A DNA stretch of 64,000 bases from Prevotella sp. GTDB taxonomy: Bacteria; Bacteroidota; Bacteroidia; Bacteroidales; Bacteroidaceae. This document shows, piece after piece, positions 1-64,000 of this stretch. The position numbers and the translations under genes are program-made. The notes below the pieces were generated by a model, which saw nothing but the letters and a program-made list of their open reading frames with translations, did no database searches and had not been told where the DNA came from. Numbering within the stretch: the first letter of the stretch is position 1; each line of letters starts with the position of its first letter. The stretch covers positions 1 through 64,000 of the forward strand of contig JALFPC010000054.1 in assembly GCA_022782305.1 (NCBI GenBank), written 5' to 3'.

Positions 1-2
1 AC

Positions 3-698
3 AACACTGTTTACCATGTTGCCAAGGGCGAGACCGTGTTTGTATCCAAGGGAGTGCTCATGCAGATTATTAGCGTTTCGGAAAATCTCAGCATCACCCT
101 GCTCTTCTATCGTAGCCAACCCATAAGAGACATGCTCGGCACCACCGTGGTAGCCATGCGCACATACGCCATCATCAACCCACGATCATGCCTCATCGTG
201 CATACCGGCGAAGAGGAAGAACTGGCACATTATGCCGAGATAATCGGCAATAGTATAAGAAAAGCATCTGCCGACTCTTCTGCCTATGATGCCAACGAAC
301 GGCAACTCCTGCTGATGTCTGTCACATACCGCATGTGTAGCATCTTCGAGAGAATTCACCCGCAGAGCAACCAAATCTCCGACAGGAAGATGGAAATATT
401 TGCACAACTCCTCGACTTGGTAGACAAGCATTTTATCGAGCAGCGCAGCGTGAGTTTCTATGCCGACATCATGTGCCTGTCGCCTAAATACCTATCTACA
501 TTGGTAAAGCAGGTTTGCGGCAAGACTGTGCAGCAGATAGTGTTCAAGGCCATAATCAGACGAAGCATCTTCCTGATGAACAGCACCAACATGTCTATTC
601 AGCAGATTGCCTTCTCACTACATTTCCCCAACGCATCGGCTTTCGGCACCTTCTTCAAAAAACAGATGGGCATGTCGCCTAAGAAATATCGGCATTGA
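3..698 (+). CDS. AraC-family transcriptional regulator (5' end outside window)
   Basis: Frame is open to the left edge (NTVYHVAKGETVFVSKG...), so the listed GTG start at 36 is probably not the true start. C-terminus ADIMCLSPKYLSTLVKQVCGKT...IQQIAFSLHFPNASAFGTFFKKQMGMSPKKYR is a classic AraC double HTH. Confidence 0.9.
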   Translation, partial: NTVYHVAKGETVFVSKGVLMQIISVSENLSITLLFYRSQPIRDMLGTTVVAMRTYAIINPRSCLIVHTGEEEELAHYAEIIGNSIRKASADSSAYDANERQLLLMSVTYRMCSIFERIHPQSNQISDRKMEIFAQLLDLVDKHFIEQRSVSFYADIMCLSPKYLSTLVKQVCGKTVQQIVFKAIIRRSIFLMNSTNMSIQQIAFSLHFPNASAFGTFFKKQMGMSPKKYRH

Positions 699-2337
699 CT
701 TCCTCCATCTTACGCTTGCGCCATGGAACGAGCAATACCACTACTGCCACTATCATGCAACCCCAAAACGTCAGTCCCGACATCTCCTTGATTGTGGAGA
801 TGGTGGCCTGCACCTGCACCTTGCCTTTCAGGCTCATGGCTGCCATATTATTTGCCTCCGTCACACTCTTGCCTTGATAAATCATGCCATTCACGGTGCG
901 GTCGTAGTCGTTGGCTATGGATATATTGGTGCGGTCGTAGTCGTGACTGTAGCGAGTCACATAATACTGCTGGCGATATTGCATCACGTTGGTATAGACG
1001 GCCGAACCGATGCCTGGTCCAATCACCATACGCACGGCCAGCATCACACATACCCAGGTGGACATAAACCGGTATGGCATGCGCTGGTTGGCATGCACAG
1101 CAGTGAGCGAATATAGTATCATCATACCTATGGTGCGTATTATCACGGGCCATTTCATACGCTCATACATGCCATCGTTTTGCACTTCGAAATACATATA
1201 GAGTGCCGACAGGCCAATAAACACAAATCCTATGGAGAAGAGCCACTTGAGATGCACTCCCTTGCCGCCAAGGATGACGATCAAGAGAAATCCGATGAAA
1301 TAGCCCAGCAATACCCAGTTGCCCAGCACTGCACTCTGCCAGTTGTCTATCTTCATGCCCACGTTGGTAAATACATTCACAAACATGGCACTGGAGTTGA
1401 GAAACATCAGGAAGAAGAAGAGCAGCACACCATAGATGACGGTGCGCAACTTGAATATCTCGAGCAGGAAATAGGGTGAGCGGCGTGTCTTCTCCAAATA
1501 GATGAAGATAGCGGTGAAGATCACGCATATCACCGTGGCCCAGCGTATGGACTCATTGTCAAACCAATCGTAGGTCTTGCCAAACACCATGACGTATATA
1601 AACGAGCACATCATGATGCTGAACACCGTGACATTGCCAAACTTGGAGAAGGTGATTGGAAACTTGGCCTGCGAATATTTATGGTATGGCATGGTAAAGA
1701 ATACTATGATGATACCGATAAGCATGAATGCCATCATGAAATAGTATACATACTGCCATTCGTATTCGTATGCGAGCCATGCCGTTATCCATGTGCCCAT
1801 CTGGCCGATAATCATAAAGAAGAGATAGATGGTGGGCATGGAGATGGTCTTCTCCTTATCCAACTTGTCCCATCCCTCGCCATCGGTAGGTTCATTACCA
1901 GGTGTGAGATTGCGTGTGGCCTCAATGCCAAACCCATATTTGATGAGCGTGAAGAGGTTGCACATGAGCAATACCTGCCTCACAAATCCCATCAGCAGAC
2001 TGCACAGGGCAAGAATAAAGAGCGAGTCGGTCTTGGCGCACGCCCAACTGAGCACAAAAAGTATGGAGAATCCAACTATGCACATCAACTTCTCCCTGCG
2101 CAGACATACGAGATCGTAGAAGAACGGGGAGAAGGCGGCCATGCCCACGGAGGTGCAAAAGCCAGCAAAGGAGATATACTCCGACTGAATTCCCAACCCG
2201 CTCATCATCTCGCCGCTATTGGCCGAATAGACACCGCTCATGGTAATCATCGGCACAAAGAGGATGATGAGGAAGATGATGCCCAGAGGTTTGGGCACCC
2301 AGTTGTAGAAGGGGAAATTCTTTGGGTTCTGTGGCAT
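679..2337 (-). CDS. MFS transporter, DHA2/EmrB-like efflux permease
   Basis: Polytopic 552-aa protein directly downstream of an HlyD-type and a TolC-type gene on the same strand. Confidence 0.85.
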   Translation of the reverse strand: MPQNPKNFPFYNWVPKPLGIIFLIILFVPMITMSGVYSANSGEMMSGLGIQSEYISFAGFCTSVGMAAFSPFFYDLVCLRREKLMCIVGFSILFVLSWACAKTDSLFILALCSLLMGFVRQVLLMCNLFTLIKYGFGIEATRNLTPGNEPTDGEGWDKLDKEKTISMPTIYLFFMIIGQMGTWITAWLAYEYEWQYVYYFMMAFMLIGIIIVFFTMPYHKYSQAKFPITFSKFGNVTVFSIMMCSFIYVMVFGKTYDWFDNESIRWATVICVIFTAIFIYLEKTRRSPYFLLEIFKLRTVIYGVLLFFFLMFLNSSAMFVNVFTNVGMKIDNWQSAVLGNWVLLGYFIGFLLIVILGGKGVHLKWLFSIGFVFIGLSALYMYFEVQNDGMYERMKWPVIIRTIGMMILYSLTAVHANQRMPYRFMSTWVCVMLAVRMVIGPGIGSAVYTNVMQYRQQYYVTRYSHDYDRTNISIANDYDRTVNGMIYQGKSVTEANNMAAMSLKGKVQVQATISTIKEMSGLTFWGCMIVAVVVLLVPWRKRKMEEVNADIS

Positions 2338-2349
2338 GACTCTTATGGG

Positions 2350-3441
2350 TTATTTCTCTGCTTTAACTATTACCATCATACCTGCGGCCAGACGCTCGTT
2401 GTCTTCCTTGCTCAGGTCGGTGAAGTCTATCCTCACGGGCACACGCTGCTGTATCTTCACGAAGTTACCAGCGGAATTGTCTGTGGGCACAAGCGAATAC
2501 TTCGACCCTGTGGCTGCCGAGATGGCTGTCACCTTGCCTATAAACTCTTTGCCAGAGATGGCGTCCACGGTAATCCTAACCTTTTGGCCCACATGCAGGT
2601 TTTCAATCTGTGTCTCCTTATAATTGGCTATCACCCATTTTTCCTTGTCGGGCACTATATAGGTGATGGTGGTGCCAGCGCTCACCGACTGTCCTTCCTC
2701 TATGGAGCGGCGTCCGAGTTTGCCGTCGCATGGTGCTGTGACCACGCAGTATGAGAGGTTGAGTTTGGCCATTTCAAGGGCGGCTTGGGCACGCTCTATG
2801 GCAGCAGCGGTATTCTGCTTGCGGGTGCTCACCTCGTTTACTCCAGAGAGGGCAGCACTCTTCTGCTTGCGCACAGCTTCCAGTTTCTTCTTGGTGGCGG
2901 CATACTCCACTTCGAGTTGCTCCAGTTGTATGGGTGTGGCGGCATTCTTGGCCACGAGATTACGATAGCGCTGACAGTCTTTCTCCAGTTTCTTCAGCCT
3001 CACCTCTATCTCATCTATAGAGGCATCGTATACAGATGCCGATGTCTCGGTAGTCTGCAGGGTGGCATCAATGACATTGGCTCCTGCCATGGCATCCTTG
3101 AGGGCGGCCTCGGCCTCCATCACACGTATGCGATACTCACGGTCGTCGAGCACAAGCAGTGTGTCGCCCTTTTTCACATACTGGTGCTCTTTAAAGCACA
3201 CCTTGGCTATATATCCCGTGGCCCTAAGGTTGACGGGAGAGATATACTGCTCTATCTGTGCATCATTGCTGGTCTCGGTGGTATTATAGTCTATAAACAC
3301 GCATATCACCCTCCATAATCCCCATACGAGTATGGCAACGCCCAATAAACTGGCCACCAGCTGGCGTCCTCTCTGTCTCTTCAGTTTCTTTGCGGTTTCC
3401 TCATGTGAGGATGCCTTTGTCTGCTCGATATTCTCGCTCAT
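2350..3441 (-). CDS. HlyD/EmrA-family membrane fusion protein
   Basis: N-terminal TM, biotinyl-lipoyl-like and coiled-coil pattern (VNLRATGYIAKVCFKEHQYVKKGDTLLVLDDREY...; TAPCDGKLGRRSIEEGQSV). Confidence 0.9.
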   Translation of the reverse strand: MSENIEQTKASSHEETAKKLKRQRGRQLVASLLGVAILVWGLWRVICVFIDYNTTETSNDAQIEQYISPVNLRATGYIAKVCFKEHQYVKKGDTLLVLDDREYRIRVMEAEAALKDAMAGANVIDATLQTTETSASVYDASIDEIEVRLKKLEKDCQRYRNLVAKNAATPIQLEQLEVEYAATKKKLEAVRKQKSAALSGVNEVSTRKQNTAAAIERAQAALEMAKLNLSYCVVTAPCDGKLGRRSIEEGQSVSAGTTITYIVPDKEKWVIANYKETQIENLHVGQKVRITVDAISGKEFIGKVTAISAATGSKYSLVPTDNSAGNFVKIQQRVPVRIDFTDLSKEDNERLAAGMMVIVKAEK

Positions 3442-3479
3442 AGTTCTCCTTATTTATTTTTTTGTTTTTATTCTTTTGT

Positions 3480-4793
3480 TTATTGCTTCATCTTGCCAGT
3501 AAGTTTCTTCATTGTTAGGTTGGCAATCATATAATTGTAATGTGCCGTGAGGTAATTATTCATGGCTTCGCTTATGCTCATCTCATCCTGCAATACGGTG
3601 GTCATGGAGGTTACTCCCTCGCGATACTGGTCGGCGGTCACCTTATACACATCTTCTGCCAACTGATAGTTGTCATACTGCTTCTTATAGTTGCGCTTGC
3701 TGTTTTCAAGGTCGTTGACAGCATTAAGATACTGAGTCTGCAAACCCTTCATGGCATCCTCATACTGCAATTGGGCATTCTTCATGTCAACCTTGGCTTT
3801 CCTTATCTTGCTGCGCTTCTCGAAACCGTCAAACACGGGCACTCTCAACTGCAGGGCCAAGCCATTGGAACCATACCAGTGGTTAGACTCTCCGCTGTGC
3901 CACCAGTTCTCAAACCTATCGGTAAAAGCCGAATACATCAGGCTGCCCGTGAGCGACAGCGATGGCAGATAACCCTGCTTGGCCAGCTTGGTCTGCTGCT
4001 CGGTCAGCGCTATCTTCTGGCGCATCAACTGCAGTTCATACAGACTAGTGTCCAGACCCGATGTTTCCACTGACTCCACCTCGCCAGGATTGACCTTCTC
4101 CACCATAAACTGGCCATCGGCGGGATAGTCCATCACATATTTCATCATATTATACTGCTGCTCGAGCATTGCCTTGGCATTATCTTGCTGCACCGTGAGA
4201 TTCTCGATATTTAGGTTTACACGCTTCACGTCCACCTCCAAGGCCATCTGGTTGTCATAGAATGCCTTGGTAATATCTCTCAGTTCCTGCAACCTCTTGA
4301 TATTGTCGCCCACAAGACGTATCTGCTCGGTGGTGTTCTGAGCCATATAATACATCTTTGAGATCTGCATGGTGAGGTCTTCTTTAGCCTTGTCGTAACT
4401 TAAGGTGTTTATCTTGTCCACGGTCTTGGCAATATCTACAGCCGTGTATACCATCTGATTGTAGAGTGGCATCTGCAACTGCAGTCCGGCCGATGCGTTA
4501 TACTGCAATGTCTTGGTCACATTATATTTTCTACCGTATGCAGAGCCGTCGGTAACAGATACTGGCGGAGTGAAATTATCCGACAATGAAGCCACAGCAT
4601 TGATCTGCGGCCAGAGCTTGGCACGATTTTCACTGATGGTGTGCTTGCCTTTTTCAATCTCGTTGGCAGTGGTTTTCAAACCAAGATTATTGTCTATTGC
4701 CATCCTCACACACTCTTCCAGCGTCAGCACCTGCTGAGCGCTCATAATCTGAGCAACAGTCAATAATGAAATTATCAATATCCCTTTTCTCAT
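3480..4793 (-). CDS. TolC-family outer membrane efflux protein
   Basis: Signal peptide, LTLEECVRMAIDNNLGLKTTANEIEKGK motif, and repeated OEP helical hairpins. Confidence 0.92.
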   Translation of the reverse strand: MRKGILIISLLTVAQIMSAQQVLTLEECVRMAIDNNLGLKTTANEIEKGKHTISENRAKLWPQINAVASLSDNFTPPVSVTDGSAYGRKYNVTKTLQYNASAGLQLQMPLYNQMVYTAVDIAKTVDKINTLSYDKAKEDLTMQISKMYYMAQNTTEQIRLVGDNIKRLQELRDITKAFYDNQMALEVDVKRVNLNIENLTVQQDNAKAMLEQQYNMMKYVMDYPADGQFMVEKVNPGEVESVETSGLDTSLYELQLMRQKIALTEQQTKLAKQGYLPSLSLTGSLMYSAFTDRFENWWHSGESNHWYGSNGLALQLRVPVFDGFEKRSKIRKAKVDMKNAQLQYEDAMKGLQTQYLNAVNDLENSKRNYKKQYDNYQLAEDVYKVTADQYREGVTSMTTVLQDEMSISEAMNNYLTAHYNYMIANLTMKKLTGKMKQ

Positions 4794-4922
4794 ATTAATT
4801 ATATACCTAAGATGCTAATAGTATAGCAAAAATTTGCAAACAATGGATAGAGGTTAGTGGACTTTGAGGTTCTCATATAACTTCATAATACTCATCTTTT
4901 CCACCACTATCCTTTCGGGCTG

Positions 4923-4930
4923 CAAAGTTA
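4923..4930 (-). promoter_or_regulatory. Bacteroidetes -7 element (TAACTTTG) upstream of the TolC-HlyD-MFS operon
   Basis: Minus strand reads TAACTTTG, matching TAnnTTTG, about 130 bp upstream of the TolC ATG. No clear -33 TTTG. Confidence 0.5.
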
Positions 4931-5332
4931 GTGATTTTCTTACAATAATCACTATTCAGATATAATGACATAGTGTTCATATTTTCTCTTTTTCATGGTT
5001 TGCAATAATACGGAGTCGCACAAACTCCGATTGGTTACATGATAAGACCATTAGAAATGATGGCAATAGGGGCATCATCCAAAATCAAAAAATCATACTT
5101 CCACACCTTATTATATATATATGATCACTACGATCCGTTAAAGTGGGAAATCATTCTTTGGAATAATCGAAATTGAAATAATATTGTATACTCGCGAGCG
5201 CGATTTGCATTAGAGTGTAATATCTGCTAAACAGACGCTATCTGTATAATAGTTGTAAATGTATAAGAATAGTTACATAGATGTTTGTATAATACCTGTA
5301 ATAATGTAACTATACACTGTGTTTGATTTATA

Positions 5333-5416
5333 TTCCGCACTGCGGAATATACGTTCACCACTGCGGAATATATGTTCCGCACTGCTGAATATAAGTTCCG
5401 CACTGCTGAATATAAC
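5333..5416. repeat. Four tandem 21-bp units, consensus TTCCGCACTGCKGAATATAnn
   Basis: ttccgcactgcggaatatacg / ttcaccactgcggaatatatg / ttccgcactgctgaatataag / ttccgcactgctgaatataac at 5333, 5354, 5375 and 5396. The first unit, with upstream TA, forms the palindrome TATTCCGCA-C-TGCGGAATA (5331-5349). Confidence 0.95.
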
Positions 5417-5486
5417 ACAAATGCCTGTTCTATGTGTATTATAACTATTTATGTTGACTACTTTGTCTGGGCATTATAAAAAAGCA

Positions 5487-5514
5487 GGGGCGGCAGTATT
5501 ACTACTGCCGCCCC
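5487..5514 (-). terminator. Rho-independent terminator of secDF
   Basis: Perfect 12-bp stem GGGGCGGCAGTA / TACTGCCGCCCC with a 4-nt loop, followed on the minus strand by TGCTTTTTTAT. Confidence 0.93.
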
Positions 5515-5563
5515 ATTGGGTTATGATGCCCCTTCTGCTGTGAAGGGTTTCATTCTGATAGTG

Positions 5564-8500
5564 TTATGCTTTGGCCACTTCTGCCTCAGCAGTGTCTTCC
5601 TTGATGCTGCGACCCATGGTAAGGTATGCAATAGGAGCAGCAATGAAGATTGAAGATAGGGTACCGAATACTACACCGAGAATCATCGCAAATGAGAAAC
5701 TGCGGATGCTATCGCCACCAAGGATGAAGATACAGAGCAGCACGATGAGTGTAGTTACAGAGGTGTTGATGGTACGAGCCAATGTCTGATTGAGCGAGTC
5801 ATTGAAGATAGTCTGCAGGTCGCGCTTCTTGAATGAGTTGTAGTTCTCGCGTACACGGTCGAATACCACCACCTTGTCGTTGATACTATATCCAATAACC
5901 GTCAGGATGGCACCTATGAATGTCTGGTCGATCTCGAGAGACATTGGCACTATGCCCCACAATACGGAGTAGAATCCGATTACTATGAGGGTGTCGAGAG
6001 CCAAGGCGAGAGTTGAACCGAGAGAGTATGCCCAGTTGTTAAATCTCACGAGGATATAGATGAAGATGGCCACGAGTGCGAAGAGCACACTCCAAATAGC
6101 ACCATGTGTGATATCCTTAGCAACGGCTGGACCTACCTTGGTGCTACTGATGATGGAACCACCGCTGCGCACGTCAGGATTCTTAAACTGTGCCACATCC
6201 TTCTGTGTAACCAATCCTGCTGCAGAGAGACTCTTGAAGAGGATATTTTCTGCTTCATCGTCAACAGTAGGATCATTGCTCTCGATCTTGTAGTTGGTAG
6301 ACACGCGGATGGTCTTGCCATCGGTACCAAGGGCTATGGCGCTCACGTTGGCTTCGCCGAAGGCACCCTGAAGGGCTGTGCGCACCTGCTCTGGCTCTAC
6401 GCTCTGCTCGAGTTTGATGACATAGTTGCGACCACCGGTGAAGTCGATACTCTTGCTTAAACCTCTCACTGAAAGGAAGCCGATGAATACCAATGCGGCC
6501 ACACCCCAGATGAAGAACGTTCTCTTGTAAATGCCCATGAAGTTATACTTGGCATTCTGCATGAGGTTCTTGGAGAAACTGGTGCAGAAGGTGAGGTTGA
6601 GCCACTTGTCACGACTTAACTTATAGTCGTATACGAGACGTGTGAGATATACGGCAGTGAAGAACGAGCAGCAGATACCGATGATAAGGGTGGTGGCAAA
6701 ACCACGAATAGGTCCTGTGCCGAACACATAGAGGATTACACCTGTTATGATAGAGGTGAGGTTGGAGTCGAAGATGGCTGAGAAGGCATTGCTGTAACCT
6801 TTCTTCATGGCTTCCTTGACATTGAGACCAGAGCGGAGCTCCTCCTTGGTACGCTCATAGATGAGCACGTTGGCATCTACAGCCATACCGAGCGAGAGCA
6901 CGATACCGGCAATACCAGGCATGGTAAGGGCAGCCTGGAATGAGGTGAGGATGCCGAGGGTAAAGAAGAGATTGACGAGTAGCGCCAAGTTGGCCATCAT
7001 ACCTGGTATGACATTATATAGCACGAGCATGTAAATCATCAGAAGCACGAAGGCAACGATGAATGAGATGATACCCTGCTGGATTGACTGTGCACCGAGA
7101 GATGGACCTACCACTTCTTCCTGCACGATGCGTGTAGGAGCAGGCATCTTACCAGAGTTGAGGGTATTGGCAAGGTCTTTGGTGTCTTCGATGGTGAAAT
7201 TGCCAGTGATCTGTGAGTTGCCACCTGCAATCTCTCCATTTACGCGTGGTGCGCTATATACGGTATTGTCGAGCACGATGGCTACGGCCTTGCCGATGTT
7301 CATCTTGGTGAGTTGGGCCCAACGGCGTGCACCGTCGCTATTCATCTGCATAGACACACATGGATGACCCATTTGGTCGAACTCGTCTCTTGCTGTGGTG
7401 ATCACGTCACCCTCTAATGGAGCACGGCCAGAAGGCTCTGTCACCTTGATGGCATGAAGTTCAAACACCTCGCCACGCTTGTCGAAATCGGCAGCCTTGG
7501 CACTCCAAAGGAGCTTGAGGTCGGAAGGAAGGATGCGCTGAGCCAGGGCAGAATAGATGATGGCATCTACCTCTGCGGTGTCGCGTGCCATTGCATAACC
7601 CACTACGCTCAAGCTCTGTCCCTGAACGGGTTGGAAGATGGCGAATAGAGGATTATTCTTCTTGATATCCTCGATGCTCTTGTCGGCAGCCTTGCCGTCT
7701 TTGCCCTTCTTGGCAGTCTTAGCAGCGAGCGTCTCTGCAATGGTCTTGGCAGCCTTGGCAGTGTCGGCAACCTCAGCCTTGGTGCTGTCGGCAACGGTAG
7801 TGTCGGCTACGGCCTCACCACTCTGCTCGGAAGCATAACGCTGATTGAGCTGTGATAGCAGGGGTACGATCTCCTGACTGTTGTATGTCTCCCAGAACTC
7901 AAGGTTGGCGCTACCCTGGAGCAACTTTCTCACACGCTCAGGTTCACGGATACCAGGCATTTCTACCATGATACGACCATCGCGGCCTTCGAGTTTCTGG
8001 ATGTTTGGCTGTACGACACCGAATTTGTCGATACGATTGCGCACCACATTGAATGAGTTGTCTACGGCAGCCTTAACCTCGTCGCGGAGGGCAGCCTCAA
8101 CCTCTGCATCAGTACTCTGGGTGTTTACCTTTCCCTTCAACTGCTGGGTGGCGAACACTTCTGCCAGACGATGTCCTGGTGCGTTTTTGTGATAACTCTT
8201 GATGAAGAGAGAGATAAAGTCGCTCTGACTTGACTCTTCTTCCTTTTTGGCTTCTTTCATTGAGTTAACGAAAGCTGGGTCGGTCTTGTGGTCGGCTAAT
8301 ACAGCAATGATGTCTGGTACAGACACCTCGAGTATCACGTTCATACCTCCCTTGAGGTCAAGACCTAATCCGATCTGCATCTCTCTGCACTGTTTGAGAG
8401 AGTATGCGCCCAAATACACCTTCTCATTCATGATCGAGTCAAGGTATTCCTTGCCTGCCTCTTCTCCCATAGCGGCAGCCTTGTCATTATAGTGGCTGGT

Positions 8501-8581
8501 GACTACAGAGAACGACAGATAGAATACGCAGACAAGCACGAGTGCGAGTGCAATAAACTTTACAATTCCTTTGTTCTGCAT
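5564..8581 (-). CDS. secDF: Fused protein translocase subunit SecDF
   Basis: 1005 aa; SecD half (GLDLKGGMNVILEV, GMAVDANVLIYERTKEEL) followed by SecF half (SIDFTGGRNYVIKL, GYSINDKVVVFDRVREN). Confidence 0.97.
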   Translation of the reverse strand: MQNKGIVKFIALALVLVCVFYLSFSVVTSHYNDKAAAMGEEAGKEYLDSIMNEKVYLGAYSLKQCREMQIGLGLDLKGGMNVILEVSVPDIIAVLADHKTDPAFVNSMKEAKKEEESSQSDFISLFIKSYHKNAPGHRLAEVFATQQLKGKVNTQSTDAEVEAALRDEVKAAVDNSFNVVRNRIDKFGVVQPNIQKLEGRDGRIMVEMPGIREPERVRKLLQGSANLEFWETYNSQEIVPLLSQLNQRYASEQSGEAVADTTVADSTKAEVADTAKAAKTIAETLAAKTAKKGKDGKAADKSIEDIKKNNPLFAIFQPVQGQSLSVVGYAMARDTAEVDAIIYSALAQRILPSDLKLLWSAKAADFDKRGEVFELHAIKVTEPSGRAPLEGDVITTARDEFDQMGHPCVSMQMNSDGARRWAQLTKMNIGKAVAIVLDNTVYSAPRVNGEIAGGNSQITGNFTIEDTKDLANTLNSGKMPAPTRIVQEEVVGPSLGAQSIQQGIISFIVAFVLLMIYMLVLYNVIPGMMANLALLVNLFFTLGILTSFQAALTMPGIAGIVLSLGMAVDANVLIYERTKEELRSGLNVKEAMKKGYSNAFSAIFDSNLTSIITGVILYVFGTGPIRGFATTLIIGICCSFFTAVYLTRLVYDYKLSRDKWLNLTFCTSFSKNLMQNAKYNFMGIYKRTFFIWGVAALVFIGFLSVRGLSKSIDFTGGRNYVIKLEQSVEPEQVRTALQGAFGEANVSAIALGTDGKTIRVSTNYKIESNDPTVDDEAENILFKSLSAAGLVTQKDVAQFKNPDVRSGGSIISSTKVGPAVAKDITHGAIWSVLFALVAIFIYILVRFNNWAYSLGSTLALALDTLIVIGFYSVLWGIVPMSLEIDQTFIGAILTVIGYSINDKVVVFDRVRENYNSFKKRDLQTIFNDSLNQTLARTINTSVTTLIVLLCIFILGGDSIRSFSFAMILGVVFGTLSSIFIAAPIAYLTMGRSIKEDTAEAEVAKA

Positions 8582-8649
8582 TTTAGTTAATATATGTTTT
8601 AATTATTTATTATCGTATCGATAAAACGACTTTTGCGCTTTTTAGCCTG

Positions 8650-8657
8650 CAAATATA
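8650..8657 (-). promoter_or_regulatory. -7 element (TATATTTG) of secDF promoter
   Basis: Minus strand TATATTTG, with TTTC 19 nt upstream, close to the Bacteroidetes TTTG-N19-TAnnTTTG consensus. Confidence 0.6.
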
Positions 8658-8709
8658 GTAATTTTTTTACACTGTAGAAAATATTTCGCGATTTTTCTCT
8701 TCAATACTC

Positions 8710-9792
8710 CTATTTCCCCTGCATTTTTAGCCAACAATGCACGGGATAATGGTCGGAAGCATCTATAGAATCGTCTACTTTGCACTTTACGGGCGTGAAA
8801 TGGGATGAGCACAGAATATTGTCTATACGCACATAGAATCCTTTCAGATTATACGACAAACCCACTCCCCGACCTGCCTTCACAAAGCAGTTGTCGAGGC
8901 GTTTTGACATGGTGCGCGAGGTGTAGGAAAGGGGATGATCGTTGAAATCGCCGCAGACAATGATGCGCTCATTACTGTGGGCTGACACAAAACTGTCTAC
9001 GGCGTTGGCCTGCGGGGCACGCATGGCAGCAGCTTCCGCTAACTTATATATAAGTTTTTGCGAGCTGGCCTTTACAGTGTCTTTGCCCATGTCGCCCTCG
9101 ATCATCTCTGTATACAATTCGCGGTCGCTGAGCGAGAAATGGTTGCTCTCAAGATGGTTGTTGATCACTATTATGGTGTCGTGGCCTGTATAGAGCCACC
9201 ATGCCATGCTACCATTGCCCAATGAGGTGTAGGGTATGCGCATGCGCTTCAGTATTCGGTAGTTTGTATATATGCCAAGAGCGCTAACACCGGCAGAACC
9301 CACCTTGGCGGTATCGCGATATTGATAGATGCTGTCGTAATGCACAAAGGTATTATGATTGATAGCAATATCTTCCTGTACACATAGTATGTCGGGGTGC
9401 TGGTTACGAATATAATTGAAGATATCATGAAAGGAGTCTTGATAGCGCGGCGCACCGGTATAGTTCTGCACGTTATAGCTCATCACATGTATATCGTCAG
9501 CATCTGGGTCGCCACCAATATTTATGGGTATATACGTGCGCACGGGAACATAGCATGATATGAATCCAATCAACGATATAAGGGCATATCGCTTGGCAAA
9601 GAGAAGCCAGAAAACGAGAAAGATGGCATTGATAACCAAAAAGGCCGGAAAGGCAAAGCCTATGCACGATGCCAGCGGATGCTGCTCGGGATTGATGATA
9701 CCCGAGTATCCCACTACAAGCATTATGAGCACCGTAGACACGTTGGCTCCTGCCAGCAACTTACATACGAATATACGTATATTGCCTATCAT
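8710..9792 (-). CDS. Membrane-anchored endonuclease/exonuclease/phosphatase family protein
   Basis: N-terminal TM helices, then DIHVMSYNVQNY, HPDILCVQEDI, IIVCGDFNDHPLSYTSR, ASDHYPVHCWL. Confidence 0.9.
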   Translation of the reverse strand: MIGNIRIFVCKLLAGANVSTVLIMLVVGYSGIINPEQHPLASCIGFAFPAFLVINAIFLVFWLLFAKRYALISLIGFISCYVPVRTYIPINIGGDPDADDIHVMSYNVQNYTGAPRYQDSFHDIFNYIRNQHPDILCVQEDIAINHNTFVHYDSIYQYRDTAKVGSAGVSALGIYTNYRILKRMRIPYTSLGNGSMAWWLYTGHDTIIVINNHLESNHFSLSDRELYTEMIEGDMGKDTVKASSQKLIYKLAEAAAMRAPQANAVDSFVSAHSNERIIVCGDFNDHPLSYTSRTMSKRLDNCFVKAGRGVGLSYNLKGFYVRIDNILCSSHFTPVKCKVDDSIDASDHYPVHCWLKMQGK

Positions 9793-9810
9793 CTGCCTGC
9801 TAAGTATGTG

Positions 9811-10704
9811 TTATCCGTTGTGGCTCTTGTCAAAGAGCTTGCGCTTTTCTTCGGCAGTCAGGCTGTCGTAGCCACTAAGCCGTATCTTGTCCAATATGCG
9901 GTCAATTTCTTCCTGGCGCTCCTTCTCGCGGCGCTTATACTCCCAGTCTTCCTGCTTGTCGGTTGGGGCAGGCTCATCGTGGTGGGAAGTGAAACGGGTT
10001 GTAAAAGACTTATTGAAGAATGAACCAAAGTCTATCTGCGGACGTCGGCGCCAATAACGCAGCAAGAAAAATCCAAAGAGCATGCCGCCAATGTGGGCCA
10101 TGTGGGCCACACCATCACTATAGGATGTATAGGCAGACACCAGTTCGATTACCACATAAATGGCCACAAACCATTTGGCCTTGATGGGTATGGGCAAGGG
10201 AAAGATTATTATGCGCTCTTCGGGATATAGCATGCCGAATGCAAGCAAGATGCCATATACGGCACCCGATGCTCCTATGGTGTTCCATGAGTTCAACTGG
10301 TAGGACAACTGCTGTCCGGCCAAGAATATATCGCCCATGGAGAAACCAGGATTCTGCGATTTAAGTGTAAAATAAAAATGCATCAACTGTGCCAGTTCCT
10401 GTATTACTCCCGCACCTATTCCGCACACCATATAGTAGGTCAGGAAACGCTTCTGTCCCAGGGTGCGCTCAATGACACATCCAAACATCCAAAGGGCAAA
10501 CATATTGAAGAAAAGGTGGGTGAATCCACCATGTAGAAACATGTATGTGAGGAACTGGAATACATGGAAATCATTTGCCATGAAGAAATGGAGACCGAAA
10601 GCCGAATTGAGATCTGCCCCAAGAACCTCAAAGATATAACCCGCCACAAATGCCAATACATTGATAATTAGCAGGTTTTTGGTTATCACAGGAATATTCC
10701 TCAT
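9811..10704 (-). CDS. Rhomboid family intramembrane serine protease
   Basis: HGGFTHLFFNMFALWMFG, GASGAVYGILLAFG (catalytic Ser), HMAHIGGMLFGF (catalytic His). Confidence 0.92.
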   Translation of the reverse strand: MRNIPVITKNLLIINVLAFVAGYIFEVLGADLNSAFGLHFFMANDFHVFQFLTYMFLHGGFTHLFFNMFALWMFGCVIERTLGQKRFLTYYMVCGIGAGVIQELAQLMHFYFTLKSQNPGFSMGDIFLAGQQLSYQLNSWNTIGASGAVYGILLAFGMLYPEERIIIFPLPIPIKAKWFVAIYVVIELVSAYTSYSDGVAHMAHIGGMLFGFFLLRYWRRRPQIDFGSFFNKSFTTRFTSHHDEPAPTDKQEDWEYKRREKERQEEIDRILDKIRLSGYDSLTAEEKRKLFDKSHNG

Positions 10705-10838
10705 ACGTATATATCTGATTGTAAGTGATTACTAACTCGTTTAGAGCGCAAAATTACTAAAAATCCCGTCAAAAAACACAATTATAAGGCTTTAGAGAGT
10801 TATTTTTTATCAAAATCATCTTTTTTTTGAGTTTTTTG

Positions 10839-10869
10839 TTTGTTTTCTTATTTGTTTGCGCTATATTTG
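10839..10869 (+). promoter_or_regulatory. Bacteroidetes sigma-ABfr-type promoter for HU
   Basis: TTTG (10839-10842), 19 nt, TATATTTG (10862-10869): exact TTTG-N19-TAnnTTTG. Confidence 0.8.
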
Positions 10870-10931
10870 CGAAAGAAAACTGTGAATATTATCTTTATCA
10901 TACATTAATAACAAACAAAAAAAACAGAATT

Positions 10932-11204
10932 ATGAACAAGACAGAATTAATCGACAAGATTGCAGCTGGTTCTGGTCTGGCCAAGACAGATGCCAAGAAA
11001 GCTCTCGACGCTACTCTGATAGCCATCAAGGATGCTCTTGCTGCTGGTGACAAGATTGCATTGGTAGGCTTTGGCACATTCAGCGTTTCTGAGCGCCCAG
11101 CCCGTGAGGGTGTCAACCCTGCTACAAAGGAGAAGATGCAGATTGCAGCCAAGAAGGTGGCCAAGTTTAAGGCTGGTGCCGAATTGGCAGATGCACTGAA
11201 CTAA
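10932..11204 (+). CDS. HU-family DNA-binding protein
   Basis: MNKTELIDKIAAGSGLAKTDAKKALDA...GFGTFSVSERPAREGVNPATKEKMQIAAKKVAKFKAGAEL. The ORF-track start at 10827 lies upstream of the promoter and is rejected. Confidence 0.95.
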   Translation: MNKTELIDKIAAGSGLAKTDAKKALDATLIAIKDALAAGDKIALVGFGTFSVSERPAREGVNPATKEKMQIAAKKVAKFKAGAELADALN

Positions 11205-11226
11205 TGTAAATATTTCAGACAATATA

Positions 11227-11262
11227 ACAAGGGTGTGCCAATGGTTATTGGCACACCCTTGT
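11227..11262 (+). terminator. Strong hairpin terminator of HU
   Basis: Perfect 16-bp stem ACAAGGGTGTGCCAAT / ATTGGCACACCCTTGT with GGTT loop, followed by TTATTTACTTATT. Confidence 0.9.
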
Positions 11263-11330
11263 TTATTTACTTATTGTGCATAGGATGCTATGTCTTATGA
11301 TATGGTGCGGCGAGATACCACACCTCATTA

Positions 11331-12134
11331 TCATGGCTGCTTGCCGATATAAGCAAGAATACCACCATCTACATAGAGGATATGGCCATTTACGAAGTCG
11401 GAAGCATCTGAAGCAAGGAACACGGCTGGTCCCATCAGGTCTTCAGGAGTACCCCAGCGTGCTGCCGGTGTCTTGGCAATGATGAAACGGTCGAAAGGAT
11501 GACGGCTGCCGTCTGGTTGAATTTCGCGCAGAGGAGCTGTCTGTGGTGTGGCGATATAGCCTGGACCTATACCATTGCACTGTATGTTATGCTCACCAAA
11601 TTCTGAGCAGATATTGCGTGTAAGCATTTTGAGACCACCCTTGGCAGCTGCGTATGCAGACACTGTCTCGCGGCCAAGCTCGCTCATCATCGAACATACA
11701 TTAATTATCTTGCCATGACCCTTCTTGATCATGCCTGGGATGACAGCCTTAGACATGATGAATGGTGCATTGAGGTCTATATCGATGACCTGCTTAAATT
11801 CCTCTACACTCATCTCTGTCATGGGAATGCGCTTGATGATACCGGCATTGTTTACAAGGATGTCTATCACGCCGAGTTCTTTCTCGATGTCGGCAACCAT
11901 GGCCTTGACATCCTCTTCCTTGGTCACATCGCAGATGTAACCCCTGGCATCTATGCCCTTGGCCTTATAGTCTGACAAAGCCTGCTCGAGATGGTGCTCG
12001 CTGCGGCAGTTGAATGCAATCTTTGCTCCTGCCTGGGCAAAAGCCTCAGCCATTGCGAAACCTATTCCATAGGCAGCTCCTGTTACCAATGCCACCTTCC
12101 CTTCAAGGGAGAATTTCTTTGAAAATGTATCCAT
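11331..12134 (-). CDS. kduD: SDR oxidoreductase, 2-dehydro-3-deoxy-D-gluconate 5-dehydrogenase type (KduD)
   Basis: KFSLEGKVALVTGAAYGIGFAMAEA, NNAGII, SAYAAAKGG; paired with kduI. Start set at MDTFSKKFSLEGK. Confidence 0.85.
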   Translation of the reverse strand: MDTFSKKFSLEGKVALVTGAAYGIGFAMAEAFAQAGAKIAFNCRSEHHLEQALSDYKAKGIDARGYICDVTKEEDVKAMVADIEKELGVIDILVNNAGIIKRIPMTEMSVEEFKQVIDIDLNAPFIMSKAVIPGMIKKGHGKIINVCSMMSELGRETVSAYAAAKGGLKMLTRNICSEFGEHNIQCNGIGPGYIATPQTAPLREIQPDGSRHPFDRFIIAKTPAARWGTPEDLMGPAVFLASDASDFVNGHILYVDGGILAYIGKQP

Positions 12135-12238
12135 AATAATGATGTTGTTAGTATTATTTATTGTCTTAAACGTTTTTCTCAACATTAATTCTTCTGCCCA
12201 GATGAAAACTTATAACCAGATGTATGCGGCATGCAGCG

Positions 12239-13099
12239 CTATCTGATGTCGGTGATGGCATAAAAATCTTGGTCGCCATAGTCAAGGTTCTCTCCTCCCA
12301 TACCCCAAATAAAGGTATAGTTATGGGTAGCAGCAGCGCTGTGTATGCTCCACTCTGGCGAGAGCACGGCCTGACGGTTGTGCATCCATATATGTCTGGT
12401 CTCATTTATCTCGCCCATGAAATGACATACTGCCTGGTCTTCGGGCAACTCGAAATAGAAATAAGCTTCCATACGACGACTGTGCACATGTGCAGGCATG
12501 GTGTTCCATACACTGCCAGGCATGAGTTCTGTCATGCCCATCTGCAACTGACATGTGGGGATGACCTGCGAAACGAGCATCTTGTTGATATTGCGCTCAT
12601 TGCTCATCTCCAACTCACCCATGTGGGCCACAATGGCATCGGCCTTGGTTATCTTGGCACATGGATAGGAAGTGTGGGCAGTGGTACTGTTAAAATAGAA
12701 CATGGCTGGATGGGATGCATCACGGCTGGCAAAGGTCACATGGCGGTCGCCACGACCTACATACAAGGCCTCTTTTACTCCTATCACGTATTGGGTGTCG
12801 CCAACGGTCACCACTCCTTCACCCTCACCCACATTGAAAATACCCAACTCGCGGCGAGTAGTGAAGAAATCAGACTTAAGAGGATCTATGGCTTCAAGAA
12901 GCAGGGTTTCAGCCACTGGTTTGGCTCCTCCCACCACCATACGGTCATACATACTATATACCATATTGACCTCATCATCCACAAAGAGAGTGGAGATAAG
13001 AAATTCCTTGCGCAGTCGCGATGTGTCGTAATGCTTGGCATCTTCGGGATGTGAAGAGTACCTGATTTCGTAATTCGTTTTCATATCGTTTGTTTTCAA
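12239..13099 (-). CDS. kduI: 5-dehydro-4-deoxy-D-glucuronate isomerase (KduI)
   Basis: MKTNYEIRYSSHPEDAKHYDTSRLR..., TELMPGSVWNTMPAHVHSRRMEAYFYFELPE. Confidence 0.93.
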   Translation of the reverse strand: MKTNDMKTNYEIRYSSHPEDAKHYDTSRLRKEFLISTLFVDDEVNMVYSMYDRMVVGGAKPVAETLLLEAIDPLKSDFFTTRRELGIFNVGEGEGVVTVGDTQYVIGVKEALYVGRGDRHVTFASRDASHPAMFYFNSTTAHTSYPCAKITKADAIVAHMGELEMSNERNINKMLVSQVIPTCQLQMGMTELMPGSVWNTMPAHVHSRRMEAYFYFELPEDQAVCHFMGEINETRHIWMHNRQAVLSPEWSIHSAAATHNYTFIWGMGGENLDYGDQDFYAITDIR

Positions 13100-13213
13100 A
13101 TCATAAAGATGACTCCTTATTGTTCCACAAAGATAATGTAAATCATGGGGATTACAAAATAATATTGGGTTATTTTATGAATTTTAAAGATTTGGCTGCC
13201 AAATCAGACACAA

Positions 13214-13257
13214 ACAAAGCGATGACAACAGAATAACCTCTGATGTCATCGCTTTGT
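13214..13257 (-). terminator. Hairpin terminator downstream of tRNA-Gln
   Basis: Perfect 14-bp inverted repeat ACAAAGCGATGACA / TGTCATCGCTTTGT, 16-nt loop, beginning at the last nucleotide of the tRNA CCA end. Confidence 0.75.
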
Positions 13258-13330
13258 GGTTGGACCAACGGGACTCGAACCCATAATGACAGAACCAAAA
13301 CCTGTAGTGTTACCATTACACCATGGTCCA
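13257..13330 (-). tRNA. tRNA-Gln (anticodon UUG) with encoded CCA
   Basis: Minus strand TGGACCA-TG-GTGT-AATGGTA-ACAC-T-ACAGG-TTTTGGT-TCTGT-CATT-ATGGG-TTCGAGT-CCCGT-TGGTCCA-A-CCA folds as a full cloverleaf; loop TTTTGGT gives anticodon TTG. Confidence 0.95.
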
Positions 13331-13418
13331 ATCCTCAATTTGGTTGCAAAGGTAACAATAAATTAACTAACAACCAAATTTTTGACCTATTATTTTTCAA
13401 CTTATAGTGGCATCGTGC

Positions 13419-14717
13419 TTATCTCACGGTTATGAGATAGTAATTCTTCTTGCCTCTCTGCACGAGGAGATATTTTCCGTCGATGAGATCGTCGGCAGAG
13501 ATAGCACGATCGAAAGCGGCCAGTTTCTCCTTATTTATAGACACTCCACCGCCCTGTACGAGCTTGCGCATCTCTCCCTTGCTGGCAAACACCTGGGCGG
13601 CCTGGGTGAAGAGGTCCACAGCTGGCTGTCCCAATTGGTCTTTGGATATCTCAAACTGGGGCACACCCTCGAAGATGTCGAGCAGAGTCTGCTCATCCAG
13701 TTTCATCAAACTATCTTTGGTAGACTTGCCAAAGAGAATATTGCTGGCTTCTATAGCCATGTCGAGAGCCTCACGAGAGTGTACAAGGATGGTAACCTCT
13801 TCTGCCAGACGCTTCTGCAATACGCGACGACCAGGATCCTGCTGATGCTCGGCAATGAGAGCATCAATGGTCTCCTTGTCGAGACTTGTAAAAATCTTGA
13901 TATAGCGGGCAGCGTCGTCGTCGCTGACATTGAGCCAGAACTGATAGAACTTGTAAGGAGTGGTGCGCTTGGGGTCGAGCCAGATATTGCCACTCTCGGT
14001 CTTACCGAATTTCTTGCCGTCGGCCTTGGTGATAAGCGGACACGTAAGAGCAAAGGTCTCAACATCATTGCCCAGAGTGCGGCGGATGAGTTCGGTGCCC
14101 GTGGTCATATTACCCCACTGGTCATTGCCACCCAACTGCAACTTGCACCCCTTGTTTTTGTAGAGATAAAGGAAGTCGTAGCCCTGGAGCAATTGGTATG
14201 TGAACTCAGTGAATGAAAGTCCATCGCGCGCTGTTCCGTTGAGTCGCTGCTGCACACTCTCCTTAGCCATCATGTAATTGACGGTTATATGCTTGCCCAC
14301 CTCACGTGCGAAATCAAGGAATGTGAAATCCTTCATCCAGTCGTAGTTGTTGACCATCTCGGCAGCATTGGGTTCATTGCCGTCAAAATCAAGAAATTTG
14401 GCCACTTGCTGCTTAATACATTCCTGATTGTGGCGCAGGGTTTCATCGTTGAGCAGGTTTCGCTCTTGACTCTTTCCTGATGGGTCGCCAATCATGCCTG
14501 TGGCACCACCCACGAGAATGATGGGCTTATGTCCGCAATGTTGCAGATGGCGCAGCATCATGATGCCGCAGAGATGACCTATATGTAATGAGTCTGCGGT
14601 GGGGTCGGTGCCGAGATAAGCTGTAACCATCTCTTTTTGGAGCAGTTCCTCTGTACCCGGCATGATCTGTGCCAACATACCCCTCCACTTGAGTTCTTCT
14701 ACAAAATTCTTTTTCAT
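13419..14717 (-). CDS. tyrS: Tyrosyl-tRNA synthetase
   Basis: [51 protein letters not shown] (KMSKS-type), C-terminal S4-like domain. Confidence 0.97.
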
Positions 14718-14784
14718 AATATCGTTGTTTATGATTAGTGAGTACTTGTTATTTGGATTTCACATAACTTGGCGGTCATTAGGG

Positions 14785-15024
14785 TCAAGGCACGGGGTCA
14801 TAGCCGCTGCCTCCCCAGGGATGGCATCTGAACAATCTCTTGATGCCCAACCACAACCCTTTTATTGGTCCATGTTTCAATATTGCCTGACGAGCATATT
14901 CCGAGCAAGTAGGTGTATATCTGCATGATGGCGGTGTGAGCGGAGATATGACCCGCTGATAAAACAGTATGGGCACACATAACAACTTGGCCAACAAGGA
15001 TGACAGAAATCTCAATACTTTCAT
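14785..15024 (-). CDS. yidD: Membrane protein insertion efficiency factor YidD
   Basis: [60 protein letters not shown]. Confidence 0.95.
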
Positions 15025-15422
15025 AGCCTTTCAATCAGACGTCCCAGGATATTGCCCATCACATCAGCCACCTGACGAGTTTCATAAAGATGATCTGCCT
15101 GCCAAATAAACGTGACCGCGAGGGTCATTCCCTCATGATTTGCCATGGCCTCTACCAATGGCCGTTTGGCCAGGCGATATGATTCTCTTACCTGGCGTTT
15201 CACCCTATTGCGCTTCACTGCCCGCTTGAAATGGCGCTTAGGCACGCTGACCATTATCTGTACAGGTGCCATGTCGGCATGGCGCTCGGTGAGCATGTAT
15301 ACAGCCCTGAGAGGAAATGCGGCGAGAGACTTGCTCTTGCCACCACTAAAGAGAGTTTCTATGAGCTTGCGACTCACTATCCTCTCATCCTTTCCGAATG
15401 AATTATTCCCAGGGTGTGACAT
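15021..15422 (-). CDS. rnpA: Ribonuclease P protein component
   Basis: FPLRAVYML...[27 protein letters not shown] (RNR motif). Confidence 0.93.
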
Positions 15423-15457
15423 AAAGCTTTATACAAATAAGGTGTCAAGACCCTTTC

Positions 15458-16207
15458 TTATTCCTCATTCATCAGCAGATAATGCTGGAGGGCACCAGTC
15501 ATTGACGGATATTTGTCACTAGGTGCTTCGAGGTCGAGACGCAAACCAGCATCTCTTACTGCCTTGGCTGTGGAGGGACCGAAAGTGGCTATGGCTATCT
15601 TGCCCTGATCGAAATTAGGGAAATTCTTGATAAGAGAGTTCACCCCTGCCGGACTAAAGAATACCAGCATATCGTAATCGAATGTGGCCACCTCCTCTTC
15701 AGTAAAATCATTGCTAACTGTGCGATACATCACACACTCACGGTGGTTAAGCTTCTTGGAGTCGAGCATATTGCTCAACGAATCATTATGAACATCGCTC
15801 ATCGGTACAAGATAGCGCTCCGTCTTGTGTTTTACCATAAGGGGCACAAGATCTTCAATCTTGCCTGTATCACCAAAGAAAACCTTACGCTTACGATATT
15901 GCACATATTTCTGGATATACAGAGAGATAGTCTCTGTGATGCAGAAATACTTAAGATCTTCAGGGATGGTAACCCTCAGTTCCTTGGCCAACTTGAAGAA
16001 ATTATCGATGGCATGCCTTGAAGTAAATACTATGGCAGTATAATCGGATATGTTTACTTTCTGCTGGCGAAACTCTTTTGAAGTCAAACCTTCAACCTTT
16101 ATGAAAGGTCTGAAAACCAATTCAACATCAAATCTCGACGCAATGTCAAAATATGGTGACTTCTCACTTGCGGGTTTGGGCTGGGATACCAGAATCTTTT
16201 TTACCAT
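15458..16207 (-). CDS. hemD: Uroporphyrinogen-III synthase (HemD)
   Basis: Two-lobed HemD pattern (VNISDYTAIVFTSRHAIDNFF, DMLVFFSPAGVNSLIKNFP, IATFGPSTAKAVRDAGLRLDLEAP). Confidence 0.85.
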   Translation of the reverse strand: MVKKILVSQPKPASEKSPYFDIASRFDVELVFRPFIKVEGLTSKEFRQQKVNISDYTAIVFTSRHAIDNFFKLAKELRVTIPEDLKYFCITETISLYIQKYVQYRKRKVFFGDTGKIEDLVPLMVKHKTERYLVPMSDVHNDSLSNMLDSKKLNHRECVMYRTVSNDFTEEEVATFDYDMLVFFSPAGVNSLIKNFPNFDQGKIAIATFGPSTAKAVRDAGLRLDLEAPSDKYPSMTGALQHYLLMNEE

Positions 16208-16214
16208 TGATGTC

Positions 16215-17150
16215 CTAAAAAATTATTATCAGTTCGTTAGCAACTCTCTCCATGGCAAACCACAAGTATGCCAATGGCACTATTTCGAGGGCACAAAAGT
16301 ACAAAATAATTTGCAGAAAAAAGGTCGACTGCCTAAAAAAGATTGTATAATACTTATAAAATGTTAGTATTTTAACAATTACGAGTATAGATATTGAGCA
16401 AATGGCTACATTTTCCATGCATAATCCATAATATACCAACAGCAAGACTATAGGAAACAACAACACTCCAGCAAAGGATGTCAGGAAGAGTGAAACCCTT
16501 GACCATTGTAAATTTTTCTTCCACCCAAAGAAAACGGTATTTACTATTGACCCAATAAAAAACTTGGCAAGAAGATAGGCCAGACTCAATGCAAAATAGA
16601 TGGCAATGAGTTGATATTGGGAGTCGAGCCTGAAGGTGTCACCTACATAATTGACTGTAAGGGAAAAGAAGACAATGGCAGTCTGTAGGCATGTGAGCAT
16701 GGCAAGAAAGGCCTGAAACCAAATCTCTGTGGAGGTTTCACCCATCGAACCATATTCGTTGTGGGATATATAGAAATAACCTTTTACCTGCTTCACCACG
16801 AAACTCCATGAATTGGAGATGCAGACCACTGCTATGGCCAAACTCATAAGGAGCAGGATATTTAATGTGTTGTCTGCTCTCATGCTGTATTCCATCGGGT
16901 CGCCAGCCACACCAAATCCACCACTTTTAATTTCCGTATTGTACATGGAATCCGTGGAGAAGAAAGTATTGCGGTAATAGAGTGGCAGCGAGTCGGTGGT
17001 CTTGACCGTATCCTCAGTTATCATAATAGAATTCATGGTGGTCTTGACAGAATCCACTGTGACCCGTGCCTCATTATTTGACAACCTCAACACCGTATCA
17101 GGGTGCTGAGGTTGCATGATAGTATCTAATATGTTATACGCTTCAGACAT
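16215..17150 (-). CDS. DUF4271 integral membrane protein
   Basis: Multi-TM C-terminus after a Thr/Asp-rich N-terminus; location between metK and hemD. Confidence 0.75.
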   Translation of the reverse strand: MSEAYNILDTIMQPQHPDTVLRLSNNEARVTVDSVKTTMNSIMITEDTVKTTDSLPLYYRNTFFSTDSMYNTEIKSGGFGVAGDPMEYSMRADNTLNILLLMSLAIAVVCISNSWSFVVKQVKGYFYISHNEYGSMGETSTEIWFQAFLAMLTCLQTAIVFFSLTVNYVGDTFRLDSQYQLIAIYFALSLAYLLAKFFIGSIVNTVFFGWKKNLQWSRVSLFLTSFAGVLLFPIVLLLVYYGLCMENVAICSISILVIVKILTFYKYYTIFFRQSTFFLQIILYFCALEIVPLAYLWFAMERVANELIIIF

Positions 17151-18406
17151 TACAATCCAAATGCCTTCTTGATATCATCCACCCGATCGAGCTTCTCCCA
17201 AGTGAAGAGTTCCACACTGATGGTTTTGGATTCGTGGTAATGACTGACAAATGTCTTTTCAACAGTCTCGCACCTGCGACCCACATGTCCATAGGCAGCG
17301 GTCTCAGAATACATCGGCTGGCGCAATTTGAGTGATCTTTCGATAGCTTTGGGGCGCAGGTCAAAAAGAGCGTCTATCTTGGCGGCAATTTCTGCATCGG
17401 TCATATTGACATTGCTTCTGCCATAGGTATTTACATAGATATTCATGGGGCGGGCCATGCCGATGGCGTAACTAACCTGCACAAGCATCTCGTCTGCAAC
17501 ACCAGCAGCCACCATATTCTTGGCTATGTGACGGGCGGCATAGGCAGCCGAACGGTCTACCTTGCTTGAGTCCTTTCCAGAGAAAGCACCACCACCATGA
17601 GCACCCTTGCCACCATAGGTATCTACAATAATCTTTCTGCCCGTAAGCCCAGTATCACCATGAGGACCACCAATTACAAACTTACCTGTGGGGTTTACAT
17701 AATATTTGATATCGTCATGGAAAAGGGCGAGCACACTTTCGGAATGCAACTGCTCTTTCACCCTTGGCATGAGAATATTGATAACATCGTCCTTAATCCG
17801 GGCCTGCATGGCCTCGTCGGAGGCAAATTCATCATGCTGTGTGGAAACTACGATGGTGTCTATGCGCTCAGGGATGTTATCGTCGCTATACTGCACTGTC
17901 ACCTGACTCTTTGAGTCTGGTCGCAGATAGGTCATCACCTTGCCTTCTTTGCGTATGTCGGCAAGTGTCTTCATGATGAGATGAGCTAAGTCTATGGCCA
18001 CAGGCATATAATTCTCTGTTTCTGTGGTAGCATAACCAAACATCATTCCTTGGTCGCCAGCACCCTGATCATCATTGGTACCATTGTCTACACCGCGGTT
18101 TATATCGGCACTTTGCTCATGGATGGCAGTGAGCACACCACAAGAATTGCCGTCGAAATGATAGTCTGGTTTGGTATAGCCTATCTCATTGATCTTTTTT
18201 CGGGCTATGGTCTGCAGATCAATATATTCGCTGCTTCGCACTTCACCCATTATCACTACCTGACCTGTGGTCACGAAGGTTTCGCAAGCCACACGCGCAT
18301 TTTCGTCATAAGCCAAGAATTGGTCTAAGATGGCGTCTGAGATCTGATCTGCCACCTTGTCGGGATGTCCTTCAGAAACTGATTCTGATGAGAAGAGGTA
18401 TGACAT
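17150..18406 (-). CDS. metK: S-adenosylmethionine synthetase
   Basis: [61 protein letters not shown]. Confidence 0.98.
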
Positions 18407-18480
18407 AAATCAATGTATGTTATATTTTAATATATGTATAGTGCAGTATATAAGCATTGTGCAGCAGGTGCTGCCGAGGA

Positions 18481-21291
18481 TTACTTCTCGGGCAGCATCA
18501 CTACTTCTATGCGGTTGCCTGGTTTGATAAACTCCTTGACGAATGCTGATATGGTCTGTGGGGTCTGAGCCTCAACCATCTCCTTGTATCCGCTATTGAG
18601 GTCAATATTATAGTCGCGCCATGTACCGATGACACCAGCCCAATAGCCATTGGTCTTTTCCTTGTCAGCGATATTCTTGAGCATATACTCCTTAACCTTA
18701 GCAAGCATGTCGGCATCGCAAGTCTCAGCAAGAGTCTTAACCTCCTGACGCATGATGGCAAGGGCCTCTTCGGCCTTCTCAGGTTTCATTGGGCAGTAGG
18801 CCTGAAGAACAACCGACTGCTTTTCGTCAAGACGTCTGGCACCAGCAGCAGCAGATACTGAATAAGCGGCGCTGGCATCCTCGCGAATCTTCTTGAGATA
18901 AATCATCTGAAGCACCTGTCCCACGATGTCGGCCTTGATGCTTGTTTCCATACTGTATTTCATATTGTCATTGCACCATATCATGAGAGCGATAGACTTA
19001 GGCGTTTCCATCTTGCGGCGGAAACTGTTGACTACCACGCCATTAGGACGAGTCTTCACATCATGACCCTTCTTAACCTTCTTTGCAGATGGAAGAGAGG
19101 CTATATACTGCTCAATAAGCGGACGTATGGTATTCTCATCATAATTTCCAACGATAGTGAAAGTGAAGGCAGCAGCATTGGCTGTCTGTTCCTTGGCAAT
19201 CTGCAAAATGCGGGCATAGTCAACCTTTGAGAGACTCTGCACGGTGAGAGGAGTAAATCTCGGGTTGTGACCCTCTGCGGTCACAGTGATAGAGTCAGAG
19301 AATGCCGACTCAGGAGTGAGTGACTTGTTTTGCAATGTCAGTTCATACTGCTTCATGATAGAAGCAAACGACTCGTTGTCTGGATTGATCTTGGTGAAAT
19401 ACAGATAGATGAGCTGCATGAGGGTCTCCATATCATTAGGAGTGGTGGTACCATTCAGTTCAACCCTGCGTGTTGAGAGACTCATGCCGAGGCTTACCAT
19501 CTTGCCAGCCAGGGCCTTCTGCAATTCGGTATTTGAGAATGTTCCCAAACCACTAGCCTCCACAGCATCATCGAACAACTGCAGATTAACGAAATCATTT
19601 TCACCATAGAGCGACGAACCACCCTGACCCTCGATGCTTACCAGCACCTGATCTTTCTTGTAGTCAGTTTTCTTGAGCACCACCTTAGCACCATTAGACA
19701 ATGTCAACTCGGTATAACCAAACTTGTTGTCGGTCTTTTCGCTCTTGATACTGCCTTTCTTGGGCAATTGCGAAATGAGGGGTTCGTTCTTAACATTGTC
19801 TACATAAGGCTGGATAGTCTCATTTCTGACATCTCTGATAGCCTTGAGCATACCCTCTTTGGTAGGATAGACAACTCCATCCTTCTCTGTATTGAAGTTG
19901 ATAACAACAAGGTTGGTATCGGTCTGTGATATCAACTCAGTCATAAGTCCATTAAGAACATCAAGTGGCAGCATTGGGATGATTTGTTTCATCATCTGGT
20001 ATTCATCATCAATGGATGGTATGGGCTCGTTGTCGAGGAAATGGTTCTTATACAGATTGCAGAACTGGGCATTGTATCTCTTGTCCTTATTGCTATATGC
20101 CTTGTCCCATGCACTGAGGGCGTTAGCCTTGGCACGTGAATACTCAGTGGCGGTGAAACCGTGTTTTGTCAATCTGAGCACCTCACGATAGATTGCCGAG
20201 AGAGTCTCCTCAGCCTTGCCGTCTTTGGGCAGAGCATAAACAGTGAAACAACCCTTGGTGCGTGCAAATATATAATTGCCAACATTGGCCTGAGCAGCCG
20301 CAAATGGGCATTCAGCCTTCTGTGAGAGTTCATTCAGTCGGTCGTTGAGCATAGATACAGCAGTATTCTTCAGATACTCTATGACCATATAGTCGGGAGT
20401 GTTCTTGAGTGAGTCTGGAATAACGTCAAATTTCACTTCCAGCTCCACAATATTCATATCCTGCTCCTTGTCCTTATCGATGATGATGATAGGTTCAGTA
20501 TTGTCTGGCACGGCCTCGTGCACAACAGGGGCAGGATTCTCTGGCATCTTGATATCGCTGAAGAGTCTCTTGATTTCAGCCTCTATATGGTCTACATCCA
20601 CATCACCAACTACAATGATACCTTGATTGTCGGGGCGATACCATTTTTCATAATAATCCCTCAAAACTTGGTATTTGAAGTTGTCGATAACGCTCATCAA
20701 ACCGATAGGCATTCTCAATCCATACTTACTATTGGGATAGAGCATAGGCAGATTGCGCTCAAACATTCTTGTAGAAGCGCTGGTACGCATACGCCACTCC
20801 TCATGTATTACTCCACGCTCCTTGTCAATCTCTGTGGGATCAAGAGTGAGTCCATCTGCCCAGTCATGGAGGATAAGCAGACAAGAGTCAAGGGCTGACT
20901 GGCGTGTTGTTGGCACATTTGAGATATTATACACGGTTTGGTCTATGCTGGTATAGGCATTGAGGTCGCGACCGAACTTTACACCTATAGACTCACAATA
21001 GCGCAACAGGTTGTCGCCGGGGAAATGGTCTGTGCCATTGAAGCACATATGCTCGAGGAAGTGAGCCAAACCTCTCTGCTCTTCCTCCTCCTGCAGCGAG
21101 CCCACTTTTTGTGCAATATAGAACTCGGCTCTGTTTTCAGGCCAGTTATTGTACCTTATGTAGTAAGTCAAGCCATTAGGCAGCTTACCTATCCTTACTG
21201 CATTGTCAACAGGAACCGATGGCATTTGGGCCATAGCCACAACCGACATAGCCATCAAAGCCACAAAACTAAATAATTTCTTTAATGTCAT
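18481..21291 (-). CDS. M16 family zinc metallopeptidase (pitrilysin-like)
   Basis: Signal peptide and HXXEH motif (RGLAHFLEHMCFNGTDHFPG); duplicated M16 halves. Confidence 0.93.
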   Translation of the reverse strand: MTLKKLFSFVALMAMSVVAMAQMPSVPVDNAVRIGKLPNGLTYYIRYNNWPENRAEFYIAQKVGSLQEEEEQRGLAHFLEHMCFNGTDHFPGDNLLRYCESIGVKFGRDLNAYTSIDQTVYNISNVPTTRQSALDSCLLILHDWADGLTLDPTEIDKERGVIHEEWRMRTSASTRMFERNLPMLYPNSKYGLRMPIGLMSVIDNFKYQVLRDYYEKWYRPDNQGIIVVGDVDVDHIEAEIKRLFSDIKMPENPAPVVHEAVPDNTEPIIIIDKDKEQDMNIVELEVKFDVIPDSLKNTPDYMVIEYLKNTAVSMLNDRLNELSQKAECPFAAAQANVGNYIFARTKGCFTVYALPKDGKAEETLSAIYREVLRLTKHGFTATEYSRAKANALSAWDKAYSNKDKRYNAQFCNLYKNHFLDNEPIPSIDDEYQMMKQIIPMLPLDVLNGLMTELISQTDTNLVVINFNTEKDGVVYPTKEGMLKAIRDVRNETIQPYVDNVKNEPLISQLPKKGSIKSEKTDNKFGYTELTLSNGAKVVLKKTDYKKDQVLVSIEGQGGSSLYGENDFVNLQLFDDAVEASGLGTFSNTELQKALAGKMVSLGMSLSTRRVELNGTTTPNDMETLMQLIYLYFTKINPDNESFASIMKQYELTLQNKSLTPESAFSDSITVTAEGHNPRFTPLTVQSLSKVDYARILQIAKEQTANAAAFTFTIVGNYDENTIRPLIEQYIASLPSAKKVKKGHDVKTRPNGVVVNSFRRKMETPKSIALMIWCNDNMKYSMETSIKADIVGQVLQMIYLKKIREDASAAYSVSAAAGARRLDEKQSVVLQAYCPMKPEKAEEALAIMRQEVKTLAETCDADMLAKVKEYMLKNIADKEKTNGYWAGVIGTWRDYNIDLNSGYKEMVEAQTPQTISAFVKEFIKPGNRIEVVMLPEK

Positions 21292-21461
21292 AATTATCTT
21301 TGGTTTAATTGTTATATTCATGATATCGTATTATTACGAATTGGGTTGCAAAGTTACATATTATTTCCAAATCACACATAATATATGTATTATTTTTGTA
21401 TTTTTTTAAACACAAATGACCATATAGCAAGGTATTTGGTTAATAATTCGATGTGTTTTGC

Positions 21462-22382
21462 TCATTCTTTCCTTATATTCCTGGGATGATGATTAAGTAT
21501 TGTGGACCTCAGAAATTGGGTATCGAGGTGTGTATATATCTCTGTGGTGTCTATACATTCGTGACCGAGGAGTTCTTGTATGACCCTCAGGTCGGCGCCT
21601 CCTTCAAGCAATGCCGTGGCAAAAGAATGGCGGAGAGTGTGCGGGCTAATCGTTTTGTTTATTCCAGCCTCTGCAGCTACTGCCTTTACCATGATAAGTA
21701 TCATAGTACGTGTGAGATGTGCTCCACGACGATTGAGAAACACATAATCTTCCTCTCCTGCCTTGATATTCATCTCGCTGCGGCATGCAAACCATAGCAT
21801 AAGTTCATTGATTGCCTTCTCGGAGATAGGCACCAGACGCTCTTTCATACCCTTGCCTTTCACCCTAACATACTGCTCATCGAGATAAAGGTCGGCAAGA
21901 CGAAGTCCCACAAGTTCACTCACCCGCAGACCACACGAAAAGAGCACCTCTATGATAGCCCTATTGCGATGACCTTCCCATTTGCTCAGGTCTATGGCGT
22001 CTTCCATTGCATCCACCTCAGCCGTAGTGAGCACTTCTGGCAGATGTTTGCCTGTTTGCGGCGACTCGAGGAGTTCCGAAGGGTCATCATCCCTATATCC
22101 ATCAAGCATGAGAAAGCGATAATAAGACCTCACGCCGCTTAGGATGCGACATTGCGATACCATGCCGATGCCTATATCATGAAGGCTGACAGCAAAATCG
22201 CGCAGGTTATCAAGGCATGCCTCTTCTATTCTTATGCCCTTTTGCACAAGAAAAGAATTGAGCTTCATAATGTCTCTGTTGTAGGCCTCTATGGTATGCG
22301 GAGAATAATTGCGCTCCAGCTTTAGATAGCGTAGATATACCGCCATTGTATTATTAATAGTCTTTTTCTTGCTTGTTTCCAT
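21462..22382 (-). CDS. xerD: Tyrosine recombinase XerD/XerC
   Basis: LERNYSPHTIEAYNRDI, LFSCGLRVSELVGLRLADL, SPHTLRHSFATALLEGGADLRVIQELLGHECIDTTEIYTHLD. Confidence 0.93.
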   Translation of the reverse strand: METSKKKTINNTMAVYLRYLKLERNYSPHTIEAYNRDIMKLNSFLVQKGIRIEEACLDNLRDFAVSLHDIGIGMVSQCRILSGVRSYYRFLMLDGYRDDDPSELLESPQTGKHLPEVLTTAEVDAMEDAIDLSKWEGHRNRAIIEVLFSCGLRVSELVGLRLADLYLDEQYVRVKGKGMKERLVPISEKAINELMLWFACRSEMNIKAGEEDYVFLNRRGAHLTRTMILIMVKAVAAEAGINKTISPHTLRHSFATALLEGGADLRVIQELLGHECIDTTEIYTHLDTQFLRSTILNHHPRNIRKE

Positions 22383-22391
22383 TTATTTTTG

Positions 22392-22399
22392 TATTTTTG
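22392..22399 (+). promoter_or_regulatory. -7 element (TATTTTTG) of aroQ
   Basis: TAnnTTTG match 26 bp upstream of the aroQ ATG, with TTG about 20 nt upstream, overlapping the xerD 5' end. Confidence 0.5.
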
Positions 22400-22424
22400 T
22401 GGCGTCAAAGTTACAAAAATAATT

Positions 22425-22856
22425 ATGAAAATACAAATCATCAACGGTCCAAATCTCAATATGCTCGGTAAAAGAGAGCCAGGCATATATGGCAACAGTA
22501 CGTTTGAATCCTATCTCCAACTGCTCAAAAATGCCTATCCTGACATAGAATTAGACTACTATCAGAGCAATGTGGAGGGTCTGCTGATAGACAAAATGCA
22601 GGAGGTGGGGTATGATATAGACGGTATTGTGCTCAATGCCGGTGCCTATACCCACACAAGCATAGCCCTGCATGACTGTATACGCTCGCTACCTTGCGAT
22701 GTGGTGGAGGTGCACATCTCCAATGTTAACAAGCGTGAGGATTTTAGACACCACTCCTTCATTTCGAGCGCATGCCTGGGAGTGATATGCGGATTTGGCC
22801 TCGACTCTTACCGATTGGCAATAGAGGCACTCATACAGAAAAGCAAAGCACAATAA
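22425..22856 (+). CDS. aroQ: Type II 3-dehydroquinate dehydratase
   Basis: MKIQIINGPNLNMLGKREPGIYG, NAGAYTHTSIALHD, EVHISNVNKREDFRHHSF. Confidence 0.97.
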   Translation: MKIQIINGPNLNMLGKREPGIYGNSTFESYLQLLKNAYPDIELDYYQSNVEGLLIDKMQEVGYDIDGIVLNAGAYTHTSIALHDCIRSLPCDVVEVHISNVNKREDFRHHSFISSACLGVICGFGLDSYRLAIEALIQKSKAQ

Positions 22857-22878
22857 ATCCTTTAACAACAGGTTTATC

Positions 22879-23514
22879 ATGGCAGAATCGACCCTTTACA
22901 AGTATATCCTCGATCACTCCGACCCCGAAGGCAACTATCTCTACCGCCTCTATCGAGCCACAAACATATACATGCTACATGGCAGGATGGCTAGCGGCCA
23001 TCTGCAGGGGCGACTGCTTAAGATGCTTGTAAGAATGATAAACCCCAATAATATCCTCGAAGTTGGCACATTCAGCGGTTATAGTGCCATATGCATGGCT
23101 GAGGGATTAGGGGATGGCGGCAAGGTATATACCTTTGAGATTAACGACGAACAGGAGGATTTTACACGCAAATGGATTGAACAATCGCCAGTGGCATCCA
23201 AGATTGAGTTTATTATTGGTGATGCCATCACAGAAGCGCCACGACTGGGCATATCCTTCGACATGGCATTCATAGACGGCGACAAGCGTACCTATTGCGA
23301 AACTTACGAGATGGCACTTAAAGTGATAAGGCAAGGCGGTTTCATACTCGCTGACAACACCCTTTGGGATGGGCATGTGATTGACCATGCTTATGACAAA
23401 GATCCACAGACTAAAGGTATAGAGAGGTTTAATGACCTTGTAGCTGCCGACACAAGAGTAGAAAAGGTGATACTGCCGTTGCGAGATGGTCTCACCCTGA
23501 TAAGAAAACTATAG
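22879..23514 (+). CDS. Class I SAM-dependent O-methyltransferase
   Basis: NILEVGTFSGYSAICMAEGL, DMAFIDGDKRTYCETYEMALKVIRQGGFILADNTLWDG. Confidence 0.92.
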   Translation: MAESTLYKYILDHSDPEGNYLYRLYRATNIYMLHGRMASGHLQGRLLKMLVRMINPNNILEVGTFSGYSAICMAEGLGDGGKVYTFEINDEQEDFTRKWIEQSPVASKIEFIIGDAITEAPRLGISFDMAFIDGDKRTYCETYEMALKVIRQGGFILADNTLWDGHVIDHAYDKDPQTKGIERFNDLVAADTRVEKVILPLRDGLTLIRKL

Positions 23515-23607
23515 CACAACTGCCAGATATTAGCATGACCAATAATGGATAATACAGTTGGATGACAACAATAATATAACAAAATTTACAACCAAAATAT
23601 CATTGTT

Positions 23608-24561
23608 ATGGAAAAGTATTTCGCTGACGAACAGAGATACGATAACGGCATCAAATACCGCCGCTGCGGCAGAAGCGGTATACTACTGCCGGAAGTAAGT
23701 CTGGGATTATGGCACAATTTCGGCGGAGTGGACGATTATGAGCGCTCACGCTCCATTATCCGTTATGCCTTTGACCACGGCATCACTCACCTTGATCTGG
23801 CCAACAACTATGGTCCTCCCTATGGTAGTGCCGAAGAAACCATGGGCAAGATTATGGAAGAAGACCTCAGACCTTACCGCGACGAACTCTTCATTAGTAC
23901 CAAAGCAGGATATGACATGTGGGCAGGACCCTATGGTAACTGGGGATCACGCAAGTATCTCATTGCCAGCCTCGACCAAAGTCTCAAGAGAATGAAATTA
24001 GATTATGTAGATCTCTTCTACAGTCATAGATACGATCCTGACACTCCTCTCGATGAAACACTGCAGGCAATGGTAGACATAGTAAAGAGTGGTAAAGCCC
24101 TATATCTCGGCATCTCACGATGGCCACTGGAAGCCACACGCTATGCCATCAACTATCTGCGCAACCACGACACACCGTTGCTCATCTACCAAGGCAGGCT
24201 CAACATGCTTGACCATGCTCCCATGGATGAGGGAATATTGCAGTTGTGCCACCAAGAGGGCATAGGCTTCATCTCTTTCTCACCACTGGCTCAAGGATTG
24301 CTCACCGACAGATATATAAACGGCATTCCTGAAGGAAGCCGCATGACCAAAGGGAAGTTTCTCAAACCAGACATGCTCACAAACCAACTCCTCGAAACCA
24401 TTAGGTCCTATAATCAGGAAGCACAGGCTCAAGGCATGACTCTCGCAGAAAGGGCTCTTGCATGGATATTGGAACAAGAGGGCGTCACCTCCGTACTCGT
24501 AGGAGCCAGCAGCACAGAACAACTTGCTCGCAACATGAAGGTTATGGAGAAAAGCAAATAA
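23608..24561 (+). CDS. Aldo/keto reductase (YghZ-like)
   Basis: GITHLDLANNYGPPYGSAEETMGKIMEEDLRPYRDELFISTKAGYDMWAGPYG. Confidence 0.9.
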   Translation: MEKYFADEQRYDNGIKYRRCGRSGILLPEVSLGLWHNFGGVDDYERSRSIIRYAFDHGITHLDLANNYGPPYGSAEETMGKIMEEDLRPYRDELFISTKAGYDMWAGPYGNWGSRKYLIASLDQSLKRMKLDYVDLFYSHRYDPDTPLDETLQAMVDIVKSGKALYLGISRWPLEATRYAINYLRNHDTPLLIYQGRLNMLDHAPMDEGILQLCHQEGIGFISFSPLAQGLLTDRYINGIPEGSRMTKGKFLKPDMLTNQLLETIRSYNQEAQAQGMTLAERALAWILEQEGVTSVLVGASSTEQLARNMKVMEKSK

Positions 24562-24616
24562 TCTGCAATGGTAATAGAGAAAAGAATCTAACCCCAACAA
24601 GGATATCAAAAGCACT

Positions 24617-25789
24617 ATGGACATAAAAGGGAAAATCAGAATAGGATTTGATGCCAAAAGGGCTGCACAAAATGGTACCGGACTTGGCAACTATAGCCGA
24701 TTTGTCATAGACTCGCTCATTGACCGCTATCCCAACAATGACTATTTGCTCTATATTCCCAATTCAAAGAAATCACCTCATCTAAACGAGATAACAAATG
24801 CCGACAAGGCAGAAAAGCATTGTCCACACACTCCTTTCACCAGATTGTGCAGTGCATTATGGCGAATATGGCATATAACTGACGATATAGAGCATGAGAA
24901 CCTTGACATCTTCCATGGCTTGAGCAACGAACTGCCACTCAACATAGCCAAATCAAAATGCCTGAAGATAGTAACCATCCACGACCTAATATTCAAGCAT
25001 TGCAAACAATACTACCACCAGATAGACAGATGGATTTATGATCAAAAATTCTATCGTGCATGCCGCAATGCAGATGTAGTGGTGGCCGTAAGCGAGTTTA
25101 CCAAGCAGGAGATTATCCATTATTACGGTATCGCACCAGAAAAAATCAAGGTTGTATACCAAGGATGCAATGAGTCTTTCCGCCAACCTGCCGACAAAAC
25201 CCTGATGGAAGAAGCAAGGCGCAAATATTCACTGCCTGATAACTTTGTCCTATATGTAGGCAGCATAGAAGAGCGCAAAAACCTCATGCTGATAGCCAAA
25301 GCATTAAATAGCATGGTTGCAAAGGATGCCAAAGTGGTGGTAGTGGGCAAGAAGACGCCTTATACCGACAAGGTAAAGCAATATCTCAAAGACCATGACC
25401 TTGAATCCAGAGTGCTCTTTCTTCATAATGTGACATACAATTATCTGCCATCCTTTTATCACATGGCCAGGGTATTTGTCTACCCCTCACGCATAGAGGG
25501 TTTTGGCATACCCATGCTCGAGGCATTATGCTGCGGTGTGCCTGCCATAGGATGCAAGGGCTCTTGTCTGGAGGAGGCTGGCGGCCCACATAGTATTTAT
25601 GTTGATCCTGACGACTATAAAGGCATGGCCAACGCCATAGACATGATATGGACAGATGAAAAAAAGCGCCGTGAGATGATTAATCGCGGACATGAGTATG
25701 AGCAACTCTTCACTCGCGAGTTGCTCACAGATAAACTTATGGATGTGTACAAAGATGCTCTAAAGACCAAACAGGAGATGTTTTGCTGA
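24617..25789 (+). CDS. GT4-family glycosyltransferase
   Basis: DIFHGLSNELP, VVAVSEFTKQEIIHYYGI, VFVYPSRIEGFGIPMLEALCCGVPAIGC. Confidence 0.93.
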   Translation: MDIKGKIRIGFDAKRAAQNGTGLGNYSRFVIDSLIDRYPNNDYLLYIPNSKKSPHLNEITNADKAEKHCPHTPFTRLCSALWRIWHITDDIEHENLDIFHGLSNELPLNIAKSKCLKIVTIHDLIFKHCKQYYHQIDRWIYDQKFYRACRNADVVVAVSEFTKQEIIHYYGIAPEKIKVVYQGCNESFRQPADKTLMEEARRKYSLPDNFVLYVGSIEERKNLMLIAKALNSMVAKDAKVVVVGKKTPYTDKVKQYLKDHDLESRVLFLHNVTYNYLPSFYHMARVFVYPSRIEGFGIPMLEALCCGVPAIGCKGSCLEEAGGPHSIYVDPDDYKGMANAIDMIWTDEKKRREMINRGHEYEQLFTRELLTDKLMDVYKDALKTKQEMFC

Positions 25790-25838
25790 CAATAAGATTC
25801 ATAGGACATAAAAAAACGAAGACACCATATAGACAACA

Positions 25839-26771
25839 ATGAAGATTGCTATCATTATCCCATGCTATAACGAACAAGAGGTGCTGCCACTGACAGCCCC
25901 AAGGATTGTGGCGCTTACCGAAAGATTGAAACAAGAAGTGGATGCCGACACTGATGTGATGTTTGTAGACGACGGCAGCCGCGACAACACATGGAGTCTG
26001 ATATGCCAACTCTCAGCCGAGCATACCAACATGCATGGCATACGGCTCTCACACAACGAGGGACACCAAAACGCACTGTGGGCTGGATTGGAGACCTGCG
26101 TAGAACATTACAACGCCATGGTTACCATAGATGCAGACCTGCAAGACGATGAGACTGTCATCATTGACATGGCTCGCCATGTGGCACAGGGCAAGGACAT
26201 CGTGTATGGAGTGAGGAAAGAGCGCACCACCGACACCATCTTCAAGCGTTCTTCTGCCCTGCTCTTCTATCGTATCATGCAGAAAGTGGACAAGGAAACG
26301 GTCTTCAATCATGCCGACTTCAGAATGATGACAGCCAGAAGCGTGAGGGCACTGCTGCAATATGGTGAACGCAACCTCTATCTCAGGGGAATAGTGAGGA
26401 TGTTGGGGTTCAATGAGGCTTTCGTCTATTACGACAGGCGCAAGAGAGAGGCAGGAGAATCGAAATATCCTTTTTCCAAAATGCTCAAATTCTCTGTGGA
26501 TGGCATCACCTCCTTTTCTGACGCACCGCTCAAATGGATCACGTTTATAGGTTTGTCTATGACCGTGGTGGCCTTTTGCATCATCATCTATGCCCTGTAT
26601 GAGCATTTCTCAGGTAAGACTCTCCAAGGCTGGACATCAATGCTCGTGTCTATGTGGTTCATAGGCGGCATCATCACAACTGGCATTGGAGTGGTGGGCG
26701 TATACATTGGCAAGATATACACAGAGGTGAAACGCAGGCCAAGGTATTTTATCCAAGACAGGACAAAGTAG
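25839..26771 (+). CDS. GT2-family glycosyltransferase with C-terminal TM helices
   Basis: IIIPCYNEQEVLPLTAPRI...VMFVDDGSRDNTW, ITIDADLQDDE; two C-terminal TM segments. Confidence 0.93.
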   Translation: MKIAIIIPCYNEQEVLPLTAPRIVALTERLKQEVDADTDVMFVDDGSRDNTWSLICQLSAEHTNMHGIRLSHNEGHQNALWAGLETCVEHYNAMVTIDADLQDDETVIIDMARHVAQGKDIVYGVRKERTTDTIFKRSSALLFYRIMQKVDKETVFNHADFRMMTARSVRALLQYGERNLYLRGIVRMLGFNEAFVYYDRRKREAGESKYPFSKMLKFSVDGITSFSDAPLKWITFIGLSMTVVAFCIIIYALYEHFSGKTLQGWTSMLVSMWFIGGIITTGIGVVGVYIGKIYTEVKRRPRYFIQDRTK

Positions 26772-26795
26772 TTGATTACAACAAATAGAATAAAA

Positions 26796-27551
26796 ATGCT
26801 TAGATATACCATCAATCCCAAATATAGCGAAATAAGCGAGTTTATCATATCGCTCCCCAACCTCATCCTTTCTGACGGAGAGATGATTCACAACGGACGA
26901 AACATGATAAAAACCATCACCGCCCCCAATGGCATCAAACTCAATGTCAAGAGGTATCACAAACCCACATGGATAAATGCTTTTGTATATTCTTCGGGCA
27001 TCAGAAAACCCAAGGGAGCAAGGGCATACGAATATTCTAATATATTGCTTGACAACGAAATTGAGACTCCTGAGTCGGTGGCATACATAGAAGACCGCAG
27101 ATTAGGGATTTTGGGATATTCATACTACATAAGCATACAATGTCCATACAGTCACAGACTTTATGAGTTGGGGGATGCCCATCCATCAGACTATGAACCG
27201 TTGGGTAAGGCTCTGGCAGCCTTTGCTGCTTCCATGCATGACAAGGGTTTCTTGCATCGCGACTTCTCTCCTGGCAATATTCTTTGGGAGAAAGACAGAC
27301 AAGGGCATTACAACTTTTCTGTAGTAGATATCAACAGAATGTATTTCGGCAAAGTGTCAGCCCTCATGGGCAGTAGGAATTTCTCAAGACTGTGGGGACC
27401 TAAGCGTTTCATACAACTCATGGTAGAAGAATATGCCAATCTGAGAGGAGCCAATGCCAGCCAATGCCTTGAGGCTGTAATGGATGAGCGCCGTAAGTTC
27501 TGGAAACGGTATATGCGCAAGCGCACCATAGAATTCAAACTCGAACTATAA
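26796..27551 (+). CDS. Lipopolysaccharide (Kdo/WaaP-type) kinase family protein
   Basis: Kinase-like active site GFLHRDFSPGNILWEKDRQGHYNFSVVDINRMYFG. Start at 26772 also possible. Confidence 0.75.
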   Translation: MLRYTINPKYSEISEFIISLPNLILSDGEMIHNGRNMIKTITAPNGIKLNVKRYHKPTWINAFVYSSGIRKPKGARAYEYSNILLDNEIETPESVAYIEDRRLGILGYSYYISIQCPYSHRLYELGDAHPSDYEPLGKALAAFAASMHDKGFLHRDFSPGNILWEKDRQGHYNFSVVDINRMYFGKVSALMGSRNFSRLWGPKRFIQLMVEEYANLRGANASQCLEAVMDERRKFWKRYMRKRTIEFKLEL

Positions 27552-27604
27552 AACGCATCCATTCATCAATACCTACAGGCTTCATTCCTCGTTATCAGCA
27601 GATA

Positions 27605-29404
27605 TCACCCTTCCTTGTCGTCGGTTAGTTTTATCCTTCCGTCGTAAGTGGTCATCATCTCTTTAGTATAGCGATATTGGTTGCTGGCAATGCTTGCTGT
27701 CGTGTCGTAATGCTCAGATTGTATGCACATCAGCCCACACATCAGTTCATAAATCAAATCATTGGTAAAACTCTTGTCTTTATTGTCTTTCAATGCCTGA
27801 AACACATCACTATGGATGGTTGCATATTCTTCTGAGAGCCATACCCATAAAGGAATTCTGACCATGCCAAAACCAAGAAATCGCGGTGAGCGCCTCATGT
27901 AGGGAATGGCTCCATGGTCAGAGAAATAAACCATGGCAGCCATATTTAGTTTCTGCCGTGCATAATCATATATGGATTTTAGTATATGGTCATTATAGTG
28001 TATTGAGTTCTTGTAAGTCACCACATCATCTCCACTGGCAAGTCCATTGGCTTGTGCATAATACTCTGGATAGCGGTTGCTGTAGTTGAAATGATTTCCC
28101 TTGAGATGCAGAACCAGCAGGTTATTGACCTCTGGATTGAGTTCATCCATAAATTCAAGCAACGATTGGTCATACTGCACCTTGTTCAGTTCTTGCTTGG
28201 TCCACTTTGCCACATCTGAAGTTTCTGCCACCAGTGTTACAGGTGTATCTGCACATCCCAAATGCCCCTGGTTGCTATACCAATGAACCCTATATCCTGC
28301 CTTGTGGGCTATGTCCACAATTGAGCAGGCAGTAACGAAGTCCTTGTCGTTATACTGGTTGCACTCAGTCAGCGCCCTTTCAAGCGACGGCACTGTCTGC
28401 ATGGCACAAGAATAGGCTTGGCTGAAAAGTATGAAACGGTCATCACCGGCATTCATATCCGACTGCCATGGAGTGGTTGGGAAATCCTGCTTGCGGTAAA
28501 GATCCATGTAATCCCTGCATGCCGACTCGCCTATCACCATCACAATGGTATGGGGATGTGGCACGGGAGCCTCAGGCTGGCTTACAGCAAGCGACTTCAA
28601 TCTCTGCGCTCTTCCTTCCTTATATGCCTTGTTGCTCTTTCTGTATTCGAGTATATCATTATACAAAATCACTATTCCCGTGCGAACAAATAGTCCGTGG
28701 CTAATCTTCCAGATGTATATGGAGAAAAATATCAGCAATGCCACCACCACCGCCAATGCCGCCCATTCATGGGTGCTGTGGGGTGTCAGCAGATTATTGC
28801 CTGAAATCTGGATATTGGCAATTGTCATCATGGCCACGGCAAGCAAGGTAGCCATGGTAATCATCACCACCTTATAGGATTTGAATGATTTGATATATTC
28901 TATCACTTCATTATAGTTGGTTTCCTGCACCACCTGCATACCATTGGCATCCACGCACACCTTATATATGAGATAATACATTATCTGAACCAAGGGCAAC
29001 ACAAGCAAAAGCACCTCAACAATGGTCATAACAACAGTTCCTGCCACGCCGCAGCCTGCCATAATCGCACCAAGACACGACAACCATCCAAACAGATATA
29101 TACCAAATGCTATATCCATATGATTATCATAGTCGGGACTGCTCTTGCGGTGTGTTTTGTCATACAGGATATTATATGTGACCATCCACAACACCGCCGT
29201 AACGGCAATTACAGCCATAGCCCATGACGATTCCAAGGATATAGTGCTAGGCAGGGATGCCAATAATGATGCCACAAGATAGCGCCGGAACTGCTGTCCG
29301 CGTGAGTTGCGTGCCAAACCTCTGTTGTAACGCAAGAAGATGGCATATGACAACGAAAACAAGGCCAATGCCAGTATTATGTACATAATTATTCTGCTCA
29401 TCAA
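27605..29404 (-). CDS. Phosphoethanolamine transferase (EptA-like, sulfatase fold)
   Basis: N-terminal TM helices; TIVMVIGESACRDYM, CAMQTVPSLERALTE, LLVLHLKGNHFNY, MVYFSDHGAIPY. Confidence 0.88.
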   Translation of the reverse strand: MMSRIIMYIILALALFSLSYAIFLRYNRGLARNSRGQQFRRYLVASLLASLPSTISLESSWAMAVIAVTAVLWMVTYNILYDKTHRKSSPDYDNHMDIAFGIYLFGWLSCLGAIMAGCGVAGTVVMTIVEVLLLVLPLVQIMYYLIYKVCVDANGMQVVQETNYNEVIEYIKSFKSYKVVMITMATLLAVAMMTIANIQISGNNLLTPHSTHEWAALAVVVALLIFFSIYIWKISHGLFVRTGIVILYNDILEYRKSNKAYKEGRAQRLKSLAVSQPEAPVPHPHTIVMVIGESACRDYMDLYRKQDFPTTPWQSDMNAGDDRFILFSQAYSCAMQTVPSLERALTECNQYNDKDFVTACSIVDIAHKAGYRVHWYSNQGHLGCADTPVTLVAETSDVAKWTKQELNKVQYDQSLLEFMDELNPEVNNLLVLHLKGNHFNYSNRYPEYYAQANGLASGDDVVTYKNSIHYNDHILKSIYDYARQKLNMAAMVYFSDHGAIPYMRRSPRFLGFGMVRIPLWVWLSEEYATIHSDVFQALKDNKDKSFTNDLIYELMCGLMCIQSEHYDTTASIASNQYRYTKEMMTTYDGRIKLTDDKEG

Positions 29405-29561
29405 TATGCTGTTTGCTGATAAAAATATCCGCTATAGTACTTTATTATACTTTTTCGAATGCAAAGATAATGTTTTTTCCCATTTTAAGAAAATAAAATT
29501 ATATTCACTTCTCTCAATTGGCCTAAAATACTTACCTTTGCCATCAAAATACAATAAAGAT

Positions 29562-31511
29562 ATGAGATTATTCCGCAATACATTGGCTTTTGCTATAAGT
29601 CTTCATGCCATCACCCTTTTGTTTCTGTCGGCATTCCGACTCGTTCAGTTCATCGCCTTGCACCACATGATTGGTCATAACGACAGTGGCGCATGGGGAG
29701 CTTTCATGCATGGAATATGGTTCGACCATGTGGTGTGCTGCTATATCACCATCCTTCCGCTGGCAGTGCTCACCCTATCTGCTGCCCTTGGTGCCTCACC
29801 ACTCTGGTTGCGGCGCACTGCTACAATATGGTATTCAATATTTGCAACAGTGGTGTTTGCGACATCAGCAGCCAATATTCCTTATTATGAGTATTTCTCT
29901 CGCCCCATCAATTCGAGCATCTTTGAATGGTTTGGCTATGCTCGCACCACCGCAGGTATGGTTTTTGGTGAAGTATCGTGGATAATCTATATCATTATCT
30001 TTATGGTTGTGTCAGCAGTTTATTGCATCCTAATCTTTGCCTGCATGAGGCATTTTAATCATATCATCCATAATACGTCATGCAACCACAAGGGTAATAT
30101 ACGCACTGTGTCGGCATTGCTGCTGACCTCATTGAGCCTCATCGGTCTTTGCATCTTCGGAATCCGAGGCAGAATAGGCTACAACCCGATAAAAGTAAGC
30201 GAGGCATACTATTGTGACAATCCTTTCCTCAATCAGTTGGGCATAGCTCCAGCCTTCAACCTGCTTACCAGTGTGCTCGACGACATGCGCAAGGAAAACC
30301 GTGAATTGCATCTTATGCCCTATCCCGAAGCCATCTCTCTGTGCCGTTCTTATCTGGGCATTCAAGGTGATGTGAATGATTCTACCCAACTACTGCGTCG
30401 CCATATAACCGCAGTTGCCGATTCTACCACTCTCCCACACCGACGCAATGTGGTAGTCATCCTCATGGAGTCAATGTCTGCCAACCTCGTGAACAAGCGC
30501 CTCACGCCCAATATTGACAGCCTTTCCCACTGCGGTCTTTTCTTCTCACAATGCTATTCGGCAGGCATCCATACCAACCATGGCATCACGGCATCACTCT
30601 ATTCCTTTCCAGCCATGATGAAGCGCAACCTAATGAAAGGCACTGTGACAGCAAGGCGCGATGGCCTGCCCACAATATTGAAATCGCAGGGTTATCATAC
30701 CATGTTTTTCATGACCCACGAGTCGCAGTATGATAATATGCAGGCATTCTTCAAGACCAATGGCTTTGATGAAGTATACTCACAAGAGGACTATCCGTCT
30801 AATGAGGTTGTCAACTCCTTTGGTGTGCCCGACCATTTCCTTTTCTCATATGGTCTAGACAAGATAAACGAGGTTGCCTCACACAATAAGCCTTTCATGG
30901 CCACATTGCTCACAGTAAGCAATCACCCTCCTTACGTGATACCCGACTGGTTTAAGGCCAAGTCAAAGGATGATGAAGAGAAGATAATGGAATATGCAGA
31001 CTGGTGCATAGGACATTTTCTCTCAGAGGCTCGCAAACAGAAATGGTATGACAACACGATATTTGTGATGCTCGGCGACCACGGCAAACGGGCTGGCAAC
31101 AGCAACAGCGAACTACCTGACAGTTATAACCATATACCTATGATCATCCTTGGCCATGGCATCGAGCCCTCCACCATAGACAGACTTGCTACACAAGTAG
31201 ACCTCATGCCTACCTTACTCTCGCTCATGGGCATCAGTTATGACTATAATGGGTTTGGACAAGACATCATACACAAACCACGACAAATGGTTTTCTATAG
31301 TGCCGACGATCAGATAGTGGCGCGCGACTCATCACATCTCTTCGTGCATTACCCCAACCAGCAACGCACACTCTGCTATCGCATCTCAGCATCGGGACAA
31401 CAAGTCAATGACAACAATACCAGCGCACCAGCCTATCAACAGTTGCGCAAATATTCATTTGCCATGATGCAAACAGCCGAATATCTATATCGCAGAAAAG
31501 CAAGTAGATAG
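29562..31511 (+). CDS. LTA synthase-type sulfatase-fold membrane protein
   Basis: N-terminal TMs; RNVVVILMESMSANLVNKRLTPNIDSL, GIHTNHGITASLYSFP, MLGDHGKRAG. Start set at MRLFRNTLAF. Confidence 0.88.
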   Translation: MRLFRNTLAFAISLHAITLLFLSAFRLVQFIALHHMIGHNDSGAWGAFMHGIWFDHVVCCYITILPLAVLTLSAALGASPLWLRRTATIWYSIFATVVFATSAANIPYYEYFSRPINSSIFEWFGYARTTAGMVFGEVSWIIYIIIFMVVSAVYCILIFACMRHFNHIIHNTSCNHKGNIRTVSALLLTSLSLIGLCIFGIRGRIGYNPIKVSEAYYCDNPFLNQLGIAPAFNLLTSVLDDMRKENRELHLMPYPEAISLCRSYLGIQGDVNDSTQLLRRHITAVADSTTLPHRRNVVVILMESMSANLVNKRLTPNIDSLSHCGLFFSQCYSAGIHTNHGITASLYSFPAMMKRNLMKGTVTARRDGLPTILKSQGYHTMFFMTHESQYDNMQAFFKTNGFDEVYSQEDYPSNEVVNSFGVPDHFLFSYGLDKINEVASHNKPFMATLLTVSNHPPYVIPDWFKAKSKDDEEKIMEYADWCIGHFLSEARKQKWYDNTIFVMLGDHGKRAGNSNSELPDSYNHIPMIILGHGIEPSTIDRLATQVDLMPTLLSLMGISYDYNGFGQDIIHKPRQMVFYSADDQIVARDSSHLFVHYPNQQRTLCYRISASGQQVNDNNTSAPAYQQLRKYSFAMMQTAEYLYRRKASR

Positions 31512-31516
31512 AAAGA

Positions 31517-32335
31517 CTAATTAACCTTTGAGGTTATAGGATTTCTTACGCCTGTATATCCCTTGAGGAAAGCCTTGGCCGAACCGAAACTGAGAAACAT
31601 GTCGAGCCTCATCGGTATATGGTTGGCATCATCAGTGATATAGAAACGTATGAGTTCGTGGTTCTTGCCATTCTCACGTTCTATGAACGAGAAGACAAGG
31701 CAACGGTATTTGGAGTTGGTTCCTTCCATCTTGAAAGTTTCCTTACCGCGGTATTTGAGCCATGAGTTAGACAGATGTTTGGCATCGCTGATAGGCATGG
31801 GAATGTTCTGTCCCTTCTTAAATTTTGAGGCATCAAAATTTCTTGCTCTCAGAAATATGCTCATCATATCATATACGCAGTCCTTATATTCAGACTCCTT
31901 ATAGAAATGGTGACCCGTATGCTCCAGCCTATGTTGCTTGAGATGGCAGTTGCCGTTGGGATAACTATACCACAGTTCATCCACATAATACCTCTTGCCC
32001 TCCAGAGCTCCCTTTCTGAAATACAATGGCGAGAGTTCAGTATCGCAATACGACACCAGGGTGTCTCTCATTGTAAACACCTTGTCGAGTTTATTGTTGC
32101 CACGTGTTATTAGACTGGTTTTATATGCCTTTTTCCCATTATATTTTGACCCTACGGTATTCATACTGGCAGTTCCCACTTTCACCCATACAAACTTCCA
32201 GTTGAAATACAGGTCATAATACAAAAACTCACCTTCTTTGAATGCTTTGTTTTCAATGCCGCACTGAGCGTTGGCGGCAGTCATGCCTGAAAAAGCCATC
32301 ACTGCCATGACCATAATTTTCTTGATTCCAATCAT
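31517..32335 (-). CDS. DUF3108 domain-containing secreted protein
   Basis: Signal peptide; FKEGEFLYYDLYFNWKFVWVKVGTASM, DTLVSYCDTELSPLYFRK. Confidence 0.8.
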   Translation of the reverse strand: MIGIKKIMVMAVMAFSGMTAANAQCGIENKAFKEGEFLYYDLYFNWKFVWVKVGTASMNTVGSKYNGKKAYKTSLITRGNNKLDKVFTMRDTLVSYCDTELSPLYFRKGALEGKRYYVDELWYSYPNGNCHLKQHRLEHTGHHFYKESEYKDCVYDMMSIFLRARNFDASKFKKGQNIPMPISDAKHLSNSWLKYRGKETFKMEGTNSKYRCLVFSFIERENGKNHELIRFYITDDANHIPMRLDMFLSFGSAKAFLKGYTGVRNPITSKVN

Positions 32336-32363
32336 AATAGGTTCTGTTTTGTGGTTACTATTA

Positions 32364-34310
32364 TTATCTTGCACCAGGCACATAGGTTATGCCCTTTTGC
32401 TTTGCCCTCTCAAGGTTTCTGTTTCTTCTCATCTTACCCTTTGAGTCGCCCTTTTGTTTCTTTATGGCTGTTGGTTTCTGTACATCTGCATCTTTTGCTG
32501 CGGGATTCCAGTTGTGTGTCACATCCCACTTGGCCTTGCACTCCACGGCAATAGGGTTATAATAAACCCTTTCGGGCTGCAGATCAGCATAATAATTGCC
32601 AGTATCCCATAACCCATTGCCATTAGCGTCTACGAAAGCCCTCATATAGTATGTGCCGGGATTGAGGTAATAGAATTCGGCACTGCCATTCTCTACTGTT
32701 GTCTCCCTAACCACGGCATCTGCCGAGTTTAGCAGTTGCAGCACAATGCATGAGTCTACCAATCCTGATATGTTTACAGTAAGCGAACTGAAGTCATCAT
32801 CACTCTTCACCCTTATACCGTTTTTGATGGGTCCCGACACATGTCCATAGATATCTTCAATGGCAGCCGAGTCAATCTCGAGGCTATATTCCACTCCCGG
32901 ACGCCATTCTGCCTTCAGGGTATAATTACGCACTGAGTTGGTATCGGCCTCAATCACAAAACGAGAACGATACCATAGGCTGTCGATCTTTGAATAGAGA
33001 TGAATGGCAGTGGTATCAAAGCGTGCGGGAGGAGTGCCCAGAGTGATATTGACATTCTTCATCGGCGACATGGATGATGGGATCTTTATCTTAACATCCA
33101 AAGGAGCCATCGGCATAATCGAGTCGTATGGAAGGCCTTTCTTTTTGGCTTTCTCCTGCTCTTTCATCCATTTCTCTATCTCCTTTTCTTTGAGTTTTCG
33201 TCTCTTTTCAAATGCCACCTTTGGCACTATCATCATAGTATCTATATTGGTAACCATCACTCCGTTGGTATCAGTGGCAAGATATGTCATCTCAACTTCC
33301 AAAGAGTCGATATTCACCAATGCAGTATCTGCAATCCAATAAGTCACAGTATCTTTCTTTGCCGACCATTCTGCAATCAGTGCATTGTCAGAATTGAAGT
33401 TCAGTCCCCTCAAACGTGGCAGAAGGTCGCTCCTGTTGCTAAAGAACACCTCTATCCTGTCGGCCTCTTTTCTTTCTGTTTTTATCAGATAGCGGTCGGT
33501 AGTCTCGGGCACAAATGCCATGAGTGTTATCTTGTCAGGGTAGAAATGGGTATATCCTGTCATCACTATGGAGTCAATACGTAGCGAGTCTCTCCACACC
33601 GTATCCTGTCTCACGTCTGCTCTGGCCTCAGGTATAAAAATATCATGGCTGAATGCCACCATCTCACTCTTTTGGTTGTATACATAGTTGCCGTCGGCAT
33701 CCTGCAGTGCATACACGCGGTATTTCCCTGTAGCCACGCCCTTGATCACAAAGCGCCCTCTACTGTCTGTGCGTGCCACTCTCACCATGGGTTTTGTGGT
33801 GAAGGCCGTATCGCTGAGATCGTCATAAAGTCCCACCATGATACCCTTAATAGGTTCGAGGTTGGAAGCATCCAGCACTATACCAGCCACTTCAAGTGTG
33901 TCTATCTGTTCACCTGTAGAAAAACAGTATGTGTAACTGCCCATGGGATTTCCTTCGTTGTTGTCGGTAATGGCATCAGCAAAGTCAACGGTATAGGTGG
34001 TGTTATCCTTGAGTGAATCCTTGAGTTCCACAACAATTTTCTTTCCCTGTGTTTTTATCTCGGGAGTTTCTATTTGCGGCGGCGATACTACCACTTTGTT
34101 TGTAGCGTCTTCGAGTTTCACGAATTCATCAAAAGAGATGGTAATCTTTCTCCTGTCCACCCCCGTAGCTTTGTCAGCAGGAGATGAAGACAATATGCGC
34201 GGAGGCGTGTCGTCATACCATCCGCCATCGGGTTGTCCCATTCTTGCGCACGATACTATAAGAATGAGTATCAGTGCTGAAAAAACCAGATATCCAATCC
34301 TTTTGGTCAT
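32364..34310 (-). CDS. Ig-like domain lipoprotein
   Basis: Lipobox LIVSC|ARMGQPDGGWYDDTPPRILSSSPADKATGVDRRKITISFDEFV; internal carboxypeptidase-regulatory-like segment. Confidence 0.8.
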   Translation of the reverse strand: MTKRIGYLVFSALILILIVSCARMGQPDGGWYDDTPPRILSSSPADKATGVDRRKITISFDEFVKLEDATNKVVVSPPQIETPEIKTQGKKIVVELKDSLKDNTTYTVDFADAITDNNEGNPMGSYTYCFSTGEQIDTLEVAGIVLDASNLEPIKGIMVGLYDDLSDTAFTTKPMVRVARTDSRGRFVIKGVATGKYRVYALQDADGNYVYNQKSEMVAFSHDIFIPEARADVRQDTVWRDSLRIDSIVMTGYTHFYPDKITLMAFVPETTDRYLIKTERKEADRIEVFFSNRSDLLPRLRGLNFNSDNALIAEWSAKKDTVTYWIADTALVNIDSLEVEMTYLATDTNGVMVTNIDTMMIVPKVAFEKRRKLKEKEIEKWMKEQEKAKKKGLPYDSIMPMAPLDVKIKIPSSMSPMKNVNITLGTPPARFDTTAIHLYSKIDSLWYRSRFVIEADTNSVRNYTLKAEWRPGVEYSLEIDSAAIEDIYGHVSGPIKNGIRVKSDDDFSSLTVNISGLVDSCIVLQLLNSADAVVRETTVENGSAEFYYLNPGTYYMRAFVDANGNGLWDTGNYYADLQPERVYYNPIAVECKAKWDVTHNWNPAAKDADVQKPTAIKKQKGDSKGKMRRNRNLERAKQKGITYVPGAR

Positions 34311-35821
34311 CCACGTGAATTTAATGTCAACAACTGTTCGATTATCTCTCTGCTGTTGCTTAGTCTTGGCACCTTATGCTGTCCGCCCAACTTTCCTTTC
34401 ATTTTGAGCCATTCGTCAAACAAGCCTCTGCGGGTCACCACTATCTCAAGTGGTTGCAGTGTTATATCCTTGTATCTCTTGGCTTCATAGTCTGAGTTGA
34501 GTTGCTGCAATCTCTTGTCGAGCAATGTGGCAAAGGTGCTTATATCCTTAGGTTCCACGGCAAAGTCTATAAGCCACTGGTGTCTGCATTTTGCATTATT
34601 GTCCATAAACACAGGTGCTGCGGTATAATCAGCCACAGCAGCTCCTGTCTCATTGCATACGTATGTCAGGGCTTTGTCGGCATTGTCCACTATGAGTTCC
34701 TCACCGAAGGCATTGATGAAATGCTTGGTGCGTCCTGTGATTACAAACTTGTATGGTTTAGTGGATGTGAACTTTACTGTATCTCCAATCACATACCTCC
34801 ACAATCCGCATGATGTGGATATGACCATAGCATAATTGCACCCTGTCTCCACTCCCCACAACGGTATGACAGTAGGATTGTCTTTGCCAAACTCATCCAT
34901 GGGTATAAACTCATAAAAGACTCCATAGTCGAGCATGAGCATCATGGATCTATCGGCAGGGTCGTTTTGTATGCCAAAGAATCCTTCGCTTGCGTTATAT
35001 GTTTCCTGATAATGCATCTTTGGAGATGTGATGAGTTGCTCATACTGTTTACGATATGGTTCAAATGCCACACCTCCATGGAAGAATACCTCCAGGTTTG
35101 GCCACACCTCCTCAAGATGGGTCTTGCCCGTGAGTTCCATAACTCTGGTAAGCACAGACATCATCCACGAGGGCACACCACTAATATTGGTTACATTCTT
35201 TCCAATGGTTTCACGAGCTATGCGGTCGCGCTTCACCTCAAAGTCTGAGAGCAGTGCAGTCTGTTTCTTTGGCACCCTCACAAGGTTGGCCATGGGATTG
35301 ATATTCTCTATAAGTATGGCGCTGAGATCGCCAACCAGACTGTTGGCCACATTATAATTAGGCGAATGGCTACCTCCTAAGATTAGTGCCCTACCGTCGA
35401 AGAGTCTGCTTTTTGGATTGTTGTCAAGATAATATGCCACAGCATCCTTGCCACCCTGATAGTGAGTATCCTTGAGTCCATCGGCACTCACGGGAATAAA
35501 CTTGCTTTTGTCATTGGTGGTGCCCGATGATTTGGCATACCATCTCACCTTTCCTTTCCAAAGCACGTCGCTCTCTCCGTGCCTCATGCGGTCTATAAAA
35601 TCCTTAAGATCCTCATAGGAGTTGACAGGACAGTTGGCGGCAAACTGTTCATAGTTGTTCACCGAACCGAAGAGATGATCCCTGCCATATTCAGTATCGG
35701 CAGCTGCTGCCATAAGCCTCGCCAGCACCCTGTGCTGTAGTTCCTCTGGCTGGCTGAAGTGCTTTTCCAGTTCCTTCTGCCTAGGCACAAAAAATCTTCC
35801 TGCTATTTGCGTTATACTCAT
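34307..35821 (-). CDS. GH3 auxin-responsive-promoter family (acyl-adenylating) protein
   Basis: YAKSSGTTNDKSKFIPVS, HYQETYNASEGFFGIQND, RYVIGDTVKF, ITGRTKHFINAFGEEL. Confidence 0.9.
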   Translation of the reverse strand: MSITQIAGRFFVPRQKELEKHFSQPEELQHRVLARLMAAAADTEYGRDHLFGSVNNYEQFAANCPVNSYEDLKDFIDRMRHGESDVLWKGKVRWYAKSSGTTNDKSKFIPVSADGLKDTHYQGGKDAVAYYLDNNPKSRLFDGRALILGGSHSPNYNVANSLVGDLSAILIENINPMANLVRVPKKQTALLSDFEVKRDRIARETIGKNVTNISGVPSWMMSVLTRVMELTGKTHLEEVWPNLEVFFHGGVAFEPYRKQYEQLITSPKMHYQETYNASEGFFGIQNDPADRSMMLMLDYGVFYEFIPMDEFGKDNPTVIPLWGVETGCNYAMVISTSCGLWRYVIGDTVKFTSTKPYKFVITGRTKHFINAFGEELIVDNADKALTYVCNETGAAVADYTAAPVFMDNNAKCRHQWLIDFAVEPKDISTFATLLDKRLQQLNSDYEAKRYKDITLQPLEIVVTRRGLFDEWLKMKGKLGGQHKVPRLSNSREIIEQLLTLNSRG

Positions 35822-35848
35822 TGTTTCTCAATCCTTTAGTTCGTTGAC

Positions 35849-36874
35849 TTATTGGAATGCTTCTGCCTCGGCAGCAGCAATAATCTCCTCTCGGCTCATG
35901 CGCTGTGGTTTCACCGATATGTCTGAGAAGTCAAACATGGCATTTGCATCATCGTTACCCTCTGCATCTCTGGCATTTACAGATTTCTTGCTCTTAACAT
36001 TGCATTTGGCAGCATTATCCTGGGTATTGTTGGCATTGACAACCACAACGGGGTGCTCTATCTCAGGCACTATAGCCACAGGTTGCTCCTCCATCTTTGT
36101 TCTGTTGCCCTTAGCAGCAAAGACACTGTCAACAAACTGTGGTTCACGCTTCAGTTTCCTCAGTGTATCCTTTGCAGCAGCCTGCTGACTCTCCTTCTTT
36201 GAATAGCCCGTGCCCATACCCGCTTCGAGTCCCTCTATCATCACCTGATATGCAAATACGGGACTTCCGCTGTCTTCTTTAGATTGCTTAAGCAATTTGA
36301 ATTCAATGTTGACCCTGTTTTTCTGACTCCATTCGATGAGTTTGCTCTTAAAATTCACTTCTTTATATGCCACCTTGTCAATATTGATGAGTTTGGAGAG
36401 TATTCTCTTCTGCATAAATCCCATACACGCCATGTATCCCCTATCGAGATATATGGCGCCTACAAGTGCCTCAAAAGCATTGCCGCTCATGTAGCTATTA
36501 TGTGAATTGGAGTGTCCCGACGACATGATGAGCCTATCTATACCCATCTCCTGTGCCAGTTTATTCAGTGTGTCTCTCTGCACCAGTTTACTTCTAGTGT
36601 TGGTAAGGAATCCCTCACGTTTGCCTTCAAAATGTCTGTATACGATATCGCCCACAACGGCGTCGAGTATAGCATCTCCGAGAAATTCCAATCTTTCGTT
36701 ATTGAGTGGCTTGCCCTTGGCTGACCTTTTCGCCACGCTTTTGTGCATGAGAGCCAGCTTATAGTACTCAATCTTTCTCGGATAGAAGCCGAGTATGTTA
36801 TATAAAGAAATATAAAGCTCCTTCTCCTTGCGGAAAGGGAGCTTTATACGATCGAAAAAAATATTATTCAGCAT
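35849..36874 (-). CDS. rnc: Ribonuclease III with C-terminal extension
   Basis: NNERLEFLGDAILDAVVGDIVY, FEALVGAIYLDRGY, dsRBD (GYSKKESQQAAAKDTLRKL); about 100 extra low-complexity residues. Confidence 0.95.
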   Translation of the reverse strand: MLNNIFFDRIKLPFRKEKELYISLYNILGFYPRKIEYYKLALMHKSVAKRSAKGKPLNNERLEFLGDAILDAVVGDIVYRHFEGKREGFLTNTRSKLVQRDTLNKLAQEMGIDRLIMSSGHSNSHNSYMSGNAFEALVGAIYLDRGYMACMGFMQKRILSKLINIDKVAYKEVNFKSKLIEWSQKNRVNIEFKLLKQSKEDSGSPVFAYQVMIEGLEAGMGTGYSKKESQQAAAKDTLRKLKREPQFVDSVFAAKGNRTKMEEQPVAIVPEIEHPVVVVNANNTQDNAAKCNVKSKKSVNARDAEGNDDANAMFDFSDISVKPQRMSREEIIAAAEAEAFQ

Positions 36875-38126
36875 ATTTTTTAAACACTACACATGCATTG
36901 TGGCCACCGAATCCGAAGGTGTTGCTGATGGCAGCTCTCACCTCGCGCTTCTGCGCCTTGTTGAATGTGAAGTTGAGATTATAGTCTATCTCCTCATCAT
37001 TGTCTCCCTCCTCGTGGTTGATGGTTGGAGGCACGATATCATTCTTTACAGCCAATACTGTGGCCATGGCCTCTACGGCTCCTGCAGCACCGAGCAGGTG
37101 TCCTGTCATAGACTTGGTTGAACTGATATTCAGTTTGAATGCAGCATCGCCGAATACCTGCTTGATAGCCTTGGCCTCAGAGATGTCTCCCACATGTGTG
37201 GAAGTACCATGCACATTGATATAGTCGACATCCTCAGGTTTGAGTCCAGCATCAGCCAAGGCGCGCTCCATAACGAGTCTTGCACCCAGTCCCTCGGGAT
37301 GAGAGGCAGTAATATGATAAGCGTCAGCGCTAGCACCCTCGCCCACCATCTCGGCATATATCTTGGCTCCACGTGCCTTGGCATGCTCCAGTTCTTCCAG
37401 AATGAGACATCCTGCACCCTCACCCATGATAAATCCATCACGTGAAGCGCTAAATGGACGAGAAGCGCGTGATGGATCGTCATTGCGTGTTGAGAGTGCA
37501 TGCATGGCATTGAAACCACCTACACCCACTGGGCACACGGCAGCCTCGGCACCACCGCTCAGAATCATGTCGGCCTTGCCGAGTCTGATCAGGTTGAAGG
37601 CATCTGCAATTGCATTACTTGAAGATGCACATGCAGATGTGGTGGTATAGTTAGGACCGTGGAAACCGAAATGTATAGAGATCTGGCCTGCTGCGATGTC
37701 AGCAATCATCTTTGGAATGAAGAATGGGTTAAACTTTGGTCCATCTGCCTCATGCAGGGCAAAATATTTAACTTCGTCTTCGAATGTCTTGATACCGCCG
37801 ATACCTACACCAAACACTACGCCGATGCGATTCTTGTCGATGGTCTCAAGGTCCATACCGCTATCTTTCACAGCCTGGATGGCAGAGATGAAAGCCAACT
37901 GGGTATAGCGGTCCATCTTACGTGCTTCCTTGCGATCGATATATTCGTTAATGTTGAGTCCTTTCACCTCACAGGCAAACTGTGTTTTGAAGTTGGTGGC
38001 GTCAAACAATGTAATGGGAGCAGCACCGCTTACTCCGTTTACAAGATTATTCCAGGTTTCCTCAGGATTGTTTCCCACTGGGGTAACAGCGCCGAGACCT
38101 GTTACAACTACTCTTTTTAATTCCAT
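36864..38126 (-). CDS. fabF: 3-oxoacyl-ACP synthase II
   Basis: MELKRVVVTGLGAVTPVGN; TTSACASSSNAIADAFNLI, VHGTSTHVGD, STKSMTGHLLGAAGAVEA. Confidence 0.97.
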   Translation of the reverse strand: MELKRVVVTGLGAVTPVGNNPEETWNNLVNGVSGAAPITLFDATNFKTQFACEVKGLNINEYIDRKEARKMDRYTQLAFISAIQAVKDSGMDLETIDKNRIGVVFGVGIGGIKTFEDEVKYFALHEADGPKFNPFFIPKMIADIAAGQISIHFGFHGPNYTTTSACASSSNAIADAFNLIRLGKADMILSGGAEAAVCPVGVGGFNAMHALSTRNDDPSRASRPFSASRDGFIMGEGAGCLILEELEHAKARGAKIYAEMVGEGASADAYHITASHPEGLGARLVMERALADAGLKPEDVDYINVHGTSTHVGDISEAKAIKQVFGDAAFKLNISSTKSMTGHLLGAAGAVEAMATVLAVKNDIVPPTINHEEGDNDEEIDYNLNFTFNKAQKREVRAAISNTFGFGGHNACVVFKKYAE

Positions 38127-38221
38127 GATTAATCGAAAAAATTTAGCGTTTGACGTTGCTATTGCAGCAAAGGGAAACCCCAATGCCGTCAGCAACCATC
38201 AAACGCCAAACGCAGAAAATG

Positions 38222-38455
38222 TTACTTGTTATTCTCTATATAAGAGATGGCATCACCTACAGTACCGATCTTCTCAGCCTGATCATCTGGAATAGAGACA
38301 CCGAACTCCTTCTCAAACTCCATGATCAACTCTACGGTGTCAAGAGAGTCTGCACCAAGATCGTTTGTAAAACTTGCTTCTGGCTTAACTTCTGCCTCAT
38401 CAACACCGAGTTTGTCTACGATGATTGCCTTTACTTTTGCTTCAATTTCTGACAT
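38222..38455 (-). CDS. acpP: Acyl carrier protein
   Basis: [51 protein letters not shown]. Confidence 0.98.
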
Positions 38456-38601
38456 GATTTAATACTTTAAATTGTTAATAATGATTTCTTGTTTCAAAAT
38501 TCGGGTGCAAAGTAACAAAAATTTATTCACTTGGGCAAATGTTTTGATAAAAAAATGACCATAATTTGCACAATTACATGTATATTGTGCATTATTTCGT
38601 G

Positions 38602-39612
38602 TTATTTTGACCCTATGACCTCTCTTCTAAGCGGATAATCACCCCTTAGAGATTCGAAATCTTCGGGATGCAACTTGAGTCTTTGGCTATCCTCCAATGG
38701 ATTGTAGAGCGACAGCGAAGTGCCATCATAGGCAAAATCCTCCGGTAGCGATGGTGGCACAATAATCGGCGGTAGCTCTAACTTAAAGAAATTGCATATT
38801 GCTTCCATCACCATGTTGTCGGCATTTACTTTTCCATCTGCCGAATATCCCGCTATATGCGGTGTGCCTATAATAACCTTGTCGAGGAGTTGGCGGTTAA
38901 TATCGGGCTCGTGCTCCCATGTGTCTATCACGGCCTGTCTCACTAGTCCAGACTGCATGGCATCAAGCAGTGCATCGTTATCTACCACTTCTCCCCTGCT
39001 GGTATTGATGATGATGGGTTGCCGCTTCAGGCTCTTAAACCATTTCTCATTGGCCAAATGCCATGTGGCATGCTCTCCCGTGATGGTCAGGGGCACATGA
39101 AAGGAGATGATGTCTGCCTTTTCGGCCATGTCTGCCATGGTCACACCATCGGCTATTCCCTTTGGAGGGTCAGACACCATAATACTCAGTCCCATTGACT
39201 GTGCCATCTCCCTTACCTTCTGTCCTACATGACCGCAACCCACTATTCCCAATGTGATGCGGCTGTCGAGGGGCAGCGATAAGTGCTCCGACAATACCAA
39301 CAGTGCACTCTCCACATATTGCCTCACCGACCCAGCATTGCATCCCGGACAGTTCACCCAACTTATGCCTGCCTCTTCCATATAAGCGGTGTCTATATGG
39401 TCATAACCGATAGTGGCCGTGGCCACCATCCTAACCTTGCTACCCTCAAGCAACTGGCGGTCGCAACGGGTACGGGTTCTCACTATCAGGGCATCGGCAT
39501 CCCTTACATCCTCTGCCGAGATGTTGGTTCCTTTCTTATACACCACCTCGTCGGCAATGGCCTCCACAGCGTCCCTTATATAGGGTATTTTATCGTCTAC
39601 AACTATTTTCAT
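38602..39612 (-). CDS. pdxB: 4-phosphoerythronate dehydrogenase
   Basis: D-2-hydroxyacid dehydrogenase fold with PdxB-like N-terminus (MKIVVDDKIPYI) and GIVGCGHVGQKV. Confidence 0.9.
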   Translation of the reverse strand: MKIVVDDKIPYIRDAVEAIADEVVYKKGTNISAEDVRDADALIVRTRTRCDRQLLEGSKVRMVATATIGYDHIDTAYMEEAGISWVNCPGCNAGSVRQYVESALLVLSEHLSLPLDSRITLGIVGCGHVGQKVREMAQSMGLSIMVSDPPKGIADGVTMADMAEKADIISFHVPLTITGEHATWHLANEKWFKSLKRQPIIINTSRGEVVDNDALLDAMQSGLVRQAVIDTWEHEPDINRQLLDKVIIGTPHIAGYSADGKVNADNMVMEAICNFFKLELPPIIVPPSLPEDFAYDGTSLSLYNPLEDSQRLKLHPEDFESLRGDYPLRREVIGSK

Positions 39613-39699
39613 CAGTGCAAAAGTAATAAAAAGACTCCAAAAAACATGGTTGCAATGAGAAAAAATGGAGAAAATGTTGGATAATTGAAAAAGATTAAT

Positions 39700-39707
39700 T
39701 AGATTTG
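39700..39707 (+). promoter_or_regulatory. -7 element (TAGATTTG) for the DUF4254-GT9 operon
   Basis: TAnnTTTG 31 bp upstream of ATG 39739; TTG 20 nt further upstream. Confidence 0.5.
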
Positions 39708-39738
39708 CAAATCAAATATTCATATAAATATATATATA

Positions 39739-40344
39739 ATGACATTTACAGAACAATGTAACAGCATCTTCAATCAAGCCATCCGCGACTATCATCTCAC
39801 GGATTGTGTAGACACACCTATCAATAATCCATACCAAAGGGATTCGATAGACCACATCCTCTATACAAAATGCTGGATAGACACCGTGCAGTGGCATCTT
39901 GAAGATATTATCCGCGACCCATATATCGATCCTCTCGAAGCACTCGCCATCAAGAGACGTATAGACCGCAGCAATCAAGACCGCACAGACTTAGTGGAAA
40001 ACATCGACACCTACTTCCGCCAACAGTATAGCGACGTGAAGCCAAATATCGATGCCCGCCTCAACACCGAGAGTCCAGCTTGGGCTATAGACCGCCTTTC
40101 CATCCTTGCGCTCAAGATATACCACATGCAGGAGCAGGTAGACCGCAAAGATGCCACCGCCGAGCATAAGGAGCGTTGCGCCGCCCGTTTGGCCATTCTC
40201 ATTGAGCAGCAGCACGACCTGAGCACCGCAATCCTGCAATTGCTTGAGGATATTGCCGCTGGCAAGATATACATGAAAGTGTATCGTCAGATGAAGATGT
40301 ATAACGACCCAGCCACCAATCCTGTATTGTACAAACAGAAATGA
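39739..40344 (+). CDS. DUF4254 domain-containing protein
   Basis: 201 aa, DSIDHILYTKCWIDTVQWHLEDIIRDP...; translationally coupled (ATGA overlap) to a GT9 gene. Confidence 0.75.
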   Translation: MTFTEQCNSIFNQAIRDYHLTDCVDTPINNPYQRDSIDHILYTKCWIDTVQWHLEDIIRDPYIDPLEALAIKRRIDRSNQDRTDLVENIDTYFRQQYSDVKPNIDARLNTESPAWAIDRLSILALKIYHMQEQVDRKDATAEHKERCAARLAILIEQQHDLSTAILQLLEDIAAGKIYMKVYRQMKMYNDPATNPVLYKQK

Positions 40345-41390
40345 GACGCCCCCATCTGCTTATCATGCGCTTCTCGGCATTAGGAGATGTGGCCATGACA
40401 GTGCCCGTTATCAGGTCGCTGGCATTGGCATACCCTGACATGCGTATTACGGTGCTCAGTCGCCCTTTCGCTAGGGCTTTCTTTGAGGACCTGGCACCCA
40501 ACGTGGGTTTTATGGAGGCAGACCTCAAGATGGAGTATCGTGGTTTCAAAGGACTCAACACCCTTTTCCGCCGCCTTGCAGCCAAACATTTCACCGCCGT
40601 GGCTGACTTCCATGATGTGCTTAGGTCGCGATGGCTTCGCCTTCGCTTCTGCCTTAGTGGCTGCCGTGTTGTGCATGTAGACAAGCACCGCAGCGAGCGT
40701 CGGCATCTCCTGTCATCATCGCGCCGTGAGCTTGTCATGCTACCATCGCCAACAGACTGCTATGTGGAGGCATTGGCCAAACTGGGATTTACTGTTACTC
40801 CCCAATTCCACTCCCTCTTCCCTGCCGAGGGTGGCAATCTCAACCTGCTACCTGCCGCCATAGGACCCAAGAAATCGTATGAGCAATGGATAGGAGTAGC
40901 TCCCTTTGCCGCTCATAGGGGCAAGAGTTATCCGCCCAAGCGCATGTGGGAGGCAATCACCATGATCATCAATCATTACCCTCACGCCCGCATCTTCCTC
41001 TTCGGTAATGGTCCTCATGAGCGTTCCGTCTTTGACCGCTGGACAGCCGAGTCAAGCTGCTGCCTGGCGGTATACCAGCATACCGAGAGTCTTCATCAAG
41101 AACTCATTATCATGAGCCATCTTGATGTGATGATTTCCATGGACAGCGCCAACACTCATCTCGCCTCTCTTGTTGCCATTCCTGTGGTGAGCATCTGGGG
41201 TGCCACCCATCCCTGTGCAGGATTTATGGGATGGGGGCAGTCTGAGGATAATGCCATTCAGCAGGACATGCCATGCCGACCATGCAGCATCTATGGCAAC
41301 AAGCCCTGCTCTCGTGGCGACTATGCGTGCATAGAGTCTATTCCTCCCGTGCGTATATTTAATAAGGTGAAAGAGATTATTTCAGAATAA
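40341..41390 (+). CDS. GT9-family (heptosyltransferase-like) glycosyltransferase
   Basis: LLIMRFSALGDVAMTVPVIRSLALAYPDMRITVLSRP; ISMDSANTHLASLVAIPVVSIWGATHP. Confidence 0.92.
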   Translation: MRRPHLLIMRFSALGDVAMTVPVIRSLALAYPDMRITVLSRPFARAFFEDLAPNVGFMEADLKMEYRGFKGLNTLFRRLAAKHFTAVADFHDVLRSRWLRLRFCLSGCRVVHVDKHRSERRHLLSSSRRELVMLPSPTDCYVEALAKLGFTVTPQFHSLFPAEGGNLNLLPAAIGPKKSYEQWIGVAPFAAHRGKSYPPKRMWEAITMIINHYPHARIFLFGNGPHERSVFDRWTAESSCCLAVYQHTESLHQELIIMSHLDVMISMDSANTHLASLVAIPVVSIWGATHPCAGFMGWGQSEDNAIQQDMPCRPCSIYGNKPCSRGDYACIESIPPVRIFNKVKEIISE

Positions 41391-41411
41391 ACATTTCTGG
41401 TCATCAAAGTA

Positions 41412-41756
41412 TTGACAAAAGAAAAAAGACATCTTAGGTTCTTCCGCTATTTCTTTCTGCTGCTGTTTGCAGTTCACTTCGGAAGTATCACCCTGTTTAC
41501 CCATAAACATGTGGTAAACGGTGTGATTATTGTCCATAGCCATATACATAAAGGTGACCATACCCATCCGCAAACTATTTTTGAGACCATCTTCTTCCTG
41601 TCGAAGATTGTGTCTTACGGCGATTGCACACTGCCTGTTATCCCCTCACTGGCATTGCCACTGATAGGCATGCTGCGCATGGTGCCTCCCGTTGAGCACC
41701 TTAAGGCTGCATTGCTCCGCCATTTCTCCCTACGTGCTCCCCCTGCAATGGTTTGA
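41412..41756 (+). CDS. His-rich small membrane/secreted protein upstream of a TonB receptor (TTG start)
   Basis: Hydrophobic N-terminus RFFRYFFLLLFAVHFGSITLF followed by THKHVVNGVIIVHSHIHKGDHTHP. Confidence 0.65.
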   Translation: MTKEKRHLRFFRYFFLLLFAVHFGSITLFTHKHVVNGVIIVHSHIHKGDHTHPQTIFETIFFLSKIVSYGDCTLPVIPSLALPLIGMLRMVPPVEHLKAALLRHFSLRAPPAMV

Positions 41757-41866
41757 ATAATTATCCTGTGGTCGTCTACTTCATTGCCACCACAGAGTGT
41801 TACATTACTCCTCGTCTAAAACGGCAGGGAGCATACGTTAGTATTCAAACCAAATAATCAAAATTT

Positions 41867-44170
41867 ATGAAACCGATATATTCATATATATTGGGAGCAA
41901 TCATTGTATTGCTTCCGCAACTGGCTTATACTCATGAGATACCAACCAAAGACTCCGACGCCAATATCGTTGGACACGTGATAGACAAGCACACCAAGGA
42001 ACATCTCCCCTTCATAACCGTAATGATCAAGGGAACCACCATTGGCACCACCACTGATGCTACTGGGCATTATCAGCTGGTCAATCTGCCTGTGGGCTCA
42101 TTTACATTGGAGGTGTCGGCAGTGGGATACAAAACAATCACACAGCAGGTGACCATCAGAAAAGCCGAGACACAAGAGATAAAGTTTGAGATAGAAGAAG
42201 ACCTTATTTCTCTTGATGGTGTGGTGGTTTCGGCCAACAGAAGCGAGACCACACGCCGTATGGCTCCCACTTTAGTAAACGTGATGAGCATGAAAACCTT
42301 TGAACACACCAACTCCTGCAACCTGGCACAGGGACTCAATTTCCAGCCTGGCGTAAGGGTAGAGAACAACTGTCAGAACTGCGGATTCCAGCAGGTGCGC
42401 ATCAATGGGCTCGATGGTCCCTACACCCAGATTCTCATAGACTCACGGCCCATCTTCACGGCTCTCTCGGGAGTATATGGACTTGAACAGATTCCAACCA
42501 ACATGATAGACCGCGTGGAGGTGATGCGCGGCGGTGGGTCGGCACTTTTCGGTTCGTCTGCCATTGCCGGCACCATCAATATCATCACTAAGGAACCCAC
42601 AAGAAATGCCGCTGAAATATCACATACTATCACAGGCATAGGCGGTGGCAAAGCTTTTGACAATATCACCATGCTCAATGCTTCTATGGTTACTGACGAT
42701 AACAAGAAGGGCATAGCCATATTCGGACAAAACAGAGAAAGAGTGGGATATGACTATAACGGCGATGGATATACCGAGCTGCCCGAGATAAAAAGTCAAA
42801 CACTGGGCATGCGCTCGTATATCAAGACAAGCAATTATTCTAAACTCTCCTTCGAATATCACCATCTGCAGGAATACAGAAGGGGTGGCAACAAACTAAG
42901 CTTACAACCGCATGAGGCAGACATTGCCGAGCAAGTGCGGCACAGTATCAACACCGGCGGAATATGCTTCAACCTCTATAGTCCCGATGGCAATCACCGC
43001 CTAAGTGCATTCGCTTCGGCTCAGCATATAGACCGCGAAAGTTATTACGGCGGCGGACAAGACCCTAATGCTTATGGCGCCACCAAGGATTTAACCTTCG
43101 TGATTGGATCGCAATACGTATATCATTCAGACAAGTGCCTCTTCATGCCAGCCGACCTCACTGCGGGAATAGAATACAGCCAGGACAATCTTGATGACTC
43201 GCAAAGCGGCTACAATAGGTTCATATCGCAAAAGGCCAAGATAAGTAGTGTCTTTGCGCAAAACGAATGGAAAAACGACAGATGGGGGCTGCTCATCGGC
43301 GGACGTCTCGACAAACATAGCATGCTCGACAAACCCGTGTTCAGTCCGCGCGCCAACCTGCGTTTCAATCCCACCAAGGATATTAATCTACGCGCAAGCT
43401 ATTCGTTCGGTTTCCGCGCACCACAGGCTTTCGATGAGGACCTACACATAGAAAACGTTGGCGGTACAGTGTCGATGATTCGTCTTGCCGACAATCTGGA
43501 AGAGGAGAAATCACAAAGTCTTAGCCTTTCGGCGGATATATACCATAGTTGGGGCAATTGGCAGGGAAACCTGCTCGTTGAGGGGTTCTATACCGATATC
43601 AGCGATGTGTTTGCACTAACTGAGATTGGCATTGATAATGGTGTTATCATACTGGAGCGCGGCAATGAAACGGGCGCCAAGGTTTATGGTATTACCCTTG
43701 AAGGCAAACTGGCATGGCGCAACAAATGGCAACTGCAAGCTGGCATGACCATGCAGCGTGCCCAATACAAGGAGTCGCGCTCATGGGACAATGGTGGTGT
43801 GGACAAAGAGAAAAGGATGTTTCGCACTCCCGACACATATGGATATTTCACCATGACATATTCTCCTGTCAAGGCATTCAACATAGCTCTTTCAGGCACA
43901 TATACAGGTTCCATGCTCATTGAGCACCATTCGGGATATATAGCCGCCAACCGCACAGAGAAAACAAATCAATTCTTAGATATGACACTGAAAGCATCTT
44001 ATGATTTTGCCCTATATAAAAACACAACCCTACAATTGAATGTCGGTCTGAATAATATCTTCAATGACTACCAGAGTGATTTCGATAAAGGTGCCGACAG
44101 AGACTCAGGCTACATCTATGGGCCAGGCATACCCCGCTCCTTCTTTGCAGGAATAAAGATCAGTTACTGA
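41867..44170 (+). CDS. TonB-dependent receptor with N-terminal carboxypeptidase-regulatory-like domain
   Basis: Signal peptide; GHVIDKHTKEHLPFITVMIKGTTIGTTTDATGHYQL; plug QVRINGLDGPYTQILIDSRPI, IDRVEVMRGGGSALFGSSAIAGTINIIT; C-terminal beta-barrel strand ending SFFAGIKISY. Confidence 0.95.
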   Translation: MKPIYSYILGAIIVLLPQLAYTHEIPTKDSDANIVGHVIDKHTKEHLPFITVMIKGTTIGTTTDATGHYQLVNLPVGSFTLEVSAVGYKTITQQVTIRKAETQEIKFEIEEDLISLDGVVVSANRSETTRRMAPTLVNVMSMKTFEHTNSCNLAQGLNFQPGVRVENNCQNCGFQQVRINGLDGPYTQILIDSRPIFTALSGVYGLEQIPTNMIDRVEVMRGGGSALFGSSAIAGTINIITKEPTRNAAEISHTITGIGGGKAFDNITMLNASMVTDDNKKGIAIFGQNRERVGYDYNGDGYTELPEIKSQTLGMRSYIKTSNYSKLSFEYHHLQEYRRGGNKLSLQPHEADIAEQVRHSINTGGICFNLYSPDGNHRLSAFASAQHIDRESYYGGGQDPNAYGATKDLTFVIGSQYVYHSDKCLFMPADLTAGIEYSQDNLDDSQSGYNRFISQKAKISSVFAQNEWKNDRWGLLIGGRLDKHSMLDKPVFSPRANLRFNPTKDINLRASYSFGFRAPQAFDEDLHIENVGGTVSMIRLADNLEEEKSQSLSLSADIYHSWGNWQGNLLVEGFYTDISDVFALTEIGIDNGVIILERGNETGAKVYGITLEGKLAWRNKWQLQAGMTMQRAQYKESRSWDNGGVDKEKRMFRTPDTYGYFTMTYSPVKAFNIALSGTYTGSMLIEHHSGYIAANRTEKTNQFLDMTLKASYDFALYKNTTLQLNVGLNNIFNDYQSDFDKGADRDSGYIYGPGIPRSFFAGIKISY

Positions 44171-44193
44171 CATCTATTCCATCAGTAATTATC

Positions 44194-44240
44194 TGAAAAC
44201 CCACGGAGCATGCTATTAAGTCATGCCTCCATGGGTTTTC
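44194..44240 (+). terminator. Terminator hairpin after the TonB receptor
   Basis: GAAAACCCACGGAGCATG / CATGCCTCCATGGGTTTTC imperfect long stem. Confidence 0.65.
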
Positions 44241-44436
44241 AAACATATTCATCAATATTTACGAGTCCTGCCCTGATGGCATATTTTGTTGCCTCGTATG
44301 TGGTGTTGACACCTACTCTTGCGATACAGGTTCTTATTGTGGGTTGTGATGGTATCCTCGCCTTAAAAGCCAGCGAATAAAGTATTTGTTTATGTAAAAA
44401 TGTCAATGACAACATCTGGCATACCACCCTCCACAA
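44239..44436 (-). pseudogene. Possible degenerate LuxR-type HTH remnant
   Basis: ...KQILYSLAFKARIPSQPTIRTCIARVGVNTTYEATKYAIRAGLVNIDEYV resembles a LuxR HTH (TVRTHI..I..KLGVNTT.EA..YAIR.GL) with a short deletion and no receiver or sensor domain. Confidence 0.4.
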
Positions 44437-44502
44437 AGTATATGTGATATAAAAGGTGTGGAGATGGTGGCATGCGAAGAGGTTGATAAGAATATTACAC
44501 TT

Positions 44503-46734
44503 TTATTCCGCTGTGAGCTGGAGCACACGACTTGACCAGTCAATCTTCTTGCTCCACTCCAGATCATGCTCGTATGGTAGGTCAAGGCCATGGTCCATGA
44601 GATAACGACCGCTGTATGACTTACCCTCGCATGGCAATGGGTTCTTGTCTATACGATTAAGCTCATGCACCACATAACGTTTGTTTGGATCAAGACCCTG
44701 CATCTTTACAATGGGGAAATGCTCATTCTTGAAACATTCCAACTTATACCAATAAAAAACCGCCTTGGTTTTATCCTCAGATACATACATGAGCGATGCC
44801 AGATTATCACCAGCATAAGGGGAATGTAAGCGGTAGAGGTCGCCAAACTGCACCACGGACCTTATGGTTTTATAGTCGGCTATGGCCTGTCGGCAGAGGA
44901 CCTTCTCTTCGTCTGTCATATTCTTGGGTTGTATCTCCATACCCAAACGACCAGACATGGCCACATCACAGCGCAACTTGAGCGATGTAGTGCGGAAAAC
45001 AGCATGATTGGGCACTGCCGAGATATGACTAGCCATGGCTATGGCAGGATAGAAATAGGATGTGCCCCACTGCATGTATATGCGTTGCAGAGCATCTGTA
45101 TTGTCGCTTACCCAGAACTCATCGAAGTAGGGCAGCAGACCATAGTTGGCCCTGCCTCCTCCCGATGCACAATCTTGGATGATAACATCGGGATATTTGG
45201 CCCTGATGCGCTGGCATGTTTTGATGAGCCCCTCATGATAGGCTATGTAAAGATGGCTCTGTTCCTTGAGATACTGCGAGCCGTGATTCATGACGGGTGC
45301 ATTGGCATCCCATTTGATATATGCTATCTCGGGGAATGAGGTGAGCAGACGGTCTACAACATCAAACACGAAATCCTGTACCTCAGGATTAGACATGTCG
45401 AGCACCACCTGCGTACCGCCACGTCCCTTCACGGGTTCACGTCCAGGTGCCTTAATTATCCACTCCGGATGGCGCTCATACAGTTCGGATGTGGTGTTGG
45501 CCATCTCTGGTTCTATCCATATCCCGAACCTCACACCATTCTTCTTGGCATCGCGCAGCAAACCCTCTATGCCATCTGGCAACTTGCGGCTGTCTACAAC
45601 CCAGTCGCCCAATGCAGCATTGTCGGTGGCACGTGGATACTTGTCGCCAAACCAGCCATCGTCCATAACAAAGAGTTCACCTCCCATGGCACGGATATCT
45701 GCCATCATCTGATCCATGCCCTTCTGGTTGATATCAAAATACACTCCTTCCCATGAGTTGAGCAGAATCATGCGCTCCTGGTTGCCGTGGCGCAACTGGT
45801 AATGGCGTGCCCAACGGTGGAAATTGCGCGAGGCTCCCGAGAGTCCCTGTTGTGAGAAAGTATAAGCCACATGTGGTGTTACCAATGTCTGCCCTTTGGC
45901 CAGATGATACTCTGAATTGTCGGGACAGATTCCTGCCAAATAGGTATGATACTCTGTATCGTCAGTATCAATGATTACATCAAAATTACCCGAATACATG
46001 AGGGCGGCACCAATAATGTCTCCATCGTTTTCACGTGGTTTGCCATCAAGAGAAATCATGATCTCCTGTCGGTCGGTGGTGGCATTGCGCAGTCCGTCCT
46101 TGTTCTTGATGCGCAATATCCCACTCTCAAGGCGATGTTCTGTGAGTTGTGCCTCGGCAGCCCATGCACCGTGGAAGTGGTTGACCCACACATTGCCGCG
46201 GCGTATAGGCATGGATGAGGAATAGAAGCGGTTGAGAGTTACAGGTTTCTTCTCGCCGTTTGTTATCTCTGTCCAGCACTCTATCATGTCCACATCGCTA
46301 TAGGCGAAGTAATGGAGTTTTACCGATATGGGATAGAGAGGGTCATGAAGGGAAATGGTGAGTAGAGCGCCCTTACGATCCTGCCCGTTGGGTGCCTTGT
46401 CTGCCACCGCAGTAGTCTGCCACGACTCGGCAACGAGTTGTGTTGACAGGTTCCCATCGGCATGGCGCATGGCAAATGCCGCCTCCGACTGTATATGAGT
46501 GGCTCCGTAGGCAGGGTAAACCTCAAGATGGCTCCAATTGGCACGTGTAGGATTGGGCAGTGCTGCCAGATCGGCATCAGAGAGCAGGTTGCCATAATAT
46601 ACAAACTGCGGTTCCTGACCTTTGTTTACTTCCAGTACCAATGTATTGTTGGGAGTAGAGAGCGACACCCTCTCTGCCCAAATATGCGGCAGACCAGCCG
46701 TCATGATTGCAAACAGTATTGCAAATCTTTTCAT
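44503..46734 (-). CDS. GH36-family alpha-galactosidase
   Basis: Signal peptide; ILLNSWEGVYFDINQ, FVMDDGWFGDKYPRATDNAALGDW, YIKWDANAPVMNHGS, IIQDCASGGGRANYGLLPYFDEFWVSDNTDALQR. Confidence 0.93.
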   Translation of the reverse strand: MKRFAILFAIMTAGLPHIWAERVSLSTPNNTLVLEVNKGQEPQFVYYGNLLSDADLAALPNPTRANWSHLEVYPAYGATHIQSEAAFAMRHADGNLSTQLVAESWQTTAVADKAPNGQDRKGALLTISLHDPLYPISVKLHYFAYSDVDMIECWTEITNGEKKPVTLNRFYSSSMPIRRGNVWVNHFHGAWAAEAQLTEHRLESGILRIKNKDGLRNATTDRQEIMISLDGKPRENDGDIIGAALMYSGNFDVIIDTDDTEYHTYLAGICPDNSEYHLAKGQTLVTPHVAYTFSQQGLSGASRNFHRWARHYQLRHGNQERMILLNSWEGVYFDINQKGMDQMMADIRAMGGELFVMDDGWFGDKYPRATDNAALGDWVVDSRKLPDGIEGLLRDAKKNGVRFGIWIEPEMANTTSELYERHPEWIIKAPGREPVKGRGGTQVVLDMSNPEVQDFVFDVVDRLLTSFPEIAYIKWDANAPVMNHGSQYLKEQSHLYIAYHEGLIKTCQRIRAKYPDVIIQDCASGGGRANYGLLPYFDEFWVSDNTDALQRIYMQWGTSYFYPAIAMASHISAVPNHAVFRTTSLKLRCDVAMSGRLGMEIQPKNMTDEEKVLCRQAIADYKTIRSVVQFGDLYRLHSPYAGDNLASLMYVSEDKTKAVFYWYKLECFKNEHFPIVKMQGLDPNKRYVVHELNRIDKNPLPCEGKSYSGRYLMDHGLDLPYEHDLEWSKKIDWSSRVLQLTAE

Positions 46735-46749
46735 AATATTATCTGATAA

Positions 46750-48018
46750 TTATTCCGTTCTTTCAATTATTTCTAGGCACATACGTGAATTATGGTATGG
46801 GCATTTCCAAAACCCTGCATGGTCGTCACGGGTGTTGACCTCGCCATGCGCATTGCGGCTCCAATACCACTCGCCGTACTCATGGTCAATGAGGTTGTCC
46901 TTAATATACTTCCAGCAGCACAAAGCCTTGTCAAGAGCCGAGCGGTCATTGAAATACTGGTATATATTATAGAATCCCACCACGGCCTCTGCCTGCACCC
47001 ACCAGTGGCGGTCGTCATCCACATGACCAGTGTCGAGATTTGCCTCATGAGTCATCGACCCATCGCTGTTTAGTCCTTTCTCAGATGCTTTGGCCACCAA
47101 TACCACTATGGGTTCCACCTTCTTGAGGATATCCTTGTCTGCCAGCACCATGGCAGCCTCATGCATGAGCCACGAACATTCAATGTCGTGACCATAACTC
47201 TCAAGCCATCCTGCACCCCGTGTCCAATCATTTTCGAAGAAGAGATCGAGGTGGTGTGTATCGGGATTGAGTATGCGGTCGGTGAATATGCATATAATAT
47301 TTCTCAGCGCGTCGGCCACTTGTTGCTTTCTGTTTTGGTCAACACTCATTCCCTTAGTTTCCATCTCGTTGAGGCATCTTAGCAGGTTGGTATATGGTTC
47401 CATGATATGTAGATGGGTATTCTGAGATTTGGGATAGTTGGCATCGAGATCAGAAAGTCTCATGTCGGCAATCTCGCCCCACTCTCTCGTCTGTGCCTCT
47501 ATGTATCCATTGTTTATGCGATCAAGAGAGTGTACCTCTATGGTATCGAAGAGTTGGAACGAGATTTCTATCGTTTCTTCTATTTCTGTTTGTGGTGTGC
47601 GCAGATCTGTAATGGCAGCCCTCACATATTCGCTCATACCATAGAGCATGAAACCAATGGCGTAGAACTGCTTTTTGGTGTCTTTGGCATTGCCCAGATA
47701 GTCCACCGACCAATAACTGCCGCCATATTCGCTGTCAATGAAATGGTTGATGATATAATCTCTGGCACGCTTGGCAGCCGCTAAGTATTCAGGGCGCTGC
47801 AATACACGATAGGCAGCGGCAAACGACCAAAGTATGCGGCCATTGAGGATGCCGCCCTTGTCGGCATCCTTGATTAGGGTGCCATCGCCTCTCATCTGTC
47901 CGTAAAACCCTCCATGTTCTTCGTCCTGCATATTGTTTAACCAGAATGGCAGGATATTGCGCTCCACGGTATTGAGCATCTCCGTGCGGAGGGTTTTAAT
48001 GATATTATTGTCTGTCAT
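46750..48018 (-). CDS. AGE-family cellobiose/mannobiose 2-epimerase
   Basis: LPFWLNNMQDEEHGGFYGQMRGDGT, KGGILNGRILWSFAAAYR, DDRHWWVQAEAVVGFYN; adjacent to GH130 and GH26. Confidence 0.92.
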   Translation of the reverse strand: MTDNNIIKTLRTEMLNTVERNILPFWLNNMQDEEHGGFYGQMRGDGTLIKDADKGGILNGRILWSFAAAYRVLQRPEYLAAAKRARDYIINHFIDSEYGGSYWSVDYLGNAKDTKKQFYAIGFMLYGMSEYVRAAITDLRTPQTEIEETIEISFQLFDTIEVHSLDRINNGYIEAQTREWGEIADMRLSDLDANYPKSQNTHLHIMEPYTNLLRCLNEMETKGMSVDQNRKQQVADALRNIICIFTDRILNPDTHHLDLFFENDWTRGAGWLESYGHDIECSWLMHEAAMVLADKDILKKVEPIVVLVAKASEKGLNSDGSMTHEANLDTGHVDDDRHWWVQAEAVVGFYNIYQYFNDRSALDKALCCWKYIKDNLIDHEYGEWYWSRNAHGEVNTRDDHAGFWKCPYHNSRMCLEIIERTE

Positions 48019-48057
48019 AATAGTTGAAATATGATGGTATGAGCCCTTGGGGCACAT

Positions 48058-49401
48058 TTATTTCTTTATTGGATATAGCCAAGCTAGAAGAGCCATGATA
48101 ATGGCAATACCAGCAGGAATGAGCGAGAACAGCGACCAAACCATGGTAAGCACCGAGTCGGTGATAGAGGCAGGGTCGATAACAGAATTGCCGAAATCAT
48201 CTTTCATCATGCTCGCACCGGCCAGTCCGAGGAAGAGGGCTATGAGCGAACCAGAGATGGCACCACCGAGTTTCTGCGACATGGTGCCTGACGAGAAAAT
48301 GAGTCCTGTGGATGATGCTCCGTTTTTTTCTGTTGCATAGTCAGCCACGTCGGCATACATAGACCATAGCAGGGGCGAATAAAGTCCGATGCCCGCGGAA
48401 GTGAGAACCACCACCACTATCATCAACCATATATAACTGGCATCCATGGGAATAAAGAAGAACAATACCGAGCATGCCACGCAGATGATGGAGGCATATA
48501 TGAATGCCATGCGCTTGCTGCCCACCTTAGCAGTGAATGCAGGCGAGAGACCACCGAAAATCATGCATGTAACCTCTCCAAAGGCCATAAATACAGTATA
48601 GTTGATTATCAGGCTGCCAATGGTTATATCGCCACCAAGGCAATAGGCGAGCATATATCCAGCCACAGCATAGCGGAAGCCATTGAAGAAATTGGTGCAT
48701 ATTCCTATTAGCGTGAGATAAATCCACGGACGATTGCGAAACAGGTCGCCAAACTGCTTGAAGGAGAATTTCTCTGCCCTAACAGGCTTAAGCCTCTCCT
48801 TAGTAAGCAGACCGCAGGCAAGTGTCATCACAGTGGCAAGCAGTCCAAAGAATGCACCCAGCACCGCATACTGGTGGGCATCGGTGCCGCCCACAAATTT
48901 CTGCAGGTATGGAAAGGAGATGAGGGTGATAAATCCCATGGCATAGGCTCCAATCATGCGGAAAGATGAGAATTGGTTTTTCTCATTGTCGTCGTCGGTC
49001 ATCACGCCAAGTAGCGAGCCATATGGTACGTTGACCAAGGTGTATACGGCCATCATAAGCAGATAAAAGACATAGGCATACACACGCTTTAGTTCTGGTC
49101 CGAAGTCAGGGGTATAGAGCAACAAAGCGAAGATGATGCCAAAAGGGATGGAACCGAAGATGAGCCACGGACGATAAGTACCCCAGCGCGACTGAGTGCG
49201 GTCAGCAAGGCTACCCATGAGCGGGTCTGTAAACACGTCGAAGAGACGGGCTATGAGCATCAGAGCCGCAGCATCGGCAAAAGACAGTCCGAAGACATTG
49301 GTGAAATACAATGGAAAGGCTATAGACATTATCTTCCAGGTGATGCCGCCAGAAGCGGCATCACCCAGAGCATATCCTATTTTCTCTTTGATGGAAGCCA
49401 T
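48058..49401 (-). CDS. MFS sugar transporter (glycoside-pentoside-hexuronide type)
   Basis: KIGYALGDAASGGITWKIMSIAFPLYFTNVFGLS, ARLFDVFTDPLMGSLADRTQSRWGTYRPWLIFG. Confidence 0.92.
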   Translation of the reverse strand: MASIKEKIGYALGDAASGGITWKIMSIAFPLYFTNVFGLSFADAAALMLIARLFDVFTDPLMGSLADRTQSRWGTYRPWLIFGSIPFGIIFALLLYTPDFGPELKRVYAYVFYLLMMAVYTLVNVPYGSLLGVMTDDDNEKNQFSSFRMIGAYAMGFITLISFPYLQKFVGGTDAHQYAVLGAFFGLLATVMTLACGLLTKERLKPVRAEKFSFKQFGDLFRNRPWIYLTLIGICTNFFNGFRYAVAGYMLAYCLGGDITIGSLIINYTVFMAFGEVTCMIFGGLSPAFTAKVGSKRMAFIYASIICVACSVLFFFIPMDASYIWLMIVVVVLTSAGIGLYSPLLWSMYADVADYATEKNGASSTGLIFSSGTMSQKLGGAISGSLIALFLGLAGASMMKDDFGNSVIDPASITDSVLTMVWSLFSLIPAGIAIIMALLAWLYPIKK

Positions 49402-49448
49402 AGGTATAATCAGATTTTGTTGTTAGGTAGCAGTTTGGAATGATTATA

Positions 49449-50651
49449 TTATTTACCGAGTGTGGCTTTATTTTTGGCCACCAGCGATTTGATGGTCTCC
49501 ACAGACTTGGCAGTATAGAATCCGTCTTCTGGGGTGTGCATACAGTAGTCAACGAGTTTGCCCACCGTTGACTCAGCCACATGCATACGGGTGTCAGAAG
49601 AAGCGTAATAGATGAGCACACGATCATCATCGTCATGCACGCCCTCGGGAGCATCGCCATCGGCAATCCATCCGTTGGCAAAAGCCACGTTCATCACATC
49701 ACCTATATACTCCTCTCCTTCAGGCACAAGGAAATAGCCGCCAGGCTGGGCGATGACACGAGTAGGATCATCCAAGGCTGTCATATACATATACAGCACA
49801 TAGCGCAAACCAGAAGCGCAGCCACGTACGCCATGGGCCAAATGGAGCCATCCGTGGGTTGTCTTGATAGGATGAGGACCTTCTCCGTTTTTCACTTCCA
49901 TGATGGTATGATAATGGCGGGCATTGATGATGGTCTCTTCTTTCACTTCGGCATGCTCGATGTCGTCAACGAGAGCCCAGCCGATGCCACCGCCAGAACC
50001 AGTATCTATGAATCCGTCTTGCGGACGGGTATAGAAGGCATACTTGCCATCCACAAACTCAGGATGGAGCACCACATTGCGTTGCTGCGAACGGGTCTTG
50101 AGGTCTGGCAGGCGATACCATGTCTTGAGGTCCTTTGTGCGTGCTATGCCTGCTGTGGCAGTGGCTGCCGAGAGGTCTCCGGGCTGAGAGTCGTCATGAC
50201 GCTCTGCACAAAACACACCATATATCCATCCGTCTTGGTGTTGGGTGAGGCGCATGTCATAGATATTGGTGGCTGGTATCACATCCTCGGGCATGGTGAT
50301 GGGCTCATCCCAGAAGCGGAAATTGTCGATACCATTGGGCGACTCAGCCACTGCAAAAAAGGACTTACGGTCGGCTCCTTCTACGCGTACCACCAGCAGA
50401 TAGCGACCATCCAACTTGATGGCACCAGAATTGAGGGCTGCGTTCATCATAATACGCTGCATGAAATATGGATTGTCGTGCTCATCGAAATCATAGCGCC
50501 ACTCTAAGGGTGTGTGCTCAGCTGTCAGAATTGGATATTCATATTTGTCATAAATGCCATTGCCCCACTCTTTTCGGATATTCTTACGGCTGAGCAACTT
50601 CTCATGGTGCTCACGTACGGCTTTCACTTTCTGTTCAAATGTAGTTGTCAT
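49449..50651 (-). CDS. GH130 4-O-beta-D-mannosyl-D-glucose phosphorylase
   Basis: NAALNSGAIKLDGRYLLVVRVEGADRKSFFAVAESPNGIDNFRFWDEP; HTIMEVKNGEGPHPIKTTHGWLHLAHGVR. Confidence 0.92.
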   Translation of the reverse strand: MTTTFEQKVKAVREHHEKLLSRKNIRKEWGNGIYDKYEYPILTAEHTPLEWRYDFDEHDNPYFMQRIMMNAALNSGAIKLDGRYLLVVRVEGADRKSFFAVAESPNGIDNFRFWDEPITMPEDVIPATNIYDMRLTQHQDGWIYGVFCAERHDDSQPGDLSAATATAGIARTKDLKTWYRLPDLKTRSQQRNVVLHPEFVDGKYAFYTRPQDGFIDTGSGGGIGWALVDDIEHAEVKEETIINARHYHTIMEVKNGEGPHPIKTTHGWLHLAHGVRGCASGLRYVLYMYMTALDDPTRVIAQPGGYFLVPEGEEYIGDVMNVAFANGWIADGDAPEGVHDDDDRVLIYYASSDTRMHVAESTVGKLVDYCMHTPEDGFYTAKSVETIKSLVAKNKATLGK

Positions 50652-50715
50652 AGTATGATAATATGCTTTTAAAAAAATATAATAAGTTGATCATCGATAT
50701 TTGTGACAGATTCTC

Positions 50716-51888
50716 CTACTTAATCTTCTGGATGTCCTTGACAAACAGGTGGTGCTTGTCTTTGGCCCACAGAGCAAAGTCGTCGGCAGTGGCAGCATCC
50801 TTGGATGCACCAAAATGCTCTTTGGAATAATTACGCCAAGGCAGATACCATAGCAATGGATAGCGGTCCATGAAGGGTTTCACCACCCTCTGCCACCATG
50901 TAGCGTCGGGAGAGTTCTTATAGCCACATTCTGTCATGGCTATCAGTTTATTGTTTTTGGCGGCAATGGCAGTAATGAGTTGCAGGTCGGCATCAAGTTG
51001 TGCCTTGAAGTCGGCCTCGGTGCCCCATTGATAGGCATCCTCGCCTATGATGTCTACACGCTCATTGCCGGGATAGCGCACCATCCATGCCTCTTCGGTC
51101 CAATTACCCTGCAAGTTAGGCGAATATGACCATACAATGCTTTCGCCCAATGTGGCATTGATATAATCCTGTGTCATATTCCAAATGGCGTGGTATTCGG
51201 CATCGGTGCAATTGGCCTGCCCCCACCAAAACCAGTTACCATTGTTTTCATGATAAGGACGGAATACTATTGGTATGGCATTGCCATGGTTGTCTTTGAG
51301 CGACGAGAGAAATGTTCTGACGCGCTCCAGCCATGTCATATACAAATCATAACGGTTGCCACCTTTGAGCACCGACTTTACGGTATGCTGCGGGTTGGGC
51401 ACAGCCTTGGCAGTCTGGCACTGTCGCAACTGACACAGTGCTTTCACCGCATCCTTATATGCCGCAATATCGCTCTCTATCCATGCTGTAGTGCCCAGCA
51501 GAGGGTTGCGCGGATGCCAAGAGATGGTAATGATGCCGCCCCGTTCATGATGGGCTATGATCTCCTGGCGAATACGGCTGAAAGGCACAGAATCGAGATT
51601 CTTTAAATCACCCACTTCTATGCCACCAAGGTCGAAACCCATCACGGCAGGATAGTCACCCACCAACTCGTAGGTATCGGAGCGCCCCTCATCCCAATTC
51701 CATGTAATGCCATAGAAAGGATCATCTTGATGACCATACATATAGCCCCGCTTCTGTATCTTAACCAGACGGTCGAGGAGTTGCTGGCGTGGCGTTTTGG
51801 CGTTGGCCTTCACCTTGGCGGCATTGGCCACTGCCAGCGGCATGATGGCAGCCGCCACGAGGATAACGAGTGATATTATTCTTTTCAT
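50716..51888 (-). CDS. GH26 beta-mannanase (secreted)
   Basis: Signal peptide MKRIISLVILVAAAIMPLAVANA; acid/base FRPYHENNGNWFWWG; nucleophile LIAMTECGY. The ORF-track N-terminal extension to 52059 overlaps the upstream CDS and is rejected. Confidence 0.92.
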   Translation of the reverse strand: MKRIISLVILVAAAIMPLAVANAAKVKANAKTPRQQLLDRLVKIQKRGYMYGHQDDPFYGITWNWDEGRSDTYELVGDYPAVMGFDLGGIEVGDLKNLDSVPFSRIRQEIIAHHERGGIITISWHPRNPLLGTTAWIESDIAAYKDAVKALCQLRQCQTAKAVPNPQHTVKSVLKGGNRYDLYMTWLERVRTFLSSLKDNHGNAIPIVFRPYHENNGNWFWWGQANCTDAEYHAIWNMTQDYINATLGESIVWSYSPNLQGNWTEEAWMVRYPGNERVDIIGEDAYQWGTEADFKAQLDADLQLITAIAAKNNKLIAMTECGYKNSPDATWWQRVVKPFMDRYPLLWYLPWRNYSKEHFGASKDAATADDFALWAKDKHHLFVKDIQKIK

Positions 51889-51898
51889 ATCTTTAGTT

Positions 51899-52969
51899 TT
51901 AGTCTTTCTTTTTGAGATATAGTCCATTGAGATTATGTGCAAATATGGTGCGCTTGTCATTATACAAGTGCATGAAATCTGCAATGTCGCTGCTTCCAGG
52001 ATATGGGCATGCAGCCATGATATCTCCACCCATGCCACTGTTTTCTCTAAAGAGAGCATAGGTCAGGCCGTTGCCAGCAATGAGGGGTAGCACCCTCTGG
52101 CTCCAATATGCAGAGTCTTTTCTGCAATAGTCGCCCATGGTAATGCCAGCACCGCATTTCTTGCTCTTGGCCACAGCAACCAAGGCTTTCACCTGTGCCG
52201 ACAACATCTGCCAACGGGCATCAGTATTCTCAGACTCATTAATATCGCCTACTGACAGGTCTACGGCTCCCAGTTCACAATCGGGCATATATGCTTTGAA
52301 TGTTTCTTTTTCATTAGTTGTCTGCTCAGCCGAATAGCCAGCCACAATGTTGCTGGTGCCCAGTTCGCGCAGTTTGTCTGCTATGATCTTATATACATTC
52401 TTATAATCATCTGCGGGCAACGACATGTACCATTCGTCGTGCACACGGGGCATAATATATAGCAATACTGGTGCTCTCTTGCCATAGCCATCCTGAAGGC
52501 TCGCAAGATAGTTTGACATGGAGGTGATATTATCTGTCAACTCCTCATCATCCAGATATTCAGGCACCATCCAGCGAATGATGACCAGGCTGCCTCGTTG
52601 CACAGTGGATAGAATATCACTGCGGATGGCAGAGAGAGACATGCCCGAAACATCTGTTCCGCTCGCGACATCTGAAATCTCATATCCCGTAACAGCCACA
52701 TTATCTCCACACACGCTCTTGATATCGCTGCGCAGACTGTCGCCCTGCCATCCAGCACCACACAAGGTGCTGCTCATCTGGCCAAACAATACTCCGCGCT
52801 CAGATATTAGGGGCAGGTTGTCGCGCATGTTCTCTGTGCGGACGGTCAGTCCACTCTGACCTATCTCGTCATAACTTTTCTTTTTGTCGCCGCCGCAAGA
52901 TGCCATCATGATCACTACAGCCAGCATACATGCTGAAAGTCTCATACCGCGCAAAATCATTGACATCAT
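51899..52969 (-). CDS. GH26-like lipoprotein, predicted catalytically inactive
   Basis: Lipobox MMASC|GGDKKK. Aligns by eye along its length to the neighbouring GH26 (LFGQMSST..., SRVLPLI... etc.), but the nucleophile motif TECGY is TMGDY and RPYHENNGNWFWW is MPRVHDE-WYMSL. Confidence 0.75.
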   Translation of the reverse strand: MMSMILRGMRLSACMLAVVIMMASCGGDKKKSYDEIGQSGLTVRTENMRDNLPLISERGVLFGQMSSTLCGAGWQGDSLRSDIKSVCGDNVAVTGYEISDVASGTDVSGMSLSAIRSDILSTVQRGSLVIIRWMVPEYLDDEELTDNITSMSNYLASLQDGYGKRAPVLLYIMPRVHDEWYMSLPADDYKNVYKIIADKLRELGTSNIVAGYSAEQTTNEKETFKAYMPDCELGAVDLSVGDINESENTDARWQMLSAQVKALVAVAKSKKCGAGITMGDYCRKDSAYWSQRVLPLIAGNGLTYALFRENSGMGGDIMAACPYPGSSDIADFMHLYNDKRTIFAHNLNGLYLKKKD

Positions 52970-53001
52970 AACAAATTATTATGTTCGCAGTTTAAATCTA
53001 T

Positions 53002-55347
53002 TTATTCAGCATAGGCAGACTTCATGGCATCCACCACAGTGGGCAGTGTCCACTGGGGCACGCTACGGTCTTTGCCATCGAAGATGCTCACCCAATAGAA
53101 GGTGGCAATATTCAATGCTTTGGCCTTGCTCACTATATCGGCGGCCTGCTTGGCTGCTGCCTGCTTGAGGGCATCAGAGGAAGAAGAACCGACATTGACA
53201 TTATTGCCATGAGTACCATACTCGCCAATGATGCAAGGAATACCCTTAGAAACAAACGAGGTGTTAAGTCGGCTGAACATACCTTCCAACTCTTTGCTGC
53301 ATGCCGAAGTCCAATCGCCGTATGTATTTACCCAGTCATATGGGTCATAAGTGTGAACCTCCACAGCCAGATGGCCGTCCACCACATCTGTAGGCATGCG
53401 CAGATGGTCAAGCACCTGCTGGAGGTGCGCAGCTGAATACGTGTTGATGATAAGGTTGCGAGTAGTATTGTTACCTCCCGTTGCTCTCACAGCATCCACG
53501 AAATCCTGTGCATAGTCATTGAGTGCTGTATATGAAGAGGTGGCAGAAGGTAGTGTCCAATGGTTACCAGCATCGAGCATCTCGTTATATCCTTCGAAGA
53601 GCAGACGATGGCTGTATGAATTGAATCTGTTGGCAATCTGACGCCACAGATTTTTGAAGCGGGCACTGTTTCGTGTGTGGTTGTTGGTATCAGCCTTTAT
53701 CCATTCCCATTGCTCCGTCCCACTACCTGTATCATGATGCACGTTGAGTATGCAATACATGCCAGACGAAATGACATAGTCTACTACCTCCTGCACACGC
53801 TGCATCCATGCCTCGTCCACATTGCCGTCGGCATCAATATGTTGAACCCATGTCACTGGCACACGCACAGCATTGAAACCGCCTGCTTTAAGGAAATTGA
53901 TCTGCTCCTGAGTGGCCACTGGCTGACCCCAACAGGTCTCATAGCGCGACACGTCGGTGAGATTATTCGGAATATAATCGCCATGGGCATCAAGGGTGTT
54001 GCCGAGATTGAAGCCCAGACCCATGTTCTTGACCGCAGCCACTGCACTCTCCTCAAGATATGTGACATTGAGGTTTACGTCATCGCGAGAGATAACGAAA
54101 TCCTGCGACATGGCATCCTTCCACCATGCTTCTGATGGCATATTATTGCCATACCATGGACAGAACCATGCCCATTTGGCTCCTGCATTCCAAATCTCTG
54201 AGATATTGGAGAAAGGGGAATCGCCGCTGTTGCCGCATTCTGCCAATGCAACAAGTTTGCCTGGATAACGAGCAGTGATCTCATCAAACTCCTGCTTGTT
54301 CTGCTCTGCATTGCTACCATAGAGGTCGCGACCGATTATGTCTACATACTGGTCGCCGGGATACCATGCTGAGTCATCATTATACTGTGTTGCATCGCCA
54401 TTATAGTTCTGTGTTGTCCATACCCATATAAGGTTATGCACGCCACGTTGCTGGAAATAATCAAACATGGCCTGCCACAAAGCCCGATAGGTGGTAGCAC
54501 CGCCTTCGCCCCACCAGAACCAACTCTTACCCCAAGAGGCGCCCGACTTGAGTTCAGCATTGCCAGCAGCCTCGTGGAAGGGACGCCATACGGCACTCAC
54601 ACCCTTCTTCTGCAATTGCAGTAGCACATCGGTCACACGCTCCATCTGGCCATAAAACCACTTGTTCTCCCATGTGTCGGCCACTAATGCATTGGCAGCC
54701 TTAAAGGTAGTCTGCTCAGGCGAGCAGGTAACTCCCGAACCATCTGTGCCTGGGGTTACAGACTCTGATGTGGGCACATTGAAATGCCACATGAGTTGCA
54801 CCAGTCCACCATTGGCGGTCCAGTTGGTCACAGGTGTCAGGTCGTTATAATTAATCCATCCATTGCCATCGGGCACATAGATATGTATGAAATCATAACA
54901 GTTGAAGGCTGGATACTTGCCAGTGGCTTTGAATATCTTCTCAGCCTCTGTAGTGTTCCAGTTGACATTGGCCATCACAGACGAGATGATCTTGGTGCCA
55001 TAGCAAGTCTTCAGATATTTATACAGGCGCTTGGCTCCATCGGTGGCAGAAGCATCGGCAAGGGTGATGTCTGTCACATCGCTCTCCTTATAAACAGAAA
55101 ACGACACATTGCTGATGTCATCAATAGCGAAGGTCTGCCATGCGCCGAAAGCCTCAAGCCCCTTGAGATATACCTCCATCTTATCGGTATCAAAAGAGAG
55201 GCTGCTCATAGCATTGCTGTTGCCAGTCAACTGATATTCGGTCTGGGTGCCATTTTTGGCGGTTATCACAATCTTATCTCCCTCGCGCTGGGCAAAGCCG
55301 AGAGCTGAAACCACCAGTGCAAATATAATAAACAGTATCTTTTTCAT
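53002..55347 (-). CDS. Bifunctional GH26 mannanase - GH5 endoglucanase/mannanase
   Basis: GH26: AVWRPFHEAAGN, LVALAECGNSGDSP. GH5: MGLGFNLGNTLDAHG, NAVRVPVTW, LLFEGYNEMLDAG, IIGEYGTHG. Confidence 0.93.
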   Translation of the reverse strand: MKKILFIIFALVVSALGFAQREGDKIVITAKNGTQTEYQLTGNSNAMSSLSFDTDKMEVYLKGLEAFGAWQTFAIDDISNVSFSVYKESDVTDITLADASATDGAKRLYKYLKTCYGTKIISSVMANVNWNTTEAEKIFKATGKYPAFNCYDFIHIYVPDGNGWINYNDLTPVTNWTANGGLVQLMWHFNVPTSESVTPGTDGSGVTCSPEQTTFKAANALVADTWENKWFYGQMERVTDVLLQLQKKGVSAVWRPFHEAAGNAELKSGASWGKSWFWWGEGGATTYRALWQAMFDYFQQRGVHNLIWVWTTQNYNGDATQYNDDSAWYPGDQYVDIIGRDLYGSNAEQNKQEFDEITARYPGKLVALAECGNSGDSPFSNISEIWNAGAKWAWFCPWYGNNMPSEAWWKDAMSQDFVISRDDVNLNVTYLEESAVAAVKNMGLGFNLGNTLDAHGDYIPNNLTDVSRYETCWGQPVATQEQINFLKAGGFNAVRVPVTWVQHIDADGNVDEAWMQRVQEVVDYVISSGMYCILNVHHDTGSGTEQWEWIKADTNNHTRNSARFKNLWRQIANRFNSYSHRLLFEGYNEMLDAGNHWTLPSATSSYTALNDYAQDFVDAVRATGGNNTTRNLIINTYSAAHLQQVLDHLRMPTDVVDGHLAVEVHTYDPYDWVNTYGDWTSACSKELEGMFSRLNTSFVSKGIPCIIGEYGTHGNNVNVGSSSSDALKQAAAKQAADIVSKAKALNIATFYWVSIFDGKDRSVPQWTLPTVVDAMKSAYAE

Positions 55348-55392
55348 ATCCTTGATTCTTTGATTAGAGTGATTGGTAACACCAGTAATTGA

Positions 55393-55845
55393 TTATCTGA
55401 CTATCTTGACAGACAAAGCACCAACCCTCACAATGCTCAAACCATTGGGCAGTGATGACAGGGATATAATGGTACGATTGGCGTCATGGGTATATTGTAT
55501 GCCGATCTCTTTGCCGTCGGCAGTATAAGCTTCTACTTTTACTTGGGCAGACACTATTATGGCATCGCCCTCCTTAGTGATGTCGTAGCCAGCAGCCAAG
55601 CCATCTATTCCCGAAGAAACTTCGGCAAAGGTGAATGTCTTCACCTCATTGAGAGTATATTGCATGGTAGTGGCAGCAGCCTCTACTATGAGTTTGTCGT
55701 CAGCCACGCTAACCTTTGGTTTGTCGCTGAGCAGGAATGTTTGTGTGGTGCCATTGTCAAAGGTGACAACAAGGCTCTTGCCGCCTGCCCATGAGGCTAG
55801 GCTTATAAAGGTTGCAACGAAAAATAATATGGTCTTCTTAATCAT
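55393..55845 (-). CDS. Small secreted PUL protein with T9SS-CTD-like tail
   Basis: Signal peptide MIKKTILFFVATFISLASWA; beta-rich KSLVVTFDNGTTQTFLLSDKPKVSVADDKLIVE...; C-terminus IISLSSLPNGLSIVRVGALSVKIVR. Start set at MIKKTIL; the ORF-track start is 55884. Confidence 0.7.
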   Translation of the reverse strand: MIKKTILFFVATFISLASWAGGKSLVVTFDNGTTQTFLLSDKPKVSVADDKLIVEAAATTMQYTLNEVKTFTFAEVSSGIDGLAAGYDITKEGDAIIVSAQVKVEAYTADGKEIGIQYTHDANRTIISLSSLPNGLSIVRVGALSVKIVR

Positions 55846-55888
55846 AACAATATGTTGTTGACGTATTGGGTTGCTGTTTATCAAAATT

Positions 55889-55925
55889 CAGGCTCCCTGC
55901 CTGTCTTATGCAAACAGGGAGCCTG
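55889..55925 (-). terminator. Intercistronic hairpin inside the PUL
   Basis: Perfect 11-bp inverted repeat CAGGCTCCCTG / CAGGGAGCCTG, followed on the minus strand by AATTTTGAT. Confidence 0.7.
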
Positions 55926-55986
55926 TTATCATGGTTTCCCTAAATGTTTAGGGTGTTTCTGTTTAATTCCTCTGCCATGAGTGTAA

Positions 55987-58008
55987 TCAAGGCAGGATAG
56001 TCATCTTGGTAACACCCTTCATGTCACCCTGAAGGATGAGAGCGGTATCGCTCCAACCGTCGCTCTGTCCCTCAACAGCGTCTATGAACGCCTGGTCGAT
56101 AACATACTCCAGAACCTCAGCAGTTCCTTCCCAGTCTGCAATAGTAGTGATGCCAACCCAGTTGCAATTGTTAACCTGTATCTGACCTGTTACTCCTGCA
56201 GGCTTGTAAACGATAATCTTTGACTTGCCTGCGGTGAGGCCGATGGCAGCAAGGTCTGCCTTGAAGATACGGATCTTACCCTTTGAATCGCTCCAATCGA
56301 AGTTGAATGGATAGGTGATAAATCCTGACTGGTCTTCATACTTGGCAAAGGTAGCAAAGTCAACTTCTGCCACATCAACAACAGTCTTGCCTGCCACGAT
56401 GCGCTTACCTTCAGGTGTTATGAACACAACTTCAACCTCACCTGTAGCCATTTCCGGAACAGTGAAGATGATTTCATCATTGGTCTTGGAAACAATCTTT
56501 GTTACTTTTACATCACCAAGATATACAGACTCAGCATTGTAGAAATTCTTGCCCTTAAGTGTAGCTTTCTCGCCAATAACAATCTTTGCAGGCATCTCTG
56601 AAACGGCAGGATCGGTGGCAGGAGTAATGGTCAACATGCCTGATACCTCAATGGTTGTACCGTTCTTGAGGTTGAGTTTCAAACCTGTTCCTGCACAAGC
56701 TGTTGGCACGGTCAATGCGATGGCAGCAGCGCTATGGGCCACGAATGACTCTGCAGCCACGGTCTGCTCTGGGTCACCAGGCAGTGTTACGCTTGCCACG
56801 AGGTCAAGGTCTGTACCCTTGATAATCACGTTGTTGCCAGCCATGAGTTCAGATGGTGTGCACTCTGTAACAGTTGGTTTCACGAGGGTATAAGCCACGG
56901 TAACAGTCTTGCCATTTGCCAATGTGAGGGTGATGTCACCTTCCTGTGCGGCCTCTGGAACAACAGCCACAACCTTGTCGGCAGCCACGGTCTTGAGTTC
57001 GCCATCGGCATTTGGGAATGCAATAGCGGTCACGAGGTCGAGGTCCTTACCGTTGATGGTCACATCAGCACCGTTCTTAACAGGAGCGGGTGCTGCTGAG
57101 AGATTGGTAGGAACAACGGTTTCAATTGAACCGGCAGGAATGCTTACTCCTGAATAAGTAACTAGAGTCACCTCACCATCGGTAGCAGTTTCAGGCAGAG
57201 CGAAGGTCAGGGTATTGCCATCGGTAGCCACTGTGAGAGCATCTGCCTCAACAGAAGCACCATTGAGGTTCACCTTCTCTATCTGCTCAAGAGAGGTGCC
57301 GCTTACGGTCAGGGTAGCACCAGCCTTTAGAGAAGTAGGAGCTACACTGGTAGCTGTAGGCAATGCGATAGTGATAGCATCATCGGCATATAGCAAGTTC
57401 TCACCATCAGGATTGGCATCGCTGAGCATTGGGCGACCTGTCTTGGCCTCCTTTGGTATGGCCACGGTGATGGTGTAGCGGTCGTGAGACTTGAAGTCTT
57501 TCTCATCTACACGAACATCATCTGCAAACACTACCTGATGCATGAGGTTGAGATAGTCACCAGTGAAAGTAACGATATCGCCAACCTTACCACTGAGGTT
57601 ACCCTCCTGACCGATATATACTTTGCCAAGCACGATATTCTCTTCGTATGTTACAGGAGTAATGGTCTTTATCTCACCACCCTTGGCAGTAATCAGGGTA
57701 ACAATACCCGGTTCGCACTTCTCCTTTGGCACCTCAATCCAAATCTCGCTCACATTGCCAGACTTCTTGACATCAATGGCAGTGATAGGATCGGCACCAG
57801 GCAGACGCACTTCTGTTATCTGGTCGAGATTGCTGCCGAGGAACTTCAAGGTACCACCGCGCAATACAGGACATGGACCGAATGAGTTGAGTTTAATCTC
57901 ATTTCCATACTGGTCGGTGACGAGGTCGTCCTCATCGCAGGATGTCAGAGACAATCCTGCGAAAAGAACCACGAACAATGACCAGAATATTGACTGATAT
58001 TTTTTCAT
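55987..58008 (-). CDS. Multi-IPT/TIG surface lipoprotein (putative surface glycan-binding protein)
   Basis: Lipobox LSLTSC|DEDD; about six TIG-like repeats (GGTLKFLGSNLDQITEVRLPG, GATLTVSGTSLEQIEKVNLNG, GADVTINGKDLDLVTAIAFPN, GNNVIIKGTDLDLVASVTLPG ...); distinct C-terminal domain. Confidence 0.85.
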   Translation of the reverse strand: MKKYQSIFWSLFVVLFAGLSLTSCDEDDLVTDQYGNEIKLNSFGPCPVLRGGTLKFLGSNLDQITEVRLPGADPITAIDVKKSGNVSEIWIEVPKEKCEPGIVTLITAKGGEIKTITPVTYEENIVLGKVYIGQEGNLSGKVGDIVTFTGDYLNLMHQVVFADDVRVDEKDFKSHDRYTITVAIPKEAKTGRPMLSDANPDGENLLYADDAITIALPTATSVAPTSLKAGATLTVSGTSLEQIEKVNLNGASVEADALTVATDGNTLTFALPETATDGEVTLVTYSGVSIPAGSIETVVPTNLSAAPAPVKNGADVTINGKDLDLVTAIAFPNADGELKTVAADKVVAVVPEAAQEGDITLTLANGKTVTVAYTLVKPTVTECTPSELMAGNNVIIKGTDLDLVASVTLPGDPEQTVAAESFVAHSAAAIALTVPTACAGTGLKLNLKNGTTIEVSGMLTITPATDPAVSEMPAKIVIGEKATLKGKNFYNAESVYLGDVKVTKIVSKTNDEIIFTVPEMATGEVEVVFITPEGKRIVAGKTVVDVAEVDFATFAKYEDQSGFITYPFNFDWSDSKGKIRIFKADLAAIGLTAGKSKIIVYKPAGVTGQIQVNNCNWVGITTIADWEGTAEVLEYVIDQAFIDAVEGQSDGWSDTALILQGDMKGVTKMTILP

Positions 58009-58061
58009 ATCTGTAATGTCTTTATTATTGGTTATTATTGTTTTGACATCCCTTAGCCGTA

Positions 58062-59378
58062 TTATTTGTTAGGCACGGCACGGATATTGTCGATGCGGAT
58101 GATAGGATGACAATCCTTGCCTTCATAGCCACCACCATTTACACAGAATATGGTGAGAGAGGCGAAGTCGTCGGCCTTGGTAGGACCTGTGGATGAAGCA
58201 GTACCATCCCAATACTTGTTGAATACGCCCTGCTGTCCGCCGATAGGCAATGTTACTGTTACCCACTTGCCACCGGTGTCGTAGCTGCCTGTAGTCTTCC
58301 AAGGAGCATAGATGGCGCGAGCCCATCCGTCGTTGGCATGGAAGAATTCGTTGTTGGCAGTAGAGATGGTCACCTTGTCTGGACCGGCAAAGATCACCTG
58401 CATAGGAGCAGCTGCCCACTTGCCTTCCTCAGGAATGCACATCTCAAACTTGAGAGACATATTCTCAAAGTCTGTGAAGTCTACGATGTCATTGAGCTTG
58501 ACACCATCGCCGCTGAAACCACCATTCCAGTCGCCTGCCCAATACTCGAATGAGAAGGCACCATCATTCCATGCTCCACCAGCAGTCATGTCTACATCGC
58601 CAAGGAGGAGATAATTGCCAGATAGAGAATTCTCGTCGCTTTGTATCTTCTGGGCATGCCAACCATGGTTGCCCAATACGACTCCAGACACTGGGTTAGG
58701 AGTATCGAAGTCAAAGAGAATACCGCGCTGGTCATGGAACTGGAAGTTGCTTCGTGTGGTACCATACTTGCTCTTCACCTTAATGAATCCAGCGGGAGCC
58801 TCTGCAGGCACGATGAAACGAATTTCAGTAAGAGAGATGCTGGTGATATTCTCACGTGGCAACACATAGTTGTTAGGGAACTCAACGCTTAATGGATATT
58901 CCTCATAATCGAGGAAATAATTTCCCTTGATGACAGCCTCTTCACCCACCTTTGCCTGCTCGTTCACCATTGAACTAATAACAGGGGCACTGATGAGCAC
59001 CTTGAAGTCATACTCTACGGTATCGTTTCCTGTAGTGATAAAATAGATCTTGTCGGTAACCTTCTCTGGAATGGTCTTAGGCACCGTGAGCAGTATTGCA
59101 TTATCAGTCATGTAACTGGTATTGAGCACTGCTGGGCGATCATTGAAGTTGATGGCCTTTACGCTGCGCAGGTTGTTACCCACAATACAGATAGGCGTAT
59201 TGAGGAAAGCACCTGTCAGCAGTGAGTCCTTGCTGGCGGCATCAGCCATGCGGATATAAGAGATAGATGGCGTGCCATCTGCGGTCTCATACTCATCGGG
59301 CTGGTCTTCGCATGATGTGAAACCTGTCATGCAGACAAGGGCGATGCCGAGAGTCAGTTTGAAATATTTGGTATTCAT
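58062..59378 (-). CDS. IPT/TIG surface glycan-binding lipoprotein (SGBP-B type)
   Basis: Lipobox MTGFTSC|EDQPDE; IPT-like domains; C-terminal Trp-rich domain ILFDFDTPNP...NHGWHAQ...FEYWAGDWNGGFSGDG. Confidence 0.85.
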   Translation of the reverse strand: MNTKYFKLTLGIALVCMTGFTSCEDQPDEYETADGTPSISYIRMADAASKDSLLTGAFLNTPICIVGNNLRSVKAINFNDRPAVLNTSYMTDNAILLTVPKTIPEKVTDKIYFITTGNDTVEYDFKVLISAPVISSMVNEQAKVGEEAVIKGNYFLDYEEYPLSVEFPNNYVLPRENITSISLTEIRFIVPAEAPAGFIKVKSKYGTTRSNFQFHDQRGILFDFDTPNPVSGVVLGNHGWHAQKIQSDENSLSGNYLLLGDVDMTAGGAWNDGAFSFEYWAGDWNGGFSGDGVKLNDIVDFTDFENMSLKFEMCIPEEGKWAAAPMQVIFAGPDKVTISTANNEFFHANDGWARAIYAPWKTTGSYDTGGKWVTVTLPIGGQQGVFNKYWDGTASSTGPTKADDFASLTIFCVNGGGYEGKDCHPIIRIDNIRAVPNK

Positions 59379-59417
59379 ATTTGTTTCCTTTTATTTGTTA
59401 ATGAATTCCGTATGTTA

Positions 59418-61157
59418 TTAGTATCTGTAGGTTGAACGTACGTCCACACTAACTGGTTCCACATTGCTTCCGAGGTTTGGATTAACAGATACATCCTCAG
59501 TTGGGAATGGGATAGTGAAGGTCTTGTCAGTCACGTTGGGAGCTGGAGTAGAAGTGTCATATTCTGCACCTGAAGCATCCCATACACCAGTCTCATAGTA
59601 AACCTTGTAAACATCTGAGAGATTCCACCATGCATTGCGCTTCTGAGCCTGTAGCTCTTCAATACACTTATTTGGCTCATAGTAGGCACGGCGTACGAAG
59701 TCATACCAACGGTCACCCTCGCCAGCAAGTTCCAGACGGCGCTCCTTCCATACATCATCGAAGGTGATGGAAGTCTTTGGAGTATAACCGCTAACGGCAC
59801 GTCCGCGCACTTTATTAAAGGCATCGAGAGCATCGGCATTTGTTGTTGTGCCACCATCAAGGAGAGTCTGTGCCTCTGCCAATACGAGGTATACGTCAGA
59901 GAGACGGAGGATATGAGTAGCCACGGCATAAGCCATACGTGCTGCCGATACACCGCACTCTACCAAGTGGTCGTTGTTGTTGCCATAAGCATGCTTAACA
60001 TTCTGTGCACCGCAAGGACCCTGGAATGTCTCGGTGGCAGCCTTATTATAATTCTTGTTGTAATAGAATTCCATAATCTCAAATCCAGCTCTTCCGTCAC
60101 GCAATGTGTGGTCACGCCAGAAGTATGGATAATAATCGCCTGGTAGCATGATGGTGGCCTTGCGGCGGATATCCACATCTACACGGTCAGCAGGTTTGTC
60201 AGTAGGTTTAACGCCAAATGCAGCCATGAGGTCTACAGAAGGGCCACCCCAGCCGCCCCAGCAGTCACCATTCTCGTCAAAGTTCTCAGGCATAAGGTCG
60301 CTCTGCAGTGTGTTCTGTGAAGTCCACTGAGAACCCACTGTCCATCGCCAAGCGATAAGGCTTTCGTCAGAAATATTGTTTGAACCGCGGAAGATATCCT
60401 CATAGTTTGGCATGAGCACACGACCAGAGTTATTGATCACATCCTTGGCATACTGTGCAGCCTTTGTCAGGTCGTCATTGTTGAGAGTGCCTGTAACACC
60501 AGCCTTGGTAAGATATACCTTGGCAAGCATACCCTCTGCGCAATAGTAGTCCATATGACCATTGGTGAGTTTCTGCTTAGGCATGATCTCCATAGCCTTC
60601 TCGAGAGTCATGATGATATACTCGTAGACATCAGCCTTAGCCACCTTCCTACAGGTTTTGTATTCGCCTGAAGCGAGCACATCAGAAGTATTGTGTATGA
60701 TGGGCACGTCGCCGAATGAACGTACGAGATAGAAATAAGCCATGGCTTTCCAGATAAGACACTCGCCTTGACACTGGCGAATAGTGGCTTCAGATGCACT
60801 GGCACCACCAAGGGCTTGATAAACGGTATTGGAATGACCGATTACAGCCCATAGAGAATAAGACATTTTTACCAAGTCCTCGTCGGTACCATTTACAGAG
60901 AAGTTGAGGTATGGGCTGCTGCCCCAGTACATATTGCCTGACATCACCTCACCCATTTTGATGAAGCCACGCTGGAAGTCATACCAGGGCGAATTGTACA
61001 GGTAGTTGACACCCGACACACATGCAGCGTCTGAACTATAGTAGTTGTCCAGGTTGTAGTTGTCCTCTACAGGACGATCCAGGAAGTCGTCACAAGATGT
61101 CATGGCGAATCCAAGCATCGCTGCACAAGCTAAATATTTGATATTCTTGAGTTTCAT
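59418..61157 (-). CDS. SusD/RagB-family outer membrane lipoprotein
   Basis: Lipobox FAMTSC|DDFLDRPVEDNYN; GECLIWKAMAYFYLVRSFGDVPII; KVRGRAVSGYTPKTSITFDDVWKERRLELAGEGDRWYDFVRR. Confidence 0.96.
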   Translation of the reverse strand: MKLKNIKYLACAAMLGFAMTSCDDFLDRPVEDNYNLDNYYSSDAACVSGVNYLYNSPWYDFQRGFIKMGEVMSGNMYWGSSPYLNFSVNGTDEDLVKMSYSLWAVIGHSNTVYQALGGASASEATIRQCQGECLIWKAMAYFYLVRSFGDVPIIHNTSDVLASGEYKTCRKVAKADVYEYIIMTLEKAMEIMPKQKLTNGHMDYYCAEGMLAKVYLTKAGVTGTLNNDDLTKAAQYAKDVINNSGRVLMPNYEDIFRGSNNISDESLIAWRWTVGSQWTSQNTLQSDLMPENFDENGDCWGGWGGPSVDLMAAFGVKPTDKPADRVDVDIRRKATIMLPGDYYPYFWRDHTLRDGRAGFEIMEFYYNKNYNKAATETFQGPCGAQNVKHAYGNNNDHLVECGVSAARMAYAVATHILRLSDVYLVLAEAQTLLDGGTTTNADALDAFNKVRGRAVSGYTPKTSITFDDVWKERRLELAGEGDRWYDFVRRAYYEPNKCIEELQAQKRNAWWNLSDVYKVYYETGVWDASGAEYDTSTPAPNVTDKTFTIPFPTEDVSVNPNLGSNVEPVSVDVRSTYRY

Positions 61158-61184
61158 TGTAAATCAAGTTTATTGTTAAATTGT

Positions 61185-64000
61185 TTAGAACGCTACATTT
61201 AGTCCGAAAGAGAATGATGTTGGTGAAGGATAACGTCCGTTGTCCAAACCATACACATTAGAACTTGTTGTAGAAACACCAATTTCTGGATCATAACCGT
61301 CATATCCGGTGATGGTCAGCAGGTTGGTGGCATTAAGAGTCATGCGGAGATTGGTGAGACCGAGCTTCTTGATAAGCTTCTTGTCGAAGGTATAACCAAG
61401 TGTGATGCTCTTGAGTCGCACATAACTGCCATCCTCAATAAATCTGTCGCTCCATGCGTCATTATCGCTTGGGTCGTTGATAGATGCTCTTGGATATGCT
61501 GCATCTGGGTTAGCCACAACCACATTGGTCACGTCATAGATCCAGTTGTCGGCCTTCACACCGTCTTTTGGAGTGAGGATAGCATGTCCGCCGCAGTCAG
61601 CAAGCTGGTTCTGCCATGCTGAGTTCATGTGAGAAAGCTTCATCTTGGTGTAGTTGCCCACCTTGTTGCCAAGAGAACCATTGATGAATACTGTCAGGTC
61701 GAAATTCTTGTATGTGAATGTGTTGTTCCAACCGAATGTCCATTTAGGCATTGGAGAACCGATATTGGTTTTGTCATTTTCGTCGATCACACCGTCACCG
61801 TTAACGTCTACAATCTTCACGTCACCAGGATAGATAGTGTTTTTAGGATTGTACTTGCTTGGGTCGGTATTCCAAGACTTTGTTCCATCTGCATTAGTTA
61901 CAATAGGGTTGTTCTGGTTGCGGAGGTCTACAGGAGAGTTGAGGATATCCTCAAAACTTGTGTAGACACCTGCTGTCTTATATCCATAGAAATTATAGAG
62001 AGACTCACCCTCTGCAGAACGTGTTACCACATCGGTCCACTGACCATAACCTACGAGAGCATTACCACCGGCAAGACTCTTGATCTTGTTTGAGTTGTGA
62101 GAGAAGTTTACGTCTGTAGACCAAGAGAAGTTCTTGGTGTGGATAGGACGTGCAGCCACTGTGAATTCAACACCAGTATTTTCGATGTCGCCATAGTTAC
62201 CCCATGGTGCTGCAAGAGCTGAAGAACCATTTCCGCCTGTACCCATGATAGAAGGCAAGGTGAGTGGCATGAGCATGTCCTTAGACATTTTCTTATACCA
62301 GTCAAAGGTGAATGAGAGGTCGCCACCGAAGAAACCGAGGTCGAGACCTATGTTCCACTGCTCCTGTGTTTCCCATTTGATGTCAAGGTTAGCCATGTTG
62401 GCAGGACGATAAGCCATGCCGAGCCCTGTGTCCATAGTAGACATAGCAGAACCCCACTTATAACTACCGATATCAGAGTTACCAGTCTGTCCCCATCCGA
62501 TGCGGAGTTTACCATTTGACAACCATGTTAAGTCTTTGAGGAAAGCCTCATTGTTGAAGCGCCATGCACCTGCGAAAGAATGGAATGAAGCCCAACGCTT
62601 GTTAGGACCGAAGTTAGAGCTACCATCACGACGGAAGGTGTAGGTGAGCAGGTAACGGTCGTCATAGTTGTAAGTTTCACGTGTGAAGAAAGAAGCCATG
62701 GCAGAAGAGTTGAAGCCAACACCTATCTGTGGGTCACCATCGCCGAGAGCAGGATTGTGGATAGCATCGTTAGGCAGGTTGGTATTATATACAGATACAT
62801 AATCCCAACTGCTCTCCCAGCACTCCTGACCGAGCATGGCAGTAACATGATGCTTTCCGAAAGACTCGCTCCATGTCAGATAGTTCTTTAATGTCCAATA
62901 TGTGCTTGAGTTCTTCTGTACTCGTGCGTTGTTGTTGTCACGTACCCATGTGCCAAGGTCTATTTTGGGTTCGTATGTGCTACCCTTTGACCAACTGAGA
63001 TCCCAACCGAACTCTGTGTGCAGAGTGAGGTTCTTCATAAAACTTATTTCTGTGAAGATAGAACCATTCAGTTTCTGGCGGTCGAGAAGTATCTCATTGA
63101 GCATCGCCATGGCTATTGGGTTAGGACTGGTAAATCCTTCCTTGGAAACGCTTGAATAGCCACCATCGATATTATAAATCTGAATATCTGGAGGAGTAAC
63201 CAATGAATACCGGATGATACCTTCCTCAGAATCAGCGAGTTTAAGGTTATCAGAAGTAGATGTATAAGAAGCATTGAAACCAAGTTTCAACCATGGTTTG
63301 AGTTTAGCATCGAGGTTGGCACGCATACCATAGCGCTCAAACTCAGAACCGATAATGGTACCTTCCTGATTCATATAGTTGGCAGACACATAGTACTGCA
63401 CATTGTCGGTACCACCCTGGGCAGAGATCTGGTGATTGTGCTGCCATGCTGTCTGGAAGATAGCATCCTGCCAGTTGGTACCCTTGCCCAATACAGATGG
63501 GTCAGAATACATTGGGTCAGCACTGCTTTTGGTTATCTCATACTGGTCAACGAGAGTGTTGTAGTATGTAGCAAACTCGCGGAGGTTCATCATGTCAATG
63601 CGCTTCATCTGGCGAGACATGGTGACGCTACCATCATAAGTGAACTTGGCTTCGCCGCTCTTACCACGCTTTGTTGTGATGAGCACAACACCATTAGCAC
63701 CCTGAGCACCATAGATGGCGGTGGCGGAAGCATCCTTGAGAATTTCCATGCTTACGATGTCACCGGGGTTCAAAGTAGCCAGAGGAGAGATGGTAGAAAC
63801 GGAACCATTGCCTAGACGATCACCCAGACCGAAGTCGGAACCACTCTTACCACCACCCTGGAAGATCACACCGTCTACAACGTATAGAGGCTCAGCACCA
63901 GCATTGATGGTAGCCTGACCACGTACTCGGATAGACTGGCTTGAACCAGGAGCACCAGATGTGGCATAGGTGGTAACACCAGCTACACGACCCTGGAAAG
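61185..64000 (-). CDS. SusC/RagA-family TonB-linked outer membrane protein (N-terminus beyond right edge)
   Basis: Frame is open to position 64000: [49 protein letters not shown]. The listed start at 63869 is an internal [33 protein letters not shown]. Confidence 0.97.

Follow-up and report, generated by a model that had tools for sequence, protein, structure and literature searches.

Segatella copri carries in its PUL 7 a GH26 protein, GH26B, that has other residues at both catalytic glutamate positions; this holds for two MAGs and another 62 genomes (PMC12704710, PNAS 2025). The protein does not cleave beta-mannosides, and neither affinity gels nor nanoDSF showed it to bind glucomannan, galactomannan, mannan, xyloglucan or M1-M6; it was described with an SPaseI site and without a lipid-anchor cysteine (PMC12704710). 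The loss of both catalytic glutamates from a GH26 relative, which is the core observation of the present work, was thus published for one species in December 2025, in the only paper that we found on inactive GH26 proteins. For active members of the family, BoMan26A of Bacteroides ovatus provides the reference: its catalytic pair is E188 (acid/base) and E292 (nucleophile), with H125, H187, W193, Y259 and W323 as further residues conserved GH26-wide (PMC5217682). To the known S. copri protein we add a genus-wide range, evidence of constraint, repeated loss and a partner hypothesis that can be tested.

The lipoprotein and its locus

The window, that is, the whole stretch of DNA analysed (64,000 nucleotides from Prevotella sp.), contains a PUL whose features all lie on the minus strand. 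Its first genes encode a SusC-like TonB-dependent transporter (61185-63869; a GTG ORF whose true start may be upstream, syntenic in relatives), a SusD-like lipoprotein (59418-61157; PF07980, E 2.9e-23), an SGBP with an SGBP_B-type binding domain (58062-59378; PF18329, E 5.5e-44) and a 673-aa IPT/TIG-repeat protein (55987-58008; PF01833, E 9.5e-17) that is syntenic in relatives and belongs to the PUL. PF18329 is a xyloglucan-binding domain family, although the PUL looks mannan-directed. There follow a small secreted protein, orf163 (55393-55884), and a bimodular GH26–GH5 'sentinel' enzyme of 781 aa (53002-55347; Pfam GH26 E 5.3e-44, GH5 E 3.7e-59), whose plain signal peptide ends in FAQ and has no lipobox. 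The N-domain of orf163 resembles the N-terminal DUF of the sentinel (hhalign probability 73%), and its weak T9SS type A tail scores below threshold (15.6 bits against a cutoff of 23). The gene under study (51899-52969) begins 32 nt after the sentinel and ends 10 nt before a GH26A-type mannanase of 390 aa with intact HE and TECGY motifs (50716-51888; PF02156, E 1.4e-35). Further downstream are a GH130 mannoside phosphorylase (49449-50651; PF04041, E 8.9e-19), an MFS-type sugar transporter (48058-49401; named from its translation, with homologues in related mannan PULs), an epimerase of the GlcNAc 2-epimerase family (46750-48057; PF07221, E 4e-30) and a GH36 alpha-galactosidase (44503-46734; PF02065, E 5e-113). 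An earlier reading of this DNA, made from the sequence only, had placed both the 356-aa ORF and the adjacent GH26 gene correctly, leaving the strand of the ORF unstated.

The 356-aa product has no match in Pfam or NCBIfam at E<1, and PF02156, the Pfam GH26 family, gives none. In a phmmer search against the PDB, residues 42-346 align to BoMan26A (4ZXO) with an E value of 3e-22, and a profile built from 12 relatives gives E 1.3e-62, so the likeness to GH26 is far above chance. The AlphaFold2 model is a barrel (mean pLDDT 86.3, pTM 0.85) for which Foldseek returns GH26 enzymes as top matches, 4ZXO first with TM 0.78/0.81. We conclude that, as judged from alignment and predicted fold, the protein is a full-length GH26 barrel and an evolutionary member of GH26. 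The sequence-only reading had called it GH26-derived and proposed profile and structure comparisons as a check; the phmmer, 12-relative profile and Foldseek comparisons made here point to GH26.

BoMan26A is the best match in both sequence and structure and has the same barrel, but the window protein lacks E188, E292, H125, H187, Y259, W323 and the long beta3 loop. In the motif alignment, E188, E292, H125, H187, W193, Y259 and W323 correspond to R, a deletion, M, P, W, G and R, respectively; of the seven residues, catalytic or subsite, that are conserved GH26-wide, six are lost and the tryptophan equivalent to W193 is the sole survivor. The former acid/base region (MPRVHDEWY, residues 173-181; 52427-52453) has PR in place of HE and keeps this tryptophan as Trp180, in line with the change that had been noted there. 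The former nucleophile segment (TMGDY, residues 277-281; 52127-52141) has lost its catalytic glutamate, the E292 column being a one-residue deletion. Replacement of this glutamate by methionine, as originally proposed, stands as far as the loss is concerned; the change from TECGY to TMGDY reads as E deleted or as E to M according to where the gap is placed. Nor is methionine conserved among homologues, an idea that we rejected: it occurs in the window protein only, the closest relative (L033) having T-L-G (IT-LGDYC) and most others T-T-G (LT-TGIEG). The window protein thus lacks the catalytic pair of active GH26 hydrolases and, as supported by its sequence, its fold and the loss of the motifs across its family, appears catalytically dead, as the first reading had it.

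Could a different set of residues support an unrecognized enzyme activity? A few acidic residues are conserved among the window protein and its closest relatives (group A, below), namely E35, E46, D82, E97, which ends strand 2, and D160; however, the positions of E97 and D82 are acidic in active enzymes too and hence are not new. The residue table shows no alternative conserved pair at the catalytic positions of strands 4 and 7 in group A, and the S. copri protein is inactive on beta-mannosides (PMC12704710). We regard a new activity of this kind as highly improbable.

The protein begins with a predicted signal peptide and lipobox (codons 1-27; 52889-52969), MASC followed by GGDKKK, in which Cys25 is the C+1 residue. 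The lipobox had been recognized in the first reading, as had the place of the lipoprotein inside a mannan PUL, and both are borne out, the former by an invariant cysteine in relatives and the latter by synteny. The stretch after the cysteine (C-GGDKKKSYDE) is lysine-rich and then acidic (KKKSYDE), and it fits poorly the surface-export consensus of B. fragilis (SDDDD) or C. canimorsus (C-X-K-(D/E)2). Exposure of the lipoprotein at the cell surface is putative. The poor fit would suit a lipoprotein that faces the periplasm and acts in PUL regulation, as a mannooligosaccharide sensor or in some other way, but no sensor gene adjoins it in the loci examined and the S. copri protein was negative for mannooligosaccharide binding (PMC12704710), which leaves a sensory or regulatory role with very little probability.

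Group A across the genus

A search of the genus, together with a scan of named genomes, yielded a family that we call group A. It is represented in the motif table by 17 sequences, of which one is the window protein and another a fragment. Both catalytic glutamates are absent from all 17. The hosts are Segatella copri iA622, S. baroniae/bryantii B14, S. paludivivens, KA00344, KH2C16 and MAGs. With the motif columns excluded and the fragment left out, the 16 sequences form a single clade (support 100/100) on a long stem, and the lipobox cysteine is invariant in every member whose N-terminus was in hand. We found no group A member outside the genus of the window in a 400-genome sample of the family; the six matches from other genera are all catalytically intact.

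Group A is under purifying selection where this is measurable, with dN/dS of 0.06-0.09 in three pairs; the comparison of the window protein with L033 is saturated and uninformative. An intact frame and these ratios led us to reject a pseudogene.

In the named loci, the gene order is SusC-SusD-SGBP-TIG-orf163-GH26–GH5-group A gene (for one locus, L045, the available sequence begins at orf163). The upstream neighbour is the GH26–GH5 enzyme or a form reduced to one half in every locus for which that gene was in hand; L051 has GH26 only, and L120 and the complete genome G045 have GH5 only. In the mannan PUL of S. baroniae/bryantii B14, an ORF upstream of SusC (L135:4975-6189) looks transposase-like by eye.

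S. copri iA622 encodes a 786-aa GH26–GH5 enzyme, then a group A lipoprotein, then a GH5 on the opposite strand. This order matches the published border between PUL 7 and PUL 8. On synteny and by elimination, we therefore take GH26B to be a group A protein, which would make it the S. copri representative of a form found across Prevotella, the window protein included. The two systems are alike in having an inactive-type GH26 without either glutamate in a PUL with GH26–GH5_4, GH26A, GH130 and an adjacent epimerase. They differ in that the window protein sits on a long branch and is only ~36% identical to the syntenic iA622 protein, which serves here as a stand-in for GH26B of MAG Bg0019. They also differ in the anchor: the window and iA622 proteins have a lipobox, whereas no lipid-anchor cysteine was reported for GH26B, possibly through differing predictions; the reported SPaseI type of signal is not essential to membership of the family. 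The published work is limited to S. copri, whereas group A as collected here is genus-wide.

Catalytic losses in related PULs

Most counterparts of this lipoprotein in related PULs are active-type GH26 proteins (group C, for example L104). Like group A, these proteins are lipoproteins, occupy the equivalent place after SusC-SusD-SGBP-TIG and belong to the same tree; unlike group A, they keep the full set of seven catalytic and subsite residues (31 of 31). One locus, L083 (G006), has an active-type GH26 lipoprotein (10917-12068) and a GH26–GH5 enzyme on either side of orf163, possibly an intermediate arrangement.

In a second set, group B (six sequences, L087-L092; for example, L087:10441-11469), the nucleophile survives while neither the acid/base loop nor the long beta3 loop does, and every member has T at the H125 position; dN/dS in two pairs is 0.08 and 0.17. 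A very diverged GH26 lipoprotein of 317 aa on a long branch (L115:7394-8347, G156) has lost the acid/base loop, and its nucleophile glutamate is a threonine. It forms a clade with the five main group B sequences (99/99). The sixth, L090, is nested with the active-type L104 and L110 (support 100/99); over the retained columns, it shares 87% identity with L110. As a caveat, L090 comes from a MAG (G074) in which contamination amounts to 7%. Gene conversion of L090 from group B gained no support from a DNA window profile, in which similarity did not climb towards either of the two group B genes compared; the donor could be unsampled.

The best tree implies three catalytic losses. An AU test does not reject group A, main group B and L115 as one clade (p 0.34), so the firm count comes down from three to at least two; adding L090 to that clade is rejected (p 0.033), as is a clade of group B, L115 and L090 (p 0.010). 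We conclude that catalytic loss arose independently at least twice, in group A and on at least one further occasion.

Candidate roles for the inactive barrel

Relative to active orthologues, conservation in group A is raised in both tails, by a z difference of +0.88 for the N-tail (bootstrap 0.57 to 1.25) and of +1.04 for the C-tail (0.77 to 1.28). The catalytic face shows no such rise and is no better kept than the rest of the barrel. Export or lipidation signals, rather than contacts with a partner, may account for the conserved tails.

These data bear on the proposal in the sequence-only reading that the hydrolase was repurposed as a mannan-binding lipoprotein. In its general form, the old GH26 cleft of a surface protein would hold mannan or another glycan for SusCD. 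The gene does sit in a SusCD operon, the beta1 loop is conserved above average, and group A has conserved residues of its own at or close to the catalytic face (Q64, W74, W133, P136, P174, W180, Y181, N310 and G312). However, that face is kept no better than the remaining barrel, six of the seven GH26-wide residues are lost, the PUL already supplies an SGBP and a SusD, and the syntenic S. copri protein was negative by two methods with beta-mannans, xyloglucan and mannooligosaccharides (PMC12704710). With binding negative in the counterpart, the residues gone and conservation moved to the tails, the mannan-binding claim is unsupported, and we consider a glycan-binding function in general unlikely.

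The complete genome G045 provides a further test of these ideas. There, orf163, a DUF-GH5 and the group A lipoprotein remain as a remnant module (L133:6750-9607). The sentinel has cleanly lost its GH26 half, and the group A gene is intact, with dN/dS of 0.063 against the iA622 protein. No homologue of the mannan SusD was found in this genome at E<=1e-20; the same query matches other loci. Retention of the gene without a mannan SusD counts against glycan binding on behalf of SusCD. It also counts against a structural role in an outer-membrane utilisome, in which the lipoprotein would dock on SusCD and position surface enzymes; utilisomes of SusCD with surface glycan-binding proteins and enzymes have been described (PMC7618045), and an operon shared with SusC, SusD, an SGBP and a surface enzyme, together with a lipoprotein with conserved tails, would fit such a complex, which we nevertheless rate as distinctly unlikely.

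All group A sentinels in hand have a plain signal peptide without a lipobox cysteine, whereas most single-domain sentinels of group B and group C PULs have a cysteine at the lipobox position. Tail conservation, unanchored sentinels and the G045 remnant together favour a role with a protein partner over glycan binding. We tentatively prefer the explanation that group A is a conserved pseudo-mannanase, kept as a lipoprotein to serve as the non-catalytic, membrane-anchored partner of the GH26–GH5 sentinel. In this scheme, a GH26 barrel that lost both catalytic glutamates, most of the -1 subsite and the long beta3 loop remains a lipoprotein; the co-encoded sentinel is secreted without a lipid anchor, and the inactive lipoprotein would be its membrane-anchored partner; and the conserved N- and C-tails would form a contact or positioning surface. 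Physical contact with the sentinel, and any scaffolding role, are predictions of the scheme. Two observations run counter to it: three PULs (L084-L086) have an unanchored GH26–GH5 and no group A gene, so this enzyme does not always need the lipoprotein, and L087 of group B has a lipidated sentinel yet a lipoprotein without the acid/base. The published SPaseI call for GH26B, at odds with the lipobox of iA622, and the saturated dN/dS of the window protein itself also weigh against it.

In Prevotella mannan PULs, the GH26 lipoprotein has become a non-enzyme on at least two occasions and possibly on three or more. Such repetition might point, if rather speculatively, to a selected non-catalytic function, as partner or anchor of the sentinel, that was already present in the fold while the protein was still an enzyme.

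A dead mannanase that purifying selection maintains and that is tied to a single enzyme offers a handle on the non-catalytic proteins of glycan uptake systems, which are easily annotated as enzymes. The puzzle of an inactive, non-binding GH26B in S. copri is genus-wide and extends to cultured hosts such as S. baroniae/bryantii B14 and S. paludivivens, and in sister PULs the related lipoprotein has lost catalysis separately. Scoring such proteins as mannanases would overstate the mannan-degrading capacity of these genomes.
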